A stretch of DNA of 46,694 nt, taken from the IMG/VR virus record IMGVR_UViG_3300005841_000043, positions 1 to 46,694 of that record. One strand, 5' to 3'. Both the position numbers and the translations under genes were made by a program. Source of the DNA: a virus. Shown piece after piece: positions 1-46,694 of this stretch. The notes below the pieces were generated by a model, which ran no database searches, was not told the DNA's origin, and saw only the letters and a list, made by a program, of their open reading frames with translations. Each line of letters starts with the position of its first letter. Within the stretch, counting starts at the first letter, position 1.

Positions 1-164
1 GCGCTGGTAGCGGCGCTGGTAGCGTCGCGGGTAGCGGCGTCGGTAGCGGCGTCGGTAGCGGCGTCGGTAGCGGCGTAGGTAGCGGCGTCGGTGGCGGCGT
101 AGGTGGCGGCGCTGGTAGCGTCGCGGGTAGCGGCGCGGGTAGCGGCGTAGGTAGCGGCGTAGGT
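1..164 (-). repeat. 12-bp tandem repeat, left end part
   Basis: About 13.7 copies of a 12-bp unit (plus-strand form GGTAGCGGCGTC with variants). Read leftward in the frame of the overlapping gene it encodes the tetrapeptide X-(A/D)-A-T, where X is Tyr, Asp, Arg or Ser. The same array continues at 46418-46694, so the window was opened inside one continuous repeat. Variation is confined to a few codon positions and leaves the Ala-Thr core intact, as expected if the protein is under selection. Copy number may be collapsed in assembly. Confidence 0.97.
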
Positions 165-572
165 AGATCGCTCTGCTTTCGTCACCACCGGCATGGGGCG
201 GTTTTCGATGGAACGGTACATCCCATGTCGCACGCAGTGAGCGACGGCCGGCGCAACCGCTGCCATCAGGTCGCCTTCGGTCAGCGCCCGCCCGAACAGC
301 TTCCGGTGCTGGGCCGGGTTGTCGCGCAGGTACCACACGCCGGCCGCGACCGACGCGGCGATGGCCCCTCCGATGGGGCTTGCAGAAAACACGATCCGGT
401 CAGGCGGTGGGAGTTTCGCCGCCTCGTGCAATCCAGCCACAGCGACACGCATCGCCTCGCGGTCGGCGTCGTCCATGGGTGCAGTGTTGAGCGCGTTCGC
501 GATCCACCGCTGAGCCCAAGGGCCCAGCTGCTTCCTGTGTGCGGGGGTCAGTTCATAGAGTTTCTTCGCCAC
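1..572 (-). CDS. Repeat/DUF6745 protein, N-terminal part (continues at 46694)
   Basis: GTG start at 572, with AAGGAG seven bases upstream. The first 136 residues are a non-repetitive alpha-helical-looking domain (begins [12 protein letters not shown]); then come tetrapeptide repeats running off the window at base 1. Base 1-2 plus base 46694 complete a GCC codon, and the frame stays open to the stop at 45713, giving 517 aa: unique N domain 1-136, repeats about 137-283, DUF6745-like C domain about 284-517. It overlaps the end of the HNH gene by 20 bases, so it is translated as part of the leftward operon. The function of DUF6745 proteins is not established. The in-frame join is direct evidence that the molecule is circular or terminally redundant. 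Confidence 0.85.
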
Positions 573-984
573 GTGACTTCTCCTTCAGACGCCGTCGCCT
601 GGATCGCTCTTGCGCCCGATGGCACTCTGCGCACCTGCGATGGCGTCCCGTTTCGGTATCTTTGAAAGTTGTGTTTTTCTGGTCGTACGCATGCCCAGCC
701 GGGCAAGCGGTTATGGAAGCTGCCGCTCGTTGCAGGTTTTCCGCCTGCGACACCGCATCAAGGTGCTCAGGGTTGACGCACCGTCGGTTGCGGCAGAGGT
801 GATCAATCTGCATGCCTTCGGGAACGGGTCCGACGTGCAGTTCGTAGGACACGCGGTGCGCGTAGAGCATCCGACCGCAATGGCGAAGCCGGCCGTACCC
901 GTTTCCGTTGTTCGACGGAAACTCCCAGCACCCAGAGGCGCTGTGGACGATACGGCCGAGAAGCTTCGCCAGCGTCGGGTGCAT
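553..984 (-). CDS. HNH endonuclease
   Basis: 143 aa. An HNH_3-type core lies at residues 42-85: AHRVSYELH, then GMQIDHLCRNRRCVNPEHL with the IDH, C-x4-C and N-P-x-H-L elements, which form the beta-beta-alpha-metal nuclease fold. A second Cys/His cluster (C94, H98, C118, C121) probably binds structural zinc, and the C-terminus is strongly basic. HNH enzymes of this kind nick or cut double-stranded DNA; in phages they are free-standing homing-type nucleases or packaging helpers. It sits far from terminase in the leftward operon, which favours the former. Start ATG 984 lies 3 bases after the upstream stop. Confidence 0.9.
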   Translation of the reverse strand: MHPTLAKLLGRIVHSASGCWEFPSNNGNGYGRLRHCGRMLYAHRVSYELHVGPVPEGMQIDHLCRNRRCVNPEHLDAVSQAENLQRAAASITACPAGHAYDQKNTTFKDTETGRHRRCAECHRAQERSRRRRLKEKSRGEETL

Positions 985-987
985 GGC

Positions 988-1311
988 CTAGTCCTCCACC
1001 GCGCGGTCGGACCCATCGCCGCGCTCACGGAGCGGGCGCACCGAGTAGTACCCAGGCTTCGCCGCCGAACCGTTCAGCATGACCGTCTTGTGGCCGCCCT
1101 CTTTGCCGTGCGTGATCTCGCGCTTGCCGGTGACCTTCACCAGCGTGGCACGTCCCTCGCGACGCATCTCGATCTCGCCAGCCAGCGTGTGCGGATGCCC
1201 CGAACTGTCGCCAGCGAACGTAACGCCTTTGACCTTCTCCAGCTTGCCGCTGATTTTCGCGACCTTCTCGATTACCAAGTCACCCTGTCGTGCGAAAATT
1301 TCCATGCTCAT
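988..1311 (-). CDS. Conserved-type hypothetical protein, 107 aa
   Basis: Start ATG 1311 follows AAGGG by five bases and overlaps the upstream stop (ATGA). Beta-rich protein: residues 8-12 give GDLVI, the middle has SGHPHTLAGE, and the C-terminus reads Y-x-V-R-P-L-R-E-R-G-D-G-S-D-R-A-V-E-D. From memory this pattern (Q-G-D-V near the start, GHAH in the middle, a final Y-x-V-x-x-Q/R-x-E segment) matches small uncharacterised bacterial proteins often found next to DUF6745 genes, which would fit its position two genes before the DUF6745 gene here. No function is known. Confidence 0.8.
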   Translation of the reverse strand: MSMEIFARQGDLVIEKVAKISGKLEKVKGVTFAGDSSGHPHTLAGEIEMRREGRATLVKVTGKREITHGKEGGHKTVMLNGSAAKPGYYSVRPLRERGDGSDRAVED

Positions 1312-1535
1312 TCCGTCCCTTCTGTTTTAGATCGTTCTCGATAATCTCGGCCGTTGGCGCAACTGCAAGCGTCGCGCGGGAACTCGCATTCGCCACACAC
1401 GGGCGTGTCACCGTGCAGGCCGTCCGCGCGCTCGTCGGTGAACCGCATGCGCTTGCGGCGACGGTCCTCCCATTCGGCGTCATCGCCGGGAAGGTCGTAA
1501 GGCGCGTCTCCGGGCGGGTCGTGGCTCCATCTCAC
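1308..1535 (-). CDS. Small Cys-rich hypothetical protein, 75 aa
   Basis: The start is GTG 1535, overlapping the preceding stop as GTGA; this is preferred over a longer frame because the upstream part is covered by the 57-aa gene. An acidic N-terminal half (YDLPGDDAEWEDRRRKR) is followed by a likely zinc site, C-x2-C-x6-C-x-C (CGECEFPRDACSC), and a charged tail. Ends in ATGA overlap with the next gene, so the two are translationally coupled. Function unknown. Confidence 0.65.
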   Translation of the reverse strand: MRWSHDPPGDAPYDLPGDDAEWEDRRRKRMRFTDERADGLHGDTPVCGECEFPRDACSCANGRDYRERSKTEGTE

Positions 1536-1705
1536 CGACGTCCGCCCATCAAGCGGGCGACCTTGGGAGAGAGCGGCGCCACTACGGCTCCGCATTCCCA
1601 GCCACCGATCACAGCCCAAGAGCGCAGGCCGACGCACCTGGCGCCAACGGGTAGGTTTCGCAGCCACGCGCGATGCTCTTTTCGGAACCGCTTCATCGTC
1701 GTCAT
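1532..1705 (-). CDS. Small hypothetical protein, 57 aa
   Basis: ATG 1705 has AGGAG seven bases upstream, better than the in-frame ATG at 1735. The sequence is basic and then hydrophobic: MKRFRKEHRAWLRNLPVGAR near the start, a WAVIGGWECG turn, and SPKVARLMGGRR at the end. It looks like a compact globular or nucleic-acid-binding small protein rather than a membrane protein. Overlaps the next start by four bases (GTGA). Not recognised. Confidence 0.65.
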   Translation of the reverse strand: MTTMKRFRKEHRAWLRNLPVGARCVGLRSWAVIGGWECGAVVAPLSPKVARLMGGRR

Positions 1706-1755
1706 CTTGGGTCTCCTTCGTTGCGGGCCGTTCAACCAACCCGATGACCTGACTC

Positions 1756-1772
1756 TATATCAGGTTGATATA
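1756..1772. promoter_or_regulatory. AT-rich palindrome, candidate operator
   Basis: TATATCA-GGT-TGATATA is a perfect 7-bp inverted repeat with a 3-base centre, in an 82-bp gene-free gap (1706-1787) upstream of the 57-aa gene. It is conspicuously AT-rich in a GC-rich genome. A weak leftward -10-like TATAGA lies within it (1754-1759). It may be an operator or part of a secondary promoter for the downstream leftward genes. Confidence 0.45.
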
Positions 1773-1787
1773 CGGCGCAAGTATTAT

Positions 1788-2027
1788 TTACAGCGTCCGT
1801 ACGTTTTCATTAGTGGGCCACGGATACAAGTCCGGCATGCCGAGGTATCCATAAGCCGTCATCATTCGATAAACGTGCTTAACGGAAAGCACCTTCCAAC
1901 GGCGGCGCTTACATATCCGCCTGCGCCAGGAATACAGGACGGCAGCCCGGCATCCGGTGAGCTGGACGGTTTCGTACACTGAAATCAGCCTTCCGTCGAT
2001 GGTTCTGAATCTAATACTGGACTTCAT
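1788..2027 (-). CDS. Small basic protein, possible regulator, 79 aa
   Basis: ATG 2027 overlaps the stop of the preceding 51-aa gene as ATGA. Highly basic (SWRRRICKRRRWK), with a helix-turn-like stretch VQLTGCRAAVLYSWRR near residues 22-37 reminiscent of MerR/AlpA recognition helices, but this is only a resemblance. The gene is clearly richer in A+T than its neighbours, which may indicate recent acquisition. Function unknown. Confidence 0.65.
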   Translation of the reverse strand: MKSSIRFRTIDGRLISVYETVQLTGCRAAVLYSWRRRICKRRRWKVLSVKHVYRMMTAYGYLGMPDLYPWPTNENVRTL

Positions 2028-2179
2028 CCCAGCGCCCTCGCCCGCAGAAACTCGGCAACAGACAAGCCGCGTTCCGCGGCGCTGGCCTGTATTTTGTCGC
2101 GCTCAATTTCGGTAACGGAAAGCGGAGCCAGGCGAATGGGACGCGGCGGCTTTGTCAGTTTTGGTTTCTTCTTTGCCAT
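2024..2179 (-). CDS. Ribbon-helix-helix-like small protein, 51 aa
   Basis: A lysine-rich N-terminus (MAKKKPKLTKPPRP) is followed by IRLAPLSVTEIERDKIQASA and ERGLSVAEFLRARALG. This beta-strand, helix, turn (GLS), helix pattern is that of MobC/ParG/Arc-type ribbon-helix-helix DNA-binding proteins: the short strand would insert into the major groove and the protein would dimerise. It is the first gene of the long leftward operon, right beside the divergent promoter with palindrome TTGACGGTCAA, so autoregulation or control of both operons is a reasonable inference. The proposed -10 box ends only six bases before the ATG, so its message may be leaderless. Confidence 0.75.
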   Translation of the reverse strand: MAKKKPKLTKPPRPIRLAPLSVTEIERDKIQASAAERGLSVAEFLRARALG

Positions 2180-2185
2180 GCAGGC

Positions 2186-2213
2186 ATGGTATCACGATGA
2201 TGTTGACGGTCAA
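2186..2213 (-). promoter_or_regulatory. Leftward sigma70-like promoter of the long operon
   Basis: On the minus strand: -35 TTGACC (2213-2208), 16-base spacer, -10 TACCAT (2191-2186). Its -35 shares the palindrome TTGACGGTCAA (2203-2213) with the rightward promoter. Transcription would be expected to begin at about 2179, the ATG of the first gene, predicting a leaderless mRNA. Confidence 0.55.
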
Positions 2214-2231
2214 GCGCGAACGTGGGATAGT
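2203..2231 (+). promoter_or_regulatory. Rightward sigma70-like promoter of the lysis operon
   Basis: -35 TTGACG (2203-2208), 17-base spacer, -10 GATAGT (2226-2231). The predicted start near 2238 leaves about ten bases before ATG 2249, just enough for the GAGGTG ribosome-binding site. The -35 elements of both divergent promoters overlap, so polymerases would compete for the site. Confidence 0.55.
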
Positions 2232-2248
2232 CGTCGCGAGGTGAACGA

Positions 2249-2425
2249 ATGAAGAAGCGCAGCCATCGGAACGACAGGCGCAGGCTGACCGCGAGGGAAC
2301 GGGCGACCGCCTTCTGCGAGAAGTACGAGCCGCACGAACGGAACATCGGGGCGCTCCTTGAGTTACTCGGTGCCCACGCCCGGCAGACTCTCGCGCGCCA
2401 CAAGCGGAAGGCGGTGCGGAAGTGA
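2249..2425 (+). CDS. Small basic hypothetical protein, 58 aa
   Basis: First gene of the rightward short operon. ATG 2249 follows GAGGTG by five bases. Strongly basic and helical: MKKRSHRNDRRRLTARERAT, then EPHERNIGALLELLGAHARQ and a basic tail. Probably a nucleic-acid-binding protein, but not recognised. Overlaps the next start by four bases (GTGA), indicating coupled translation. Confidence 0.6.
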   Translation: MKKRSHRNDRRRLTARERATAFCEKYEPHERNIGALLELLGAHARQTLARHKRKAVRK

Positions 2426-2910
2426 GTCACTGCGCCGTGGCCCTGTGCAGGCATTTGCAGTCAGACCACGACTATCGCAATCCAGCCAGTGACTTCGCTG
2501 GCTGCATGATCGTCGGCTGCAAATGCGAGGACTTCGAAGAAGAGGGCGACCCTCGCGACATGATCGCCGCGTACCCGACGCCGATGGAAACGATAGACGT
2601 CGGTGCGGAATCGCGTAAGTTATCCGCGAAGCTCTCCGCGTTTGACCGCGACGACTCGCTGACGCCATTTCAAGCAGCCATCAAGGCGGACGCGGAGCGG
2701 CTGGCAGAACTGAACACGTCATCGCGCGAACTAGCCGAGCATATCGAGAAGTTACAGGGACAGTGCTACGGGACCGTGGTCCCGGCGACCCTGGCGGAAC
2801 TGTCAGACTTGATCAGCAAGCACTCGAATCATAAGGCGGCAATTGAATCGCTCATCGCCGTATACGAAGAGTGCGCCGCGCGTGGGCGGACGTTCGGGGG
2901 TGTGACGTGA
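2422..2910 (+). CDS. Zinc-site plus helical hypothetical protein, 162 aa
   Basis: GTG start 2422 in GTGA overlap. The N-terminus is Cys/His-rich (C4, C9, H11, H16, C28, C33, C35), ending in GCKCEDFEEE, a plausible zinc-binding module. Residues 60-160 look alpha-helical (AIKADAERLAELN, ELAEHIEKLQGQ) and may form a coiled coil. No known family recognised; its operon leads to the endolysin, but a lysis role is not shown. Confidence 0.7.
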   Translation: MSHCAVALCRHLQSDHDYRNPASDFAGCMIVGCKCEDFEEEGDPRDMIAAYPTPMETIDVGAESRKLSAKLSAFDRDDSLTPFQAAIKADAERLAELNTSSRELAEHIEKLQGQCYGTVVPATLAELSDLISKHSNHKAAIESLIAVYEECAARGRTFGGVT

Positions 2911-3125
2911 TTATTCCAGAGTGCGCCCCTTGGTGCGGCGAGACCGCAGGAGAGGACCGCACTCGCGAAATCTGGGTGGCCCACAACATCAACGGTGCCG
3001 CACGGGACTACTGCTCTCGACAGTGCGCCGAGCTTGGCCGTCCGGTCAGTCCGGTCGAAGGACATCCGCTACACGCCGAGCAGGCTGCGCGGCGCGCGAA
3101 GCTCAAGGCCGAGGCAAAGCCATGA
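2907..3125 (+). CDS. Small zinc-module protein, 72 aa
   Basis: GTG 2907 overlaps the preceding stop (GTGA). Cys pairs C6-x4-C11-G and YC-x3-C (CAPWCG and DYCSRQCAELGRPVSP) suggest one zinc site. The same arrangement, C-x-x-W-C-G followed by YC-x3-C-x3-GRP-x-x-P, occurs at residues 51-102 of the 654-aa mosaic protein at 36505-38469 on the other strand, so the two share a module. The C-terminus is a basic helix. Function unknown. Confidence 0.7.
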   Translation: MIIPECAPWCGETAGEDRTREIWVAHNINGAARDYCSRQCAELGRPVSPVEGHPLHAEQAARRAKLKAEAKP

Positions 3126-3307
3126 CCCCCGTCAACGAAACGCTCGCGATGAACACGGCTACCAACACGGACGGGTCGCGGGCCGTGGTGCTCACGATAG
3201 ACGGCAACACGATCCTCGTATCGGCCGAGGTCGCCAGGGGGATGGCGTCTGCTCTCATCGAGCTGGCCGACGAAATCGACCAGGCCGGTAGGAAGTCATG
3301 GACCTGA
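3122..3307 (+). CDS. Hypothetical protein, 61 aa
   Basis: ATG 3122 overlaps the previous stop (ATGA). The first half is beta-like (RAVVLTIDGNTILVSAEVA), the second an amphipathic helix (ASALIELADEIDQAG). Overlaps the next gene by ten bases. Not recognised; no signal or membrane segment. Confidence 0.65.
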   Translation: MTPVNETLAMNTATNTDGSRAVVLTIDGNTILVSAEVARGMASALIELADEIDQAGRKSWT

Positions 3308-3513
3308 CCCGCCGCTCACTGTTCGCGTCTGTTGCCGCGCTGCTGATTGCCTTGGTTTTCCTCGGGATGCAAGTGGCTTCGGCTTCGCGAGAAGCCTGCC
3401 GCGATGCCCATTCCCTGATTTACCAGGCCGCTTCCGCGCAGGAGCGCGAGCTTGAGCTACTGAAGAAGATTGACGCCCTGGAGCGAGCAGGAGTGTGCAG
3501 GTGCCAACCATGA
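3298..3513 (+). CDS. Small membrane-anchored protein, 71 aa
   Basis: Begins MDLTRRSLFASVAALLIALV: two arginines, then a hydrophobic helix (residues 8-28), then a periplasm-type soluble helix (QERELELLKKIDALERAG) ending in a C-R-C pair. Membrane anchor plus coiled coil resembles an inner-membrane spanin (Rz) or a holin accessory in plan, and the endolysin lies two genes downstream. It is shorter than typical Rz proteins, so this is inference. Confidence 0.65.
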   Translation: MDLTRRSLFASVAALLIALVFLGMQVASASREACRDAHSLIYQAASAQERELELLKKIDALERAGVCRCQP

Positions 3514-3737
3514 CCTGCGGCGCCACCATCCGCGACCGCAACGGACGTGACTTAGGCTACGTCTGTAACTTACCCAAGGGTCATCTCGGAAGCACGTCGA
3601 GCTTGCCGCTGAATTGCTCGCGACAGAAGACCAGGAGAAAGGCGACCCAACATGACCGATCGCGAGAAACAGATCGCAACCCGTCGCGCTGCCGGCGAGA
3701 CCTGGGCGACCATCGGCGCTGCGCTCGGGCTCAGTGA
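3510..3737 (+). CDS. Possible small Cys-rich protein, 75 aa
   Basis: ATG 3510 has AGGTG six bases upstream and overlaps the previous stop. The first 40 residues look genuine (MTCGATIRDRNGRDLGYVC, then NLPKGHLG with Cys/His pairs, a pattern seen in small phage zinc proteins). The last 28 residues overlap the next gene by 86 bases and are arginine-rich as expected of a shadow, so the true gene may be shorter or the overlap real. Doubtful. Confidence 0.45.
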   Translation: MTCGATIRDRNGRDLGYVCNLPKGHLGSTSSLPLNCSRQKTRRKATQHDRSRETDRNPSRCRRDLGDHRRCARAQ

Positions 3738-4098
3738 CACAGGCGCACGCAAGGCAGCTCGGCATCTCCAAGGCCTGCCAGGCAAGCGCCACCGTCCACA
3801 GCGCGCGGTCAGGAGCTTTGACCACACCCGCATCGAGACGCGAGCCCACGACCTCAAGGGCCGCTGCCCGAAGTGCCACCTGCTCTACCCGGCAGACTGC
3901 GTTCCGGGTCAATGCATGGCGCGTACTGAGCCATGGGACCAGCTGGAAGCGATTCGCCGCCTGTTCGTTGCGATGAATCAGAACGAGGGGCGCCAGGACT
4001 ACAACGACGGGCGACGGGAGACCGACAACCTGGCCCGTCGCGCGCGGAACGAACGGCGCAAGCTGGATGCCGCGGTGGTATCGTCAGACGATGGATAG
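3652..4098 (+). CDS. HTH/zinc-ribbon-like hypothetical protein, 148 aa
   Basis: Residues 1-38 (TDREKQIATRRAAGETWATI then GAALGLSDTGARKAARHL) form a clear helix-turn-helix of the type that binds DNA. The middle has C-P-K-C (70-74) and further Cys residues (about 82 and 87) suggesting a zinc ribbon; the C-terminus is charged. A DNA-binding regulator just before the endolysin could control late or lysis expression, but no target is visible. Overlaps the endolysin start by eight bases. Confidence 0.75.
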   Translation: MTDREKQIATRRAAGETWATIGAALGLSDTGARKAARHLQGLPGKRHRPQRAVRSFDHTRIETRAHDLKGRCPKCHLLYPADCVPGQCMARTEPWDQLEAIRRLFVAMNQNEGRQDYNDGRRETDNLARRARNERRKLDAAVVSSDDG

Positions 4099-4546
4099 CC
4101 GCTACTTCTCGGTCGAGGATTTCGATTGCCACTCGGGCGAGCCTGTGCCTGTCGAGTTGCGCCCGCGCATTGAGGCGCTGATGGCCATGCTCGATGTGAT
4201 CCGAGACGCCTGGGGAGGCCCGCTGATGGTGGTCAGCGGCTATCGGAGCCCCGCGTTCAACCAGGCCCTTGCGGAGGCCAGCGCCAAACGCAATGGCGGC
4301 GTCTCAGGCGTGGCGAAGGACTCCCAGCACGTCCAAGGCCGGGCTGCGGACATTCGGCCCACCAATGCGACCACGGAGCGCGTGGCGCGGCTGCATGACT
4401 TGATCTTGTCGCTGTTCACCCGCGGCGCGCTGCCCACGCTGGGAGGCCTGGGCATCTACCCGCGCTGGGTCCACGTCGACATCCGAGAGAAGGTCAACGG
4501 CCATCTCGCCCGCTGGTCAGGCGTGGGCGCAGGCGATTCGGGATAG
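4091..4546 (+). CDS. Endolysin, peptidase M15-like
   Basis: 151 aa. D-alanyl-D-alanine carboxypeptidase/L-Ala-D-Glu endopeptidase fold that cuts peptidoglycan stem peptides at lysis. Family signatures present: SGYRSPAFN (49-57), S-Q-H-x2-G-x-A-x-D (H80 and D87, zinc ligands) and W-V-H-V-D (H128, third ligand). The start ATG 4091 (MDSRYFSVEDF) is chosen because M15 endolysins typically begin this way and it overlaps the preceding stop; an upstream ATG at 4067 is within the previous gene. No signal peptide, so it needs a holin. It ends one base before the convergent gene. Confidence 0.9.
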   Translation: MDSRYFSVEDFDCHSGEPVPVELRPRIEALMAMLDVIRDAWGGPLMVVSGYRSPAFNQALAEASAKRNGGVSGVAKDSQHVQGRAADIRPTNATTERVARLHDLILSLFTRGALPTLGGLGIYPRWVHVDIREKVNGHLARWSGVGAGDSG

Positions 4547-4547
4547 C

Positions 4548-4766
4548 TCAATCCTCGACAACAACACTGCCCGGTACCTCGACCTCCATCACGACCCGCC
4601 ACCCGCGGGCACTCTTCGCGAACAGGTACCCGCCGAACTTGGCGACGTAGGCCACGCGGTCCACCGCTGTCCCCTGGAACACGGACACCGGGTAGAGCGG
4701 GCGAACCGGCACGCAATCGTGACCAGCGTTACGCTCGGCGGACTTACGGCAGTCGAACGGTGGCAT
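4548..4766 (-). CDS. Hypothetical protein, 72 aa
   Basis: Last gene of the second leftward block; ATG 4766 lies inside the end of the membrane-protein gene (23-base overlap), without a clear ribosome-binding site, so coupling is assumed. The sequence is beta-rich (VAYVAKFGGYLFAKS, GWRVVMEVEVPGSVVVED) and soluble. Convergent with the endolysin with one base between the stops and no obvious terminator. Confidence 0.55.
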   Translation of the reverse strand: MPPFDCRKSAERNAGHDCVPVRPLYPVSVFQGTAVDRVAYVAKFGGYLFAKSARGWRVVMEVEVPGSVVVED

Positions 4767-4905
4767 GGCTGAACATCCAGACCGAGACGAACAGGCCGGT
4801 CGCAAACATCAGTCGCCCCGCCTCTTTGACGACCGGGTTGCTGGCTAGGGCCCAGAGCAGCAGGCCGATGACCAGCACCAGGACCGGGAGAATGGCGTAG
4901 AACAT
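4744..4905 (-). CDS. Small two-helix membrane protein, holin candidate
   Basis: 53 aa. Helix 1 is MFYAILPVLVLVIGLLLWAL; after a short polar loop (ASNPVVKEAGR) comes helix 2 (LMFATGLFVSVWMFSHATV). This two-helix layout and length occur in small phage membrane proteins near lysis genes. It is encoded beside, but on the opposite strand from, the endolysin. A holin role is a hypothesis; the 64-aa protein at 33398 is another candidate. Confidence 0.7.
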   Translation of the reverse strand: MFYAILPVLVLVIGLLLWALASNPVVKEAGRLMFATGLFVSVWMFSHATVRLP

Positions 4906-4930
4906 GCGCTCGTGTAGGCAAGGACCGGGC

Positions 4931-5026
4931 CTAGAGCCACCGGATTGACCGGATGGTCATCGGGCGCAGGATGAAGTGGCCGAGCCAGAACGTGACGCGG
5001 GTGGTGTGCCAGGTCATGGGGCTCAC
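4931..5026 (-). CDS. Very small basic/hydrophobic peptide, 31 aa
   Basis: GTG 5026 overlaps the preceding stop (GTGA). The peptide (VSPMTWHTTRVTFWLGHFIL, then RPMTIRSIRWL) is aromatic and basic, possibly membrane-associated. The strict overlap supports translation, but the size leaves little to test; 25 bases separate it from the next gene. Confidence 0.4.
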   Translation of the reverse strand: MSPMTWHTTRVTFWLGHFILRPMTIRSIRWL

Positions 5027-5244
5027 TGTTCGGCGCTCCCGTCGTCGATGGCGTGGACCCATTCGAGAGCCAGATGGACGATCAGCACCAGGCGCGCCCT
5101 TCTGGTAGCCAGGTCGTCCGCATCCACGGCGTCTTTCAGCACTTGCTCCATCGCTCCCTCGAAGTCGTGCCATCGGAACCCCGGAGGCGCCGATCGTTTG
5201 ATTGCGCTTACCTCGGCCAGCACGAACGCGTCAGCCTTGGTCAC
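5023..5244 (-). CDS. Hypothetical helical protein, 73 aa
   Basis: GTG 5244 overlaps the upstream stop (GTGA); a longer in-frame upstream extension lies wholly inside the previous gene and is rejected. Alpha-helical and acidic (GFRWHDFEGAMEQVLKDAVD, RLVLIVHLALEWVHAIDDG). Cotranscribed with the replisome-organizer-like gene, so perhaps a replication accessory; not recognised. Confidence 0.65.
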   Translation of the reverse strand: MTKADAFVLAEVSAIKRSAPPGFRWHDFEGAMEQVLKDAVDADDLATRRARLVLIVHLALEWVHAIDDGSAEQ

Positions 5245-5693
5245 TTGAGCGGCCCTCGCATCATAGCCAGGCCCGTTGCGGCTTTCTCCTGGGAGAGTTC
5301 CTTGGCCGTTGGTTTGCGGGCTTCCTGCGCTGCCTTGTTGGCCCTGTAGCGCGCCTTCTTTTCGGCCCATGCGGACTGGGTCGGTGACTGGTGGCGGATG
5401 TAGTCTGGCTTGCTCACCACCAGCCATCCGCCGTCGATCGGCACCACGCGCCGACCTTCGAACGCCTTGTTCGCGCTCTTGGCATCGGGTGCCGTCACGA
5501 CAGCCAGCCCCTTCTCGACGTACTCCTCCGACAGGTTGAGCCTGCGGGCCAGAGCCGACGTTGTTCGGGTCAGCAGCTTGCCGTCAAGGTCACTGGCGAA
5601 CGTCATCCCGAGGAATACAAGCCTCGCTTCCGGGGACGCCTCCCATAGCGTCGAGTCGAGAATGTGGTCGTAAATCTTGCTGAAGTTGGCCAT
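5241..5693 (-). CDS. Phage replisome-organizer-like protein
   Basis: 150 aa. ATG 5693 has GGAGG seven bases upstream, better than the ATG at 5711. The N-terminal 100 residues (MANFSKIYDHILDSTLWEAS, PEARLVFLGMTFASDLDG, then LARRLNLSEEYVEKGL) match the winged-helix N-terminal region of phage replication-organizer proteins: short helix, SxLW, an aromatic 'GMTFASD' segment, then a small winged helix. A basic C-terminal tail follows. Such proteins bind the origin and help load helicase. A separate helicase-loader-like protein is encoded at 41179-41613, so the two may cooperate. Confidence 0.75.
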   Translation of the reverse strand: MANFSKIYDHILDSTLWEASPEARLVFLGMTFASDLDGKLLTRTTSALARRLNLSEEYVEKGLAVVTAPDAKSANKAFEGRRVVPIDGGWLVVSKPDYIRHQSPTQSAWAEKKARYRANKAAQEARKPTAKELSQEKAATGLAMMRGPLK

Positions 5694-5713
5694 GTTGTAA
5701 CCTCCGGACATGT

Positions 5714-5743
5714 CCTATACCACGGAGGACGCATGGTAGACAA
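5714..5743 (-). promoter_or_regulatory. Leftward promoter of the replisome-organizer block
   Basis: Minus strand: -35 TTGTCT (5743-5738), 18-base spacer, -10 TATAGG (5719-5714), about 20 bases before the ribosome-binding site of the gene starting at 5693. Four of six bases match consensus in each box. No other promoter candidate is apparent for this block. Confidence 0.45.
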
Positions 5744-5750
5744 GTCCGAT

Positions 5751-5773
5751 AGAGTAGATGAGAGTAGAGTAGA
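5751..5773. repeat. AGAGTAGA direct repeats, candidate operator
   Basis: Three copies of AGAGTAGA begin at 5751, 5761 and 5766 (the last two overlap), immediately upstream of the -35 of the leftward promoter. This purine-rich, relatively AT-rich run stands out from the GC-rich surroundings and is placed where an activator or repressor could bind. Confidence 0.45.
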
Positions 5774-6265
5774 TCATCCGCGAGACGCGTAAATCAGGCA
5801 GCGCGCGACCCAGCCTGGCTGCGGGAGTTCACGCCCGATCGCGCTGACATCGGGCGTCGCAGGCGCTGTTCGGTCCCTGCCGGGCATTCGCCTTCCACGG
5901 GCGCCCTCGCGCGATGGAGTGCGGCAGCATGGGCCGCGACCACGACGCTTGCCGAGCCCCGAGCCATCTCCGTGGCGCTGCCGGGCCGCCAGCCGACCGC
6001 GACAGTCACGCGACAGTCATGGGGACGGACCCCAGCCAGGACGGACGTTCCTCGACCCCCGCCTATGAGCCTCCGGTCCGTTCCGAGCCACTTGGAGCGC
6101 GACCAACGGGAGCATGCGACCGCCTCACGTCCTGCAATGCTCGTCGAGCAGGGTCGCGGACCGGTGCGGGCTTATCTGGGCGACCGAGTAGCGTCCAGGG
6201 CTATACTTGGCGACTTGAACAGCGTACGGACAGCGAGCAATGTCTGACTGCGACACAACCGCCAC
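5774..6265. other. Gene-free control region with inverted and direct repeats
   Basis: About 490 bases without a convincing gene; open frames here are arginine/proline-rich and mutually overlapping. It holds a perfect 9-bp inverted repeat ACGCCCGAT/ATCGGGCGT (5831-5839 and 5849-5857, 9-base loop), a tandem pair of GACAGTCA at 6001 and 6012 (11-base spacing, one helical turn), a -10-like TATACT at 6202-6207, and GACACA/TGTGTC (6252-6257, 6267-6272) around CACATGTG (6263-6270). It separates a leftward block from the late genes and is a plausible regulatory or replication-origin region. Confidence 0.5.
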
Positions 6266-7237
6266 ATGTGTCAGAATGCTACAGTGAGACGCCTCAACAG
6301 CCACGAGGTCGGCCGCATCCTGGGGACGAGCCCAAGCGACTTGCCGGGGTGGAGACAGGTGAGGTACCGCGCTTCCCTTGCCCTTTCTCCCGGCTCACGA
6401 CTCCGTGCTGCCGACCCGGTACTTGGTACCACGGAACTGGAGCTGCTGGTAGCTGGCCTGTCACCATTGCGCGTGGCACGGGCAGCGGCTCTGCGCATCG
6501 AGCGCCAGCGTGCGCGTGCAGCTGAGAGGGCGAGGCTTGCGCTTGACCTGCTGGAGGCTGGGAAGCTGGCGAGTCCTGGCAAGCGGTTCTCGATGCGTGA
6601 CGCTGCATTGGCTCGCGCAGGAGCGACCAGCGGGAGCGACACGGGGCCTGACAGCGAAAGCCCGGGAAACGCGAACCTGGCGCAAGCTGGTGAGCGAGGA
6701 GAGGCGCTGGACAAGAGGCGGTTGCGTGGGACTGAGAGGGCGCGGGTGTTTGCGGAGCTGCGGGCGAGGCGGGAGGCGAGGGAGGCGTTGTGTGGTACGG
6801 GTGAGGTGCGTGGTGCGCAGAAGCAGGGGGGCATGGCAGGCGGGGGGGGTGGTGGGGTACCCGGCGGGGGAAAAGTCGGACCCGATCTGTTGTGTGTAGC
6901 TACCCCCCCTACAAAAATTCCCAGTTCCAGGGTGTGCTTGACAGGACGTCCGGCTCCGGCCCATTCTGCACTAGGGGACGCCGGGGAACGCCAGGTCACC
7001 TCTCGGGGTGGCAGTCCGATGGACGCATCGGATGGGCTCCTGGCGCCGGGTTCCCCAGCTTCGAAACCGAAACCGTACATGCAGCTGAACTCGGCCACGA
7101 AGCTGCCGCCCGGTGTACTTGACACGGCGGTGACCTTGACAGACACTGGGGGCATGGCTGAGGCGCGGTGTCCAGAGTGCGAGATGCGGTTGCAGCGCGG
7201 GTGGTGCGGGCGGTGCCGGGTGCGGGTGTCCAGGTGA
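6266..7237 (+). CDS. Doubtful gene: N-terminal helical protein with Gly-rich and Cys tail
   Basis: Open for 323 codons from ATG 6266 (GTG 6284, just past an inverted repeat, is an alternative start). Residues 1-190 look coding: NSHEVGRILGTSPSDLPGWR resembles a MerR-like helix-turn, then long basic helices. After a poly-G tract (residues about 190-205 are mostly Gly) the middle part looks non-coding and contains repeated TTGACA elements; the last 27 codons coincide with a separate small zinc-protein gene. One base more or less in the G8 run at 6842-6849 would end the gene at about 6899. Treat as a probable regulator of about 200 aa with uncertain 3' end. Confidence 0.4.
   Translation: MCQNATVRRLNSHEVGRILGTSPSDLPGWRQVRYRASLALSPGSRLRAADPVLGTTELELLVAGLSPLRVARAAALRIERQRARAAERARLALDLLEAGKLASPGKRFSMRDAALARAGATSGSDTGPDSESPGNANLAQAGERGEALDKRRLRGTERARVFAELRARREAREALCGTGEVRGAQKQGGMAGGGGGGVPGGGKVGPDLLCVATPPTKIPSSRVCLTGRPAPAHSALGDAGERQVTSRGGSPMDASDGLLAPGSPASKPKPYMQLNSATKLPPGVLDTAVTLTDTGGMAEARCPECEMRLQRGWCGRCRVRVSR
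6826..6870 (+). other. Cluster of G-runs (quadruplex-capable)
   Basis: Runs of 6, 8, 4 and 5 G begin at 6826, 6842, 6854 and 6866, with loops of 10, 4 and 8 bases. This could form a G-quadruplex in the plus strand or its transcript, and is also a place where polymerase slippage or sequencing error could shift the reading frame of the overlapping gene. Confidence 0.5.
6931..6943 (+). promoter_or_regulatory. TTGACA element, copy 1
   Basis: GGTGTGCTTGACA, identical at 12 of 13 positions to the copy at 7112-7124. TTGACA is a perfect -35 box, but the -10 position (6962-6967, CATTCT) is weak, so it may be an activator-dependent promoter or a regulator site. Confidence 0.4.
7112..7147 (+). promoter_or_regulatory. 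TTGACA elements upstream of the late operon
   Basis: GGTGTACTTGACA (7112-7124) repeats the element at 6931; a further TTGACA lies at 7136-7141. With a 17-base spacer the -10 would be GACACT (7142-7147), three of six matches. It directly precedes the first gene of the long rightward series (7154) and is the best candidate for a late promoter region. Confidence 0.4.
7154..7237 (+). CDS. Tiny zinc-ribbon peptide, 27 aa
   Basis: MAEARCPECEMRLQRGWCGR followed by CRVRVSR: two C-x2-C knuckles, a compact zinc site. ATG 7154 follows a GGGGG stretch and TTGACA elements; its stop overlaps the next GTG (GTGA). It lies in the same frame as the doubtful upstream gene, so it could instead be that protein's C-terminal zinc domain. 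Confidence 0.45.
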   Translation: MAEARCPECEMRLQRGWCGRCRVRVSR

Positions 7238-7425
7238 CGACGGACGATGTATACGCAGCGATTGGGCCGGTGGTCGAGGCTGGGATGGCCCGGCTGCCCG
7301 AGATAATTCGCTTGGCTGCCGTCAAGGCCGCCAGGCCAGGCGACCGCATTACCTGGCCATCGGCCACGGGGGAGATGTTCGTGTACATCTGCCGCGAGGA
7401 CGGCGAATGGGAGAAAGTTCAGTGA
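7234..7425 (+). CDS. Hypothetical protein, 63 aa
   Basis: GTG 7234 in GTGA overlap; an upstream GTG at 7168 is inside the previous gene. Helix (VVEAGMARLPEIIRLAAVKA) then beta-strands (GDRITWPSATGEMFVYICRE). The C-terminal DGEWEKVQ tail ends in another GTGA overlap. Small soluble protein, not recognised. Confidence 0.65.
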   Translation: MTTDDVYAAIGPVVEAGMARLPEIIRLAAVKAARPGDRITWPSATGEMFVYICREDGEWEKVQ

Positions 7426-7502
7426 CGACCGCTGTCGGAGTGGCGATGCTGGTGGTTGCGGTGATTCTGATTGCTCGACTGGCTGGGGGGAGCGACGAAT
7501 GA
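7422..7502 (+). CDS. Tiny single-helix membrane peptide, 26 aa
   Basis: MTTAVGVAMLVVAVILIARL then AGGSDE: one transmembrane helix with a short acidic tail. Start GTG overlaps the previous stop and its own stop overlaps the next ATG (ATGA), which strongly supports translation despite the length. Role unknown. Confidence 0.55.
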   Translation: MTTAVGVAMLVVAVILIARLAGGSDE

Positions 7503-7738
7503 ACTCCCCGGAGGGGAACGCCGTCTGCTGCTCGTGCGGCCAGGTTGGAATTTCCGAAGGGCATCGGTGCTTACCGGACCGGATTGTCGCGGAAATGCAG
7601 AAGGCCTTCGGGCGCCGCGCGCCTGGGCTTGGCGATGAGTGGCTCGCTGATGTCATTGCCCGTCTGCGGACCGTCGAGCTGACTCACAGGCAGGCGCTGG
7701 ATTTGATCAGCGTCATCACGACCAGGGCGCGCCCATGA
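7499..7738 (+). CDS. Hypothetical protein with N-terminal Cys cluster, 79 aa
   Basis: The N-terminus has C-C-x-C (CCSCG) and H-x-C (GHRC), a possible zinc site, followed by two amphipathic helices (PDRIVAEMQKAFGRR, WLADVIARLRTVEL). Ends in ATGA overlap with the next gene. Family not recognised; lies in the small-gene run before terminase. Confidence 0.7.
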   Translation: MNSPEGNAVCCSCGQVGISEGHRCLPDRIVAEMQKAFGRRAPGLGDEWLADVIARLRTVELTHRQALDLISVITTRARP

Positions 7739-7935
7739 CCCCCGCGTCCATCGAAGCCGCTGCCCGGGCTCTCCACCGCTTCAACGCCCCGCGCGTCGCG
7801 AACGACGTCGAGCCGTGGGAGCAGGTGACGCCCGTGAACCAGGCGCGGTGGCTGAAGCAGGCGGAGATTGCGCTGCGAGCTGCGCGGGATTCGGCGGAGG
7901 CAGAGACCCCGGTTGTCGAGCGTCGTGGGGAATGA
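7735..7935 (+). CDS. Hypothetical helical protein, 66 aa
   Basis: Begins MTPASIEAAARALHRFNAPR, contains VNQARWLKQAEIALRAARDS, ends acidic. The pattern (AAR-L, W-x2-L..Q.R..Y/W, AE.AL.AA) matches small phage proteins of unknown function that carry a conserved alpha-helical core. ATGA overlaps on both sides. Confidence 0.7.
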   Translation: MTPASIEAAARALHRFNAPRVANDVEPWEQVTPVNQARWLKQAEIALRAARDSAEAETPVVERRGE

Positions 7936-8513
7936 CGTTGTCAGCAGGCAGCGACGACACCAGCTTGCTCGGGTCGCCTCGGGGCTCTGTCCTCGGGAAG
8001 GCTGTCGAAGCCAAACTGGCGGAACTCTCTGCGGGGACCACAAGCGCACGCATCGCGCGTACGAAAGAGCGCGACGAAAAGCGCGCCGCGAAGAGAAAGC
8101 AGAAAAAGACGGCGGCAGAGCTGGTGGCGAACGCAACTAAGCAGTTGGCGAAGCTCACGCGGGACCAGGAGCTGGACGAGCAGGCCAAGATTGTCGACCG
8201 GATTGCGCTGCGCGGGCTTCAGACGGCCGAAGGGCTGTTTCTGGAGGCCGGCCAGGAGGGTTACAACGCCGACGCCAGCGTGCCGATGCCGGATGCGAGC
8301 ACGCGAACGCACTTCGCGATGGCCGTTTACAAGCAGATGATGGCGAATCGGCGCGAAAACATGGCCACGGCGAGAGCGCTCGGGGTCGTGGTGCTGAAGG
8401 GCCGGATGGAAGAGTCGGAATGGAACACGGAGGCGCACCGGGTGGACGAGGAGCAGCGCCGGGCGCACGCGATTGACGTGGCGGCCGAGATGGTTGCGGG
8501 GGACGACGAGTGA
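7932..8513 (+). CDS. Candidate small terminase subunit
   Basis: 193 aa; ATG 7932 overlaps the previous stop (ATGA). The N-terminus is variable; residues 45-75 are basic (ERDEKRAAKRKQKKTAAELV), and residues 80-190 are helical (IVDRIALRGLQTAEGLF, TRTHFAMAVYKQMMANRREN, then VDEEQRRAHAIDVAAEMV). Length, basic helical DNA-binding part, acidic end and position three genes before the large terminase fit a small terminase, which recognises the packaging site. No family-specific motif was seen, so this rests on position. A second frame (7925-8140) with Cys/His pairs overlaps its start. Confidence 0.6.
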   Translation: MTLSAGSDDTSLLGSPRGSVLGKAVEAKLAELSAGTTSARIARTKERDEKRAAKRKQKKTAAELVANATKQLAKLTRDQELDEQAKIVDRIALRGLQTAEGLFLEAGQEGYNADASVPMPDASTRTHFAMAVYKQMMANRRENMATARALGVVVLKGRMEESEWNTEAHRVDEEQRRAHAIDVAAEMVAGDDE

Positions 8514-8764
8514 AGGACTACTCGACGCTCGTCAACGGGCAGCCGCCGCCGTTCGTGATTCCGTTCTGCGCGTCCTGTGACGAGCCGGTGGAGCTTTTTA
8601 CGGTCTACTTGTCGCCCGAGCCGGGATATTTCGAGGCCGAAGCGCAGTGCCACGGGAAAACCTCGGGCATTCGCCTGCCGTCGGCCGACTGGGAGGCGCG
8701 GCAGGCGGCCGGCGAGAAGCTGGTGCTGTTCCAGCGGCGGGAGGGCTTCGATAGTGTGCGCTGA
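8510..8764 (+). CDS. Hypothetical protein, 84 aa
   Basis: GTG 8510 in overlap with the previous stop. Contains C-x2-C (CASC) and a later Cys, with beta-rich character (ELFTVYLSPEPGYFEAEAQC). Ends in REGFDSVR, the same last seven residues (EGFDSVR) as the next gene product, although the bodies of the proteins are unrelated. Function unknown. Confidence 0.75.
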   Translation: MKDYSTLVNGQPPPFVIPFCASCDEPVELFTVYLSPEPGYFEAEAQCHGKTSGIRLPSADWEARQAAGEKLVLFQRREGFDSVR

Positions 8765-8765
8765 G

Positions 8766-8912
8766 ATGGACGTTGACCGGCGCGTGGAGGAACTGCGCCG
8801 ACTGCTGCGCGGATTCAGAGACCCCGTGACCGGGAAAATCACACCCCTGCGTATCACGGATGAGCTGGCGGACAAGGTCCTCCGAGAGGAGGGCTTCGAT
8901 TCCGTTCGATGA
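8766..8912 (+). CDS. Hypothetical protein, 48 aa
   Basis: ATG 8766 starts one base after the previous stop. The body is a helix (VDRRVEELRRLLRGFRD), then PVTGKITPLRITDELADK, ending EEGFDSVR. The 13-base stretch GGAGGGCTTCGAT near its end is also found near the end of the previous gene. May be a terminase accessory; not recognised. Confidence 0.65.
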   Translation: MDVDRRVEELRRLLRGFRDPVTGKITPLRITDELADKVLREEGFDSVR

Positions 8913-8913
8913 G

Positions 8914-10413
8914 GTGAGGTCGGTCGACGGAAAAGAGGTCGTCTGGGAGCCCCAGCCGAGGCAAGCGGTCGCGCTTTCGTGCCCGGCGCTGGAGCTTTGC
9001 TACGGCGGGACCAAGGGCGGCGGGAAAACCGACTTCCTGGTCATGGCCTGCATCGAGCAAATCACGCTCTGTCATCAGCGGTTCGTCGAGACGAAGCGTA
9101 AACAGCGCGGCCGGTACATCATCTTCCGAAAGAACGTCAAGAACCTCGCCGACATCATCCAGCGCGCCGAAGAGATGTACCCGGTCATCGACCCGGGTGC
9201 GAAGTGGAACGTGATGGAGAAGCGCTGGACGTTCACCAGCGGGTACAAGGTCGACTTCGCGCACCTCGACGGCCCGAACGACCACCTGGGCTACAACGGG
9301 CAGGAGCTGACCGGGGTCGGGATTGACCAGGTGGAGGAAATCGCGGAGGAGGTCTACCTGTTCCTCGCGATGCAGCTCCGTTCGAAGAACGCGGAGATGC
9401 GTAAGCTGCTTTTCATGCGCGTGACAGCGAATCCCGGCGGGCTTCACGCGGCCTGGGTCAAGCGATACTTCGTCGAAGGGTGCCGCCCGCACAACACGAT
9501 CATCAAGACACAAGTGACCTTGCGGAACGGGAAGAAGCGCGACGTTACCAAGGCGTTCGTGCCCGCCACGCTCTACGACAACAAGTATTTGTGCGAGGAC
9601 GGCGCTTACGAGGCGACGTTGCTCAAGCTGCCCGAGCATTTGCGCCGCATGTACCTCGAAGGCGACTGGGACGTGGTCATCGGCGCGTACTTTTCGCACG
9701 TCTGGAACCGCTCGGTGCACGTCATCCCGTCATTCTCGATACCGGGGCACTGGCCGATCAAGTTCGGCCTCGACTGGGGCACCACGGCGCCCGCGTGCAC
9801 GCTCTGGGGCGCCCAGGACGGAGACGGGAACGTCTACATCATCGACGAGCTTTACGGTCCTGGCATCACCGGCCGGACGTGGGGCGAGAAGATGCTGAAG
9901 AAGCTGGAGCTTCAGAAGTGGTCCCACGAGCGCAAATGGGGGGTCAAGGACATGTACGGGCTCATCGACCGCGAAGCCATGGCTGCGCGCGGGTCGGACA
10001 CCGGTGCAGGCGGCTCGGCGACTCCCGCGGCTGGCATTCAGTGGTGCGGGTGGCGCCTGTTCCCGGCGAACAAGGACCGCGCAGCGGGAAACGAACAGTG
10101 GCTTGAGCGCCTGCTGCTGAAGCCGAATGGGAAGCCCAGCGTGTTCATCTTCGGCGACCGATGCCCGAACTTGGTGCGCACAATTCCGATGCTGATGTCC
10201 GACCCGCACAACCCGGAAGACGTCGATTCGAGCGGCGACGACCATGCATTCGATACTGGCAAGTATCTGCTGCTCGACTGGCCCGTGAAGGGCTCACGGC
10301 CGAAGGACAAGACCGGCGACCAGGACGTCGAACGCTGGCTGGCGATGGCGAAACATCGCAAAGACATGGAGAATGCGCCAGGCGATACCATCACCACTGG
10401 CTACGGAGACTGA
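8914..10413 (+). CDS. terL: Terminase large subunit
   Basis: 499 aa from GTG 8914. ATPase motor plus nuclease that pumps DNA into the prohead and cuts concatemers. Walker A GGTKGGGKT (31-39), Walker B hydrophobics with IDQVEE (137-142), coupling motif TANPGG (171-176). The RNase H-like nuclease starts at FGLDWGTTAP (first Asp, D287), followed by DEL (311-313) and a late acidic pair at GDDHAFD (441-447). Length and motif order are typical. The start is uncertain (no strong ribosome-binding site close by); earlier in-frame codons lie within the previous gene. Confidence 0.95.
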   Translation: MRSVDGKEVVWEPQPRQAVALSCPALELCYGGTKGGGKTDFLVMACIEQITLCHQRFVETKRKQRGRYIIFRKNVKNLADIIQRAEEMYPVIDPGAKWNVMEKRWTFTSGYKVDFAHLDGPNDHLGYNGQELTGVGIDQVEEIAEEVYLFLAMQLRSKNAEMRKLLFMRVTANPGGLHAAWVKRYFVEGCRPHNTIIKTQVTLRNGKKRDVTKAFVPATLYDNKYLCEDGAYEATLLKLPEHLRRMYLEGDWDVVIGAYFSHVWNRSVHVIPSFSIPGHWPIKFGLDWGTTAPACTLWGAQDGDGNVYIIDELYGPGITGRTWGEKMLKKLELQKWSHERKWGVKDMYGLIDREAMAARGSDTGAGGSATPAAGIQWCGWRLFPANKDRAAGNEQWLERLLLKPNGKPSVFIFGDRCPNLVRTIPMLMSDPHNPEDVDSSGDDHAFDTGKYLLLDWPVKGSRPKDKTGDQDVERWLAMAKHRKDMENAPGDTITTGYGD

Positions 10414-10416
10414 CCC

Positions 10417-12783
10417 ATGGACGCATTCACCGAAATCGAAGCATCTTCGCAGCCTGAGCCCGACCTGTCCGTCATGCTCGCACCCGAGCGCGCGGCGCCA
10501 CCCGTGACCGAAGGTCCGTCCGAGAACGCGAATCTTGTCTCTGCACTGACCGAGGACGAACAGAAGAAAATCGTCGAAGCGGTGCTGCGCGACTACGACG
10601 CCGACGTGGACAGCCGGAAGCCTCGAATGATGCGCCTGAAGGAATACCAGGGGCTTTACGCGTCGGTCATGAAGGCGAAGTCCTTCCCGTTCAAGAACGC
10701 GGCGAACGTGAATCTCCCCGTCCTGACGACGCCGTCCATGCAGCTTCAAGGACGCCTGTACGACATGGTCTGGCCGGCCAACGGAAAGATTTTCTACTCG
10801 TCGGCCACCAATCTGGAGGACATGGTCCGCGCGCACGTCACCGAGACCTTCGGCAACGCATACATCCGCCACCGAATGCCCGAGATGGAGCAGGGCCTAG
10901 ACGACACGCTTCATCAGGTGGTCATCTACGGCTCCGCGTTTCGCCGCACGTACTGGAACGCCGACGAGGGACGCGTGTGCTCCGATTGGATTCCCATCGA
11001 GGACTTCGTCGTCGCGAACGACCAGCGCAGCCAGGACCCGTCGATGCGCGACACCGAGCGGTACACGCACGTTCACCGCTACTCGTATTTCACACTGGAG
11101 CGTCTCAGCGACAAGGGCATCTACGAGAACTTCGACAAGGTCAAGCTCACCGACCCGGACGACCCGAAGGAATCGGAGTTTTCCGACCAGCTGAAGAAAA
11201 TCGACGGCAACGCGGCCTCGTCCGAGACCACCATCGAGACGAAAAAGCGGATGGTGCTTGACCAGTATCTCAAGTGGCGCATGCCGAACGCGCCGGACGT
11301 GAGCGCATCCTTCGACGGCAAGCCCCACGCGGTCATCGCGACAATCGACGAGCAGTCGCGCACGCTGCTTCGCTTCGTGGTTCGCGAGGAGCCTGACCCG
11401 GACGACTTCGCGCGCTTCTCGAAGGAGCAGGCCGCGTTCGACGGGTACTTGCAGGCGATGAGCGCGTACCTGCCCGAGGCCCAGGCCGCGCAGACGGTCT
11501 CGGAAGCCGCCGCCGCCATGGGCGCAGAGCTGCCGCCCGACTTCCAGCATCCCATGCCGCCGCCCGTGCCGCGCGGACTGGTCATGGACGAGGCTACCGG
11601 CATGCCGTCCCCGCCCGAGCCTCAGCGGGTGCGTGATATCTCGTCGTTCACGCACTACCGCGCGTTTCCCAGCGAGGGTTTCTACGGCCTGGGCCTCGGC
11701 GACTTCATGGCCGGCCTCAACAAGGCCGTCAACACCATGGTCAACCAGACCATCGACCGCGGCACGCTCCAGCTGTCGTCGCCCGGCTTCATCTCGGCGC
11801 AGTTGAAGGGCCAGCGCGGGTCGGTGAATGTCCAGCCGGGCGAGATGATCGAAGTCGACGCGCCGATGGGGTCCATCAAGGACGGGTTCTACTTCCCGCA
11901 GTTCCCGCCGAATGACCCAAGCATCATGCGCATCGTCCAGATGCTCATGGAGGCGGCCGACAAGATGGTCGCCAGCTCCGACATGATGAGCGGCCAGACG
12001 TCGGGTGCAAATCGCACCGCGAAAGAGGCGCAGATTCTCAGCGAGCAGATGATGATGCAAATCACCGTGCTCGCTCGGCGAATCAAGGGCGCGTTCAAGC
12101 ACGAACTCGACAAGATTTGGCGGTGCTGGGGCGTGTTCCTGCCCGAAGACGAACTCGTCGACATCGAAGGTCACGACGGCGCAGACCCGACGCAGCTGCG
12201 CATCGGGCGGGCGATGTTCACGCCCAATGCGCACGTCACGCCGGCAGCCGACCCGCGGACGAAGACACAGAAGCTGGAAGAGTCGCAGCAGGTCTATCAG
12301 GCGGTCGCGGGAAACCCGTACCTGATGAATCAGCCGCCGCCCGTGCGCGATGCCATCATGCGACAGGTCACCGAGGACGTGTTGCAGGCCCTGGGGGCGG
12401 GCAAGCTGATCAAGCTGCTCCCACCGCCCGGGACGCCCAAGCCCCCGCCGCCTCCCCCGCCCGCGCCGTACTGGCAGGAAGATGCGGGATTCCTGCGCGG
12501 CCAGGACCACCAGGTCCACAAGGACGACAACGACCTGGAGCACATCAGCGGCCATCAACGGACGCTTCAGGGCCCTGCTGGCACGAAACTCGACAAGCAA
12601 GGGAGGGACATGCTGGAGCGGCACATCCGTTTCCATGTCGCCGCTGACATCGAGAAGGCCGGCATGCGACAGCAGCAGATGGAGGCGCAGTTGGCCGGCG
12701 TACTTGGCCCGCAGCTGGGCGCGCCGCCGATGCAGGGTCCTCCGATGAACGGCACGCCGATGCCGATGGGGGGTCCGCAGTGA
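10417..12783 (+). CDS. Portal protein, P22-like
   Basis: 788 aa. Dodecameric ring at the capsid vertex through which DNA passes. Recognised from P22 gp1-type features: an early basic Y-Q-G-L-Y region, NAANVNLPVL, an aromatic wing (ERYTHVHRYSYFTLERL), the conserved SGANRTAKEAQILSEQM helix about residues 530-546 and the following long helix with ARRIKGAFKHELDKIWRCW. The C-terminus is proline/glutamine-rich with a helical barrel-like segment and a GPPMNGTPMPMG tail. Slightly longer than P22 gp1. Supports a short-tailed virion. Confidence 0.9.
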   Translation: MDAFTEIEASSQPEPDLSVMLAPERAAPPVTEGPSENANLVSALTEDEQKKIVEAVLRDYDADVDSRKPRMMRLKEYQGLYASVMKAKSFPFKNAANVNLPVLTTPSMQLQGRLYDMVWPANGKIFYSSATNLEDMVRAHVTETFGNAYIRHRMPEMEQGLDDTLHQVVIYGSAFRRTYWNADEGRVCSDWIPIEDFVVANDQRSQDPSMRDTERYTHVHRYSYFTLERLSDKGIYENFDKVKLTDPDDPKESEFSDQLKKIDGNAASSETTIETKKRMVLDQYLKWRMPNAPDVSASFDGKPHAVIATIDEQSRTLLRFVVREEPDPDDFARFSKEQAAFDGYLQAMSAYLPEAQAAQTVSEAAAAMGAELPPDFQHPMPPPVPRGLVMDEATGMPSPPEPQRVRDISSFTHYRAFPSEGFYGLGLGDFMAGLNKAVNTMVNQTIDRGTLQLSSPGFISAQLKGQRGSVNVQPGEMIEVDAPMGSIKDGFYFPQFPPNDPSIMRIVQMLMEAADKMVASSDMMSGQTSGANRTAKEAQILSEQMMMQITVLARRIKGAFKHELDKIWRCWGVFLPEDELVDIEGHDGADPTQLRIGRAMFTPNAHVTPAADPRTKTQKLEESQQVYQAVAGNPYLMNQPPPVRDAIMRQVTEDVLQALGAGKLIKLLPPPGTPKPPPPPPPAPYWQEDAGFLRGQDHQVHKDDNDLEHISGHQRTLQGPAGTKLDKQGRDMLERHIRFHVAADIEKAGMRQQQMEAQLAGVLGPQLGAPPMQGPPMNGTPMPMGGPQ

Positions 12784-13076
12784 AGCGCCCGCGGTGGCTT
12801 GACCTCGGCGGCCAGGAAATGTCCGAGTTGCGCGACCTGCCGGCGATTCAGATGCTGGTCGAGTGGCTGGAGTGGGAGCGAGCCGCCGCGCGGGACCTAG
12901 TGCTGGCCGCGGCGGTGACAGACGGAGACGTCAGGCTGCGCGCGGGCACGGCGCTGGCGTTCGATGCAATTCTACGCTCGCTCAATACGCCGGTGGCGAT
13001 TGCGGACATGACCGATGAAGAGTTTGTTGACCCGGCCAGAAGGCCATCGCGAAAGGGACCAGATGCTGAAGTTTGA
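12780..13076 (+). CDS. Hypothetical head-region protein, 98 aa
   Basis: GTG 12780 overlaps the portal stop. Mainly helical (LPAIQMLVEWLEWERAAARD, AGTALAFDAILRSLN), with an acidic C-terminus. Found between portal and GroES-like genes, overlapping the latter by 14 bases. Not recognised; possibly a portal or scaffold accessory. Confidence 0.7.
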   Translation: MKRPRWLDLGGQEMSELRDLPAIQMLVEWLEWERAAARDLVLAAAVTDGDVRLRAGTALAFDAILRSLNTPVAIADMTDEEFVDPARRPSRKGPDAEV

Positions 13077-13617
13077 TGAGCTGCCGAGTACGCCCGAGAA
13101 CGACCGGATCATGGTGCGCCCGGATGAGCCGGAATCGCGCTCGAAGGGCGGCCTGTTCATCCCTGAGATTGCCCAGAAGCAAGCCATGTCGGCCACGCTC
13201 ATCGACGCCGGCCTCCGCGCGCGGGACATCCTGTACGATAACGGCGCGAAGATGGGCGACAAGGTGCTGTTCGGCCAGTTCGCGGGCGTCTGGGAGGAAT
13301 GGGACCACATCACCGCGGCGGGTAACGACCCGGCTTGCCTGCATGACTGGGCGCGCGACTCGGAGCGCGACGGATTCCGCCGCGAGGCGTGGCGGTGCGA
13401 TGCATGCGGCGCCGAGCGATTGCAGGAGCCGGTGCTGGTGATGAACGTCGGCGACATCCTGGCCAACGTCAGCAAGGCCGAGCGCCTGCGCACGGGGGAG
13501 CTGAAGATGATCCGCTACGACAACCCTACGCTCCACAAATACGTGTGGCGCGACGAAGTGACCGCGCCGGCCCAAGACTCAACCGCCCCCACCAACGGAG
13601 TGAACTATGCTGCTTGA
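13063..13617 (+). CDS. GroES-like co-chaperonin with inserted zinc knuckle
   Basis: 184 aa; ATG 13063 follows AAGGG by five bases. The Cpn10 fold is seen in PENDRIMVRPDE (11-22), the mobile loop SKGGLFIPE (27-35), MGDKVLFGQFAG (64-75) and VLVMNVGDILANV (124-136). Between the strand at WEEWDHIT (77-84) and VLVM lies an insertion of about 38 residues with C92, H94, C112 and C115, a likely zinc knuckle. A non-Cpn10 tail of about 45 residues follows. Phage co-chaperonins (such as T4 gp31) adapt host GroEL for capsid folding; placement between portal and scaffold genes supports this role. Confidence 0.85.
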   Translation: MLKFDELPSTPENDRIMVRPDEPESRSKGGLFIPEIAQKQAMSATLIDAGLRARDILYDNGAKMGDKVLFGQFAGVWEEWDHITAAGNDPACLHDWARDSERDGFRREAWRCDACGAERLQEPVLVMNVGDILANVSKAERLRTGELKMIRYDNPTLHKYVWRDEVTAPAQDSTAPTNGVNYAA

Positions 13618-14518
13618 TGGACAGACCGACACGGGCACCGATGACGCCGCGGACATCGCAGAGCTGAAAGAGGCGGCTGGCGGCGAGCCAGCGCCCGAGC
13701 GCGCGGAGGCCATCCCGCCAGCGCCCGAGCCGAACAAGCCGGTTGCGCTGACGCCAAAGCTGTCCCGCCGCGCCCAGGCCGAAGAGGACCGTAAGAAAGA
13801 ACTGACGGCGCTGGCAGACACCGTGAAGGAACTGCGCGAGCGCGATTCCCAGCGCGACAGGCAGTTCGGCGAGCTGACCGGTCACCTGTCGGCGCTCGCG
13901 CAGCAGCGCCAGGCGCCGCCGCAGTACCAGGCGCCAGCCCCGCAGGCGCAGATTCCCGACCCCGACGAGCTGATGGCAAAGGCGAACGCAGCGCTCGATG
14001 GGCGCGACATGGGCGCGTACCACCGCTACCTGATGCAGGCCAACCAGGCGGCCACGTTGCGCTCGATGGCTCCCATCCTGGAGCGTGTCCAGTCGATGCA
14101 GCAGGCGCCCCAGCAACAGCAGCAAATCCCCGCCGAGCTGATGGCCTACTTTGCCGCATACCCACAGGTGGCCACCCACCCGGCCAAGATGCAGCTCCTG
14201 ATGGCCAAGAACGCCGAGCTGGAGGCGCGAGGCTTTCGCCCGGGCCCGGAGCGCGTGCGAGCGGCCTTCGAGGAGGTGAACGCCATCGTCAGCAATGGCA
14301 AGCAGACCGAGCGCCCGGGCTTCGACCGCGGCACGGCTGCCGCGCTCTCTGGCACCCCCACCGCGCGCCCGGCGGGTGGCGGCGGACAAGGCAAGGGCGA
14401 GCCTCGCGTCGACCTGACGCCCGAAGAGCGGATGTACTGGAAGAAGGCCGGCTTCACGGACGAGGGCGAGTTGGCGCGAAGCATTGCGCAGTCTCGGCCC
14501 GACCGCGTCGTCCGGTAG
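13607..14518 (+). CDS. Scaffolding protein
   Basis: 303 aa, acidic and helical with Gln/Pro/Ala-rich linkers (QQRQAPPQYQAPAPQAQ), a coiled-coil stretch (AEEDRKKELTALADTVKELR, about residues 60-80) and a compact C-terminus (DLTPEERMYWKKAGFTDEGE) like the conserved C-terminal segment of many phage scaffolds. Gene order portal, chaperonin, scaffold, capsid is standard. It would guide prohead assembly and then leave. Overlaps the previous gene by 11 bases. Confidence 0.75.
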   Translation: MLLDGQTDTGTDDAADIAELKEAAGGEPAPERAEAIPPAPEPNKPVALTPKLSRRAQAEEDRKKELTALADTVKELRERDSQRDRQFGELTGHLSALAQQRQAPPQYQAPAPQAQIPDPDELMAKANAALDGRDMGAYHRYLMQANQAATLRSMAPILERVQSMQQAPQQQQQIPAELMAYFAAYPQVATHPAKMQLLMAKNAELEARGFRPGPERVRAAFEEVNAIVSNGKQTERPGFDRGTAAALSGTPTARPAGGGGQGKGEPRVDLTPEERMYWKKAGFTDEGELARSIAQSRPDRVVR

Positions 14519-14522
14519 TCGC

Positions 14523-14552
14523 TTGACAGTTCCGGAAAAGTAGCAGTACCTT
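14523..14552 (+). promoter_or_regulatory. Candidate promoter for capsid genes
   Basis: TTGACA (14523-14528), 18-base spacer, TACCTT (14547-14552). It lies in the 140-bp gap between scaffold and the next gene, one of the longer gaps of the late region; the rest of the gap shows no gene. A perfect -35 with a poor -10 resembles the elements at 6931 and 7112. Confidence 0.45.
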
Positions 14553-14658
14553 TATCTAGTAGGGCGTAATTCCTCGCGCAGTTTGGCGAGTGTGCCGGCG
14601 ACCAAGTCCGTGTTGACCAACCCGGGTCATCAACGTGAAGCAGGGTCAAAGGACACTC

Positions 14659-15159
14659 ATGAACGTTCCGAGTCGCAATGACGCCCCTTCTGGACTGGAC
14701 CTCCACGCCAAGTCGATGGCGCACGAAATCGCAGGGAAGGACCCCGCGTTCGTGTACGAGTACAAGTCGAAGGACCCGGCGCACCCGCAATACTTTGGGA
14801 ACTACCTGAAGCGCCGCGAGGTCGGCAATCAGGTTGCCGGATTCACGTTCATCGAGCCATGGGAACTCGTCCACGAGGGCGACGTTGAACAGGGTCGCAA
14901 GCGCGCCGACGACACCAAGGGCGTCGACACGAAGGTCACCCACGGGTCGCTGGTGCTCATGCGGACGCCCAAGGCGAACGCGGAGAAAGCGCACCTGATG
15001 AACGCTCGCATGGTCGAGTTGCAAAGCACGTCGCTGCACTCGAATGAGCGCGCTTCGATTCAGCAGACCCGATACGGAACGCAGGTTTTCAGCGGAGACG
15101 CAACCAGCGGCGCTCATGCCGCCCCGGTGGTTTCCTCACAACTGACCGGAGGCAAGTAA
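14659..15159 (+). CDS. Hypothetical structural protein, 166 aa
   Basis: ATG 14659 has AAAGGA five bases upstream, preferred over GTG 14635. The sequence is polar with mixed strands and helices (HAKSMAHEIAGKDPAFVYEY, GFTFIEPWELVHEGDVEQGR, GSLVLMRTPKANAEKAHLMN). Placed between scaffold and decoration/capsid genes, it is probably a minor head protein. Family not recognised. Confidence 0.75.
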   Translation: MNVPSRNDAPSGLDLHAKSMAHEIAGKDPAFVYEYKSKDPAHPQYFGNYLKRREVGNQVAGFTFIEPWELVHEGDVEQGRKRADDTKGVDTKVTHGSLVLMRTPKANAEKAHLMNARMVELQSTSLHSNERASIQQTRYGTQVFSGDATSGAHAAPVVSSQLTGGK

Positions 15160-15160
15160 C

Positions 15161-15763
15161 ATGGCGAACTCGGCTCTGACCGGATTTCGTCCCGTCTACG
15201 TGAAGGGCGGCGGGACCGTCACCTTCCGTCGCGGGCGAGTCCTCACCAACAACACCACGGCAATCTTCCTGTACGACGCGGTTGTCCGGGCGGCCACCGG
15301 CGACTACACCGTGACCGCTTCGACCAACAGCGCGACGGAAGGCAGCTCGCAGGGAGCGGTCTACACCGATGCGCAGGGAATCCGGCGCGAGGCGAAGTAC
15401 CTGCCGGCGACCACGCTCTACACGTCGAGCGGCGTGGCCCCGGACAACGCATCTTACGTCTACCTGGTGGACAACCTGGTCAATACCGTGTTCACCGCGT
15501 CCATCGCGGTCGGCGCGGTGGCTCTGACCGACCTGAACCTGAACCTGATCATGGTGCTCGGGACCGGGTCGACGACCACGGGCCTGTCGGGTCACACCCT
15601 GACCAACGCGAGCAAGAACACCACGGCGACATTCCCGTGGCGCTTCGAAAACTTCGTCATCGGGTCGCCCATCAACGACCCGGACTTGGTGAACACGGCC
15701 GCCCTGGTCACCGCGAACTGCACCTTCGATGAACCGGCCCTGTCGGCCTCACTGGGAGCCTAA
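15161..15763 (+). CDS. Putative head decoration protein
   Basis: 200 aa, Thr/Ala/Gly-rich and beta-like throughout (FRPVYVKGGGTVTFRRG, DNASYVYLVDNLVNTVFT, SGHTLTNASKNTTATFPWRF), with no membrane or signal segment. Immediately upstream of the capsid gene, where many phages encode capsid-decorating or stabilising proteins. The role is inferred from position and composition. Confidence 0.65.
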   Translation: MANSALTGFRPVYVKGGGTVTFRRGRVLTNNTTAIFLYDAVVRAATGDYTVTASTNSATEGSSQGAVYTDAQGIRREAKYLPATTLYTSSGVAPDNASYVYLVDNLVNTVFTASIAVGAVALTDLNLNLIMVLGTGSTTTGLSGHTLTNASKNTTATFPWRFENFVIGSPINDPDLVNTAALVTANCTFDEPALSASLGA

Positions 15764-15768
15764 CCACC

Positions 15769-16665
15769 ATGTCAGCACTCAACATCGCTCAGCTCTACGC
15801 CGCGGTCGAACCCGTCGCGCGCAAGTGGTTCAACTCCGGGATGGGGAAGGACCCGGCCCAGTTCTCCCAGATTGCCGAGGTCAACTCGGTCGACGTCCCC
15901 ATCCGAGAATTCGCGGAGTGGGCCGGCCCGCAGCAGCTGGAACTGAAGGTCGAAAATGCGCCGATGACCGTTCGGACCGTCGCGCTCGGCACCCCAAAGC
16001 GCGTCCAGGTGGCGACCTTCGCGGGCGCCCTGGAGTACAGCCGCGAAGCCGTCACCGACGTGAAGATTTCGCAGCTGAAGACCCCCGCGCAGGCGCTTGG
16101 CCGCGCCGCGAGCAAGACCCCGGAATACCTGTTCGCGCAGTTCCTGGACCGGTCGCACAACAGCGCCTACCCGGTCACCGCGGACAACGTCGAGCTTTGC
16201 TCGGCCAGCCACCTGACCCCGTACGGCACCACGTACGCAAACACGCTGGCGACGCCCGCCGCGCTGTCTGAGACCTCGCTGGAGGACATCCGGACCGCGT
16301 TGCGCACCATGATCGGCCCCGACGGCATGCTGGCCCCCGTCATGCCGAAGAAGCTCATCGTGCCGAGCGCCCTGGACGTCCTGTCCGAGAAGCTCGTCAA
16401 GTCAGAGAAGACCTTGGGCAGCGCGAACAACGACCCGAGCGTCATCCAGGGGATGAAGCGGATGGTGTTCGACTACCTGACCAACACCACGCGCTTCTAC
16501 GTCCAGACCGATGCCGACGACGGGTTCTACTGGGACTGGCGCGAAAAGCCCCAGTTCGAGCGGGACAACGTCGCCCTGACGATGCAGGCGGTGTTCATCT
16601 GCTTCTTCCGCGCGATGTGGGGCGCCGAGAACGCCCGCTGCGTCTACGCCTCCAACGCCACGTAA
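15769..16665 (+). CDS. Major capsid protein, Mu gpT-like (HK97 fold)
   Basis: 298 aa. Pattern shared with Mu gpT-type major heads: an N-terminal helix (IAQLYAAVEPVARKWFNSG), then conserved blocks LYFAQFLD-like EYLFAQFLDRSHN, ATPAALSETSLEDIRTALR with GPDGM, PKKLIVPSALDVLSEKLV, and WDWREKPQFERD near the end, which together form the HK97 fold. It assembles the icosahedral shell. Gene order after scaffold supports the assignment. A Mu-like capsid with a P22-like tail machine is a mosaic combination. Confidence 0.85.
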   Translation: MSALNIAQLYAAVEPVARKWFNSGMGKDPAQFSQIAEVNSVDVPIREFAEWAGPQQLELKVENAPMTVRTVALGTPKRVQVATFAGALEYSREAVTDVKISQLKTPAQALGRAASKTPEYLFAQFLDRSHNSAYPVTADNVELCSASHLTPYGTTYANTLATPAALSETSLEDIRTALRTMIGPDGMLAPVMPKKLIVPSALDVLSEKLVKSEKTLGSANNDPSVIQGMKRMVFDYLTNTTRFYVQTDADDGFYWDWREKPQFERDNVALTMQAVFICFFRAMWGAENARCVYASNAT

Positions 16666-16677
16666 GGAGCCGTCACC

Positions 16678-17676
16678 ATGGCATTTCGTTCAAGCAAGAC
16701 CATCACTGGATTTCCCGGCATGGTCGCCAGCTACGGCCAGCCGAATCCGTCCGGAATCGCCGGGGGACTGGCCCGATACTGGGGCGGCGGCGAGGTCATC
16801 TTCGTGGGCAATCGCTCTGGCCTGAAGGCCGGCGACGGCTCCTCTCCGAACAACCCCATGTCTTCTCTCGTCGGCACCGGTGGCGCGCTCGCGGCACTTC
16901 AGGGCACGACCGGCCGCGGGCATGTGATCTTCCTGCTCCCCGGCTCCTCCTATTCGGTCGATGCGGCCGATTGGGCGAGCGTCATGGGCGCGGCCAGCGA
17001 CTTCGCAATCATCGGCCTCGGCACCGGGACGTCGCGAGCCTCGCTGACATGGACGACCGCGACCTCAACCCTGCTGATGGACACGGCGAACGTTGCTATC
17101 GACGGGTGCCGGCTGTTCCTGGCCGGCGCGAATGCGGCGGGCGCGGCGCTCACCGTGGCGGCCCCCATCACCATCAGCGGACCGGGCTGCGCGCTCCGCA
17201 ACAATGACATCTTCTTCGGCTTCGACGCCGACCAGATTGTCACGGTCGGAATCACGACCACCGCGGCGGCCGACGGACTCACCCTGGAGAACAACACCTG
17301 CATCGGGGCGACCGCCGCCGAGTGCACGACCTTCATGGACATCATCGGCGTCGATCAGTTGCGCATGCGGGGCAACTACTTCGCGGGCGCAACGTCTGCG
17401 ACCGGAGTCGGAATCGTCCGGTTTGCCACCACGGCGAGTCTCGACATCGTCCTGGAATACAACACCTACGTCAACCGGAAGGCGGCCTCCGCGGCTGCCG
17501 TGACCGGCCTGGCGGGCGTCTCCGGGGTCTCCCGGGACGAGATGTTCCACTACCTCGACAACACCAGCACGACTCCCTGGGTCACCTCCCCGGGTATCAT
17601 GTGCTTCTACAATCCGCGCGTTACCAACCTGGCCGGCGAAGTCGGCATGATCCCGACCGTGGTATCAACCGCGTAG
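16678..17676 (+). CDS. Beta-helix-like structural protein, 332 aa
   Basis: Gly/Ala/Thr-rich with recurring N-N and T-x-x-N turns typical of right-handed parallel beta-helices (NVAIDGCRLFLAGA, ISGPGCALRNNDIFFG, LTLENNTCIGAT, LRMRGNYFAGAT). The N-terminus (AFRSSKTITGFPGMVASYGQ) may anchor it to the virion. No catalytic residues identified. Possibly a capsid-surface or head fibre protein that binds sugars. Confidence 0.7.
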   Translation: MAFRSSKTITGFPGMVASYGQPNPSGIAGGLARYWGGGEVIFVGNRSGLKAGDGSSPNNPMSSLVGTGGALAALQGTTGRGHVIFLLPGSSYSVDAADWASVMGAASDFAIIGLGTGTSRASLTWTTATSTLLMDTANVAIDGCRLFLAGANAAGAALTVAAPITISGPGCALRNNDIFFGFDADQIVTVGITTTAAADGLTLENNTCIGATAAECTTFMDIIGVDQLRMRGNYFAGATSATGVGIVRFATTASLDIVLEYNTYVNRKAASAAAVTGLAGVSGVSRDEMFHYLDNTSTTPWVTSPGIMCFYNPRVTNLAGEVGMIPTVVSTA

Positions 17677-17687
17677 GAGGCGCCCGA

Positions 17688-17879
17688 ATGACTCACTTTC
17701 TCGTCGAACAAAAGAGTCTATCCGCGATGCGGACGGATTTCCCTCATTCTCCAACCGATGACGCCGCGTCGTTCACGGATTACGTGGAAGACAAGTTGGC
17801 CAATGGCTGGCGAGTCGTCTCGCACACCGATGCGTCGAATGGGTTCTGGTTCGTCTTCGCATCAGAGGCAAGACCATGA
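17688..17879 (+). CDS. DUF4177-like small protein A, 63 aa
   Basis: ATG 17688 has AGGAGG seven bases upstream; much longer upstream extension is a shadow of the beta-helix gene. Acidic helix FTDYVEDKLANGWRVVSHTD then a beta-strand (NGFWFVFAS), the shape of DUF4177-type proteins (helix, G-W, strand pair). Clearly related to the next gene product, so a tandem duplication. Function unknown. Confidence 0.7.
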   Translation: MTHFLVEQKSLSAMRTDFPHSPTDDAASFTDYVEDKLANGWRVVSHTDASNGFWFVFASEARP

Positions 17880-18079
17880 AGCACGAGAGCAAGAAACAGC
17901 AGCGGTTCAAGGTCTCGAACATGGACTTCGGGGCCCTGGCCGCCGCTTATCCGCACGACCCGGAAGACTTCACGGCATCCATCGCCGACTACATCGAGGA
18001 CATGCACTCGCAGGGCTGGGACTTCATCACCTCGACCCACGACGGCAACGGATACCGTTACTTCTTCAAGGCGGTCTGA
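17876..18079 (+). CDS. DUF4177-like small protein B, 67 aa
   Basis: Overlaps protein A (ATGA). Aligns with it over ASIADYIEDMHSQGWDFITS and GNGYRYFFKAV, against SFTDYVEDKLANGWRVVSHT and NGFWFVFAS in A; the N-termini differ (basic KHESKKQQRFK here). An old tandem duplicate. Cotranscribed with structural genes. Confidence 0.7.
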   Translation: MKHESKKQQRFKVSNMDFGALAAAYPHDPEDFTASIADYIEDMHSQGWDFITSTHDGNGYRYFFKAV

Positions 18080-18097
18080 CCGCGAAAGGGGCCGCAG

Positions 18098-18364
18098 ATG
18101 AGCACCAGACCGACCGACTTCGTCAATGGCGAAGTTCTTACGGCCTGTTCCATCTGCGGTCGCCGCCGCCTCTTCCCGTCGCAGGTCGTTCGCTCGCCTG
18201 ACCGCCTGTTCCGCTGCATGGACTGCAACGAGAAGACGGTCCTGGAGTTCAACCAGGAGATTGCAGCGGCCAGGAGACGAAGACCCGAGCCGGATACCGC
18301 CATCGGCGTAGGTTCGCAGTTCAGCGCCTCGACACCAACCGACGATGATATGGGGTTCCCGTGA
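18098..18364 (+). CDS. Zinc-ribbon protein, 88 aa
   Basis: C17-x2-C20 and C40-x2-C43 (CSICGRRRLF and CMDCNEK) make a classic zinc ribbon, followed by a helix and a disordered tail. Could be a regulator or a nucleic-acid-binding protein; it sits oddly among structural genes. Overlaps the fibre gene by four bases (GTGA). Confidence 0.75.
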   Translation: MSTRPTDFVNGEVLTACSICGRRRLFPSQVVRSPDRLFRCMDCNEKTVLEFNQEIAAARRRRPEPDTAIGVGSQFSASTPTDDDMGFP

Positions 18365-19791
18365 GCGTCAGATACGAAACCGTCACCGCAATGAGAGCAG
18401 CCGCCACAAGCGGGTTCTCTACGGTCACCGCGCAGACGGCCTTTGTCGTGTCGCTCAACGACTTCTTCAAGTTCGTTCGCGGGTCAGCGGCGACCCCGGT
18501 GGCGAACATCATCGTCCCATCGTCAGACGGCCTTGGGTCGTGGCACCGAATGGGAATCCCTCCCCAGGTGGGCGCGGGCGGGCTCCTGGTCTACGACGCG
18601 AATGGGAACGCATCGGCGTACACGCCTGGCGCGACGACGGGGCAGGTGTTCACGTCGAACGGGGCTGGCGTGCCAGGGACGTGGCAGCCGATCGGATCAA
18701 CGAAGTACCTCGGAAACGTCGGGCAGCGCACCTACGTCCCGTCGAGCGCAGGCGGCACGCTGCTGAACATGATGTCGCTGTCCATGCACAAGGTCACGGA
18801 CGACGTGGCGGCCGTCCAATTTGCTATTCCCAACTGGCAGGGAACGAACGAGGCAGGCCCCGGCGCCGCGTCCGTCGTCAAGGTATCGATCCAGTTCCCA
18901 GACGGCACGCTCGTTCCAATCTTGGTCTCTGGCTCTACGTCAGTCTCGATTCCAGATGGTGGCATGATCTGGACCGATCCATTCCCGTGGACCATCGCCC
19001 GCAATACGTGGTTCGGAATTCGAATCTACCGGACGAACGCGGTCGGATGCCCGTACACGGCCAACGTCCAGGACCACGCACTTGGCGAGCGCATCGAGTA
19101 CAACGCGGGCGTTGACAAGACGCTGAGCGGGACGATCAGTGCCACGGAAACGGCGCCCTGGGCCGGCCCATGCGGCATCCGCGGCCTGATGACTCGGCCA
19201 TCGGTCACCCTGATCGGAGACTCTCGCGTCGCAGGCGAAGGAGACACCCCCAACGGAACCGGGGCCATCGGCGAATACGCGCGCAGCCTGCAAGCAGCAG
19301 GGCTCGCTTGGCAGAACCTTGCCATCGGCGGCACTGGCGCCAACGGGTTCCTGTCGGGCTCTCACACGCACCGAATCGCTCTGGCGTCTCTCTGCTCGCA
19401 CATGATCACGGAGTACGGAATCAACGACCTCCTTCTGGGCGACGCCCAGATGCGCGCTGACCTGAATTCCATCAACGCACTTCTTCCCGCAGCACAAAAG
19501 AAGTACGTTGGCACGATGGCTCCGCGGACGACGTCAAGCGACGGATGGGCGACCGTTGCGAATCAGACGGTCACCGCCCAGGAGTCGACGCTGCTCGCGA
19601 ACAACAACTGGCGGCGGACAATCCCCACGGGGTTCATCGGATGTTTCGACGTCAACGCCATCCTGCAAAGCGGGATAACTGGCAAATGGCTCGCCCCCGG
19701 CTACACCGCCGACGGCCTCCATGGCAGCGCCACGGCGTACGCCGCAATCCTCAACAGCGGCATCATCACCGCGGCGAACTTCACGCTATGA
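18361..19791 (+). CDS. SGNH-hydrolase tail fibre/depolymerase
   Basis: 476 aa. Residues 1-110 are a fibre-like stem (LLVYDANGNASAYTPGATTG); 115-275 a beta-rich domain (VQFAIPNW, WFGIRIY). Residues 282-475 form an SGNH/GDSL esterase: TLIGDS with catalytic Ser288 (block I), IGGTGANG (block II Gly), YGIND with Asn355 (block III), and DGLH with Asp451 and His454 (block V). All catalytic residues are present. Such domains remove acyl groups from capsule or O-antigen during adsorption. GTG start in overlap with the zinc-ribbon gene. Confidence 0.85.
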   Translation: MSVRYETVTAMRAAATSGFSTVTAQTAFVVSLNDFFKFVRGSAATPVANIIVPSSDGLGSWHRMGIPPQVGAGGLLVYDANGNASAYTPGATTGQVFTSNGAGVPGTWQPIGSTKYLGNVGQRTYVPSSAGGTLLNMMSLSMHKVTDDVAAVQFAIPNWQGTNEAGPGAASVVKVSIQFPDGTLVPILVSGSTSVSIPDGGMIWTDPFPWTIARNTWFGIRIYRTNAVGCPYTANVQDHALGERIEYNAGVDKTLSGTISATETAPWAGPCGIRGLMTRPSVTLIGDSRVAGEGDTPNGTGAIGEYARSLQAAGLAWQNLAIGGTGANGFLSGSHTHRIALASLCSHMITEYGINDLLLGDAQMRADLNSINALLPAAQKKYVGTMAPRTTSSDGWATVANQTVTAQESTLLANNNWRRTIPTGFIGCFDVNAILQSGITGKWLAPGYTADGLHGSATAYAAILNSGIITAANFTL

Positions 19792-20504
19792 CCATCGGCG
19801 CAACGGCCAGCTTTGAGGAAAGTCGGGACGATATTTTGTCCGAAGCCCTCGAAAATCTTGGGGCCATAGCCCCGGGGGAAGTCCGCGACGCGACCAATTC
19901 CAACCTATTCACCATGGGCGAGCGCGCCCTCAACCGACTGGTCAAGCAAATCGGCGGCTCCACCGGCGTCAGCCTGTGGCACTTCCAGCGACGCACGTAC
20001 ACGACCGTCGCCGGCACCGACAACTTCGTGACCGCGTCCGACGTACTCAGCATCGACGGCCCAATCCGCTACACCCGCGCAGGCGCCACGTCGTCGCTCC
20101 AGGGCCTGCCGATGTCGCGGCACAACTACATGGAGCTGGCCGACCGGACCACGCCGGGGCCTTCGACCACGTACTACGTTGAGCAGCTGCTGACGACCAC
20201 GACCGTCTACTTGTGGCCGGTGCCCGACGCGACCGGCGATACCATCGAGTACACCGTCTGCGTACGCGGGGCTGACTTCACGTCGGGCAGCGACACGCCT
20301 GATTTCTGGGCCGAGTGGACGACGTGCCTCGTGTACGGCCTGACCGCGGAGCTTGCGCCGAAGCTGAGTCAGACCGCGCTCATGGACAGGTACAAGCCGC
20401 TCTTCGAGGCCGAATTGCGCAAGCTGGCCGACGGTGACAACGAACGTGGAAATCTCACCCTGGTGCCCTTCGGTGCCTCAGGCAACTTCGGGGGGGCCGG
20501 CTGA
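19788..20504 (+). CDS. Head-tail adaptor, P22 gp4-like
   Basis: 238 aa; ATG 19788 overlaps the preceding stop. Begins with a helical motif (SRDDILSEALENLGAIAPGE, ALNRLVKQIGGSTGVSLWHF) followed by W-x-F-x-R-R-T-Y and T-x-x-G-T-D-N-F, then an extended middle and a C-terminal helix (LMDRYKPLFEAELRKLADG). This layout matches the head-completion/adaptor proteins that bind under the portal (P22 gp4 and relatives). Adjacent to other tail genes. Assignment by overall pattern. Confidence 0.7.
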   Translation: MTIGATASFEESRDDILSEALENLGAIAPGEVRDATNSNLFTMGERALNRLVKQIGGSTGVSLWHFQRRTYTTVAGTDNFVTASDVLSIDGPIRYTRAGATSSLQGLPMSRHNYMELADRTTPGPSTTYYVEQLLTTTTVYLWPVPDATGDTIEYTVCVRGADFTSGSDTPDFWAEWTTCLVYGLTAELAPKLSQTALMDRYKPLFEAELRKLADGDNERGNLTLVPFGASGNFGGAG

Positions 20505-20543
20505 TGACTTGCACGACACGTAACATGATGCTACATCTGTGGG

Positions 20544-22289
20544 ATGACAAAACCATCTCGCCCGTCCAAGAAGCCCATCGCACTAACCCAGGCCCAGGCG
20601 TACGCCGTGGCCGCCGCTGCGCAGGTCGACCCGCGCACGGTCAAGCGCGTGGCAGCTGGACTGCCGACGCGGCAAATGGTCACCGACCGAGTCATGTCCG
20701 CGCTCAAGTCGCTGGGCATTCTGGTGGCGCTTCTCGTCGTCGGCTGCGGAATCCCGAAGCCGGGCGCATCGCCGGAGGAGGCAGCTAACGTGGCGTCTAC
20801 TGTCTCGCTGGTTCAAATGCTCGCGGCTGGCATGGCCACGTCAGCCGGGCTTCCGCTCGCGTCTGGGCGCGCCCGGTTTTATCTCCCCTCCACGCTGACG
20901 CCGGTGTCTGTCTACGCAGACAGCGCCGCTGCGACGCCCATCTCGCCGCCGCTGATTCTGACCGCGGGAGGCACAGGCATCGCGTACACGAAGGTCCCCA
21001 CGCGGATGGTGGTGAAGGACTCGACGGACACCACGACCGTGTTTGACGGCCTGGTCAACATCGATCGCGCCGAGCAGGCGTACATCCAGAGCACGTCGAT
21101 CAACGGAGGCACGGAGACCACGCTACAGGCGTGGCTCGACGCCTACAGCACGTCGTTCGGTGGGTCGGCCGGGCTCTGGAAGATCAAGACATCGGCGTCG
21201 GCGGTAGAGCGCAACCTGATTGACCTGCTTTTTGACAATGCACGGACCAGCGTCAAGAGCTTCGGCGCGGCAGGGGACGGCATCGCCGACGACACGGCGG
21301 AAATTCAGGCGGCTATTGACTATGTCGTATCAATCGGCGGCGGTGACGTGTTCTTCCCTCCCGGTACGTATCTGACAAGCTCCCCTCTGACTCTCGGCGC
21401 AACGGCTCCCACTGTCTCGTTCGTGGGCGCATCTTATTTCGCCAGCGTCATCAAGAACACCAACACGGCCACTAACACGTTCACCATCGCCACGGGAAAT
21501 CCGACGAACTTCAAGAACATCGGGATTTCTCACTCGTCGACATCTACCGGAATCGCCGTGTCATCGACAGGCGGATCAACTCTTTCCATTGATAATTGCA
21601 AATTCCTCAATCACGCAAAGCTGGTCGCCTCTCCAGCTAGCGTTCTCATGCTCAATTCCATATTGACGACGGCACCGGCTAGCGTCCTCGGGGCGCTCGC
21701 CCTCACGGGGAACGCGACGTCAACCATCATCGGCAGCACGCTGACGTCCGTTGCCGGCAGCGGGGTCACCACGCTAGCCGGGTCGCTGAATCTGGTTTTG
21801 ATCGGCTGTGTAGTAAGCGGGGCCACGGCCGCGATCGATCTTGGGTCAACGTCGTCACTGTTCGCATACGGAGTGGTCAGCGGGAACGGGGCCGGGTATC
21901 GCGCAGCGGCCACCGTGGGGGCGGTATTCGCCTACGGCTCCAGCCTGGGGACCGTCATCGACGGCCGGACCGGAGCGCCGGTGAACTATGTATTCGCTGG
22001 GGCGAACAATATGACTCCGCTCCCACTCCAAGCGGACGTCATTCGCGTTGAACAGCAGACCGGCGCCGTCGTCACAACCATCAACAACATCGCCGCCATC
22101 GGCTTCAAGACGTTCACGCTCATCTGCTCGAACACGTCCGGGGGCGGCTCCACCTTCACGTTCGGGGCGAACTATGTGCTGTCCGCGGCGGTCACGCCAG
22201 CGGCCGGGAACCGCGTGAGCTTGCTACTCGCCTACGATTCAATCTCCGGCAAGACCTACGAAGTCGGGAGGGCGGCGACCGCGAACTGA
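20544..22289 (+). CDS. Tailspike with pectate-lyase-like beta-helix and odd N-terminus
   Basis: 581 aa in one open frame. A tail-fibre head segment about residues 85-185 (TVSLVQMLAAGMATSAGLPL, RMVVKDSTDTTTVFDG) and a right-handed beta-helix from VKSFGAAGDGIADDTAEIQA (about 236-255) onward, the signature of pectate-lyase-superfamily tailspikes that bind or cleave surface polysaccharide. Upstream, residues 15-57 resemble a helix-turn-helix (QVDPRTVKRVAAGLPTRQMV) and 51-68 a lipoprotein signal (MSALKSLGILVALLVVGC). A strong internal ribosome-binding site precedes GTG 20790, which would give a conventional 499-aa spike. Both starts may be used. Overlapping plus-frame 20504-20788 is low-complexity and rejected. 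Confidence 0.8.
   Translation: MTKPSRPSKKPIALTQAQAYAVAAAAQVDPRTVKRVAAGLPTRQMVTDRVMSALKSLGILVALLVVGCGIPKPGASPEEAANVASTVSLVQMLAAGMATSAGLPLASGRARFYLPSTLTPVSVYADSAAATPISPPLILTAGGTGIAYTKVPTRMVVKDSTDTTTVFDGLVNIDRAEQAYIQSTSINGGTETTLQAWLDAYSTSFGGSAGLWKIKTSASAVERNLIDLLFDNARTSVKSFGAAGDGIADDTAEIQAAIDYVVSIGGGDVFFPPGTYLTSSPLTLGATAPTVSFVGASYFASVIKNTNTATNTFTIATGNPTNFKNIGISHSSTSTGIAVSSTGGSTLSIDNCKFLNHAKLVASPASVLMLNSILTTAPASVLGALALTGNATSTIIGSTLTSVAGSGVTTLAGSLNLVLIGCVVSGATAAIDLGSTSSLFAYGVVSGNGAGYRAAATVGAVFAYGSSLGTVIDGRTGAPVNYVFAGANNMTPLPLQADVIRVEQQTGAVVTTINNIAAIGFKTFTLICSNTSGGGSTFTFGANYVLSAAVTPAAGNRVSLLLAYDSISGKTYEVGRAATAN
20774..20792 (+). promoter_or_regulatory. Internal ribosome-binding site and GTG start of tailspike
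   Basis: GGAGGAGG (20774-20781) then eight bases to GTG 20790. It is far stronger than the site before ATG 20544, which has only a GTGGG. It suggests the main tailspike product begins at 20790 (ASTVSLVQMLAAG), and that the upstream HTH/lipobox-like codons make a second, longer product or a separate reading that lost its stop codon. Confidence 0.6.
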
Positions 22290-22297
22290 ATGCCTAA

Positions 22298-22378
22298 CGT
22301 CGCCGAAAAACAAAACCCCCTGGCCGTGAAGCTCAGGGGGCCCGAGCCTCTCGGCTCGACACGCCGTTCTCGGCGACG
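22298..22378 (-). terminator. Multibranched fold containing a leftward intrinsic terminator
   Basis: Outer stem CGTCGCCGA (22298-22306) with TCGGCGACG (22370-22378). Inside, hairpin 1 is CCCCCTG/CAGGGGG (22316-22322, 22334-22340) and hairpin 2 is CCGAG/CTCGG (22342-22346, 22350-22354). On the minus strand hairpin 1 is followed directly by TTTTGTTTTT, a textbook intrinsic terminator for leftward transcription, although no leftward gene is near. Read rightward the fold lacks a T tract. It follows the tailspike stop directly. Confidence 0.6.
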
Positions 22379-22540
22379 TGGAACCATGACCTTGACGCCT
22401 TCGCGGGCTTCTGTCAAGCTTCGCTGCGATGCGTTCTCGGCGCCTCGTTGTCGTAGATTTTACGTCCCCGGCTCAATGGCCGGTGAAGCCAAATGCCGTG
22501 AGGTCACTTCCGATCCGCACTATGGCCAGGGGGCGCGCAG
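22379..22540. other. Gap after tailspike, no clear gene
   Basis: About 160 bases with no convincing gene; an 87-aa frame from 22290 and a 79-aa frame from 22429 run through it but are Arg/Pro-rich and overlap each other. It holds CTTGAC/GTCAAG as a 6-bp inverted repeat spaced by 16 bases (starting near 22391) and a second GTTCTCGGCG like that in the preceding fold. Confidence 0.35.
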
Positions 22541-22741
22541 ATGGGGCGCGTAGGATCGAAGATGGGCGGCACACCACCCGCCGTGACCTATGGGCCTGTC
22601 AGAGCCCGCGACCACGAACGTCTAAAACTGGCGGCCTCCGGGCTGTACCGGCGTTCGACCGCGAGTAGCAGCAGGCGTCAGATTCAGCGGGCCGCAGAGC
22701 CTACCCCGGACCAGGGGTATCCCATCCGTGTGCCCGCATGA
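22541..22741 (+). CDS. Small basic protein, 66 aa
   Basis: Ends in ATGA overlap with the gp10-like gene. Start is ATG 22541 or ATG 22562 (the latter with AGGA six bases upstream). Contains VTYGPVRARDHERLKLAASG and LYRRSTASSSRRQIQRAAEP: basic, probably partly disordered. Not recognised; may be a tail accessory or completion protein. Confidence 0.5.
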   Translation: MGRVGSKMGGTPPAVTYGPVRARDHERLKLAASGLYRRSTASSSRRQIQRAAEPTPDQGYPIRVPA

Positions 22742-24162
22742 TGGCGTCGGTCGACATCTCGGCTGGCGTGGTCTCAACGGCAGATGACGTCAGTTCCGCA
22801 CCCTCTCGCGTGGTCAACTTCATGCCCGACGTCGCCGGTGTTCAGCGCCCACGCCCCGGCCTTGTCGCGTACACCACGACCGGCCTGGGAACCTCGCCCA
22901 TCATCGGCCTGTATCGCTGGAAGACCTGGCTCGTCGCCGTCACCGCTGACCGCAAGATTTGGGCGCTGGCCGACGGCGCTCCGACGGCATGGGTCGCGCT
23001 GTCAGATGCAACGGCGGCGACCAAGCTCGACAACCTGCGCCTGCCCGTCTTCGCCGAGTCACCATCGTTCCTGTACATCGCCGGTGGCGGCCTGATTCAG
23101 AAGTGGACGGGCGTTGGCCTGACCGCTCGCCTGGGTGGCTCGTCGCCGTCCACCAGCTTCATCATCAACATCGGCCAGCGCCTCGTCGCCATCGACCTGA
23201 CGAATCCAGGGCGCTTCCTGTACTCCGACCTCGGCGAAGGGAACGACGCGACATGGGGCGCTCTCAACTTCCAGACGGCCGAATCTCGCCCCGACGGCCT
23301 GGTCGCGCTGTACGAGAACACCGCAGAGGCGGCCCTATTCGGTACGTCATCGCTTGAAATCTACGGACTCTCGACTGACCCGCTCATCCCGTACCAGCGC
23401 ATCAACACGCTGAACATCGGTCTTCTCGCGGCGTATTCCGTCGTCCGCGTCGACTCGTTCTACTTCCTGCTCGACGACAAGCGCCGCATCATCAAGACCG
23501 ACGGGCGCTCGTACGAGAACGCCAGCGAGGCGATTCAGCGCGACTTGCTGAGGCTGGCGACCGTGTCCGACTGCTACGGGTACCGCGAGCGCACCGACCG
23601 CAACGACTGCCTGGTGTTCGTCTTCCCGACGGAGCGGCGCGCGTGGGCGATGGACATGGGATCGAAGAAGTGGGCTGAGCGCGGCATCTACGATGGTGTC
23701 TCGGTGAATGGGACGTGGGACGTCGCCGCGGCTGCATACTGGGATGCGCTCAACCTGAACGTCTGCGCGCGGACCGCCACGCTTGGTCTGTCGTACGTCG
23801 ACACGGACACGCGGACCGACTACGGCTCGACGCTGCTCTCCGAGTTGGTCACCGGCTGGCAGGACTTCGGGACGGCGAACCGGAAACGCAGCGCGCGCCT
23901 GCGGGTCGTCATGCGCCGGGGGACGGCCACGCTTGGGGCGACGGGCGGTCAGCTGGAAATCGCCACCCAGAGCGACGGCCTCGGGTGGTCTGGCTTCAAG
24001 CAAATCGACGTCGGGCAGCCGTCGGACCTACAGCAATCGAAGGACCTGCGCGTAGGCGGCGTGTTTCGGCGTCGTCGCTACTGGGTGCGCTACTCGGGCA
24101 GCGACGAGCTTTCGATCGCCGGGCTGTACGATGACGTCGAAGACCTGGAGGCAACCGGATGA
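22738..24162 (+). CDS. Tail hub / DNA stabilisation protein, P22 gp10-like
   Basis: 474 aa. The N-terminus (SSAPSRVVNFMPDVAGVQRP, RPGL) matches the start of P22 gp10-type packaged-DNA stabilisation proteins, where a conserved N-x-x-P-D-x-x-G-x-x-R-x-R-P-G-L introduces a beta-propeller-like body (GLYRWKTWLVAVT, RKIWALADG, FLYIAGGGLIQKW, RFLYSDLGEGND). The C-terminal part is beta-rich and basic (RVVMRRGTATLG, GGVFRRRRYWVRYSG). It forms the tail hub below the adaptor and holds the packaged DNA. Position after gp4-like and tailspike genes fits. Confidence 0.8.
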   Translation: MMASVDISAGVVSTADDVSSAPSRVVNFMPDVAGVQRPRPGLVAYTTTGLGTSPIIGLYRWKTWLVAVTADRKIWALADGAPTAWVALSDATAATKLDNLRLPVFAESPSFLYIAGGGLIQKWTGVGLTARLGGSSPSTSFIINIGQRLVAIDLTNPGRFLYSDLGEGNDATWGALNFQTAESRPDGLVALYENTAEAALFGTSSLEIYGLSTDPLIPYQRINTLNIGLLAAYSVVRVDSFYFLLDDKRRIIKTDGRSYENASEAIQRDLLRLATVSDCYGYRERTDRNDCLVFVFPTERRAWAMDMGSKKWAERGIYDGVSVNGTWDVAAAAYWDALNLNVCARTATLGLSYVDTDTRTDYGSTLLSELVTGWQDFGTANRKRSARLRVVMRRGTATLGATGGQLEIATQSDGLGWSGFKQIDVGQPSDLQQSKDLRVGGVFRRRRYWVRYSGSDELSIAGLYDDVEDLEATG

Positions 24163-24365
24163 GGCCCGTCACCGAGAACATGTCCCAGAAAGAGCTTATC
24201 GCGGTCGTGCGCGAGCTGGCGACGCGGGCCGTTCCGCTCGACACCACGGGCGCCCCGGCTGCGTCGGCGTCGTTCAAGGGCCAACTAGCCATCGACGAGG
24301 GCGTTGCGGCATACATCGCGGTCAGCGTCGGCCTTGGTGCAGCGGACTGGGTGTTGATCTCGTGA
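24159..24365 (+). CDS. Hypothetical protein, 68 aa
   Basis: Starts in ATGA overlap with the hub gene. Helical N-terminus (ENMSQKELIAVVRELATRAV) then a beta-like half (DEGVAAYIAVSVGLGAADWVL). Soluble, unknown. Pattern with an N-terminal amphipathic helix may indicate a small virion or tail-assembly protein. Confidence 0.7.
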   Translation: MRPVTENMSQKELIAVVRELATRAVPLDTTGAPAASASFKGQLAIDEGVAAYIAVSVGLGAADWVLIS

Positions 24366-24395
24366 CGGTGGTACCATCGCAGGAAGAGGTAAGCC

Positions 24396-25175
24396 ATGGG
24401 TGATGTTTTCGGTGACAACGGACTGCTTAACATTGACCGGTCTAAGCCGCTCACGCCGAACCCCGACGGCTCATACACCTACTACACAACGACAGGCGGA
24501 ACTGGCACTGCTCGCCAAGGGGACCGCACAGGCGTTGTCGAGTCATTTGCCGACTTGGCCCATAACGCGATATCCGGCGTCACGGGGCTCGCCAAGTCGC
24601 CCGGCTACGACACCGCGGCCCAAGGCGCCAAGGAAGCCCAGGCGTACCTTCAGCAGCTGTCGCAGACGGCCTGGGACCGGCAGATGCAGGGGTTGCAAGG
24701 CGCGCTCGGGTCGTTCGGGGCCTATGACGCCCTGTCGAATCAGCTGATTCCGCGCCACGGCGGACCATCGCCCGGGCAGGGTGGCGGAATGCCCGGCGCT
24801 GGAGGCCCATCGTCGCCGCCGAACCCGTCCCTTCCGCCTCCCGGCACCGTGCCAACGACAGGATATCGCCCGCCTGTCGGCGCAACCCGCACGCCTCTTA
24901 CCCCGCCAGACGCGCCGCCCGCCCTTCCGCCTCCGGGTACGCCGACGACCGGGTATGTGCCGCCGACCGGCGCCACGCGTACGCCGCTCAACCCGCCCCC
25001 GGCCTTGCCGCCTCCCCCGTCGTATGCCCCTCCCGCGCTGCCGCCTCCGGGATCACCCGTCGCGCTGCCTCCTCCGGGCGGTGGGTCGTACGCGGCCCCC
25101 GCGCTGCCCCCGCCCGGGACCGACATTTTGCAGCAACTGGCATTGATGGCCCGCAGCGGCCGGGGGTCATTCTGA
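24396..25175 (+). CDS. Proline-rich virion protein, 259 aa (ejection candidate)
   Basis: GAGG is six bases before ATG 24396. Residues 1-120 are a folded N-part with a helix (TAAQGAKEAQAYLQQLSQTA); 125-240 are tandem proline-rich repeats, recurring ALPPPG and the segment VGATRTPL-T/N-P. Followed by a short helix (DILQQLALMARSG). Located between tail hub and two large internal proteins, so probably one of the proteins injected ahead of the DNA. Low-complexity repeats may extend through the envelope; inference. Confidence 0.7.
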   Translation: MGDVFGDNGLLNIDRSKPLTPNPDGSYTYYTTTGGTGTARQGDRTGVVESFADLAHNAISGVTGLAKSPGYDTAAQGAKEAQAYLQQLSQTAWDRQMQGLQGALGSFGAYDALSNQLIPRHGGPSPGQGGGMPGAGGPSSPPNPSLPPPGTVPTTGYRPPVGATRTPLTPPDAPPALPPPGTPTTGYVPPTGATRTPLNPPPALPPPPSYAPPALPPPGSPVALPPPGGGSYAAPALPPPGTDILQQLALMARSGRGSF

Positions 25176-27235
25176 TGTCCAGCTATGACGACTGGCTGAA
25201 AGACTACAACTCCAAGATCGGAACTGGCACCGCGTCAGACCCCAGCGTCTGGCAGAGTGACCCGCGCTCGAACCCCAACAACATCATGGGGAACTTCTAC
25301 AACCCCGAGACCAAGCAGGGCTACTCTGACTTCCTGAACCCTGCGCTTCAGGCCAGTCCGGGCGGCACTGCCGTTGCGCCGGGCACGGCCGGCTACGCAG
25401 ACCCGAACACGCCCGGCTTCTACTCGGGCGCCACGGGCTCTGCCTACGGCGTGCAGCCCGGAAGCTACGGCTACTCGGCGCCCTCGACAAGCAGCGGCGG
25501 AAGCACCGGATCGACCGCGGCTGACCAAGCTTACAGCCAGTCGGCGCCGAACTACTACACGCAGCAGCTGAACTTCAGCGGCGGCACGTCGCAGTTCTCG
25601 CCCACCGGCTCCACCGGGCCCGCCCAGCCGACCTACTACGGCGGGGCGGCCACCGCTTCGCAGTACCCGCAGACCAGCGGCGGCTACAACCCGTCGGCGT
25701 CAAGCGGGCAGGCCGGCCAGCTGCAAAACAACACCTGGTGGGGCGACCCGGCGCAGGCGTCGCTCGAAAACGCGTTCGCGCAGTACGGGCAGCAGCTGCT
25801 CAGCCCGACCAACACGGCGCAGTTGAACGCCTCCAATCCCTACGGCACCGCGCTTCAGGGCGAGATGCTGGGGCAAAATGCCTCGGCGCTGTACGGCAAC
25901 ACCACGAACAGCCTGAACAACCTGGCGAACGTGAATGCCAACGTCAACATGCCGTCGGAGCTTGCCCAGAACTCGGGGTCGCTGGCGGGCATCTACGGCA
26001 GCGCGAACAACGCACAGGGGTACCTCCCGGGCGCGCTGTCCAGCCTGGCGCAGCCGTCCGAGCTGGCGCAGCAGGCTGGGAAGATCGGGGGCTACTACGG
26101 CCAGGCCGGCAACGCCGCTGGCTACCTCGGCGGGGCGTTGAACAGCCTCGGCCAGCCGACCGCGCTCGACCAGGCGGCGCCGAACATCACCGGGAACTAC
26201 AACAGCGCCCAGAACGCGCAGGGCTGGCTCAGCCAGATTGGGGCCCAGCTTGGCGGACCCGGCGCGCTGGAGCAGTTCGCGGCGTCCGACCTGAACGGCA
26301 CGAACCCCTACTATGACCGCGTCGGCCAGCAGGGGCGGGCGGCCATCGACCAGTCCGTGGCGGCCCGCGGCGCGTACGGCTCGGGCGGCGCGCTCGCATC
26401 GCTGGGCAACTATCAGAGCGGCCTCGACGCGCAGAAGTACCAGCAGGAGGGGCAGCTCCAGGGCTCCGCGCAGGCCGCCCAGCAAGCGCGGCTTGGTCTG
26501 GGCGGGCAGTTGTCCTCGGCGGCGGACGCAAGCGCCCTGAGCCGCGGCAATGCGCTCCAGGGGCTCGCGCAGAACCAGACCGCCAACCGGCTCCAGGGAT
26601 TGCAACTCGGCGGGCAGCTATCCCAGGCCGCCGACACGGGCGCGCTGAACCAGGGCAACGCCTATGCCAATCTGGCACAGAACATGTTCGGGAATCGGCT
26701 GGCCTCGACGCAGCTCGGGGGGCAACTCTCCAGCGCGGCGGACACCAGCGCCCTGAATCAGGCAAACGGCCTGTCATCGCTCTACCAGAACATGTTCGGC
26801 GACCGCATGCAGGCGCAGCAGCTTGGGGTCACGGCGAACAGCGCGGCCGACGCCTCGAACATCGCACGCCTCGCCGGCATGACGAACATGGTCAACAACG
26901 GCGACCAAACGACGCTCGCCCGTCTGGCCGGTCAAGGCACGCTCGCCAACCAGGCCGACACGACCGGACTCAACTACCTCAACTCGTACTTCAACCAGGC
27001 GGGCGCGGCACAGCAGGCGGGCGGCCAACGGGTCAACTCGCAGTTGGACCGGCAGCTCCAAGAGGCCATCGCGCAGGCCGGCCTCTACGGCGGGTTCTAC
27101 GGCCAAGGCGGTCAGCAGTCGGTGGAGGCGGGCGTGGGCTCGGCCAATGCCGGGGCGAACGCGGCCCAGCTGACCGGGCAGGGGCAGAATTCCGGGTATA
27201 AGAACCTGTTCGACCTCGGCAGTCTGTTTCTATAG
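25175..27235 (+). CDS. Large repeat-rich internal virion/ejection protein
   Basis: 686 aa. N-terminal 200 residues Gly/Ser/Tyr-rich and low complexity; then two repeat families: about 260-340, S-E-L-A-Q-x..G-Y-L-x-G-A-L-x-S-L-x-Q-P units; about 430-570, roughly 34-residue units of the form LGGQLSSAADASALSRGNA followed by L-x-x-L-x-Q-N. A stretch RAAIDQSVAARGAYGSGGAL precedes the second family, a pattern known from phage internal proteins. Likely helical and ejected with the DNA. No enzymatic motif seen. Starts in TGATG overlap. Confidence 0.75.
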   Translation: MSSYDDWLKDYNSKIGTGTASDPSVWQSDPRSNPNNIMGNFYNPETKQGYSDFLNPALQASPGGTAVAPGTAGYADPNTPGFYSGATGSAYGVQPGSYGYSAPSTSSGGSTGSTAADQAYSQSAPNYYTQQLNFSGGTSQFSPTGSTGPAQPTYYGGAATASQYPQTSGGYNPSASSGQAGQLQNNTWWGDPAQASLENAFAQYGQQLLSPTNTAQLNASNPYGTALQGEMLGQNASALYGNTTNSLNNLANVNANVNMPSELAQNSGSLAGIYGSANNAQGYLPGALSSLAQPSELAQQAGKIGGYYGQAGNAAGYLGGALNSLGQPTALDQAAPNITGNYNSAQNAQGWLSQIGAQLGGPGALEQFAASDLNGTNPYYDRVGQQGRAAIDQSVAARGAYGSGGALASLGNYQSGLDAQKYQQEGQLQGSAQAAQQARLGLGGQLSSAADASALSRGNALQGLAQNQTANRLQGLQLGGQLSQAADTGALNQGNAYANLAQNMFGNRLASTQLGGQLSSAADTSALNQANGLSSLYQNMFGDRMQAQQLGVTANSAADASNIARLAGMTNMVNNGDQTTLARLAGQGTLANQADTTGLNYLNSYFNQAGAAQQAGGQRVNSQLDRQLQEAIAQAGLYGGFYGQGGQQSVEAGVGSANAGANAAQLTGQGQNSGYKNLFDLGSLFL

Positions 27236-27250
27236 CGGGACGAATAAGTA

Positions 27251-28765
27251 ATGGCAGCCTACCAGCCAATCCAGATGCCGGGCGGGTCCGGCGATTTCAT
27301 GGGCGACGTGGTCGATCGGATCATGCGCGCCCGCGAAGCCTCCCGGAAGGCCGAACAGGACCGGGCGGAATTGCTGCTGCGACAGCAGGCGCTCGGCCAG
27401 CAGCAGCAGCTACAGAGCGCCCAGATTCAGAACTACCAGTCGGAGGCTGACCAGCGGAAGGCAGCTGAGGCCGACCGCCGCGCAGGCATCCAGCGCGAGG
27501 GAACGGCCGCCGTTATCGCTGCCCTCGACGCCGGCAAGCACGACCTGGCCAAGCAACAGGCCAAGCTGTACGGCATCGACATTTCGAAGGTCGCGCCGTC
27601 CGTCACGCAGATGCCGGGCAATACGACCATGGCGCCGCTGGGCATCGACCTGACGGCACCGCCGGCCGAAGGCGAAGACATGGCCGCCACCTTCGACCGA
27701 AACGCCAAGGCCATCGCGTCGAATGCCCCGCTGGCACCGAAAGAACCCACCGCCTGGAATATCAACGGTACGCCGTACGACCCGGCCAGCACTGAGGCCG
27801 CAATCGCCGCTGAGCGCGAGAAGACCGCCAAGCGCACCGAAGAGGCATTCAGCCCGCTGGGTTACGGCCCTGTGGCTGGCGCCCTCGCCCGCGGTGGCAC
27901 CGGGGCGAAGCCTGTCGAGGTCGATACGCTGATTTCGCAGCGGATGAAGGCTGACCAGGCGGAGCGCGACCGCCGCGAGATGCTGGACAGGCGCATCGAC
28001 GCGACCCAGGCGCAGCACGAACGCGAGAACCTGACGGTAGAACAGAAGCTTGCCGAGTCCGCCAAGAACCGGGCGGCCCGCATCGCGGCGGCGCAGGCCG
28101 GCGGCGGCGGCGCGCGGACCGATCAGGCGAACCTGTCCGGGTACAAGTACGCCGACCAGGTCGTACACCAAGCCGGCCAGGAGCTCGGTCTTCCGAAGCT
28201 GACCGAGACGCTGAACCTGTTTGATATTGCCAAGCAGGAGCTTGGAAAAGACTCCGGGGCTGCCCAAGTGGGCGCCCGCATGGTTGTCGAGCGCGCCCTT
28301 CGCGGCGGGCCTCCGACCCAGTACATGGACCAGCAAGAGGCGGCGCACCTGGGCGGCCTCTGGGCGCAGGTCACCGGAAAGCTTCAGACGGCAGCGAATG
28401 GTCAGCTCGGAGACGAGCAGCGCAAGGCCATCGCCGACGAATTGGACGCCGCACGCGAGCAGTTCATCGCCGCGCGCGAGCGCCGGCTGGGAGCCATCAA
28501 GCAGCGGCTGACCACTGACCCTGCCCTTCAGAACCTACGCGGGACGGCCAACGCCAGGTATCGCCAACTCGCCGAGGGAATGGGCGGCGGTAGCGAAGAC
28601 ATCTTCCCCGGCGAGGGCAACGCCCTTCCGCCTGTCGGGGCTGGGTCGGTCGCGGCGGCGGGCAAGGCTCAGCCGAAGACGGTGCGGGAGAAGCTAGCGC
28701 CCAAGGGCGACCAAGACGCGGAGGAGCGAAAGAAGCGCCTCCTGCGGGAGCTGGGCGGCCTGTGA
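27251..28765 (+). CDS. Coiled-coil internal virion/ejection protein, 504 aa
   Basis: A long charged coiled coil at about residues 25-90 (ASRKAEQDRAELLLRQQALG) and again about 230-290, followed by alpha-helical bundles (NLFDIAKQELGKDSGAAQVG) and a charged C-terminus. Composition (Gln, Ala, Arg) matches internal ejection proteins of podoviruses encoded after the tail genes. Acidic and basic patches suggest DNA or membrane contact. No family motif. Start ATG 27251 has a weak ribosome-binding site. Confidence 0.7.
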   Translation: MAAYQPIQMPGGSGDFMGDVVDRIMRAREASRKAEQDRAELLLRQQALGQQQQLQSAQIQNYQSEADQRKAAEADRRAGIQREGTAAVIAALDAGKHDLAKQQAKLYGIDISKVAPSVTQMPGNTTMAPLGIDLTAPPAEGEDMAATFDRNAKAIASNAPLAPKEPTAWNINGTPYDPASTEAAIAAEREKTAKRTEEAFSPLGYGPVAGALARGGTGAKPVEVDTLISQRMKADQAERDRREMLDRRIDATQAQHERENLTVEQKLAESAKNRAARIAAAQAGGGGARTDQANLSGYKYADQVVHQAGQELGLPKLTETLNLFDIAKQELGKDSGAAQVGARMVVERALRGGPPTQYMDQQEAAHLGGLWAQVTGKLQTAANGQLGDEQRKAIADELDAAREQFIAARERRLGAIKQRLTTDPALQNLRGTANARYRQLAEGMGGGSEDIFPGEGNALPPVGAGSVAAAGKAQPKTVREKLAPKGDQDAEERKKRLLRELGGL

Positions 28766-30471
28766 ATCCAATTATCGAGGCCATCGGTCCGACGCGGCCC
28801 AAGGAGCGTCCTCTGGCGGAAATCATCAGCGACGCCGTTGACGCTGGCCTGTCGGACGCCGACATCAAGGCGGCGGTCGCACGCCGCAAGGCCACCGCGC
28901 CACCGGCATTCGCGCTCACGGACTACGCAGGCGAAAACAAGGCCGGCCCGCTGGCACAGGCAACGCAGGCAGCGGACGCCCGCCTGGCGGCCGATCCATT
29001 GGCGGAGGGCGACGTCGTCCTGGAAGACCCGCGGTGGCAACGGCTCACCGGGCACACTCCGGCCGACAACCAGGAGCGCGAACGCCAGGCCCAGGCGCGT
29101 GGCTTCGCGCAATTCGCGGTCGGACAGGCAGCCGGGCCGCTCGTCGGCGGCGGCCTGCAAGCCGCTGGCATGGGCGCCGGCCTATCGAACGTCGCTGGAG
29201 GCGTCGCAGCCGGGGCATTGCCAACGGCCATGGCTGGCGGCTCCCCGACTGACATCATCAAGGACGCGGCGATTGGTGGTGCGCTGCCGGCCATCGGCGG
29301 GGCGCTGGCTGGTGCCGGCCGTGGCATCCAGGCGAGCCGCGGGGCGCAGGCGCGCAGGCTGATCGAGTCCCGCGGCGGAAGCGTCGGCGTCGAAGACAGC
29401 GGGTCTGGCCTGCCTGAGTTCCAGGGGCGCGGGAAGATCACAGACGCGGACATCGGCGACGTATCACGCGAGGCTGGGCGTAAGCTGCTGGCCGAGAATG
29501 ACCGTCGCTTTGACGTCGAAGGCCGCCAGCCGTATCGGGCGGCAACGGCCGAGATTGACAAGGGCCAGGGGCGGAACCTCGCGAGCACAATCCCGCTTCG
29601 GCGTGAGATGATCCGGGTTGCCTCTGACCCATCGACCGACCCGGCGACCCGCAACTTCCTGGAGGGACAGGTCCGCGAGATGGACGCGCAGTTCCCGATC
29701 GACAACGGTCGGCAATACGCGCCGGAGTCGTGGATCAATGGCAAGACGTCGATGCTGTGGCAGCGCGCCAAGCCCGGTCTGCCGTCGGGTGCCGGGTCCG
29801 TCCAGGACGCCAAGATCGGAACCGTGGCAACCGTCGGCCAGAAGCTGCGCGAAGCGGGCCCGTACGCAGACGCCAACCGCAAGTACGCCGAAGCCAAGAA
29901 CGACTCGGGCGACTTCCGTGAAGCTCTCGGGCTGAAGCGAAAGCCATCCCCGGACGAGAATGTCGATGAGCGTCGGGTCGCCAATGTCCTGGCGCGCCGC
30001 GGGCAGAAGACGACCACGGCAGGCATCCAACAGGGCGACGAGCGGCTACAGGAGTTGCTTGACGCGAATCCCGAGTTGGCGCGAGTCGCCGAGGGACCGG
30101 AGTTGCTCAAGGCGAAGGCCGACCTGCAATTCCGCGTCGGCAATCCGGCACACGGCGGAATGCTGGAACGCATCGGCCTACCTGGTGGCGCGCTCCTGGG
30201 CGGCCTCGCCGCTGACATGGCAGGCGGCCACGGCGTCAAGGGCGCCGCGCTCGGCCTGCTGACTGGCCTGACAGCGCAGAACGCGACGCCCATCGCTGGG
30301 CGCCTGCTCTACAACCCGGCCCGCGCTGCGGTGCCTGCCGGCGAAGCCATTGCTGGCGCTGGGCCGCTGGCATCGCAGTACGCCGCCCTCGCAAGCAACC
30401 CAATCATCCAGGCCTATCTCCAGGCCCAGCAGCGCGACAAAGAACGCGCGGCGGCCCTCAACGCCAAGTAA
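28762..30471 (+). CDS. Ejection protein with glycine-rich membrane segments
   Basis: 569 aa, GTG 28762 in GTGA overlap. Residues 1-110 charged and helical; 115-200 glycine/alanine-rich hydrophobic stretches (GQAAGPLVGGGLQAAGMGAG, GGALPAIGGALAGAG) suited to forming a pore or inserting into a membrane; then a soluble middle and another Gly/Ala-rich part about 475-540 (LPGGALLGGLAADMAGGHG). This is the profile of P22 gp16/gp20-like pilot proteins that help DNA cross the envelope. Third of three adjacent candidates. Confidence 0.7.
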   Translation: MNPIIEAIGPTRPKERPLAEIISDAVDAGLSDADIKAAVARRKATAPPAFALTDYAGENKAGPLAQATQAADARLAADPLAEGDVVLEDPRWQRLTGHTPADNQERERQAQARGFAQFAVGQAAGPLVGGGLQAAGMGAGLSNVAGGVAAGALPTAMAGGSPTDIIKDAAIGGALPAIGGALAGAGRGIQASRGAQARRLIESRGGSVGVEDSGSGLPEFQGRGKITDADIGDVSREAGRKLLAENDRRFDVEGRQPYRAATAEIDKGQGRNLASTIPLRREMIRVASDPSTDPATRNFLEGQVREMDAQFPIDNGRQYAPESWINGKTSMLWQRAKPGLPSGAGSVQDAKIGTVATVGQKLREAGPYADANRKYAEAKNDSGDFREALGLKRKPSPDENVDERRVANVLARRGQKTTTAGIQQGDERLQELLDANPELARVAEGPELLKAKADLQFRVGNPAHGGMLERIGLPGGALLGGLAADMAGGHGVKGAALGLLTGLTAQNATPIAGRLLYNPARAAVPAGEAIAGAGPLASQYAALASNPIIQAYLQAQQRDKERAAALNAK

Positions 30472-30480
30472 AGGACGACC

Positions 30481-30882
30481 ATGTCAGCAATCAACGAAGG
30501 CGGTTACACGGTACTTGCCGAACTGGGCTTGGCCACCACAGGCAAGGTCGCAGCGCCGGGCAGCGGGGCGACCATTACCCTGTGGTCAAGCATCGGCAAC
30601 AACCCCGCCGCAGGGAAGGGCTCCCGATACAAGATGCTCGTCATGAACATCTATTCGTCCCACGCCTCCGCGGCGAGCGGCTTGGTTATCTCCGAGTCGT
30701 CCGACAAGGGCGTGACGTGGGATTCGCTTGCCACCGCGTCCGTGAGCGCGACAACTTACACCAAGACATACACGAAGGTCTCCGCGCCTGACGTGAAGGT
30801 GGAGTATACCAACAGCGCGAACGTCCTGACGACCTGGCGTGGCTCGGTCCTGGGCGACCCGATGGAGCGGAGCAACGGATAG
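30481..30882 (+). CDS. Hypothetical tail/virion protein, 133 aa
   Basis: AAAGGA six bases before ATG 30481. Beta-rich Thr/Ser/Ala protein (GGYTVLAELGLATTGKVAAP, KMLVMNIYSSHASAASGLVI, SVSATTYTKTYTKVS). Two genes before the repeat-built fibre; may be a fibre adaptor or small adhesin. Not recognised. Confidence 0.7.
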   Translation: MSAINEGGYTVLAELGLATTGKVAAPGSGATITLWSSIGNNPAAGKGSRYKMLVMNIYSSHASAASGLVISESSDKGVTWDSLATASVSATTYTKTYTKVSAPDVKVEYTNSANVLTTWRGSVLGDPMERSNG

Positions 30883-31142
30883 TGGGCGTCATCCAGGGAC
30901 ATACCGGCGTAGGCGCGGTGCTGTCGCTGTCGGTTAGCGGCGCCAGCGGCAAGACCTCGCACCTAGCCGAGGGTGCGCGGCAGGGAGACGCCGTAACCCT
31001 CTGCAAGGACGTCACGTATATGCCGGCCGGCGACGCGTCGGCGTGCTTCGAGTCGCGCATCACAGTTGACGGCCACGTCGCCCAACTGAGCGGCGACCTG
31101 GCCGGACACACCATCGCCCTGATTCTCGTGAGGCCAACCTAG
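30882..31142 (+). CDS. Hypothetical protein, 86 aa
   Basis: GTG 30882 shares one base with the previous stop. Starts MGVIQGHTGVG; the next protein starts MSVIQGDVGGG, so both share a V-I-Q-G-x-x-G N-terminus. The remainder is beta-rich (AVLSLSVSGASGKTSHLAEG, HTIALILVRPT). Perhaps a fibre partner using the same docking peptide. Confidence 0.7.
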   Translation: MGVIQGHTGVGAVLSLSVSGASGKTSHLAEGARQGDAVTLCKDVTYMPAGDASACFESRITVDGHVAQLSGDLAGHTIALILVRPT

Positions 31143-31143
31143 C

Positions 31144-32847
31144 ATGTCCGTAATCCAGGGAGACGTCGGCGGTGGTGGCACAGACGCCACCATCACGTTC
31201 AGCGACATCACGACCAACGATGTCTCGTCGACCAAGCACGGCTTCATGCCGAAGCTCCCGAATACGGCGACCAAGTTTTGGCGTGACGACGGTACCTACC
31301 AGACCATCTCGGGCGGCGGCGACGCGCTGGTCGCGAACCCCCTGTCCCAGTTCGCCTCGACCACGTCGGCGCAGTTGCGCGGGGTCATCTCCGATGAGAC
31401 TGGCTCGGGCGTTGCGGTGTTCGCGACGTCGCCAACACTGGTCACCCCTGTCCTCGGAGTCGCCACCGCCACGTCGCTGAACAAGGTCGCGGTGACTGCC
31501 CCGGCGACATCGTCCACCCTCACGATCCAGGACGGCTTCACGCTGACGGTGACCGGCAATGCCAGCGTCAGCGGGACGCACACCGGGACATCCAGCGGGA
31601 CGAATACGGGCGACGTCGCGAACACGGCGCTGACCACGTCGTCCCTCGCGCAGTTCGCGTCAACGACGTCGGCCGAAATGCGGACCCTGCTCTCTGACGA
31701 GACCGGTACCGGCGTCGCGGTGTTTGCTACCAGCCCCACGCTGGTCACCCCGACACTTGGGGCTGCGACGGTCACCACGGTCAACAAGGTCACGGTCACC
31801 GCGCCCGCAACCGGCTCGACACTTACGATCGCTGACGGCAAGACGCTGACCGTGTCGAACGACGCGACGGTCTCTGGCACCAACACCGGCGACCAGACCA
31901 TCAGCGACGCGACCATCAGCACGTCGGATATCACCACCAACAACTTCACTACCGCGAAGCACGGCTTTGTCCCCAAGGGGACGAATATCGGCAACTTCCT
32001 GAAGGACGACGGGACTTGGGCGGCCCCCGCTGGAGGCGGCGACGCGCTCACGACCAACACGCTTGCGCAGTTCGCGTCAACGACATCGGCTCAGCTGGCC
32101 GGGGTCATCTCGAATGAGACCGGCAGCGGTTCGCTGGTGTTCGCGACGAGCCCAACCCTCGTGACGCCTGCCTTGGGCGTCGCCAGCGCAACGACCATCA
32201 ACAAGGTGACCGTCACGGCGCCTGCGACGGGCTCCACGCTGACCATTCAGGACGGCTTCACGCTGACCGTCTCGGCGAACGCCACCGTCAGCGGCACGAA
32301 CACCGGTGACGTGGCGAATACCGCCGTCACAACGGGCAAGCTGTCCCAGTTCGCGGCCACCAGTAGTTCCGAACTGGCCGGCGTCGTCAGCGACGAAACC
32401 GGGTCGGGCTCGCTGGTATTCGCTACCTCGCCGACGCTCGTTACCCCGACACTGGGCGTGGCATCTGCCACCTCGCTGGCCCTTGGCAACGGCAACATCA
32501 CTGCCGCCAAGCAGGTCTGTTTCAACGGCGTTGTCGCGGGCGGGAACAAGACCGGGGCAACGCAGAACCTTGCCGACTGGACGGCGGGCTCTGCCTGTAC
32601 GATCACGTTGACTGGGAATTGCACCGGAACATCGACGATGACGTCGCCGACCGGCGTGTCGAGGCTGACTCTGATCATCCTCCAGGACGGCACCGGGTCG
32701 CGCACGATTTCGACCTGGCCGGCTACCGTGAAATGGGTCGGCGGAACCGTCCCAACGCTGTCAACTGCCGCGAGTGCGATCGATATCATCACGTTTTTGT
32801 GGAACGGCACGAACTACTTCGGGATGGCCGGGATAGGGTTCGCCTAA
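31144..32847 (+). CDS. Repeat-built tail fibre, 567 aa
   Basis: Four copies of a long unit, each with a 49-residue core: L-(S/A)-Q-F-A-S-T-T-S-A-x.., S-D-E-T-G-S-G-x-x-V-F-A-T-S-P-T-L-V-T-P-x-L-G, T-x-N-K-V; between them T-V-x-A-P-A-T-x-S-T-L-T-I-Q/A-D-G linkers. Such Thr/Ser/Gly repeats are typical of trimeric fibre shafts. The C-terminal 110 residues (KQVCFNGVVAGGNKTGATQN, then IILQDGTGSRTISTWPATVK) are unique and form the tip. Copies 1-4 differ by many substitutions, so they are old duplications. Confidence 0.8.
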   Translation: MSVIQGDVGGGGTDATITFSDITTNDVSSTKHGFMPKLPNTATKFWRDDGTYQTISGGGDALVANPLSQFASTTSAQLRGVISDETGSGVAVFATSPTLVTPVLGVATATSLNKVAVTAPATSSTLTIQDGFTLTVTGNASVSGTHTGTSSGTNTGDVANTALTTSSLAQFASTTSAEMRTLLSDETGTGVAVFATSPTLVTPTLGAATVTTVNKVTVTAPATGSTLTIADGKTLTVSNDATVSGTNTGDQTISDATISTSDITTNNFTTAKHGFVPKGTNIGNFLKDDGTWAAPAGGGDALTTNTLAQFASTTSAQLAGVISNETGSGSLVFATSPTLVTPALGVASATTINKVTVTAPATGSTLTIQDGFTLTVSANATVSGTNTGDVANTAVTTGKLSQFAATSSSELAGVVSDETGSGSLVFATSPTLVTPTLGVASATSLALGNGNITAAKQVCFNGVVAGGNKTGATQNLADWTAGSACTITLTGNCTGTSTMTSPTGVSRLTLIILQDGTGSRTISTWPATVKWVGGTVPTLSTAASAIDIITFLWNGTNYFGMAGIGFA

Positions 32848-32850
32848 GCC

Positions 32851-33390
32851 GTGGCGACGAACCTCAAGAACACCTCGTCGACCCGCATCTCGGCCTATAC
32901 GGCGACGGGCGGCGGCGCGGCCATCACCGTCATCAACGACGGCGACTATCCGCCAACGTCGAGCACCGACAGCGCGCGTTCCTGGGACTCGTACCACGGC
33001 GCCGTCCTGGAAACCGACGACTGGGTGGGATACACGTTCCCGACCGACTACACCTGGTCCCAGGTCGTCTTCCAAGAGGGGAAGGAATACGCGGACGGGG
33101 GGTACTTCATCGGCGACCCTCATATCGAGGTGCGCGTATCTGGCGTGTGGACGACCGTGTCGGGCTCGTCGATCACGCCGTCCTATCCCGGCGCCCCGAA
33201 CAGCGTGAATTTCGAGAGCTATCAGTTCGACTTCACGCCCATCACCGGCGACGGCATCAGAATTCGCGGCGTCCCGGGGAACTTCGGCGGCGCGTCACCG
33301 TCGTTCATCTCCTGCGGCGAGCTTGATGTGTTCGGCGACGTCCCTGGTGCGGCTACCAATGATGCCTTGTTCTTCGGGATGGGAGTATGA
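32851..33390 (+). CDS. Discoidin/F5-8C-like adhesin, 179 aa
   Basis: GTG 32851. Galactose-binding beta-sandwich pattern: DSYHGAVLETDDWVGYTFPT, WSQVVFQEGKEY, the strand HIEVRVSGVWTTVSG, YQFDFTPITGDGIRIRGVPG and the terminal GELDVFG, which match F5/8 type C (discoidin) domains. N-terminal A-x-N-x-x-N-T-S-S-T-R-I also fits. Likely binds host surface sugar, working with the adjacent fibre. Confidence 0.75.
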   Translation: MATNLKNTSSTRISAYTATGGGAAITVINDGDYPPTSSTDSARSWDSYHGAVLETDDWVGYTFPTDYTWSQVVFQEGKEYADGGYFIGDPHIEVRVSGVWTTVSGSSITPSYPGAPNSVNFESYQFDFTPITGDGIRIRGVPGNFGGASPSFISCGELDVFGDVPGAATNDALFFGMGV

Positions 33391-33397
33391 TCTGACC

Positions 33398-33592
33398 ATG
33401 TTTGACCGAATCATGTTGTTCCTGGGTGGATCGACCGCCGCCATCGGCATCTCCCTTCAGGGAATGTCGCTGCCCGATGGCGGACACGCGTTCGGCATCA
33501 AGCTCGCAGCTATCATCTGCGCGGGCGTGAGCGCCGGGTGTCTGGCCATCTCTCCGTCGGTGCGAGGTAGCGCCAAGGACAAGGCCCCGTAG
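33398..33592 (+). CDS. Small membrane protein, holin candidate, 64 aa
   Basis: Two hydrophobic helices: IMLFLGGSTAAIGISLQGM and GIKLAAIICAGVSAGCLAIS, with a charged C-terminus (RGSAKDKAP). ATG 33398 is chosen since the upstream extension lies in the adhesin gene. Size and layout suit a class II holin; the next gene also encodes a membrane protein, so this pair may form a second lysis module distant from the endolysin. Confidence 0.65.
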   Translation: MFDRIMLFLGGSTAAIGISLQGMSLPDGGHAFGIKLAAIICAGVSAGCLAISPSVRGSAKDKAP

Positions 33593-33595
33593 CAG

Positions 33596-33952
33596 ATGCG
33601 GACGCCGATGCGCATCGTCGACCCGCGCGGCGCGCCCGAGCCCGTTCCGAAGGTCACGCCAGACCACTGGGTCACAGCCAAGAACACCATCCTGGCGGGA
33701 GTCATGTCGCTGCTGACGGCGGCGGCTGGCATCATCGGCTCCCACTTGGGCGGGGCGACCAAGGACGACATCCGCGGCCTGCGCCAGGACATGGCCGACC
33801 GCGCCCTGGACGACGCAACGGCGCACTCGGCCATCTGGGTCCAGATGAACGCGCTCCAGGCGCGGGCGAACACCGTGGACCCATCGCCGCAGCCGCGAGT
33901 GCAAAGAAAGCCGCGGCGCCCCCCTGGACCTGATACACAATCGACCCCATGA
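33596..33952 (+). CDS. Single-helix membrane protein, 118 aa
   Basis: Soluble N-terminus, one transmembrane helix (TILAGVMSLLTAAAGIIGSH, about residues 31-50), then a charged segment (DDIRGLRQDMADRALDDATA) with coiled-coil character and a basic proline-rich tail. Could be a holin partner, antiholin or inner-membrane spanin. Not recognised. Confidence 0.65.
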   Translation: MRTPMRIVDPRGAPEPVPKVTPDHWVTAKNTILAGVMSLLTAAAGIIGSHLGGATKDDIRGLRQDMADRALDDATAHSAIWVQMNALQARANTVDPSPQPRVQRKPRRPPGPDTQSTP

Positions 33953-33977
33953 TCCACCCAGACAACAACGAGGGCTC

Positions 33978-34340
33978 GTGACCAATGGCGCAAACAACGG
34001 AACGGGTGGCAGGGGGCGTGATTCGACGAGTGCGGCAGCTGATGAAGCGGCGCGAGCCGCATACTACGACCAGCTCGCGCGCACCTCGGACGCCCTCCGC
34101 ACTCTCCTTGATACCTTCGGCGAAACTCTCCGCCGCTCGCGAGGAGTTGAGGCTATTGACCGACGACCTACGGACCGCGAAATCGCGCTACAACTGCGGC
34201 TGACGTCCTCGACGTTCCTGGACATCGCCCAGGTGCTCGACGAGGAGCCGGTGCGAGTCCGCTCGTCGGACGAAATCACGACCGCGACGAAGCGAATCAA
34301 GCGGCGCGGTGACTCTGAGCCAGGGCGGAAACGGTCGTGA
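33978..34340 (+). CDS. Hypothetical helical protein, 120 aa
   Basis: GTG 33978. Helical and charged (SAAADEAARAAYYDQLARTS, LRTLLDTFGETLRRSRG, IALQLRLTSSTFLDIAQVLD) with a basic tail. No membrane segment. Overlaps the next gene by four bases (GTGA). Unknown function. Confidence 0.7.
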   Translation: MTNGANNGTGGRGRDSTSAAADEAARAAYYDQLARTSDALRTLLDTFGETLRRSRGVEAIDRRPTDREIALQLRLTSSTFLDIAQVLDEEPVRVRSSDEITTATKRIKRRGDSEPGRKRS

Positions 34341-34756
34341 CCATTCCGCCCGATGACGACGTCGAAATCTGGGACGTGTCCGCCGTCATCGACCAGGGGA
34401 ACGACTTCGACATCGAGGCGCCCACGCTGGTCGAAGTGAGGCGCATCTGCCCCGGGTGCGGCGGTGACAGGATTGCCCTCGAAGAGACAGACCAGCCGCC
34501 GTCATCCCACGCGCAGGCATGGCGCTGCGGCCCGCTCGTCAACGGACGTCCGTCGTACCCCGAGGGCGCGTGCCGTGGCAACCAGACTTGGTACTGGTGT
34601 CGGGCGTCCATCGAGTACGGCCACCGGGGCACGCTCATCATCATCAGCAAGCCCGACGAGGGCGGCATGATCGTGATGTTCTTCCCGGACCGCCGAATCA
34701 CCCCGCGTCCCGTCGCCATCGAGCGCCGTGGACTTCCGCCCGGACGACCAAGATGA
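34337..34756 (+). CDS. Zinc-site hypothetical protein, 139 aa
   Basis: GTG 34337. An acidic start (PPDDDVEIWDVSAVIDQGND) is followed by two Cys pairs, CPGC (38-41) and later C64, C79 and C88 around WRCGPLVNG and NQTWYWCR, then beta-strands (GTLIIISKPDEGGMIVMFFP). Likely a zinc-stabilised beta protein, perhaps a tail or regulatory protein; not recognised. Confidence 0.7.
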   Translation: MTIPPDDDVEIWDVSAVIDQGNDFDIEAPTLVEVRRICPGCGGDRIALEETDQPPSSHAQAWRCGPLVNGRPSYPEGACRGNQTWYWCRASIEYGHRGTLIIISKPDEGGMIVMFFPDRRITPRPVAIERRGLPPGRPR

Positions 34757-34767
34757 AAGGACCGACC

Positions 34768-35337
34768 ATGAAACGCTACCTAGTTCTCGCGCTCGTCCTG
34801 CTCGCATCATGCGGGACCGTCGCCGATGAGCCTGTCACCGCTACCGAGTCCGCCGCGATATGGACCGGAGAAGACACCTTCATAAACGGCCACATCTTCT
34901 GTGGGAACCTGGGTTGGTATCCCAAGCAAACGGTCTATCAGACCGCGCACGCTCCATATCCGTTTACGTTTTCCACGCGGTTTTACGCGTGGGGCGCGTC
35001 TCCAGGGGTTGTGAATTACAACCTGATGGTCCTGGTGTGCCCAGCTACCGCCACGCTCTACTCGGGCGGCGACGGCGGCTGGTACAGCCACGCTGCGCTC
35101 ACGTCGTGCTCCATCTACACCAAGCGCGCCGGTGTCAACGACTGGTCATATGATTCGGATGTCAGCGTAAGGGCGTACAATGCAGTCTACTACCCAAACG
35201 ATGGGGCCAACGGGACGTGGGGTTTGATTATTGACTGGTACGGCGGCGGCTCCGGGACTCACGACCTGTGGAATTCGTGCGGGTTCGCGGACGGAGTCGG
35301 CGGCTCGCTCTGGTACACTTTCTACTCGCCGATTTGA
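34768..35337 (+). CDS. Secreted lipoprotein, 189 aa
   Basis: ATG 34768 has AAAGGA six bases upstream. Signal peptide MKRYLVLALVLLASC with a clean lipobox (L-L-A-S-C), so the mature protein is probably anchored to the membrane or outer membrane of the host. The mature part is aromatic and beta-rich with several Cys (HIFCGNLGWYPKQTV, NYNLMVLVCPAT, GVGGSLWYTFYS). Virus-encoded lipoproteins often modify the host surface or block superinfection; no homology known here. Sits at the end of the late genes, typical of cargo genes. Confidence 0.8.
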   Translation: MKRYLVLALVLLASCGTVADEPVTATESAAIWTGEDTFINGHIFCGNLGWYPKQTVYQTAHAPYPFTFSTRFYAWGASPGVVNYNLMVLVCPATATLYSGGDGGWYSHAALTSCSIYTKRAGVNDWSYDSDVSVRAYNAVYYPNDGANGTWGLIIDWYGGGSGTHDLWNSCGFADGVGGSLWYTFYSPI

Positions 35338-35348
35338 GGGGGATTCCA

Positions 35349-35573
35349 ATGCTCAACAAGCTCGCGTCCGTTTCCTTCATCATCGCGCTCGCGGCGTGTT
35401 CGTTCGCGGCCACGGCTGCATTCGCTATCGCGCTTGCCACGCCAGTCGCGACAGCGACGTCCGGTCTGTTGGCTCCCAGGTGCGTCCCGGCGTGCAAGGC
35501 CGGCTACCACTGCGTCCAACTCAACAGCCAGCCAGGCGGGCCGATTCTGCCGCCCATCTGTGTACCGAACTGA
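35349..35573 (+). CDS. Secreted Cys-rich peptide, 74 aa
   Basis: GAGGGGG seven bases before ATG 35349. Signal peptide (LNKLASVSFIIALAACSFAA) and a mature part with C-x3-C-x5-C and a final Cys (CVPACKAGYHCVQLNSQPG then PICVPN), a C-x-P-x-C-x-x-G-Y-x-C pattern like cysteine-rich modules of secreted proteins. Function unknown; probably cargo acting outside the cell or in the envelope. Confidence 0.65.
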   Translation: MLNKLASVSFIIALAACSFAATAAFAIALATPVATATSGLLAPRCVPACKAGYHCVQLNSQPGGPILPPICVPN

Positions 35574-35812
35574 TGACGCACGACCAGCTCGCCGCCATCG
35601 AAGGCATCATCGTGACGACGGCCAAGGGCGTCTCGTACTTCTACCCGCCCGCCACCCCGCTGGTGACCGCCATTCGCGGGCTCATCGAGGCAGCCGAGGA
35701 GCACGGCATCATCCCGACGGAGCTGCCAGAGGGACAACTTGCGGCGATTGCGGCGGGCATGGCGGCAGCGCGGGCGAGCGCGATTACGAGCGACCGGGCG
35801 CGGCGGAAGTAG
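35573..35812 (+). CDS. Hypothetical helical protein, 79 aa
   Basis: ATG 35573 overlaps the previous stop (TGATG). Helical (HDQLAAIEGIIVTTAKGVSY, PLVTAIRGLIEAAEEHGI), with an acidic centre. It is the last rightward gene and its end overlaps the end of the leftward operon by 29 bases; no terminator is seen between them. Confidence 0.7.
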   Translation: MTHDQLAAIEGIIVTTAKGVSYFYPPATPLVTAIRGLIEAAEEHGIIPTELPEGQLAAIAAGMAAARASAITSDRARRK

Positions 35813-36152
35813 CAGCGCGCACCTCTTCGACGGGGATTCCACGGGCTCTGGCCCGCTTGACCATGTCGGCCGTGCCGACGCCACCTGGGAACGCGATGAG
35901 AAGGCGCAGCGGAAGGGCAGCGATGACGGCGTTCCGCCTTGGTCCGGCACCCTTGCCGTAGCTATCCCAGCGCGCGGGTACCCTGATCACATCGCGCCCT
36001 CGGCTGCGGGCGTAGAAGTCGGCCATGGAGTCCGCTCCCTTTGCGTCGCCATGAACGATGACGTCGCCCTTCAGGACCAACCTGTCCAGTATCGCCACGA
36101 GCAGGTCGGTATCCGAGAAGTCACGCCCGCCGCAGACCGCAACGAACGTCAT
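35784..36152 (-). CDS. SLOG-fold YspA-like (DUF2493) protein
   Basis: 122 aa. Starts MTFVAVCGGRDFSDTDLLVA, then VIVHGDAKGADSMADFYA, VIRVPARWDSYGKGAGPRRN and LLIAFPGGVGTADMVKRARA: the classic GGRDF, HG-x-A-x-G-A-D, A-x-W-x-x-Y-G-x-x-A-G-P-x-R-N and F-P-G-G-x-G-T blocks of the YspA/DUF2493 branch of the SLOG superfamily, a Rossmann-like nucleotide-binding fold. SLOG proteins sense or process nucleotide-derived ligands; some act in phage-host conflict. Last gene of the leftward operon. Confidence 0.88.
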   Translation of the reverse strand: MTFVAVCGGRDFSDTDLLVAILDRLVLKGDVIVHGDAKGADSMADFYARSRGRDVIRVPARWDSYGKGAGPRRNAVIAALPLRLLIAFPGGVGTADMVKRARARGIPVEEVRAATSAAPGRS

Positions 36153-36508
36153 CAGCCCCTCCGTTTCGCGCGCTTCGCCAGGGCCGACAGGGCAGCGTCA
36201 AGCTCGGGCGGCGCCCATTGCCGCACCCCCACGGCGGCAAGCGCATCGTCAACGGTCATGACCTTGCGCCAGTGGTCGGGGTAGTCCGCCGCCATCCGCC
36301 GTTCATTCTCTGACCTGTCGTGCGATGACGGCGCCTGTACCGGGTCCTTCACCTCGATGAAGACGGGCGCCTTGGTGACAACGTGCCTGGCCAGCAGGTC
36401 GAAGCCGATTGCGCCCAGCGCGTGCACGTCCGTCACGATGGTCACCTTGCGTAGCTCCCGGGCGATGGCTGTGTGATTGCCGTCCCGTTTGCGCCGGTAG
36501 AAGCTCAC
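36152..36508 (-). CDS. VRR-NUC-like nuclease
   Basis: 118 aa; GTG 36508 in GTGA overlap. Begins SFYRRKRDGNHTAIARELRK, then GAIGFDLLARHVVTKAPVFI and EVKDPVQAPSSHD. The layout (basic R-x-x-R-D-x-N start, Asp in G-F-D, then E-V-K) matches PD-(D/E)XK VRR-NUC and phage nuclease families, with likely catalytic Asp of GFD and E-x-K. May process replication or recombination intermediates. The next gene start overlaps its stop. Confidence 0.75.
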   Translation of the reverse strand: MSFYRRKRDGNHTAIARELRKVTIVTDVHALGAIGFDLLARHVVTKAPVFIEVKDPVQAPSSHDRSENERRMAADYPDHWRKVMTVDDALAAVGVRQWAPPELDAALSALAKRAKRRG

Positions 36509-38469
36509 TTCCCCTCCCCGATACGCGCAGCCACCACGGATAGCGCGCCCTGGTAGCTCCAATCTGCCGGGCATTCACGTCGGGGCTCGTAAGTCTCGAC
36601 GATTTCCAGGCACCGTTCGCGCTCAGCCAACCTCTCCCGCTGCCGAATCACCTTCTCATCATGCTCGGCCGCGTTCGCCCGTGCGCCCAGGGCCGCTGCG
36701 CTGTCCTCCAGGTCTTTGATCCTGGCGTCCCTGGTGGCGATGTGATCGCGAAGCTTTCGAGACTCCTCCCATGCATTGTCCCGTTCCTTCTTGGCGGTCG
36801 CGAGTTTGGTTTCGAGGTCGCGCGCGCGAACCGTCCATGCCGTCTCTGATTCCAACGCGGCGGCCCAACACTGCTCGGCGGTCGCGAGTCGCGTTTCGAG
36901 GTCCCGGGCTTGCTCGGCGAACTTGCGCCCGGACAGCGTCCCGCCATAGAGCGCTCGCAGCAAGTCGCTCAACGTCCCCTTCGCCGGTTCGGCCGGTCTG
37001 CGCGTGAGCTTCACTGGGATAAAACACGGCCCGTCCGTTCTGTGCGTAGCGTCGTAGGTCGGGTCGCCACACATGCACTTCGCCAGTTCGACCGGGGGAG
37101 GCGCGGGCGGTTCGACGATGGGCTCCAGGATGTCGTAGCAGCCGGCGTTCCATGCACCCCCGTCGCCTGGATATTCTGACGGGCAAACAGCTGCCGCCCA
37201 ACGTGCCGGCGCCTGCGCGCCGGACATCAGCCTGGCCTCTTTGACCATCTTCCCCTTTGCCGTTACTCTCGGCCCGCTTCGTCCGACCACCCGGAACCCC
37301 GGGGGCGCGCTCGGCTCGGCGAACGTTGCGCGCACCGAATCTTGGTTGGAAAGTATCCGCGCGCTCGGCTCGGCTGGTTGCTCCCGCTCCCCGGGCGGCT
37401 CGACTGGAACAAGGGCGACGGCCTCGACTGCGTGCTCTATGCAGACGCGCTTAGCCGTCCCCGATACCATCGCGAATCCAGCTCGTCGTCCGCACTCCAT
37501 GGTGTGCAGACACAGATGAATGCCGACGTACACGCGCCACCCATCGCCCAAGCGGAACCCTTCCGGCACCAGGGGACCGCCATTCACGGGCGGCGGGGGC
37601 TCGTCCCAGTAGTCGTGTCCTTCTTCGTCCGTGCTCGCCAGTTCGAACGTCGACCGGCCCTGGCACGGTTCGATGTTGGCCACGACAAGCAGCGCCCCGC
37701 AGTCGGCGCACTTGACCTCGGAGCCCTCGGACCATTCGCCCTCGGGGCCGCCGCCGCACTTCGGGCACGGCTCGTTCTCGCACTTGCAGACGTGTTCCTC
37801 ACCCTGCCGCACGAGGGGCGGGGGCGGGGGCGGGGCGGCTTTCTTGAGGTGAAATCCGCACTCGGTCTGGCCGCCTGCCACGAGGCAGCCGCAATCTGAG
37901 CACTGCCGAATCAGACCAAACGGAGGCGCAATAGCCTCCCCGTTGCCGAGGCTCTTCCACGCACCACCCTGCCGCACGGGGGGCGCAGCGGGACCCGCGT
38001 CCAGATGTGCATACCGGCGCCCAATTACGGCAACCGCATCCTCCCCGCAGTGGACGCAGCAGCCGTCTTCGTCAACCTTTACGCCGTTGCCGCATTCGGC
38101 GCAGTCGAAGCGGTCGGCGGGCAATTCAACGTCATCAACGGGGGGCGCAGCGGGCGGGGAGGCCGGGTTGAGCGGGCGTCCGGCGTCGCGGCAGTCCTTC
38201 GTACAGTAGACCCACGGCCCACCTGTGTCGTGGCGAAGGAACACGTTTTCGTCGAGTCTCGCGCCGCCTTCCGGAAAGACGCTGTCATCAAGCCATTGGC
38301 GTCCGCACCACGACTCGCACGCCGCGACCGGCGCGCGCTTGCGGGCCAAATCTTCCAGCGCCGTCATGAAAAGCGCAAACGGGCTACCTGGCCAGGTTTT
38401 TAGGAATGCCGCCGCCGTGCGGACTTCGTCATCCGTGTACGCGCTGACCTTCATGCGCGGCTCGTTCAT
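36505..38469 (-). CDS. 654-aa mosaic of zinc modules with coiled-coil tail
   Basis: Unrecognised as a whole. In order: a helical N-part (1-48); module 1 C51, C55, C89, C93 (ESWCGRQW, YCTKDCRDAGRP); module 2 C123, C126, C137/138, C141 (CAECGNGVKVDEDGCCVHCG); module 3 C190-C204 (CSDCGCL, TECGFH); module 4 C228-C257 (CKCENEPCPKCGG, CADCGALL); proline-rich linkers between; then further Cys sites (CLHTMECGR, VCIEH, about residue 330 on; CMCGDPTYDATHRTDGPC, about 490). A coiled coil fills about 515-640. Long for a phage accessory. Possibly a DNA/RNA-binding hub or host-target binder. Confidence 0.8.
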   Translation of the reverse strand: MNEPRMKVSAYTDDEVRTAAAFLKTWPGSPFALFMTALEDLARKRAPVAACESWCGRQWLDDSVFPEGGARLDENVFLRHDTGGPWVYCTKDCRDAGRPLNPASPPAAPPVDDVELPADRFDCAECGNGVKVDEDGCCVHCGEDAVAVIGRRYAHLDAGPAAPPVRQGGAWKSLGNGEAIAPPFGLIRQCSDCGCLVAGGQTECGFHLKKAAPPPPPPLVRQGEEHVCKCENEPCPKCGGGPEGEWSEGSEVKCADCGALLVVANIEPCQGRSTFELASTDEEGHDYWDEPPPPVNGGPLVPEGFRLGDGWRVYVGIHLCLHTMECGRRAGFAMVSGTAKRVCIEHAVEAVALVPVEPPGEREQPAEPSARILSNQDSVRATFAEPSAPPGFRVVGRSGPRVTAKGKMVKEARLMSGAQAPARWAAAVCPSEYPGDGGAWNAGCYDILEPIVEPPAPPPVELAKCMCGDPTYDATHRTDGPCFIPVKLTRRPAEPAKGTLSDLLRALYGGTLSGRKFAEQARDLETRLATAEQCWAAALESETAWTVRARDLETKLATAKKERDNAWEESRKLRDHIATRDARIKDLEDSAAALGARANAAEHDEKVIRQRERLAERERCLEIVETYEPRRECPADWSYQGALSVVAARIGEGK

Positions 38470-38657
38470 GGCGTCTCCGGTCCGTCGGTGTTGTCGTATG
38501 CGAGGCTTTCCGCAGTGTGAGCACGGCGAATAACGGCAAAGTCATCGTCGTAGGACGGCATCAAATCCGACCCGTCGATCGGAAACTCATTGGTGGCGGC
38601 ATCGCCGCGAAGCCATGCCGCGTAGTACAGAAGCGCCCGTCGTTCCTTGGTCGTCAT
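38466..38657 (-). CDS. Small protein ending in AESLAYDNTDGP, 63 aa
   Basis: ATGA overlaps on both sides. Starts MTTKERRALLYYAAWLRGD and ends AHTAESLAYDNTDGPETP. A paralogue at 42946-43119 has the same start (MTKDERAALLAYAAWWRGE) and the same end (AESLAYDGTDGP), with an unrelated middle; protein 38875-39180 shares the AESIACDNTEG element. Function unknown. Confidence 0.75.
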   Translation of the reverse strand: MTTKERRALLYYAAWLRGDAATNEFPIDGSDLMPSYDDDFAVIRRAHTAESLAYDNTDGPETP

Positions 38658-38878
38658 CGGTCGTCCTCGCTCTTCGGCTGTTCGTTGGCTGGCGGGCTAA
38701 CCCGCAAGCGCGAAGGTGGCTCGTAACCTTCGAGTTTCGTCTCGTCGATGCAGTCCAACGACGGCCCCGGGCATCCGGCGAGCAAGCATCGCGGGAATGG
38801 GCACCCGTCGCTGGAATCGCATCCTTCGGGGAAGATCTTGCGGAGGTACTTCTCCATCGCCGTCTCGTGTGCGCTCAT
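38654..38878 (-). CDS. Cys-rich hypothetical protein, 74 aa
   Basis: ATG 38878 in ATGA overlap with the upstream gene. Begins MSAHETAMEKYLRKIFPEGC; Cys cluster C-x5-C..C-x4-C (GCDSSDGCPFPRCLLAGCPG, then C) indicates a zinc-binding module; then a proline-rich, charged tail. Overlaps the next gene by four bases. Not recognised. Confidence 0.7.
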   Translation of the reverse strand: MSAHETAMEKYLRKIFPEGCDSSDGCPFPRCLLAGCPGPSLDCIDETKLEGYEPPSRLRVSPPANEQPKSEDDR

Positions 38879-39180
38879 CGGCCCGCCTCCGGGTGCCGGG
38901 CGAGAAAGAGGTCGATGTCCTCGCTCTTCGATCCTTCTGTGTTGTCGCAGGCAATGCTCTCGGCGGGATCGGGGACTAACTTCGAGACAGTCCCGCGGCA
39001 GCCGGAACACCAGCCGTGGACGTCATGGCCATGGGTGCAGCCAGTAGCATCGAACAGCGCAGCTGATTTTCGGGTCAGGAATCGACCCGTTTCTCCATTC
39101 TCACGCTGGACCAGCCACACCGGCGAGGTGGCTAGCCGGCCCCGTCGGATGCGACTCGGCTCAATGCGCCGCTCTACCAC
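38875..39180 (-). CDS. Cys-rich hypothetical protein, 101 aa
   Basis: GTG 39180 overlaps the previous stop. Beta-rich start (VWLVQRENGETGRFLTRKSA), then a Cys/His cluster (CTHGHDVHGWCSGCRG), followed by the shared element AESIACDNTEG and a charged tail (EDIDLFLARHPEAGR). A zinc-stabilised fold is likely. Its AES(L/I)A(Y/C)D element links it with 38466-38657 and 42946-43119. Confidence 0.7.
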   Translation of the reverse strand: MVERRIEPSRIRRGRLATSPVWLVQRENGETGRFLTRKSAALFDATGCTHGHDVHGWCSGCRGTVSKLVPDPAESIACDNTEGSKSEDIDLFLARHPEAGR

Positions 39181-39428
39181 GGCTGCCCCAAGCGCGTGAT
39201 AAGGGAGCGATACGCACTGACGAATGACGTCACCTCGGCGTCGGTTCCGTTGATGGGCGCCGTTCGCAGCAGCGCGACCGCGGCAGCCAGGTTGTCGGCG
39301 TCCTGCATCTCGCTTCGTCGCTCGTCCGCCAGGTAGACGACCACCTCATCCAGGTAATCTCCCGTGCCGGCGGTCAACTTGGCGCGGCTGTTTTGGATCG
39401 CGGCGGCGGTCTTCTCGGCGGTGGTCAT
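39174..39428 (-). CDS. Hypothetical helical protein, 84 aa
   Basis: ATG 39428 in ATGA overlap; longer upstream frame is a shadow of the ASCH gene. Helical (TAEKTAAAIQNSRAKLTAGT, EMQDADNLAAAVALLRTAPI, FVSAYRSLITRLGQ). No motif seen. In the middle of the leftward accessory cluster. Confidence 0.7.
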   Translation of the reverse strand: MTTAEKTAAAIQNSRAKLTAGTGDYLDEVVVYLADERRSEMQDADNLAAAVALLRTAPINGTDAEVTSFVSAYRSLITRLGQPW

Positions 39429-39682
39429 CGCATCACCAAAATCGACATGGCCACCACGCCAGGCATGAGCCCTGGGCATGGCCTCGTCTTCCCGGCGACG
39501 TACAACACGCCGCACACCAGCGGCTCGGCGAGCGTGTACGCCTCGGTCAGCGGATTCCACTCGCGCAGAATCAGCGTATCGCCGTGCCGATAGTTGCGAT
39601 CATCCTTGCGAATCTCGAACGTCTTGGTGCCTTCGCGGATGGCCTCGAAGTAGACCGGCCAGCACTTCAGTTCGTGCGTCAT
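39425..39682 (-). CDS. DUF3850/ASCH-domain protein, 85 aa
   Basis: ATG 39682 starts MTHELKCWPVYFEAIREGTK, followed by TFEIRKDDRNYRHGDTLILR and E-W. This is the DUF3850 branch of the ASCH/PUA-like superfamily: H-x-L-K-x-x-P-x-Y-F-x-A-I-x-x-G-x-K-x-F-E-I-R-x-x-D-R-x-Y-x-x-G-D, with the basic groove thought to bind RNA. Common in phage accessory regions; ASCH proteins have been proposed as RNA-binding or modified-nucleotide-sensing regulators. Confidence 0.85.
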   Translation of the reverse strand: MTHELKCWPVYFEAIREGTKTFEIRKDDRNYRHGDTLILREWNPLTEAYTLAEPLVCGVLYVAGKTRPCPGLMPGVVAMSILVMR

Positions 39683-40326
39683 CGTCCCGCCCTCATTCCC
39701 CGCGCCCCGAGGATTCCGACGAACGGGCCCACGACTTGCGCAACGACCCCAGGATGGGCGGCGGGGCGTGGCTTCGGGCGGGAGACCATGACTTTGGACA
39801 TCGCGCGGTCGGCCGCAACGTAGCACTCGGCGCAGATTGGCTCCGGGGCTGCATCCTTCCGCATGATCCGCATCGACACGGTGGCGTCAGCGCGTTCGCA
39901 CTCGAAGCGGATGCACGTCAGCGGCTTGGCCTTCTCGACGACGGGCGGGGGCGTGCACATCGTCGGGCAGTCGCAGGAGTACCCGGGCCGCCTGTCGGCG
40001 GTGGGACACTTCGTCGTCTCGGTCACCGGGGCGCCGGCGAAGGCACCGGCCTTTCCTGCGTGCTCCTCGCACATTCGCGAGCAGCCCTCAATGCTCTTGG
40101 CGTACCCGGCGTCTTTCGAGCAACCAATCTCCCAGCACTCCCGATAGTTAGGCCTCGGGGTGTACTTCATCCAACCAGCAGCAAGCTTCCGCTCTACCGG
40201 CGCGGGAGGTTCGACCGTGCGCCAGCCAGCCGCCTCCCATACCTTCTGAATGTTCTTTTGCCCGAATACGTACTCCTGTCCGTCCCGGTGAACCAGTTTC
40301 GTTCCAATCGCCCATTTCGTGCTCAT
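39679..40326 (-). CDS. Cys-rich hypothetical protein, 215 aa
   Basis: ATG 40326 in ATGA overlap. N-terminal 65 residues look like a compact beta domain (WAIGTKLVHRDGQEYVFGQK); then three Cys clusters: CWEIGCSKDAGYAKSIEGC with MCEEHAG; CPTADRRPGYSCDCPTMC; TCIRFEC and ICAECYVAADRAMSK, probably separate zinc knuckles joined by proline-rich linkers. Related in style to the 654-aa mosaic. Function unknown. Confidence 0.7.
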   Translation of the reverse strand: MSTKWAIGTKLVHRDGQEYVFGQKNIQKVWEAAGWRTVEPPAPVERKLAAGWMKYTPRPNYRECWEIGCSKDAGYAKSIEGCSRMCEEHAGKAGAFAGAPVTETTKCPTADRRPGYSCDCPTMCTPPPVVEKAKPLTCIRFECERADATVSMRIMRKDAAPEPICAECYVAADRAMSKVMVSRPKPRPAAHPGVVAQVVGPFVGILGARGMRAGR

Positions 40327-40559
40327 CGCTTTCTTTCCTTTGCCCGCGCGGGGCGCGTCGGTTTCGTGGCCGCGTCGATGGACACGACCGCGAGACAGAT
40401 GTTGCATCCACAGTTCCCGTGGGTTTCGGAGATGACTCGTAAGTCCCGCAGCACTGGCGCGAGGGCGCGGCGGATTCGGGCGCGCTCCTCTTTTGCCCCG
40501 ACGAACTCGCCGACACTGACCGCCTCTCGTATCGCTGGGTTCGGTTGCTTCTTCGCCAT
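40323..40559 (-). CDS. Small hypothetical protein with C-x-C-x2-C, 78 aa
   Basis: ATG 40559 in TGATG overlap with the previous stop. Sequence: helical and basic (FVGAKEERARIRRALAPVLR), then SETHGNCGCNICLAVVSIDA with a C-x-C-x2-C site, and a basic tail. Its initiation region is nearly identical (20 of 21 bases) to that of the gene starting at 40741. Confidence 0.7.
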   Translation of the reverse strand: MAKKQPNPAIREAVSVGEFVGAKEERARIRRALAPVLRDLRVISETHGNCGCNICLAVVSIDAATKPTRPARAKERKR

Positions 40560-40741
40560 CAGCCTCGCTCCTTGCTTTTTTTCGGCGCTCGCCATTTACG
40601 GTCGAGAACCTTCGTCAGTGCCGGCACAAGCTGCTCGAACTCGGCGACTATCGACAGCGCCACGTCGCGGCGTTCGCGCGTGTATTTGTAAATCGTGTAG
40701 GCAACGGCCTCCCGGTTGTCGATCTTTAGCTTGGTTCCCAT
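40559..40741 (-). CDS. Small helical protein, 60 aa
   Basis: ATG 40741 with AAGGAG eleven bases upstream. Helical and basic (REAVAYTIYKYTRERRDVAL, EQLVPALTKVLDRKW) ending KSKERG. The last codons (AGC AAG GAG) also supply the ribosome-binding site of the next gene, so its end and the downstream start are coupled. Not recognised. Confidence 0.7.
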   Translation of the reverse strand: MGTKLKIDNREAVAYTIYKYTRERRDVALSIVAEFEQLVPALTKVLDRKWRAPKKSKERG

Positions 40742-40782
40742 CAGCCTTGCTCCTTGCTCAACGGCAGCGCATCAAAAGTCAT
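40741..40782 (-). CDS. Possible 13-aa leader peptide
   Basis: ATG 40782 overlaps the preceding gene; the peptide MTFDALPLSKEQG ends at a TGA that overlaps the next ATG by one base (TGATG). It shares L-P-L-S-K-E with the 16-aa peptide at 42537. In both, AAG GAG is the ribosome-binding site of the next gene. It may only reflect a shared initiation cassette. Confidence 0.25.
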   Translation of the reverse strand: MTFDALPLSKEQG

Positions 40783-41179
40783 CATCGCCAGGCTCCTTTT
40801 CGTAGAACGACGCGGGTGGTTCTGCCTGCCTCGGCGGGGCGGCTGGCTCTCGATACCAGCCATCATCGGGCCCCGTGTAACACCCGGGCGCGAACGCCCC
40901 TTCATGCCCGCACTTCTTCGCGTAGATGCTCTCCCGCTCCATCGCCGGATGCACCCGAACGAAGGCCGCCGCCTTCGCGTGGTAGCCGTTCCAGTGCTTC
41001 CACTCGGCTTCAGATTGGACCAGCAGTCCCTCGGTTGACTGGCGAATTGCCGCGTCTGCGGCAGATAGGCGGCCCAGGTAGTCCTTCAGTTGCCGCGTCT
41101 TCTCGCCCGACAGGCGGCGTAGCTCCTGGGCGGCGTCACAAGCTTCGCGCCAGGTAGGCGGTGGCGCCGGGTTACGCAT
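40772..41179 (-). CDS. Hypothetical protein, 135 aa
   Basis: ATG 41179 in TGATG overlap. Helical N-terminal half (WREACDAAQELRRLSGEKTR, QLKDYLGRLSAADAAIRQST) with a middle aromatic segment (EAEWKHWNGYHAKAAAFVRV), then a Cys/His pair (KKCGHEGAFAPGC) and a proline-rich acidic end (PGDDDF). Unknown function. Confidence 0.7.
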   Translation of the reverse strand: MRNPAPPPTWREACDAAQELRRLSGEKTRQLKDYLGRLSAADAAIRQSTEGLLVQSEAEWKHWNGYHAKAAAFVRVHPAMERESIYAKKCGHEGAFAPGCYTGPDDGWYREPAAPPRQAEPPASFYEKEPGDDDF

Positions 41180-41613
41180 CACCCAATCCCCAGTCGCTTC
41201 AGCGCGTCGGCCGACGTCTCGACCTTCGAATCCCGGGCGCGGTTGGCGGCCTCCCAATGGCGGCAGTCGCCGCAGGTCGGAATGTGCGAGGGCGCCCGCT
41301 TACCATGGTTGAACTTCGACAGGTGGAACCAGCACGTAGCATCGCGTGTGGCTGCGCCGTTTGCGTTCTGCGGGGCGATTTCATCTTCCCAGCGCCTGGC
41401 GTTCAACCAGGTCGCAGGATGCGGGATATGCTCGATGTCGCGCTTACAGAACGCCGGGAGCTGGAGGCGCAGGGCGGGCAGCAACTCGGGGATACCGTCG
41501 CACGCCCATCCCTGCCACGCCTTCCAGGCGGCAAGCTTCGCGATGCGCCGGGGATACGTGCGCCAGAACTCGTCGAAGGCGGGCGAGTAGGCCGGGACTG
41601 CCTTGGGCTTCAT
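41179..41613 (-). CDS. Replication protein, helicase-loader-like
   Basis: 144 aa; ATG 41613 in ATGA overlap. Contains F-D-E-F-W-R-T-Y-P-R-R (FDEFWRTYPRRIAKLAAWKA, about residues 11-30) and IPHPATWLNARRWEDE, the signature of the C-terminal helicase-loading region of phage replication proteins (lambda P / DnaC-recruiting type). A zinc-like C-x2-C (CGDC) is near the C-terminus. It likely hands host DnaB helicase to the origin; no phage helicase or polymerase is apparent, so host machinery would be used. Confidence 0.8.
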   Translation of the reverse strand: MKPKAVPAYSPAFDEFWRTYPRRIAKLAAWKAWQGWACDGIPELLPALRLQLPAFCKRDIEHIPHPATWLNARRWEDEIAPQNANGAATRDATCWFHLSKFNHGKRAPSHIPTCGDCRHWEAANRARDSKVETSADALKRLGIG

Positions 41614-41969
41614 TGGTCGTCTCCCTCGTCTCCGTGCTGCCCCAGTCGATGGCCGCATGGTCGCGCGTACTGGCAGCGGCCAACCTGCCTTCGCTCGGCT
41701 ACTTGCTCTTGGCATATCGGGCACTTGCCAGACGCCAGGTCCGCCAGAAAGCGGGCTACCTGCGCATCAATGGCGGCGTTCTCGTCGGCCTCTTCCTGTG
41801 CGGTCATCATCCGCTGCGACCCGCATGTCTTCGCGCATGGCTTGCCGATGTCGATACACGGGAACGTCGCCATGCCTGGCCCGCTCTTGTCGCGTACAGA
41901 CATCGGGTCGATCCCAGCGGCGCACGGCTTCTGAATGCCGTTGAAGTGAATGCAGCGATGAGACGTCAC
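41610..41969 (-). CDS. Cys-rich hypothetical protein, 119 aa
   Basis: GTG 41969 in GTGA overlap with the tiny membrane peptide. N-terminal half Cys-rich (C6, C15, then CIDIGKPCAKTCG), helical middle (AIDAQVARFLADLASGK), then C-P-I-C and C, C-G-H at the end (GKCPICQEQV, ARPCGHR). Probably two zinc sites. Not recognised. Confidence 0.7.
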   Translation of the reverse strand: MTSHRCIHFNGIQKPCAAGIDPMSVRDKSGPGMATFPCIDIGKPCAKTCGSQRMMTAQEEADENAAIDAQVARFLADLASGKCPICQEQVAERRQVGRCQYARPCGHRLGQHGDEGDDQ

Positions 41970-42055
41970 GGGCGTACCTCCGACAGAATCCCAAATAGCC
42001 CCATGGCCACGATGAGCAGGTACCAGAAACTCTCGGGCACGGCGTAGCGGTTCAT
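41966..42055 (-). CDS. Tiny membrane peptide, 29 aa
   Basis: ATG 42055 overlaps the methyltransferase stop (ATGA) and its own stop overlaps the next GTG. MNRYAVPESFWYLLIVAMGL then FGILSEVRP: one transmembrane helix. Both-sided overlaps support translation. Confidence 0.55.
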   Translation of the reverse strand: MNRYAVPESFWYLLIVAMGLFGILSEVRP

Positions 42056-42540
42056 GTCGTTGCCTTCGTGAACGCAACCCAGTGTGTCTGGGCGCGCTTA
42101 CCGCATTGGATTCCGTACAGCGGACGCTCGGGCGTTAGGGCGAGAATGCGCGACACTGGAATGTCCGACTCGTTCCACTTGAACACCAGCGTACCGCGCG
42201 GACGCAACACACGAAAGCACTCGGCGAACCCGTCCCTCAGGTCGGATTCCCATGTAGTACCGAGTTTCCCGTATTTCTTGGCCACCCACCCCTGTGCGCC
42301 GTTCCGGCGAAAATGCGGCGGGTCATAGACGACGTGGCCGAATTGGTCGTTAGCAAACGGAAGGCGTCGAAAATCACCGACTACGTCTGGCTCAATGAAT
42401 AGCTCACGCTGACCGCCGCCAGTCGACTTGTCCTTGAGCATGACAACTTCGCGCCGGCAGTCCATGTAAATGGTACGCGGGTCTTTGCGGTCGAACCAAA
42501 ACATCCGCGAACCACAGCAGACATCAAGCACGTCCTTCAT
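42052..42540 (-). CDS. SAM-dependent DNA methyltransferase-like protein
   Basis: 162 aa; AAGGAGG is seven bases before ATG 42540. Class I fold: CCGSRMFWFD (8-17, SAM-binding loop), YMDCR (25-29, acidic end of strand 2), DPPH (73-76, the N-methylase catalytic motif, N/D-P-P-Y/F/H type), then FRVLRPRGTLVFKWNE. With DPPH the target is probably an exocyclic amino group of adenine or cytosine. Small size and no partner restriction gene suggest a solitary methylase that could protect phage DNA from host restriction. Confidence 0.85.
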   Translation of the reverse strand: MKDVLDVCCGSRMFWFDRKDPRTIYMDCRREVVMLKDKSTGGGQRELFIEPDVVGDFRRLPFANDQFGHVVYDPPHFRRNGAQGWVAKKYGKLGTTWESDLRDGFAECFRVLRPRGTLVFKWNESDIPVSRILALTPERPLYGIQCGKRAQTHWVAFTKATT

Positions 42541-42587
42541 GTCGTGTCCTCCTTGCTCAGCGGCAACAGTTCGATTTCACGGGTCAC
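42537..42587 (-). CDS. Possible 16-aa peptide / coupling leader
   Basis: GTG 42587 overlaps the DnaA-like stop (GTGA) and its stop overlaps the methyltransferase ATG (ATGA). MTREIELLPLSKEDTT shares L-P-L-S-K-E with the peptide at 40741; the AAG GAG codons are the next gene's ribosome-binding site. It may serve only to couple translation. Confidence 0.3.
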   Translation of the reverse strand: MTREIELLPLSKEDTT

Positions 42588-42949
42588 GGTTGCAGTCTCC
42601 CGGCGAGCGTCAGCAGCTTGCGCTCGATGTTCATGACGTCGCGCCACAGCTTGTCGTCGCGGATGGACTTGGTATCTATCGTCTTCACGGCGTGAATTAC
42701 CGTCGAATGGTCGCGCCCAAATGCTCGTCCGATATCCGGGTAGCTCATCGCGAGTAGCCGACGACACAGGTACATCGCCACCATGCGAGGGCGGGCGACG
42801 GCCGCCCATCGCCGCGTGCTGCACATCCAGTCCAGGCGGACGTTGTAGTACGTGGCAACCTCCGCGCGGATGTTCTTCGCCGGCAGGTCGACGGCATCGA
42901 CAACGGGAACGATGACCTCGGCGTCCGTTCCCAGGTCGGCGGGCTTCAT
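42584..42949 (-). CDS. DnaA domain-IV protein, 121 aa
   Basis: Residues 51-91 are the DnaA C-terminal DNA-binding domain: PRMVAMYLCRRLLAMSYPDI, then GRAFGRDHSTVIHAVKTI with the F-G-R-D-H-S-T-V signature (77-84). Residues 24-50 form a preceding helix. It lacks the AAA+ ATPase, so it could bind DnaA-box-like sites without hydrolysing ATP, perhaps for phage origin recognition or to compete with host DnaA. Confidence 0.85.
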   Translation of the reverse strand: MKPADLGTDAEVIVPVVDAVDLPAKNIRAEVATYYNVRLDWMCSTRRWAAVARPRMVAMYLCRRLLAMSYPDIGRAFGRDHSTVIHAVKTIDTKSIRDDKLWRDVMNIERKLLTLAGRLQP

Positions 42950-43119
42950 GGCCCGTCCGTCCCGTCGTATGCCAGGCTCTCGGCGATGCGCCACTTGGGG
43001 CATGTGACATCCGGCAACAGCGGATAAATCAAGTGCCAGGCATCGCCCCCCATCCACATAAGCTCGCCGCGCCACCACGCCGCGTAGGCCAACAAGGCGG
43101 CGCGCTCGTCCTTGGTCAT
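42946..43119 (-). CDS. Small protein, paralogue of 38466-38657, 57 aa
   Basis: ATGA overlaps at both ends. Start MTKDERAALLAYAAWWRGEL and end RIAESLAYDGTDGP match the start and end of the 38466-38657 product, whereas the middle (MWMGGDAWHLIYPLLPDVTC) differs. The shared end is also visible at DNA level. Confidence 0.75.
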   Translation of the reverse strand: MTKDERAALLAYAAWWRGELMWMGGDAWHLIYPLLPDVTCPKWRIAESLAYDGTDGP

Positions 43120-43346
43120 CGCGCCCCTCGCTCTCTCGCGGCGTTCCGCAGGGTGACACGGCCCATCTTGCTGTCGACCCGGTATATCCAGTCGCGCGGA
43201 ACCGCCCGCCGTTCGCCCGACTCCAGCTCGATGCCGATGGGCTGGCTGCCAACGTTGACCACGCCCGGGACGTTCTCCTGGCCAAGGACGACGCGGCAGC
43301 GGGCGCCGCGGTCGGGGCCGCTCCGGATGACGTACTCGCCGCTCAT
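43116..43346 (-). CDS. Hypothetical beta-rich protein, 76 aa
   Basis: ATG 43346 in ATGA overlap. Compact beta protein (SGEYVIRSGPDRGARCRVVL, GQPIGIELESGERR-like VGSQPIGIELESGERRAV, RDWIYRVDSKMGRVTLRN). Similar in size to small OB- or SH3-like domains, but not recognised. Follows the recombination ATPase. Confidence 0.7.
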   Translation of the reverse strand: MSGEYVIRSGPDRGARCRVVLGQENVPGVVNVGSQPIGIELESGERRAVPRDWIYRVDSKMGRVTLRNAARERGAR

Positions 43347-44296
43347 GCCGCCCTCTTTGCAAGCTCCGCCCGGATGGCCTCGCGTTGCTCCGTTGTCCAC
43401 TTCAGTCGCTTGCCGTTTGCGGCGTCCTTCGCGTCGGCGTACGTCGGCGCGATGGCGATGGCGTCGAGCAGGTCTTGCAACGCCTCGGGCGTCGGGGCGT
43501 CCGTGGTCGGATCGGCAGCAGGCGGCGCGGCCTTCTGCGCAGGCACACCTCCAGCAGCCCAGCGCGCAAGCTTCTCGCCGAGGTCCTCCGACAGTGGCTC
43601 CTTCTTCGCGAAGATGTCGCGGAACTGGCCAGGCAACTTGATAATCGCCTTCTCGCCCTTCTCTTCAGGCTGCCATGACGGCACGCCGCCGCTCGACGGG
43701 TAGAGCAGCACGTTCAAGCTCATCTCGTACACGAACTCTTCGCCGGCCACCGGCATCCAGCCCAGCGAAGCTGGTTTCGCCGACGACAGGTCCATCTTTT
43801 CCTTCGCACGGAAACAGAGCAGGAAATTCACCGGCATCTGGAGCATGGCGTTTAGCAGCTTGGCCCGGTCTGACTTCGGCTTCTGCCACGCTGACATCTT
43901 CACCTTGTCCAAGGTCGTCTTCCACTGCGCGGCGAGCTTCTGTGCCTCAGCCTCGTGCATCTCCAGCACGCCGCCGACCCCGGCGTGTTCGTGCGAGAAA
44001 CTGTCGATTACGATGGTCTTGGCTCCCTGGCTCACGCAATGCTCAATGGCCGCGAGGTAGTCCAGCGGGCCGAACGGCGCCTTGAAGTCCAGATGTTTGA
44101 ACTTGAACGCGTCCGCGTAGTACAGCGACCGCCGCGCCTCGGTGTCGATGACGTAGATGTCGCCGCCGCTCACGCGCTGGATGCCCGTCGCCAGGCGCAG
44201 CGCTGAGTAGGTCTTGCCCGACCCGCTTGCCCCTACCAGGCCGATCAGCAGCGGCACTTGCTCGCGCGTCGCTGGTTTGCTTTCGAAGGTTCGCAT
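43343..44296 (-). CDS. Sak4/RecA-like recombination ATPase
   Basis: 317 aa. Walker A GASGSGKT (22-29), short core with GGDIYVIDTEARRSLYYA (44-61), Walker B K-T-I-V-I-D-S (93-99), and the long C-terminal region rich in Ala/Pro. This RecA-like fold of about 200 residues plus extension is typical of phage Sak4 single-strand annealing/ATPase proteins (AAA_24 family). Paired with the neighbouring exonuclease it should perform single-strand annealing recombination in place of a full RecA. Confidence 0.85.
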   Translation of the reverse strand: MRTFESKPATREQVPLLIGLVGASGSGKTYSALRLATGIQRVSGGDIYVIDTEARRSLYYADAFKFKHLDFKAPFGPLDYLAAIEHCVSQGAKTIVIDSFSHEHAGVGGVLEMHEAEAQKLAAQWKTTLDKVKMSAWQKPKSDRAKLLNAMLQMPVNFLLCFRAKEKMDLSSAKPASLGWMPVAGEEFVYEMSLNVLLYPSSGGVPSWQPEEKGEKAIIKLPGQFRDIFAKKEPLSEDLGEKLARWAAGGVPAQKAAPPAADPTTDAPTPEALQDLLDAIAIAPTYADAKDAANGKRLKWTTEQREAIRAELAKRAA

Positions 44297-44305
44297 GTGG
44301 TCTCC

Positions 44306-45148
44306 CTAGAACGGCGGTGGTTCGTTGCTGGCGGTCATCTCGGCGCCCTGGCGCTCCATCTCCTCTGCCAATTGCCAGGCGCTGGCCTCGATAGGCGCAC
44401 CCTGGTAACCCGGGAACTCGCCCGTCTTCAGGCACTCTCCCCAGATGCGCTTGGCCCGTCGCCACTTGCGTTCCCCTAGTTCGCGCATCGTCCCGCCGAA
44501 AGAGACCACATTGATCGCATAGGCGTCGCGGCGTGACTTCTCGCCAAAGATGAGCTTGAACGTCACCCGGCCCGCGAGGTGCGGATACTTTGTCTCGATG
44601 CCTTCGACGTACGCCGCCCCCTGAATGTCGTATCCATACGAGACCACGGACCGCGTGATGCCTTGCTGACTGGCGTCCTCGGTGGACTTCAGGTCGTAGA
44701 CGATGGCCCGCGCTTCGTCGACGATGAGGTGATCCAGCTTGCCCCGGCACGGCACGCCATCGGACTCCCAGTCGACGGTCACCTGCGACTTCCCGGTGAA
44801 CTCGATGTCATGGGCCACAAGCTGCGCCTTCCAGGCGTCGACGATGGCTTGCTGGGCCGCGAGTTTCTCCCGGAGGATTGGCAGCTTGCCGGCCAGCTTT
44901 GCCGCGGCCTTCGCCTCCTGCGCTGCTTTCGTGCGCCAGTCCGCCGCATCGACGATGACCAACTCCGGACCGACTCCCAGTAGCAGTCGGTCGAGCAGTT
45001 TCCCTTGGTCCTTGTCGTCGGTGTCCTCGGACTTCTCGTCACCGCCCAAGCGATGCTGTGTCCAGGCATGCAGCGGCGACTTCGACAGCAGCACCTTCGC
45101 GCAACTCGGCGACAGACGCGGAACCTCGGCGCCCCATGGCGTGGTCAT
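44306..45148 (-). CDS. PD-(D/E)XK exonuclease, RecE/YqaJ-like
   Basis: 280 aa; ATG 45148 in ATGA overlap. Catalytic block G-K-L-D-H with D139, followed by V-Y-D-L-K (D152, K154) in AIVYDLKSTEDAS, then Q176-x3-Y180 (DIQGAAYVEGI): the D-(D/E)-x-K and Q-x-x-x-Y motifs of phage alkaline exonucleases. It would resect double-strand ends to make 3' tails for the adjacent Sak4-like protein. Replaces the Red-alpha or RecE function. Confidence 0.88.
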   Translation of the reverse strand: MTTPWGAEVPRLSPSCAKVLLSKSPLHAWTQHRLGGDEKSEDTDDKDQGKLLDRLLLGVGPELVIVDAADWRTKAAQEAKAAAKLAGKLPILREKLAAQQAIVDAWKAQLVAHDIEFTGKSQVTVDWESDGVPCRGKLDHLIVDEARAIVYDLKSTEDASQQGITRSVVSYGYDIQGAAYVEGIETKYPHLAGRVTFKLIFGEKSRRDAYAINVVSFGGTMRELGERKWRRAKRIWGECLKTGEFPGYQGAPIEASAWQLAEEMERQGAEMTASNEPPPF

Positions 45149-45441
45149 TTGGCAACTCCCTTCCGCGTGCGCTGCTTCTTTCCAAGAGCCTCGAAGTAGG
45201 CCCGGGCGACCTCCTTCTTGCGCTCTTTGATCTCAGCCCGCCGTTCCTTCACGCCCGCCAGGTTAAGCTCAAGCGCCATCTCGGCAATCTTGAGCGCGCG
45301 TACGGCATCGGCGAGCGGATCACGCATGTCCTTCTCGGCGTCGCCCGGATTCGGCCCTGCGGTCGCGTCGAGCGGCGAGTACGGCACGGCATGACCCGTC
45401 ATCCGCGCCACGTCGTAATTCAGTCTGCCCTTGTCGTCCAT
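45145..45441 (-). CDS. Hypothetical helical protein, 98 aa
   Basis: ATG 45441 has GGAG ten bases upstream; an in-frame GTG at 45501 would add 20 residues (PITILLADGERFQPKETTT) that also look coding, so the start is uncertain. Acidic middle, then helical and basic (DAVRALKIAEMALELNLAG, EIKERKKEVARAYFEALGKK). Overlaps the exonuclease. Not recognised; a recombination accessory by position. Confidence 0.7.
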   Translation of the reverse strand: MDDKGRLNYDVARMTGHAVPYSPLDATAGPNPGDAEKDMRDPLADAVRALKIAEMALELNLAGVKERRAEIKERKKEVARAYFEALGKKQRTRKGVAK

Positions 45442-45506
45442 AGTCGTGGTCTCCTTCGGTTGGAATCGCTCGCCATCGGCAAGCAGGATGGTTATCGGCA
45501 CGTCAG

Positions 45507-45710
45507 TTACGCGGTGGCCGTGGCTTCCGTTGTCTTCTCAGGCGAGAAGTTCGCGCCGTCGTCGATGCGGCGCCATGCGGACGACAACGCTACCTCGCGG
45601 TCGAACGCCGCTTCTAGCTCGCGGCACGCGTTCCACCGCCGCGTGATGGCGTAGGCGAGCGCGCTGATTGACTCGGTCGCGGGCTCGGGGGTTAGCGGGG
45701 TGAGTTTCAC
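45507..45710 (-). CDS. Hypothetical protein, 67 aa
   Basis: GTG 45710, three bases after the DUF6745-protein stop. Helical (ATESISALAYAITRRWNACR, ELEAAFDREVALSSAWRRID). A common small phage protein shape, unknown function. Ends five bases before the possible GTG 45501 start of the next gene. Confidence 0.65.
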   Translation of the reverse strand: MKLTPLTPEPATESISALAYAITRRWNACRELEAAFDREVALSSAWRRIDDGANFSPEKTTEATATA

Positions 45711-45712
45711 GG

Positions 45713-46694
45713 CTACGCCTCGACCCCATAGGTCAGTGCCGGGTCAGCCTCGCACTGTGCTGGCGTAAGGTCCGTAGCCTGCCACTTGCGCGCGGCGCGA
45801 GCGGTGCGCAGTTCTTCGTGCACCGGCTCGTAGTAGATCGGCTGGTCACCGAGCTTCAGCGGAGGCGACTGCTTGCGTAGCAGCTTCGACCCGTCGGAGC
45901 AGGCCACCAACGCGTAATGCAGCTCGGTCTTCGGGTCGGTCCATTCATCGGAGGTGGCCCCGCCGAGCAGGTCAACGATCCAGGCCCACCCGGCGTTCTC
46001 GCCGATGGCACGTCGCTCCTCGGTGTTGCGGATGGCCAGATACTCGTCCTTTGTGTACGACCGGGGCGCCAGGATGGCCTTCGCGGGGACGCGAGTCCCG
46101 TGCCATGAGTAGAGCTGCCAGCCATCGCGCCACGCGATGCTCGGTCCGGTCGCGCTATGCGGCAGGTTCCGATCGTCGCGTCCGATGACGGTTGGCCGGT
46201 CAGCGACGATGCAGAACCGCCTATGCATGAAGCGCGGCCCGGCATGGACAGCGGCGGCCTCGTAGTGGGCGAAGGCCGAATACTGCGGCAGGTCCAGTTT
46301 CGCGACGTGCCGAAAGAACGACAGGTAGGCGACCCAGCCCGACCACATGTTCCCGCCGCACCAGAACCGGTACCACCGACTTGAGCAACCGACGAGGAAA
46401 CCCACGACGCGGTTCAGGTCGGTGGCGGCGTAGGTGGCGGCGTAGGTGGCGGCGCTGGTAGCGTCGTAGGTAGCGGCGCTGGTAGCGTCGTAGGTAGCGG
46501 CGTCGGTGGCGGCGTAGGTAGCGGCGTAGGTGGCGGCGCTGGTAGCGGCGCTGGTAGCGTCGCGGGTAGCGGCGTCGGTAGCGGCGTCGGTAGCGGCGTC
46601 GGTGGCGGCGTAGGTGGCGGCGTCGGTAGCGTCGTAGGTAGCGGCGCTGGTAGCGTCGTAGGTAGCGGCGCTGGTAGCGTCGTAGGTAGCGGCG
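45713..46694 (-). CDS. Repeat/DUF6745 protein, C-terminal part (begins at 572)
   Basis: Continuation of the gene starting at 572, entered at base 46694. Repeats run to 46418; then 234 residues of a DUF6745-like domain: an aromatic region ([20 protein letters not shown]), the conserved [46 protein letters not shown] and a charged C-terminal part ([20 protein letters not shown]). In the family the block FCxVxDRP-x-x-I-x-x-D, G-P-A-x-x-Y-x-D-G-W, WHG-x-x-V-P is typical. If the join were wrong this piece would still be a 230-aa protein from GTG 46405, but an open frame upstream with in-phase repeats argues against that. Confidence 0.85.
46418..46694 (-). repeat. 12-bp tandem repeat, right end part
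   Basis: About 23 copies of the 12-bp unit, continuous with 1-164 (about 36-37 copies together). Each unit codes X-(A/D)-A-T in the leftward frame; X codons are TAC, GAC, AGC or CGC. The joint at 46694/1 gives one extra Ala codon while keeping the frame. Confidence 0.97.

Follow-up and report, generated by a model that had tools for sequence, protein, structure and literature searches.

The TAL effector contains a long array of near-identical 34-amino-acid units in which one or two residues differ, and its DNA code is known. The phage array reported here is likewise a long array of near-identical units, without homology to the TAL effector and without a known ligand. Targets of diversity-generating retroelements are, like the protein described here, phage proteins with concentrated variable residues. 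The closest parallel is the zinc-finger array of PRDM9: according to PMC3890296, its repeats are homogenised except for a few codons, its units are turned over rapidly and diversity is found at the recognition positions. Homogenised repeats, quick unit turnover and diverse variable codons were also found in the phage array; however, the two are non-homologous, and the phage units comprise 4 amino acids instead of about 28, without zinc ligands and without known DNA binding. In the literature searched, no paper was found that mentions DUF6745 or the array sequences, and none of the papers listed for tetrapeptide-repeat or phage tandem-repeat proteins describes such an array protein.

A DUF6745-family gene at the two ends of a phage contig

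With its 46,694 bases, the DNA stretch analysed here (referred to as the window) makes up an entire IMG/VR viral record, which is classed as linear. It contains terminase, portal, capsid, head-closure and tail genes, and megablast of positions 1-20000 against named phages gave zero matches. The features at and near its two ends are as follows:

1-166, minus strand: left part of the array, about 13 units X-(A/D)-A-T (12-bp/tetrapeptide repeat)
167-572, minus strand: N-domain of the split gene (DUF6745 family), GTG start at 572, homologous to the N-domains of L002, L016, L019 and L020
553-984, minus strand: HNH endonuclease gene, directly upstream of the split gene, whose start it overlaps (phrog_826, 2.6e-43)
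988-1311, minus strand: small upstream gene; its counterpart in L002 (94% identity) adjoins the DUF6745 gene
43343-44296, minus strand: phrog_1366 gene of unknown function, same direction, weak Sak4-like match
44306-45148, minus strand: exonuclease VIII-like gene, downstream, same direction, early/recombination region (phrog_412, 9.2e-42)
45713-46420, minus strand: C-terminal DUF6745 domain (PF20530) plus tail, E=1.2e-10, stop at 45713, 91% identity to L002
46421-46694, minus strand: right part of the array, about 23 units, frame running on from base 1

By means of Tandem Repeats Finder a 12-bp array was located at both ends, at 6-166 (13.4 copies) and 46421-46694 (22.8 copies), which bears out an initial sequence-only reading that had noticed the same repeat there. 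The leftward frame proposed in that reading was also confirmed. On the minus strand it starts at GTG 572, runs down to base 1, continues at 46694 and ends at 45713; it comprises 1,554 nt and 517 amino acids with zero internal stops, and encodes an N-domain, an (X-[A/D]-A-T)n array and a DUF6745 C-domain in this order. That a single gene spans the ends, as had been suggested, is supported by relatives in which the whole architecture is present in one ORF. In L002, a phage contig of 38.1 kb, the gene is intact, a single ORF of 615 aa containing about 60 AAT-X units, and N-domain, array and C-domain are likewise contained in a single ORF in L016, L019 and L020. Since the relatives encode all of it in one ORF, the combination of an N-domain, a period-4 array and a C-domain in one frame, which runs across the ends in the window and is directly readable in these four relatives, is beyond chance. 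The N-domain had been called unique, but it is conserved in relatives across the family.

Literal joining of the ends creates one 15-bp unit, read SAAAT (AATSAAATYDAT), inside an otherwise 12-bp register, with the frame kept modulo 3, and an exact overlap of at least 12 bp between the window ends was not found. Due to these two observations the 46694/1 junction as written is probably untrue and the earlier count of about 36 tetrapeptides is unreliable; at the true junction, bases are probably missing or the ends overlap slightly. Exact terminal redundancy of the contig was rejected, as no sequence of at least 12 bp is shared by the two ends. Of the initial suggestion of a circular or terminally redundant molecule one part stands, as the data fit a circular-mapping genome, whereas the exact terminal overlap is lacking and the record is classed otherwise.

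In six other contigs (IMG/VR 3300028577_000090, 3300049374_000004, 3300006028_000021, 3300043444_000523, 3300044836_000039 and 3300003665_000008), the N half and the C half of the gene are likewise located at opposite ends, from which it follows that assemblies break within the array; these contigs are probably circular-mapping genomes broken at this position. Among the 47 array-bearing viral matches described below, 20 have a contig end inside the array. The window is therefore best read as a circular-mapping phage genome, the physical circularity of which we infer, opened by the assembler at the array. One DUF6745-family phage gene would thus have been broken inside a coding minisatellite. 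This explains a practical nuisance, namely that contigs stop in such arrays, so that phage genomes seem linear or incomplete and the gene seems to be two fragments.

The HNH gene is located between the 988-1311 gene and the DUF6745 gene and is absent at the equivalent place in L002; it is therefore probably an insertion. In relatives, the neighbours are helicase, RecT, DNA methyltransferase, HTH or RepA genes. Together with the exonuclease VIII-like and HNH genes of the window, these replication and recombination genes assign the gene to the early DNA region and not to the virion region.

Tetrapeptide arrays in viral DUF6745 proteins

The HMM comparison that had been proposed for the C part was performed and yielded a match to PF20530 with 41.5 bits, above the curated cut-off of 27. 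All 24 full-length array-bearing relatives examined matched the same profile, and the DUF6745 residues H, GP, DG, WHG..VP and N.E.RR are conserved (alignment A1, with H67, G71, P72, D78, W85-H86-G87, P91, N111, E113 and R115-R116 among the invariant columns). The Pfam domain spans neither the N-domain nor the array and gives no function.

Tetrapeptide arrays are a common feature of phage DUF6745 proteins and not peculiar to this phage. They were found in 47 of 80 viral DUF6745 matches, while 8 of 80 cellular matches pass the same repeat score. The backbone types among the 80 viral matches include GAV-X, SAV-X, SQV-X, DSV-X and AAT-X. Arrays at the same place are present in phage cta39025 as (SSL-X)n, in gp38 of the M. 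abscessus prophage prophiGD102-1 as (DQL-X)n and in a Nocardia plasmid protein as (AQV-X)n. In the DUF6745 ORF of L017, the place of the array is taken by an Ala/Asp/Val-rich stretch without clear period, which is followed by an extra C-terminal part (HYARQGDVCIQV) resembling the 988-1311 gene of the window.

Some viral DUF6745 genes with a length of about 290-320 amino acids lack the array. Stand-alone QV-X-s or QL-X-s ORFs are located within 3.5 kb of 14 of the 30 array-less viral DUF6745 loci, several of which are on near-copy contigs, so that the independent cases are fewer than 14. In total, 55 such ORFs were counted in 178 kb near array-less viral loci; of the 47 fused loci, 2 have stand-alone arrays nearby, and of the 70 cellular loci none has. 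The stand-alone ORFs keep start, frame and stop, and V or L at every fourth residue is common to fused and stand-alone arrays. The finding that the array is fused to DUF6745 in one set and adjacent to it in another suggests that the two act together. Adjacent short ORFs consisting nearly entirely of QV-X-s tetrapeptides, often with the N-terminus MKSV, were observed in L313, L314, L325, L338, L356, L371, L375 and L390. Within the L313 and L375 clusters, several paralogues share unit blocks in differing order.

Structural models were obtained with AlphaFold2. The N and C domains were modelled with confidence, the array was modelled as helical with low confidence (pLDDT mostly 37-63), and for neither model was a fold match found in the PDB at E≤0.001; a binding face is consequently not defined. 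Since the units have 4 residues, they are neither zinc fingers as in PRDM9 nor 34-residue helix-loop-helix units as in TAL effectors.

Variation and turnover of the repeat units

In order to describe the variation within units, the bases differing from each array's own majority were counted at the 12 positions in 53 arrays comprising 1,309 units. The arrays were chosen by amino-acid periodicity, which is neutral towards silent changes; many exceed the read length, were taken from assemblies and could be partly wrong. Non-majority bases amount to 46% at X1, 25% at X2 and 25% at S2, and to between 0 and 1.1% at the remaining nine of the twelve nucleotide positions, among which are the third positions of each of the four codons. 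Summed up, X1, X2 and S2 contain 1,249 non-majority bases out of 3,941, compared to 39 out of 5,316 at the four third-codon positions, an approximately 43-fold difference. Such an excess over silent sites at contact codons is a property of the PRDM9 type, with X as the putative contact residue here. The early impression that the repeats vary only at set positions was nearly right, except that in the window's own array one alanine codon also varies silently at its third position (GCT/GCC).

In 1,268 of the 1,309 units, residue X belongs to the set R, G, D, W, Y, H, E and S; it is almost never aliphatic, and AAC as well as most NNC codons are missing at X. The 46 arrays with at least 10 units belong to 28 C-domain clusters at 60% identity and use 28 backbone codon triplets, and in 35 of them the b and v codons of the unit X-s-b-v are each one single codon throughout. 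Codons that are uniform inside arrays and different between them are as expected of concerted evolution under protein-level constraint. With the two halves of the window counted apart, 36 of these 46 arrays contain positive, negative and aromatic residues at least twice each. The unit order is near random in most arrays, which suits diversity but is unlike a conserved sequence code. The net charge of the arrays ranges from -0.7 to +0.35 per unit and gives no hint of a single ligand type; on account of this range, we rejected the ideas that the arrays mimic DNA or bind nucleic acids generally through their charge.

Comparison of close relatives revealed changes of entire units. The flanks of the prophages L045, L055 and L068 are about 98-99% identical, but their arrays comprise 39 units, about 6 units and 56 units, respectively, and between L045 and L068 the order of X shows no more similarity than after shuffling (p=0.47). 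In L206, L214 and L269, the C part is identical over 400 nt; exactly two units separate L214 from L269, and L206 contains a replaced block. The L185 array has 94 units. Gain and loss at the level of units between close relatives, again a property of the PRDM9 type, points to turnover of the arrays by slippage or unequal exchange of whole units. Reverse transcriptase (PF00078) was absent in 26 records including the window, while positive controls were detected. In these records, the linked reverse transcriptase of a diversity-generating retroelement target is thus lacking; the protein varies by repeat units and not by template copy.

Interpretation of the array and rival explanations

On balance, we lean towards a PRDM9-like coding minisatellite which reshuffles a putative interaction surface, with DUF6745 as the fixed partner. 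The protein consists of fixed N and C modules connected by a tetrapeptide array X-s-b-v (X-A/D-A-T in the window), in which the three variable nucleotide positions determine residue X and the adjoining small or acidic residue. According to the preferred reading, unequal exchange and slippage would even out the backbone and rearrange a limited number of unit types. Selection, for which the contrast with the silent sites argues, would keep X diverse and polar, aromatic or charged, as at the contact residues of the PRDM9 zinc fingers. More tentatively, the array may be a modular surface that interacts with a changing target and works together with DUF6745 as the constant module; it would probably act in the phase of early DNA replication, recombination or host takeover.

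The whole-unit insertions and deletions, the existence of array-less relatives such as L036-L040 and the low-confidence array model would also be expected of a neutral low-complexity linker created by slippage, in which the variation at X is tolerated mutational noise. However, neutral mutation would strike silent third positions equally or more, and these vary about 43 times less than X1, X2 and S2. Moreover, aliphatic residues are nearly absent at X though one base change away, and the same pattern is written with different codons in many lineages, so that a neutral linker is regarded as unlikely. A somewhat smaller probability is given to a length contingency, where the array acts as a spacer of adjustable length or as a phase-variation element separating the working domains and the number of units matters instead of X. 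The difference in length among near-identical prophages (about 6 to 56 units) and the 94 units in L185 agree with this explanation, but a 12-bp unit never shifts the frame and thus cannot switch the gene off, the diversity of X is left unexplained, and stand-alone array genes are not spacers.

Limitation of the variation to three nucleotides and the near-random unit order in most arrays are compatible with targeted diversification, in which a diversity-generating retroelement or another site-directed mutator alters X1, X2 and S2 directly. This is considered improbable due to the lack of PF00078 in the 26 records, the absence of AAC and most NNC codons at X and the fact that allele pairs differ by whole-unit indels. 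A DNA-level element that is incidentally read through, such as origin iterons or a packaging or partition site, would suit the replication and recombination genes nearby; yet the same protein pattern is produced from 28 codon triplets in 46 arrays, the arrays retain V, L or T at every fourth residue although their DNA is not conserved, and start, frame and stop are kept in the stand-alone ORFs, which makes this explanation scarcely credible.

Under the preferred reading of a reshuffled interaction surface, the array protein, which is found in dozens of phages, looks like a previously undescribed, fast-evolving binding surface. If true, this would be a widespread diversifying phage protein with a very short repeat unit, which evolves like PRDM9 and without reverse transcriptase, and a testable function would be available for the uncharacterised DUF6745 domain family. 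A more specific version, which we hold to be doubtful, is that the array represents a new minimal recognition scaffold with one variable residue (positive, negative, aromatic or small) per 4-residue unit. Phages would reshuffle it, either fused to DUF6745 or as clusters of small genes, and follow a changing target, e.g., a host defence protein or nucleic acid.

The PADLOC nicking endonuclease profile PDLC03396 matched the SAV-X array of L045 (5.7e-10). As this match falls in the low-complexity array, an assignment of L045 as a nicking endonuclease was set aside; tetrapeptide repeats of a different protein family may have been included in this profile.
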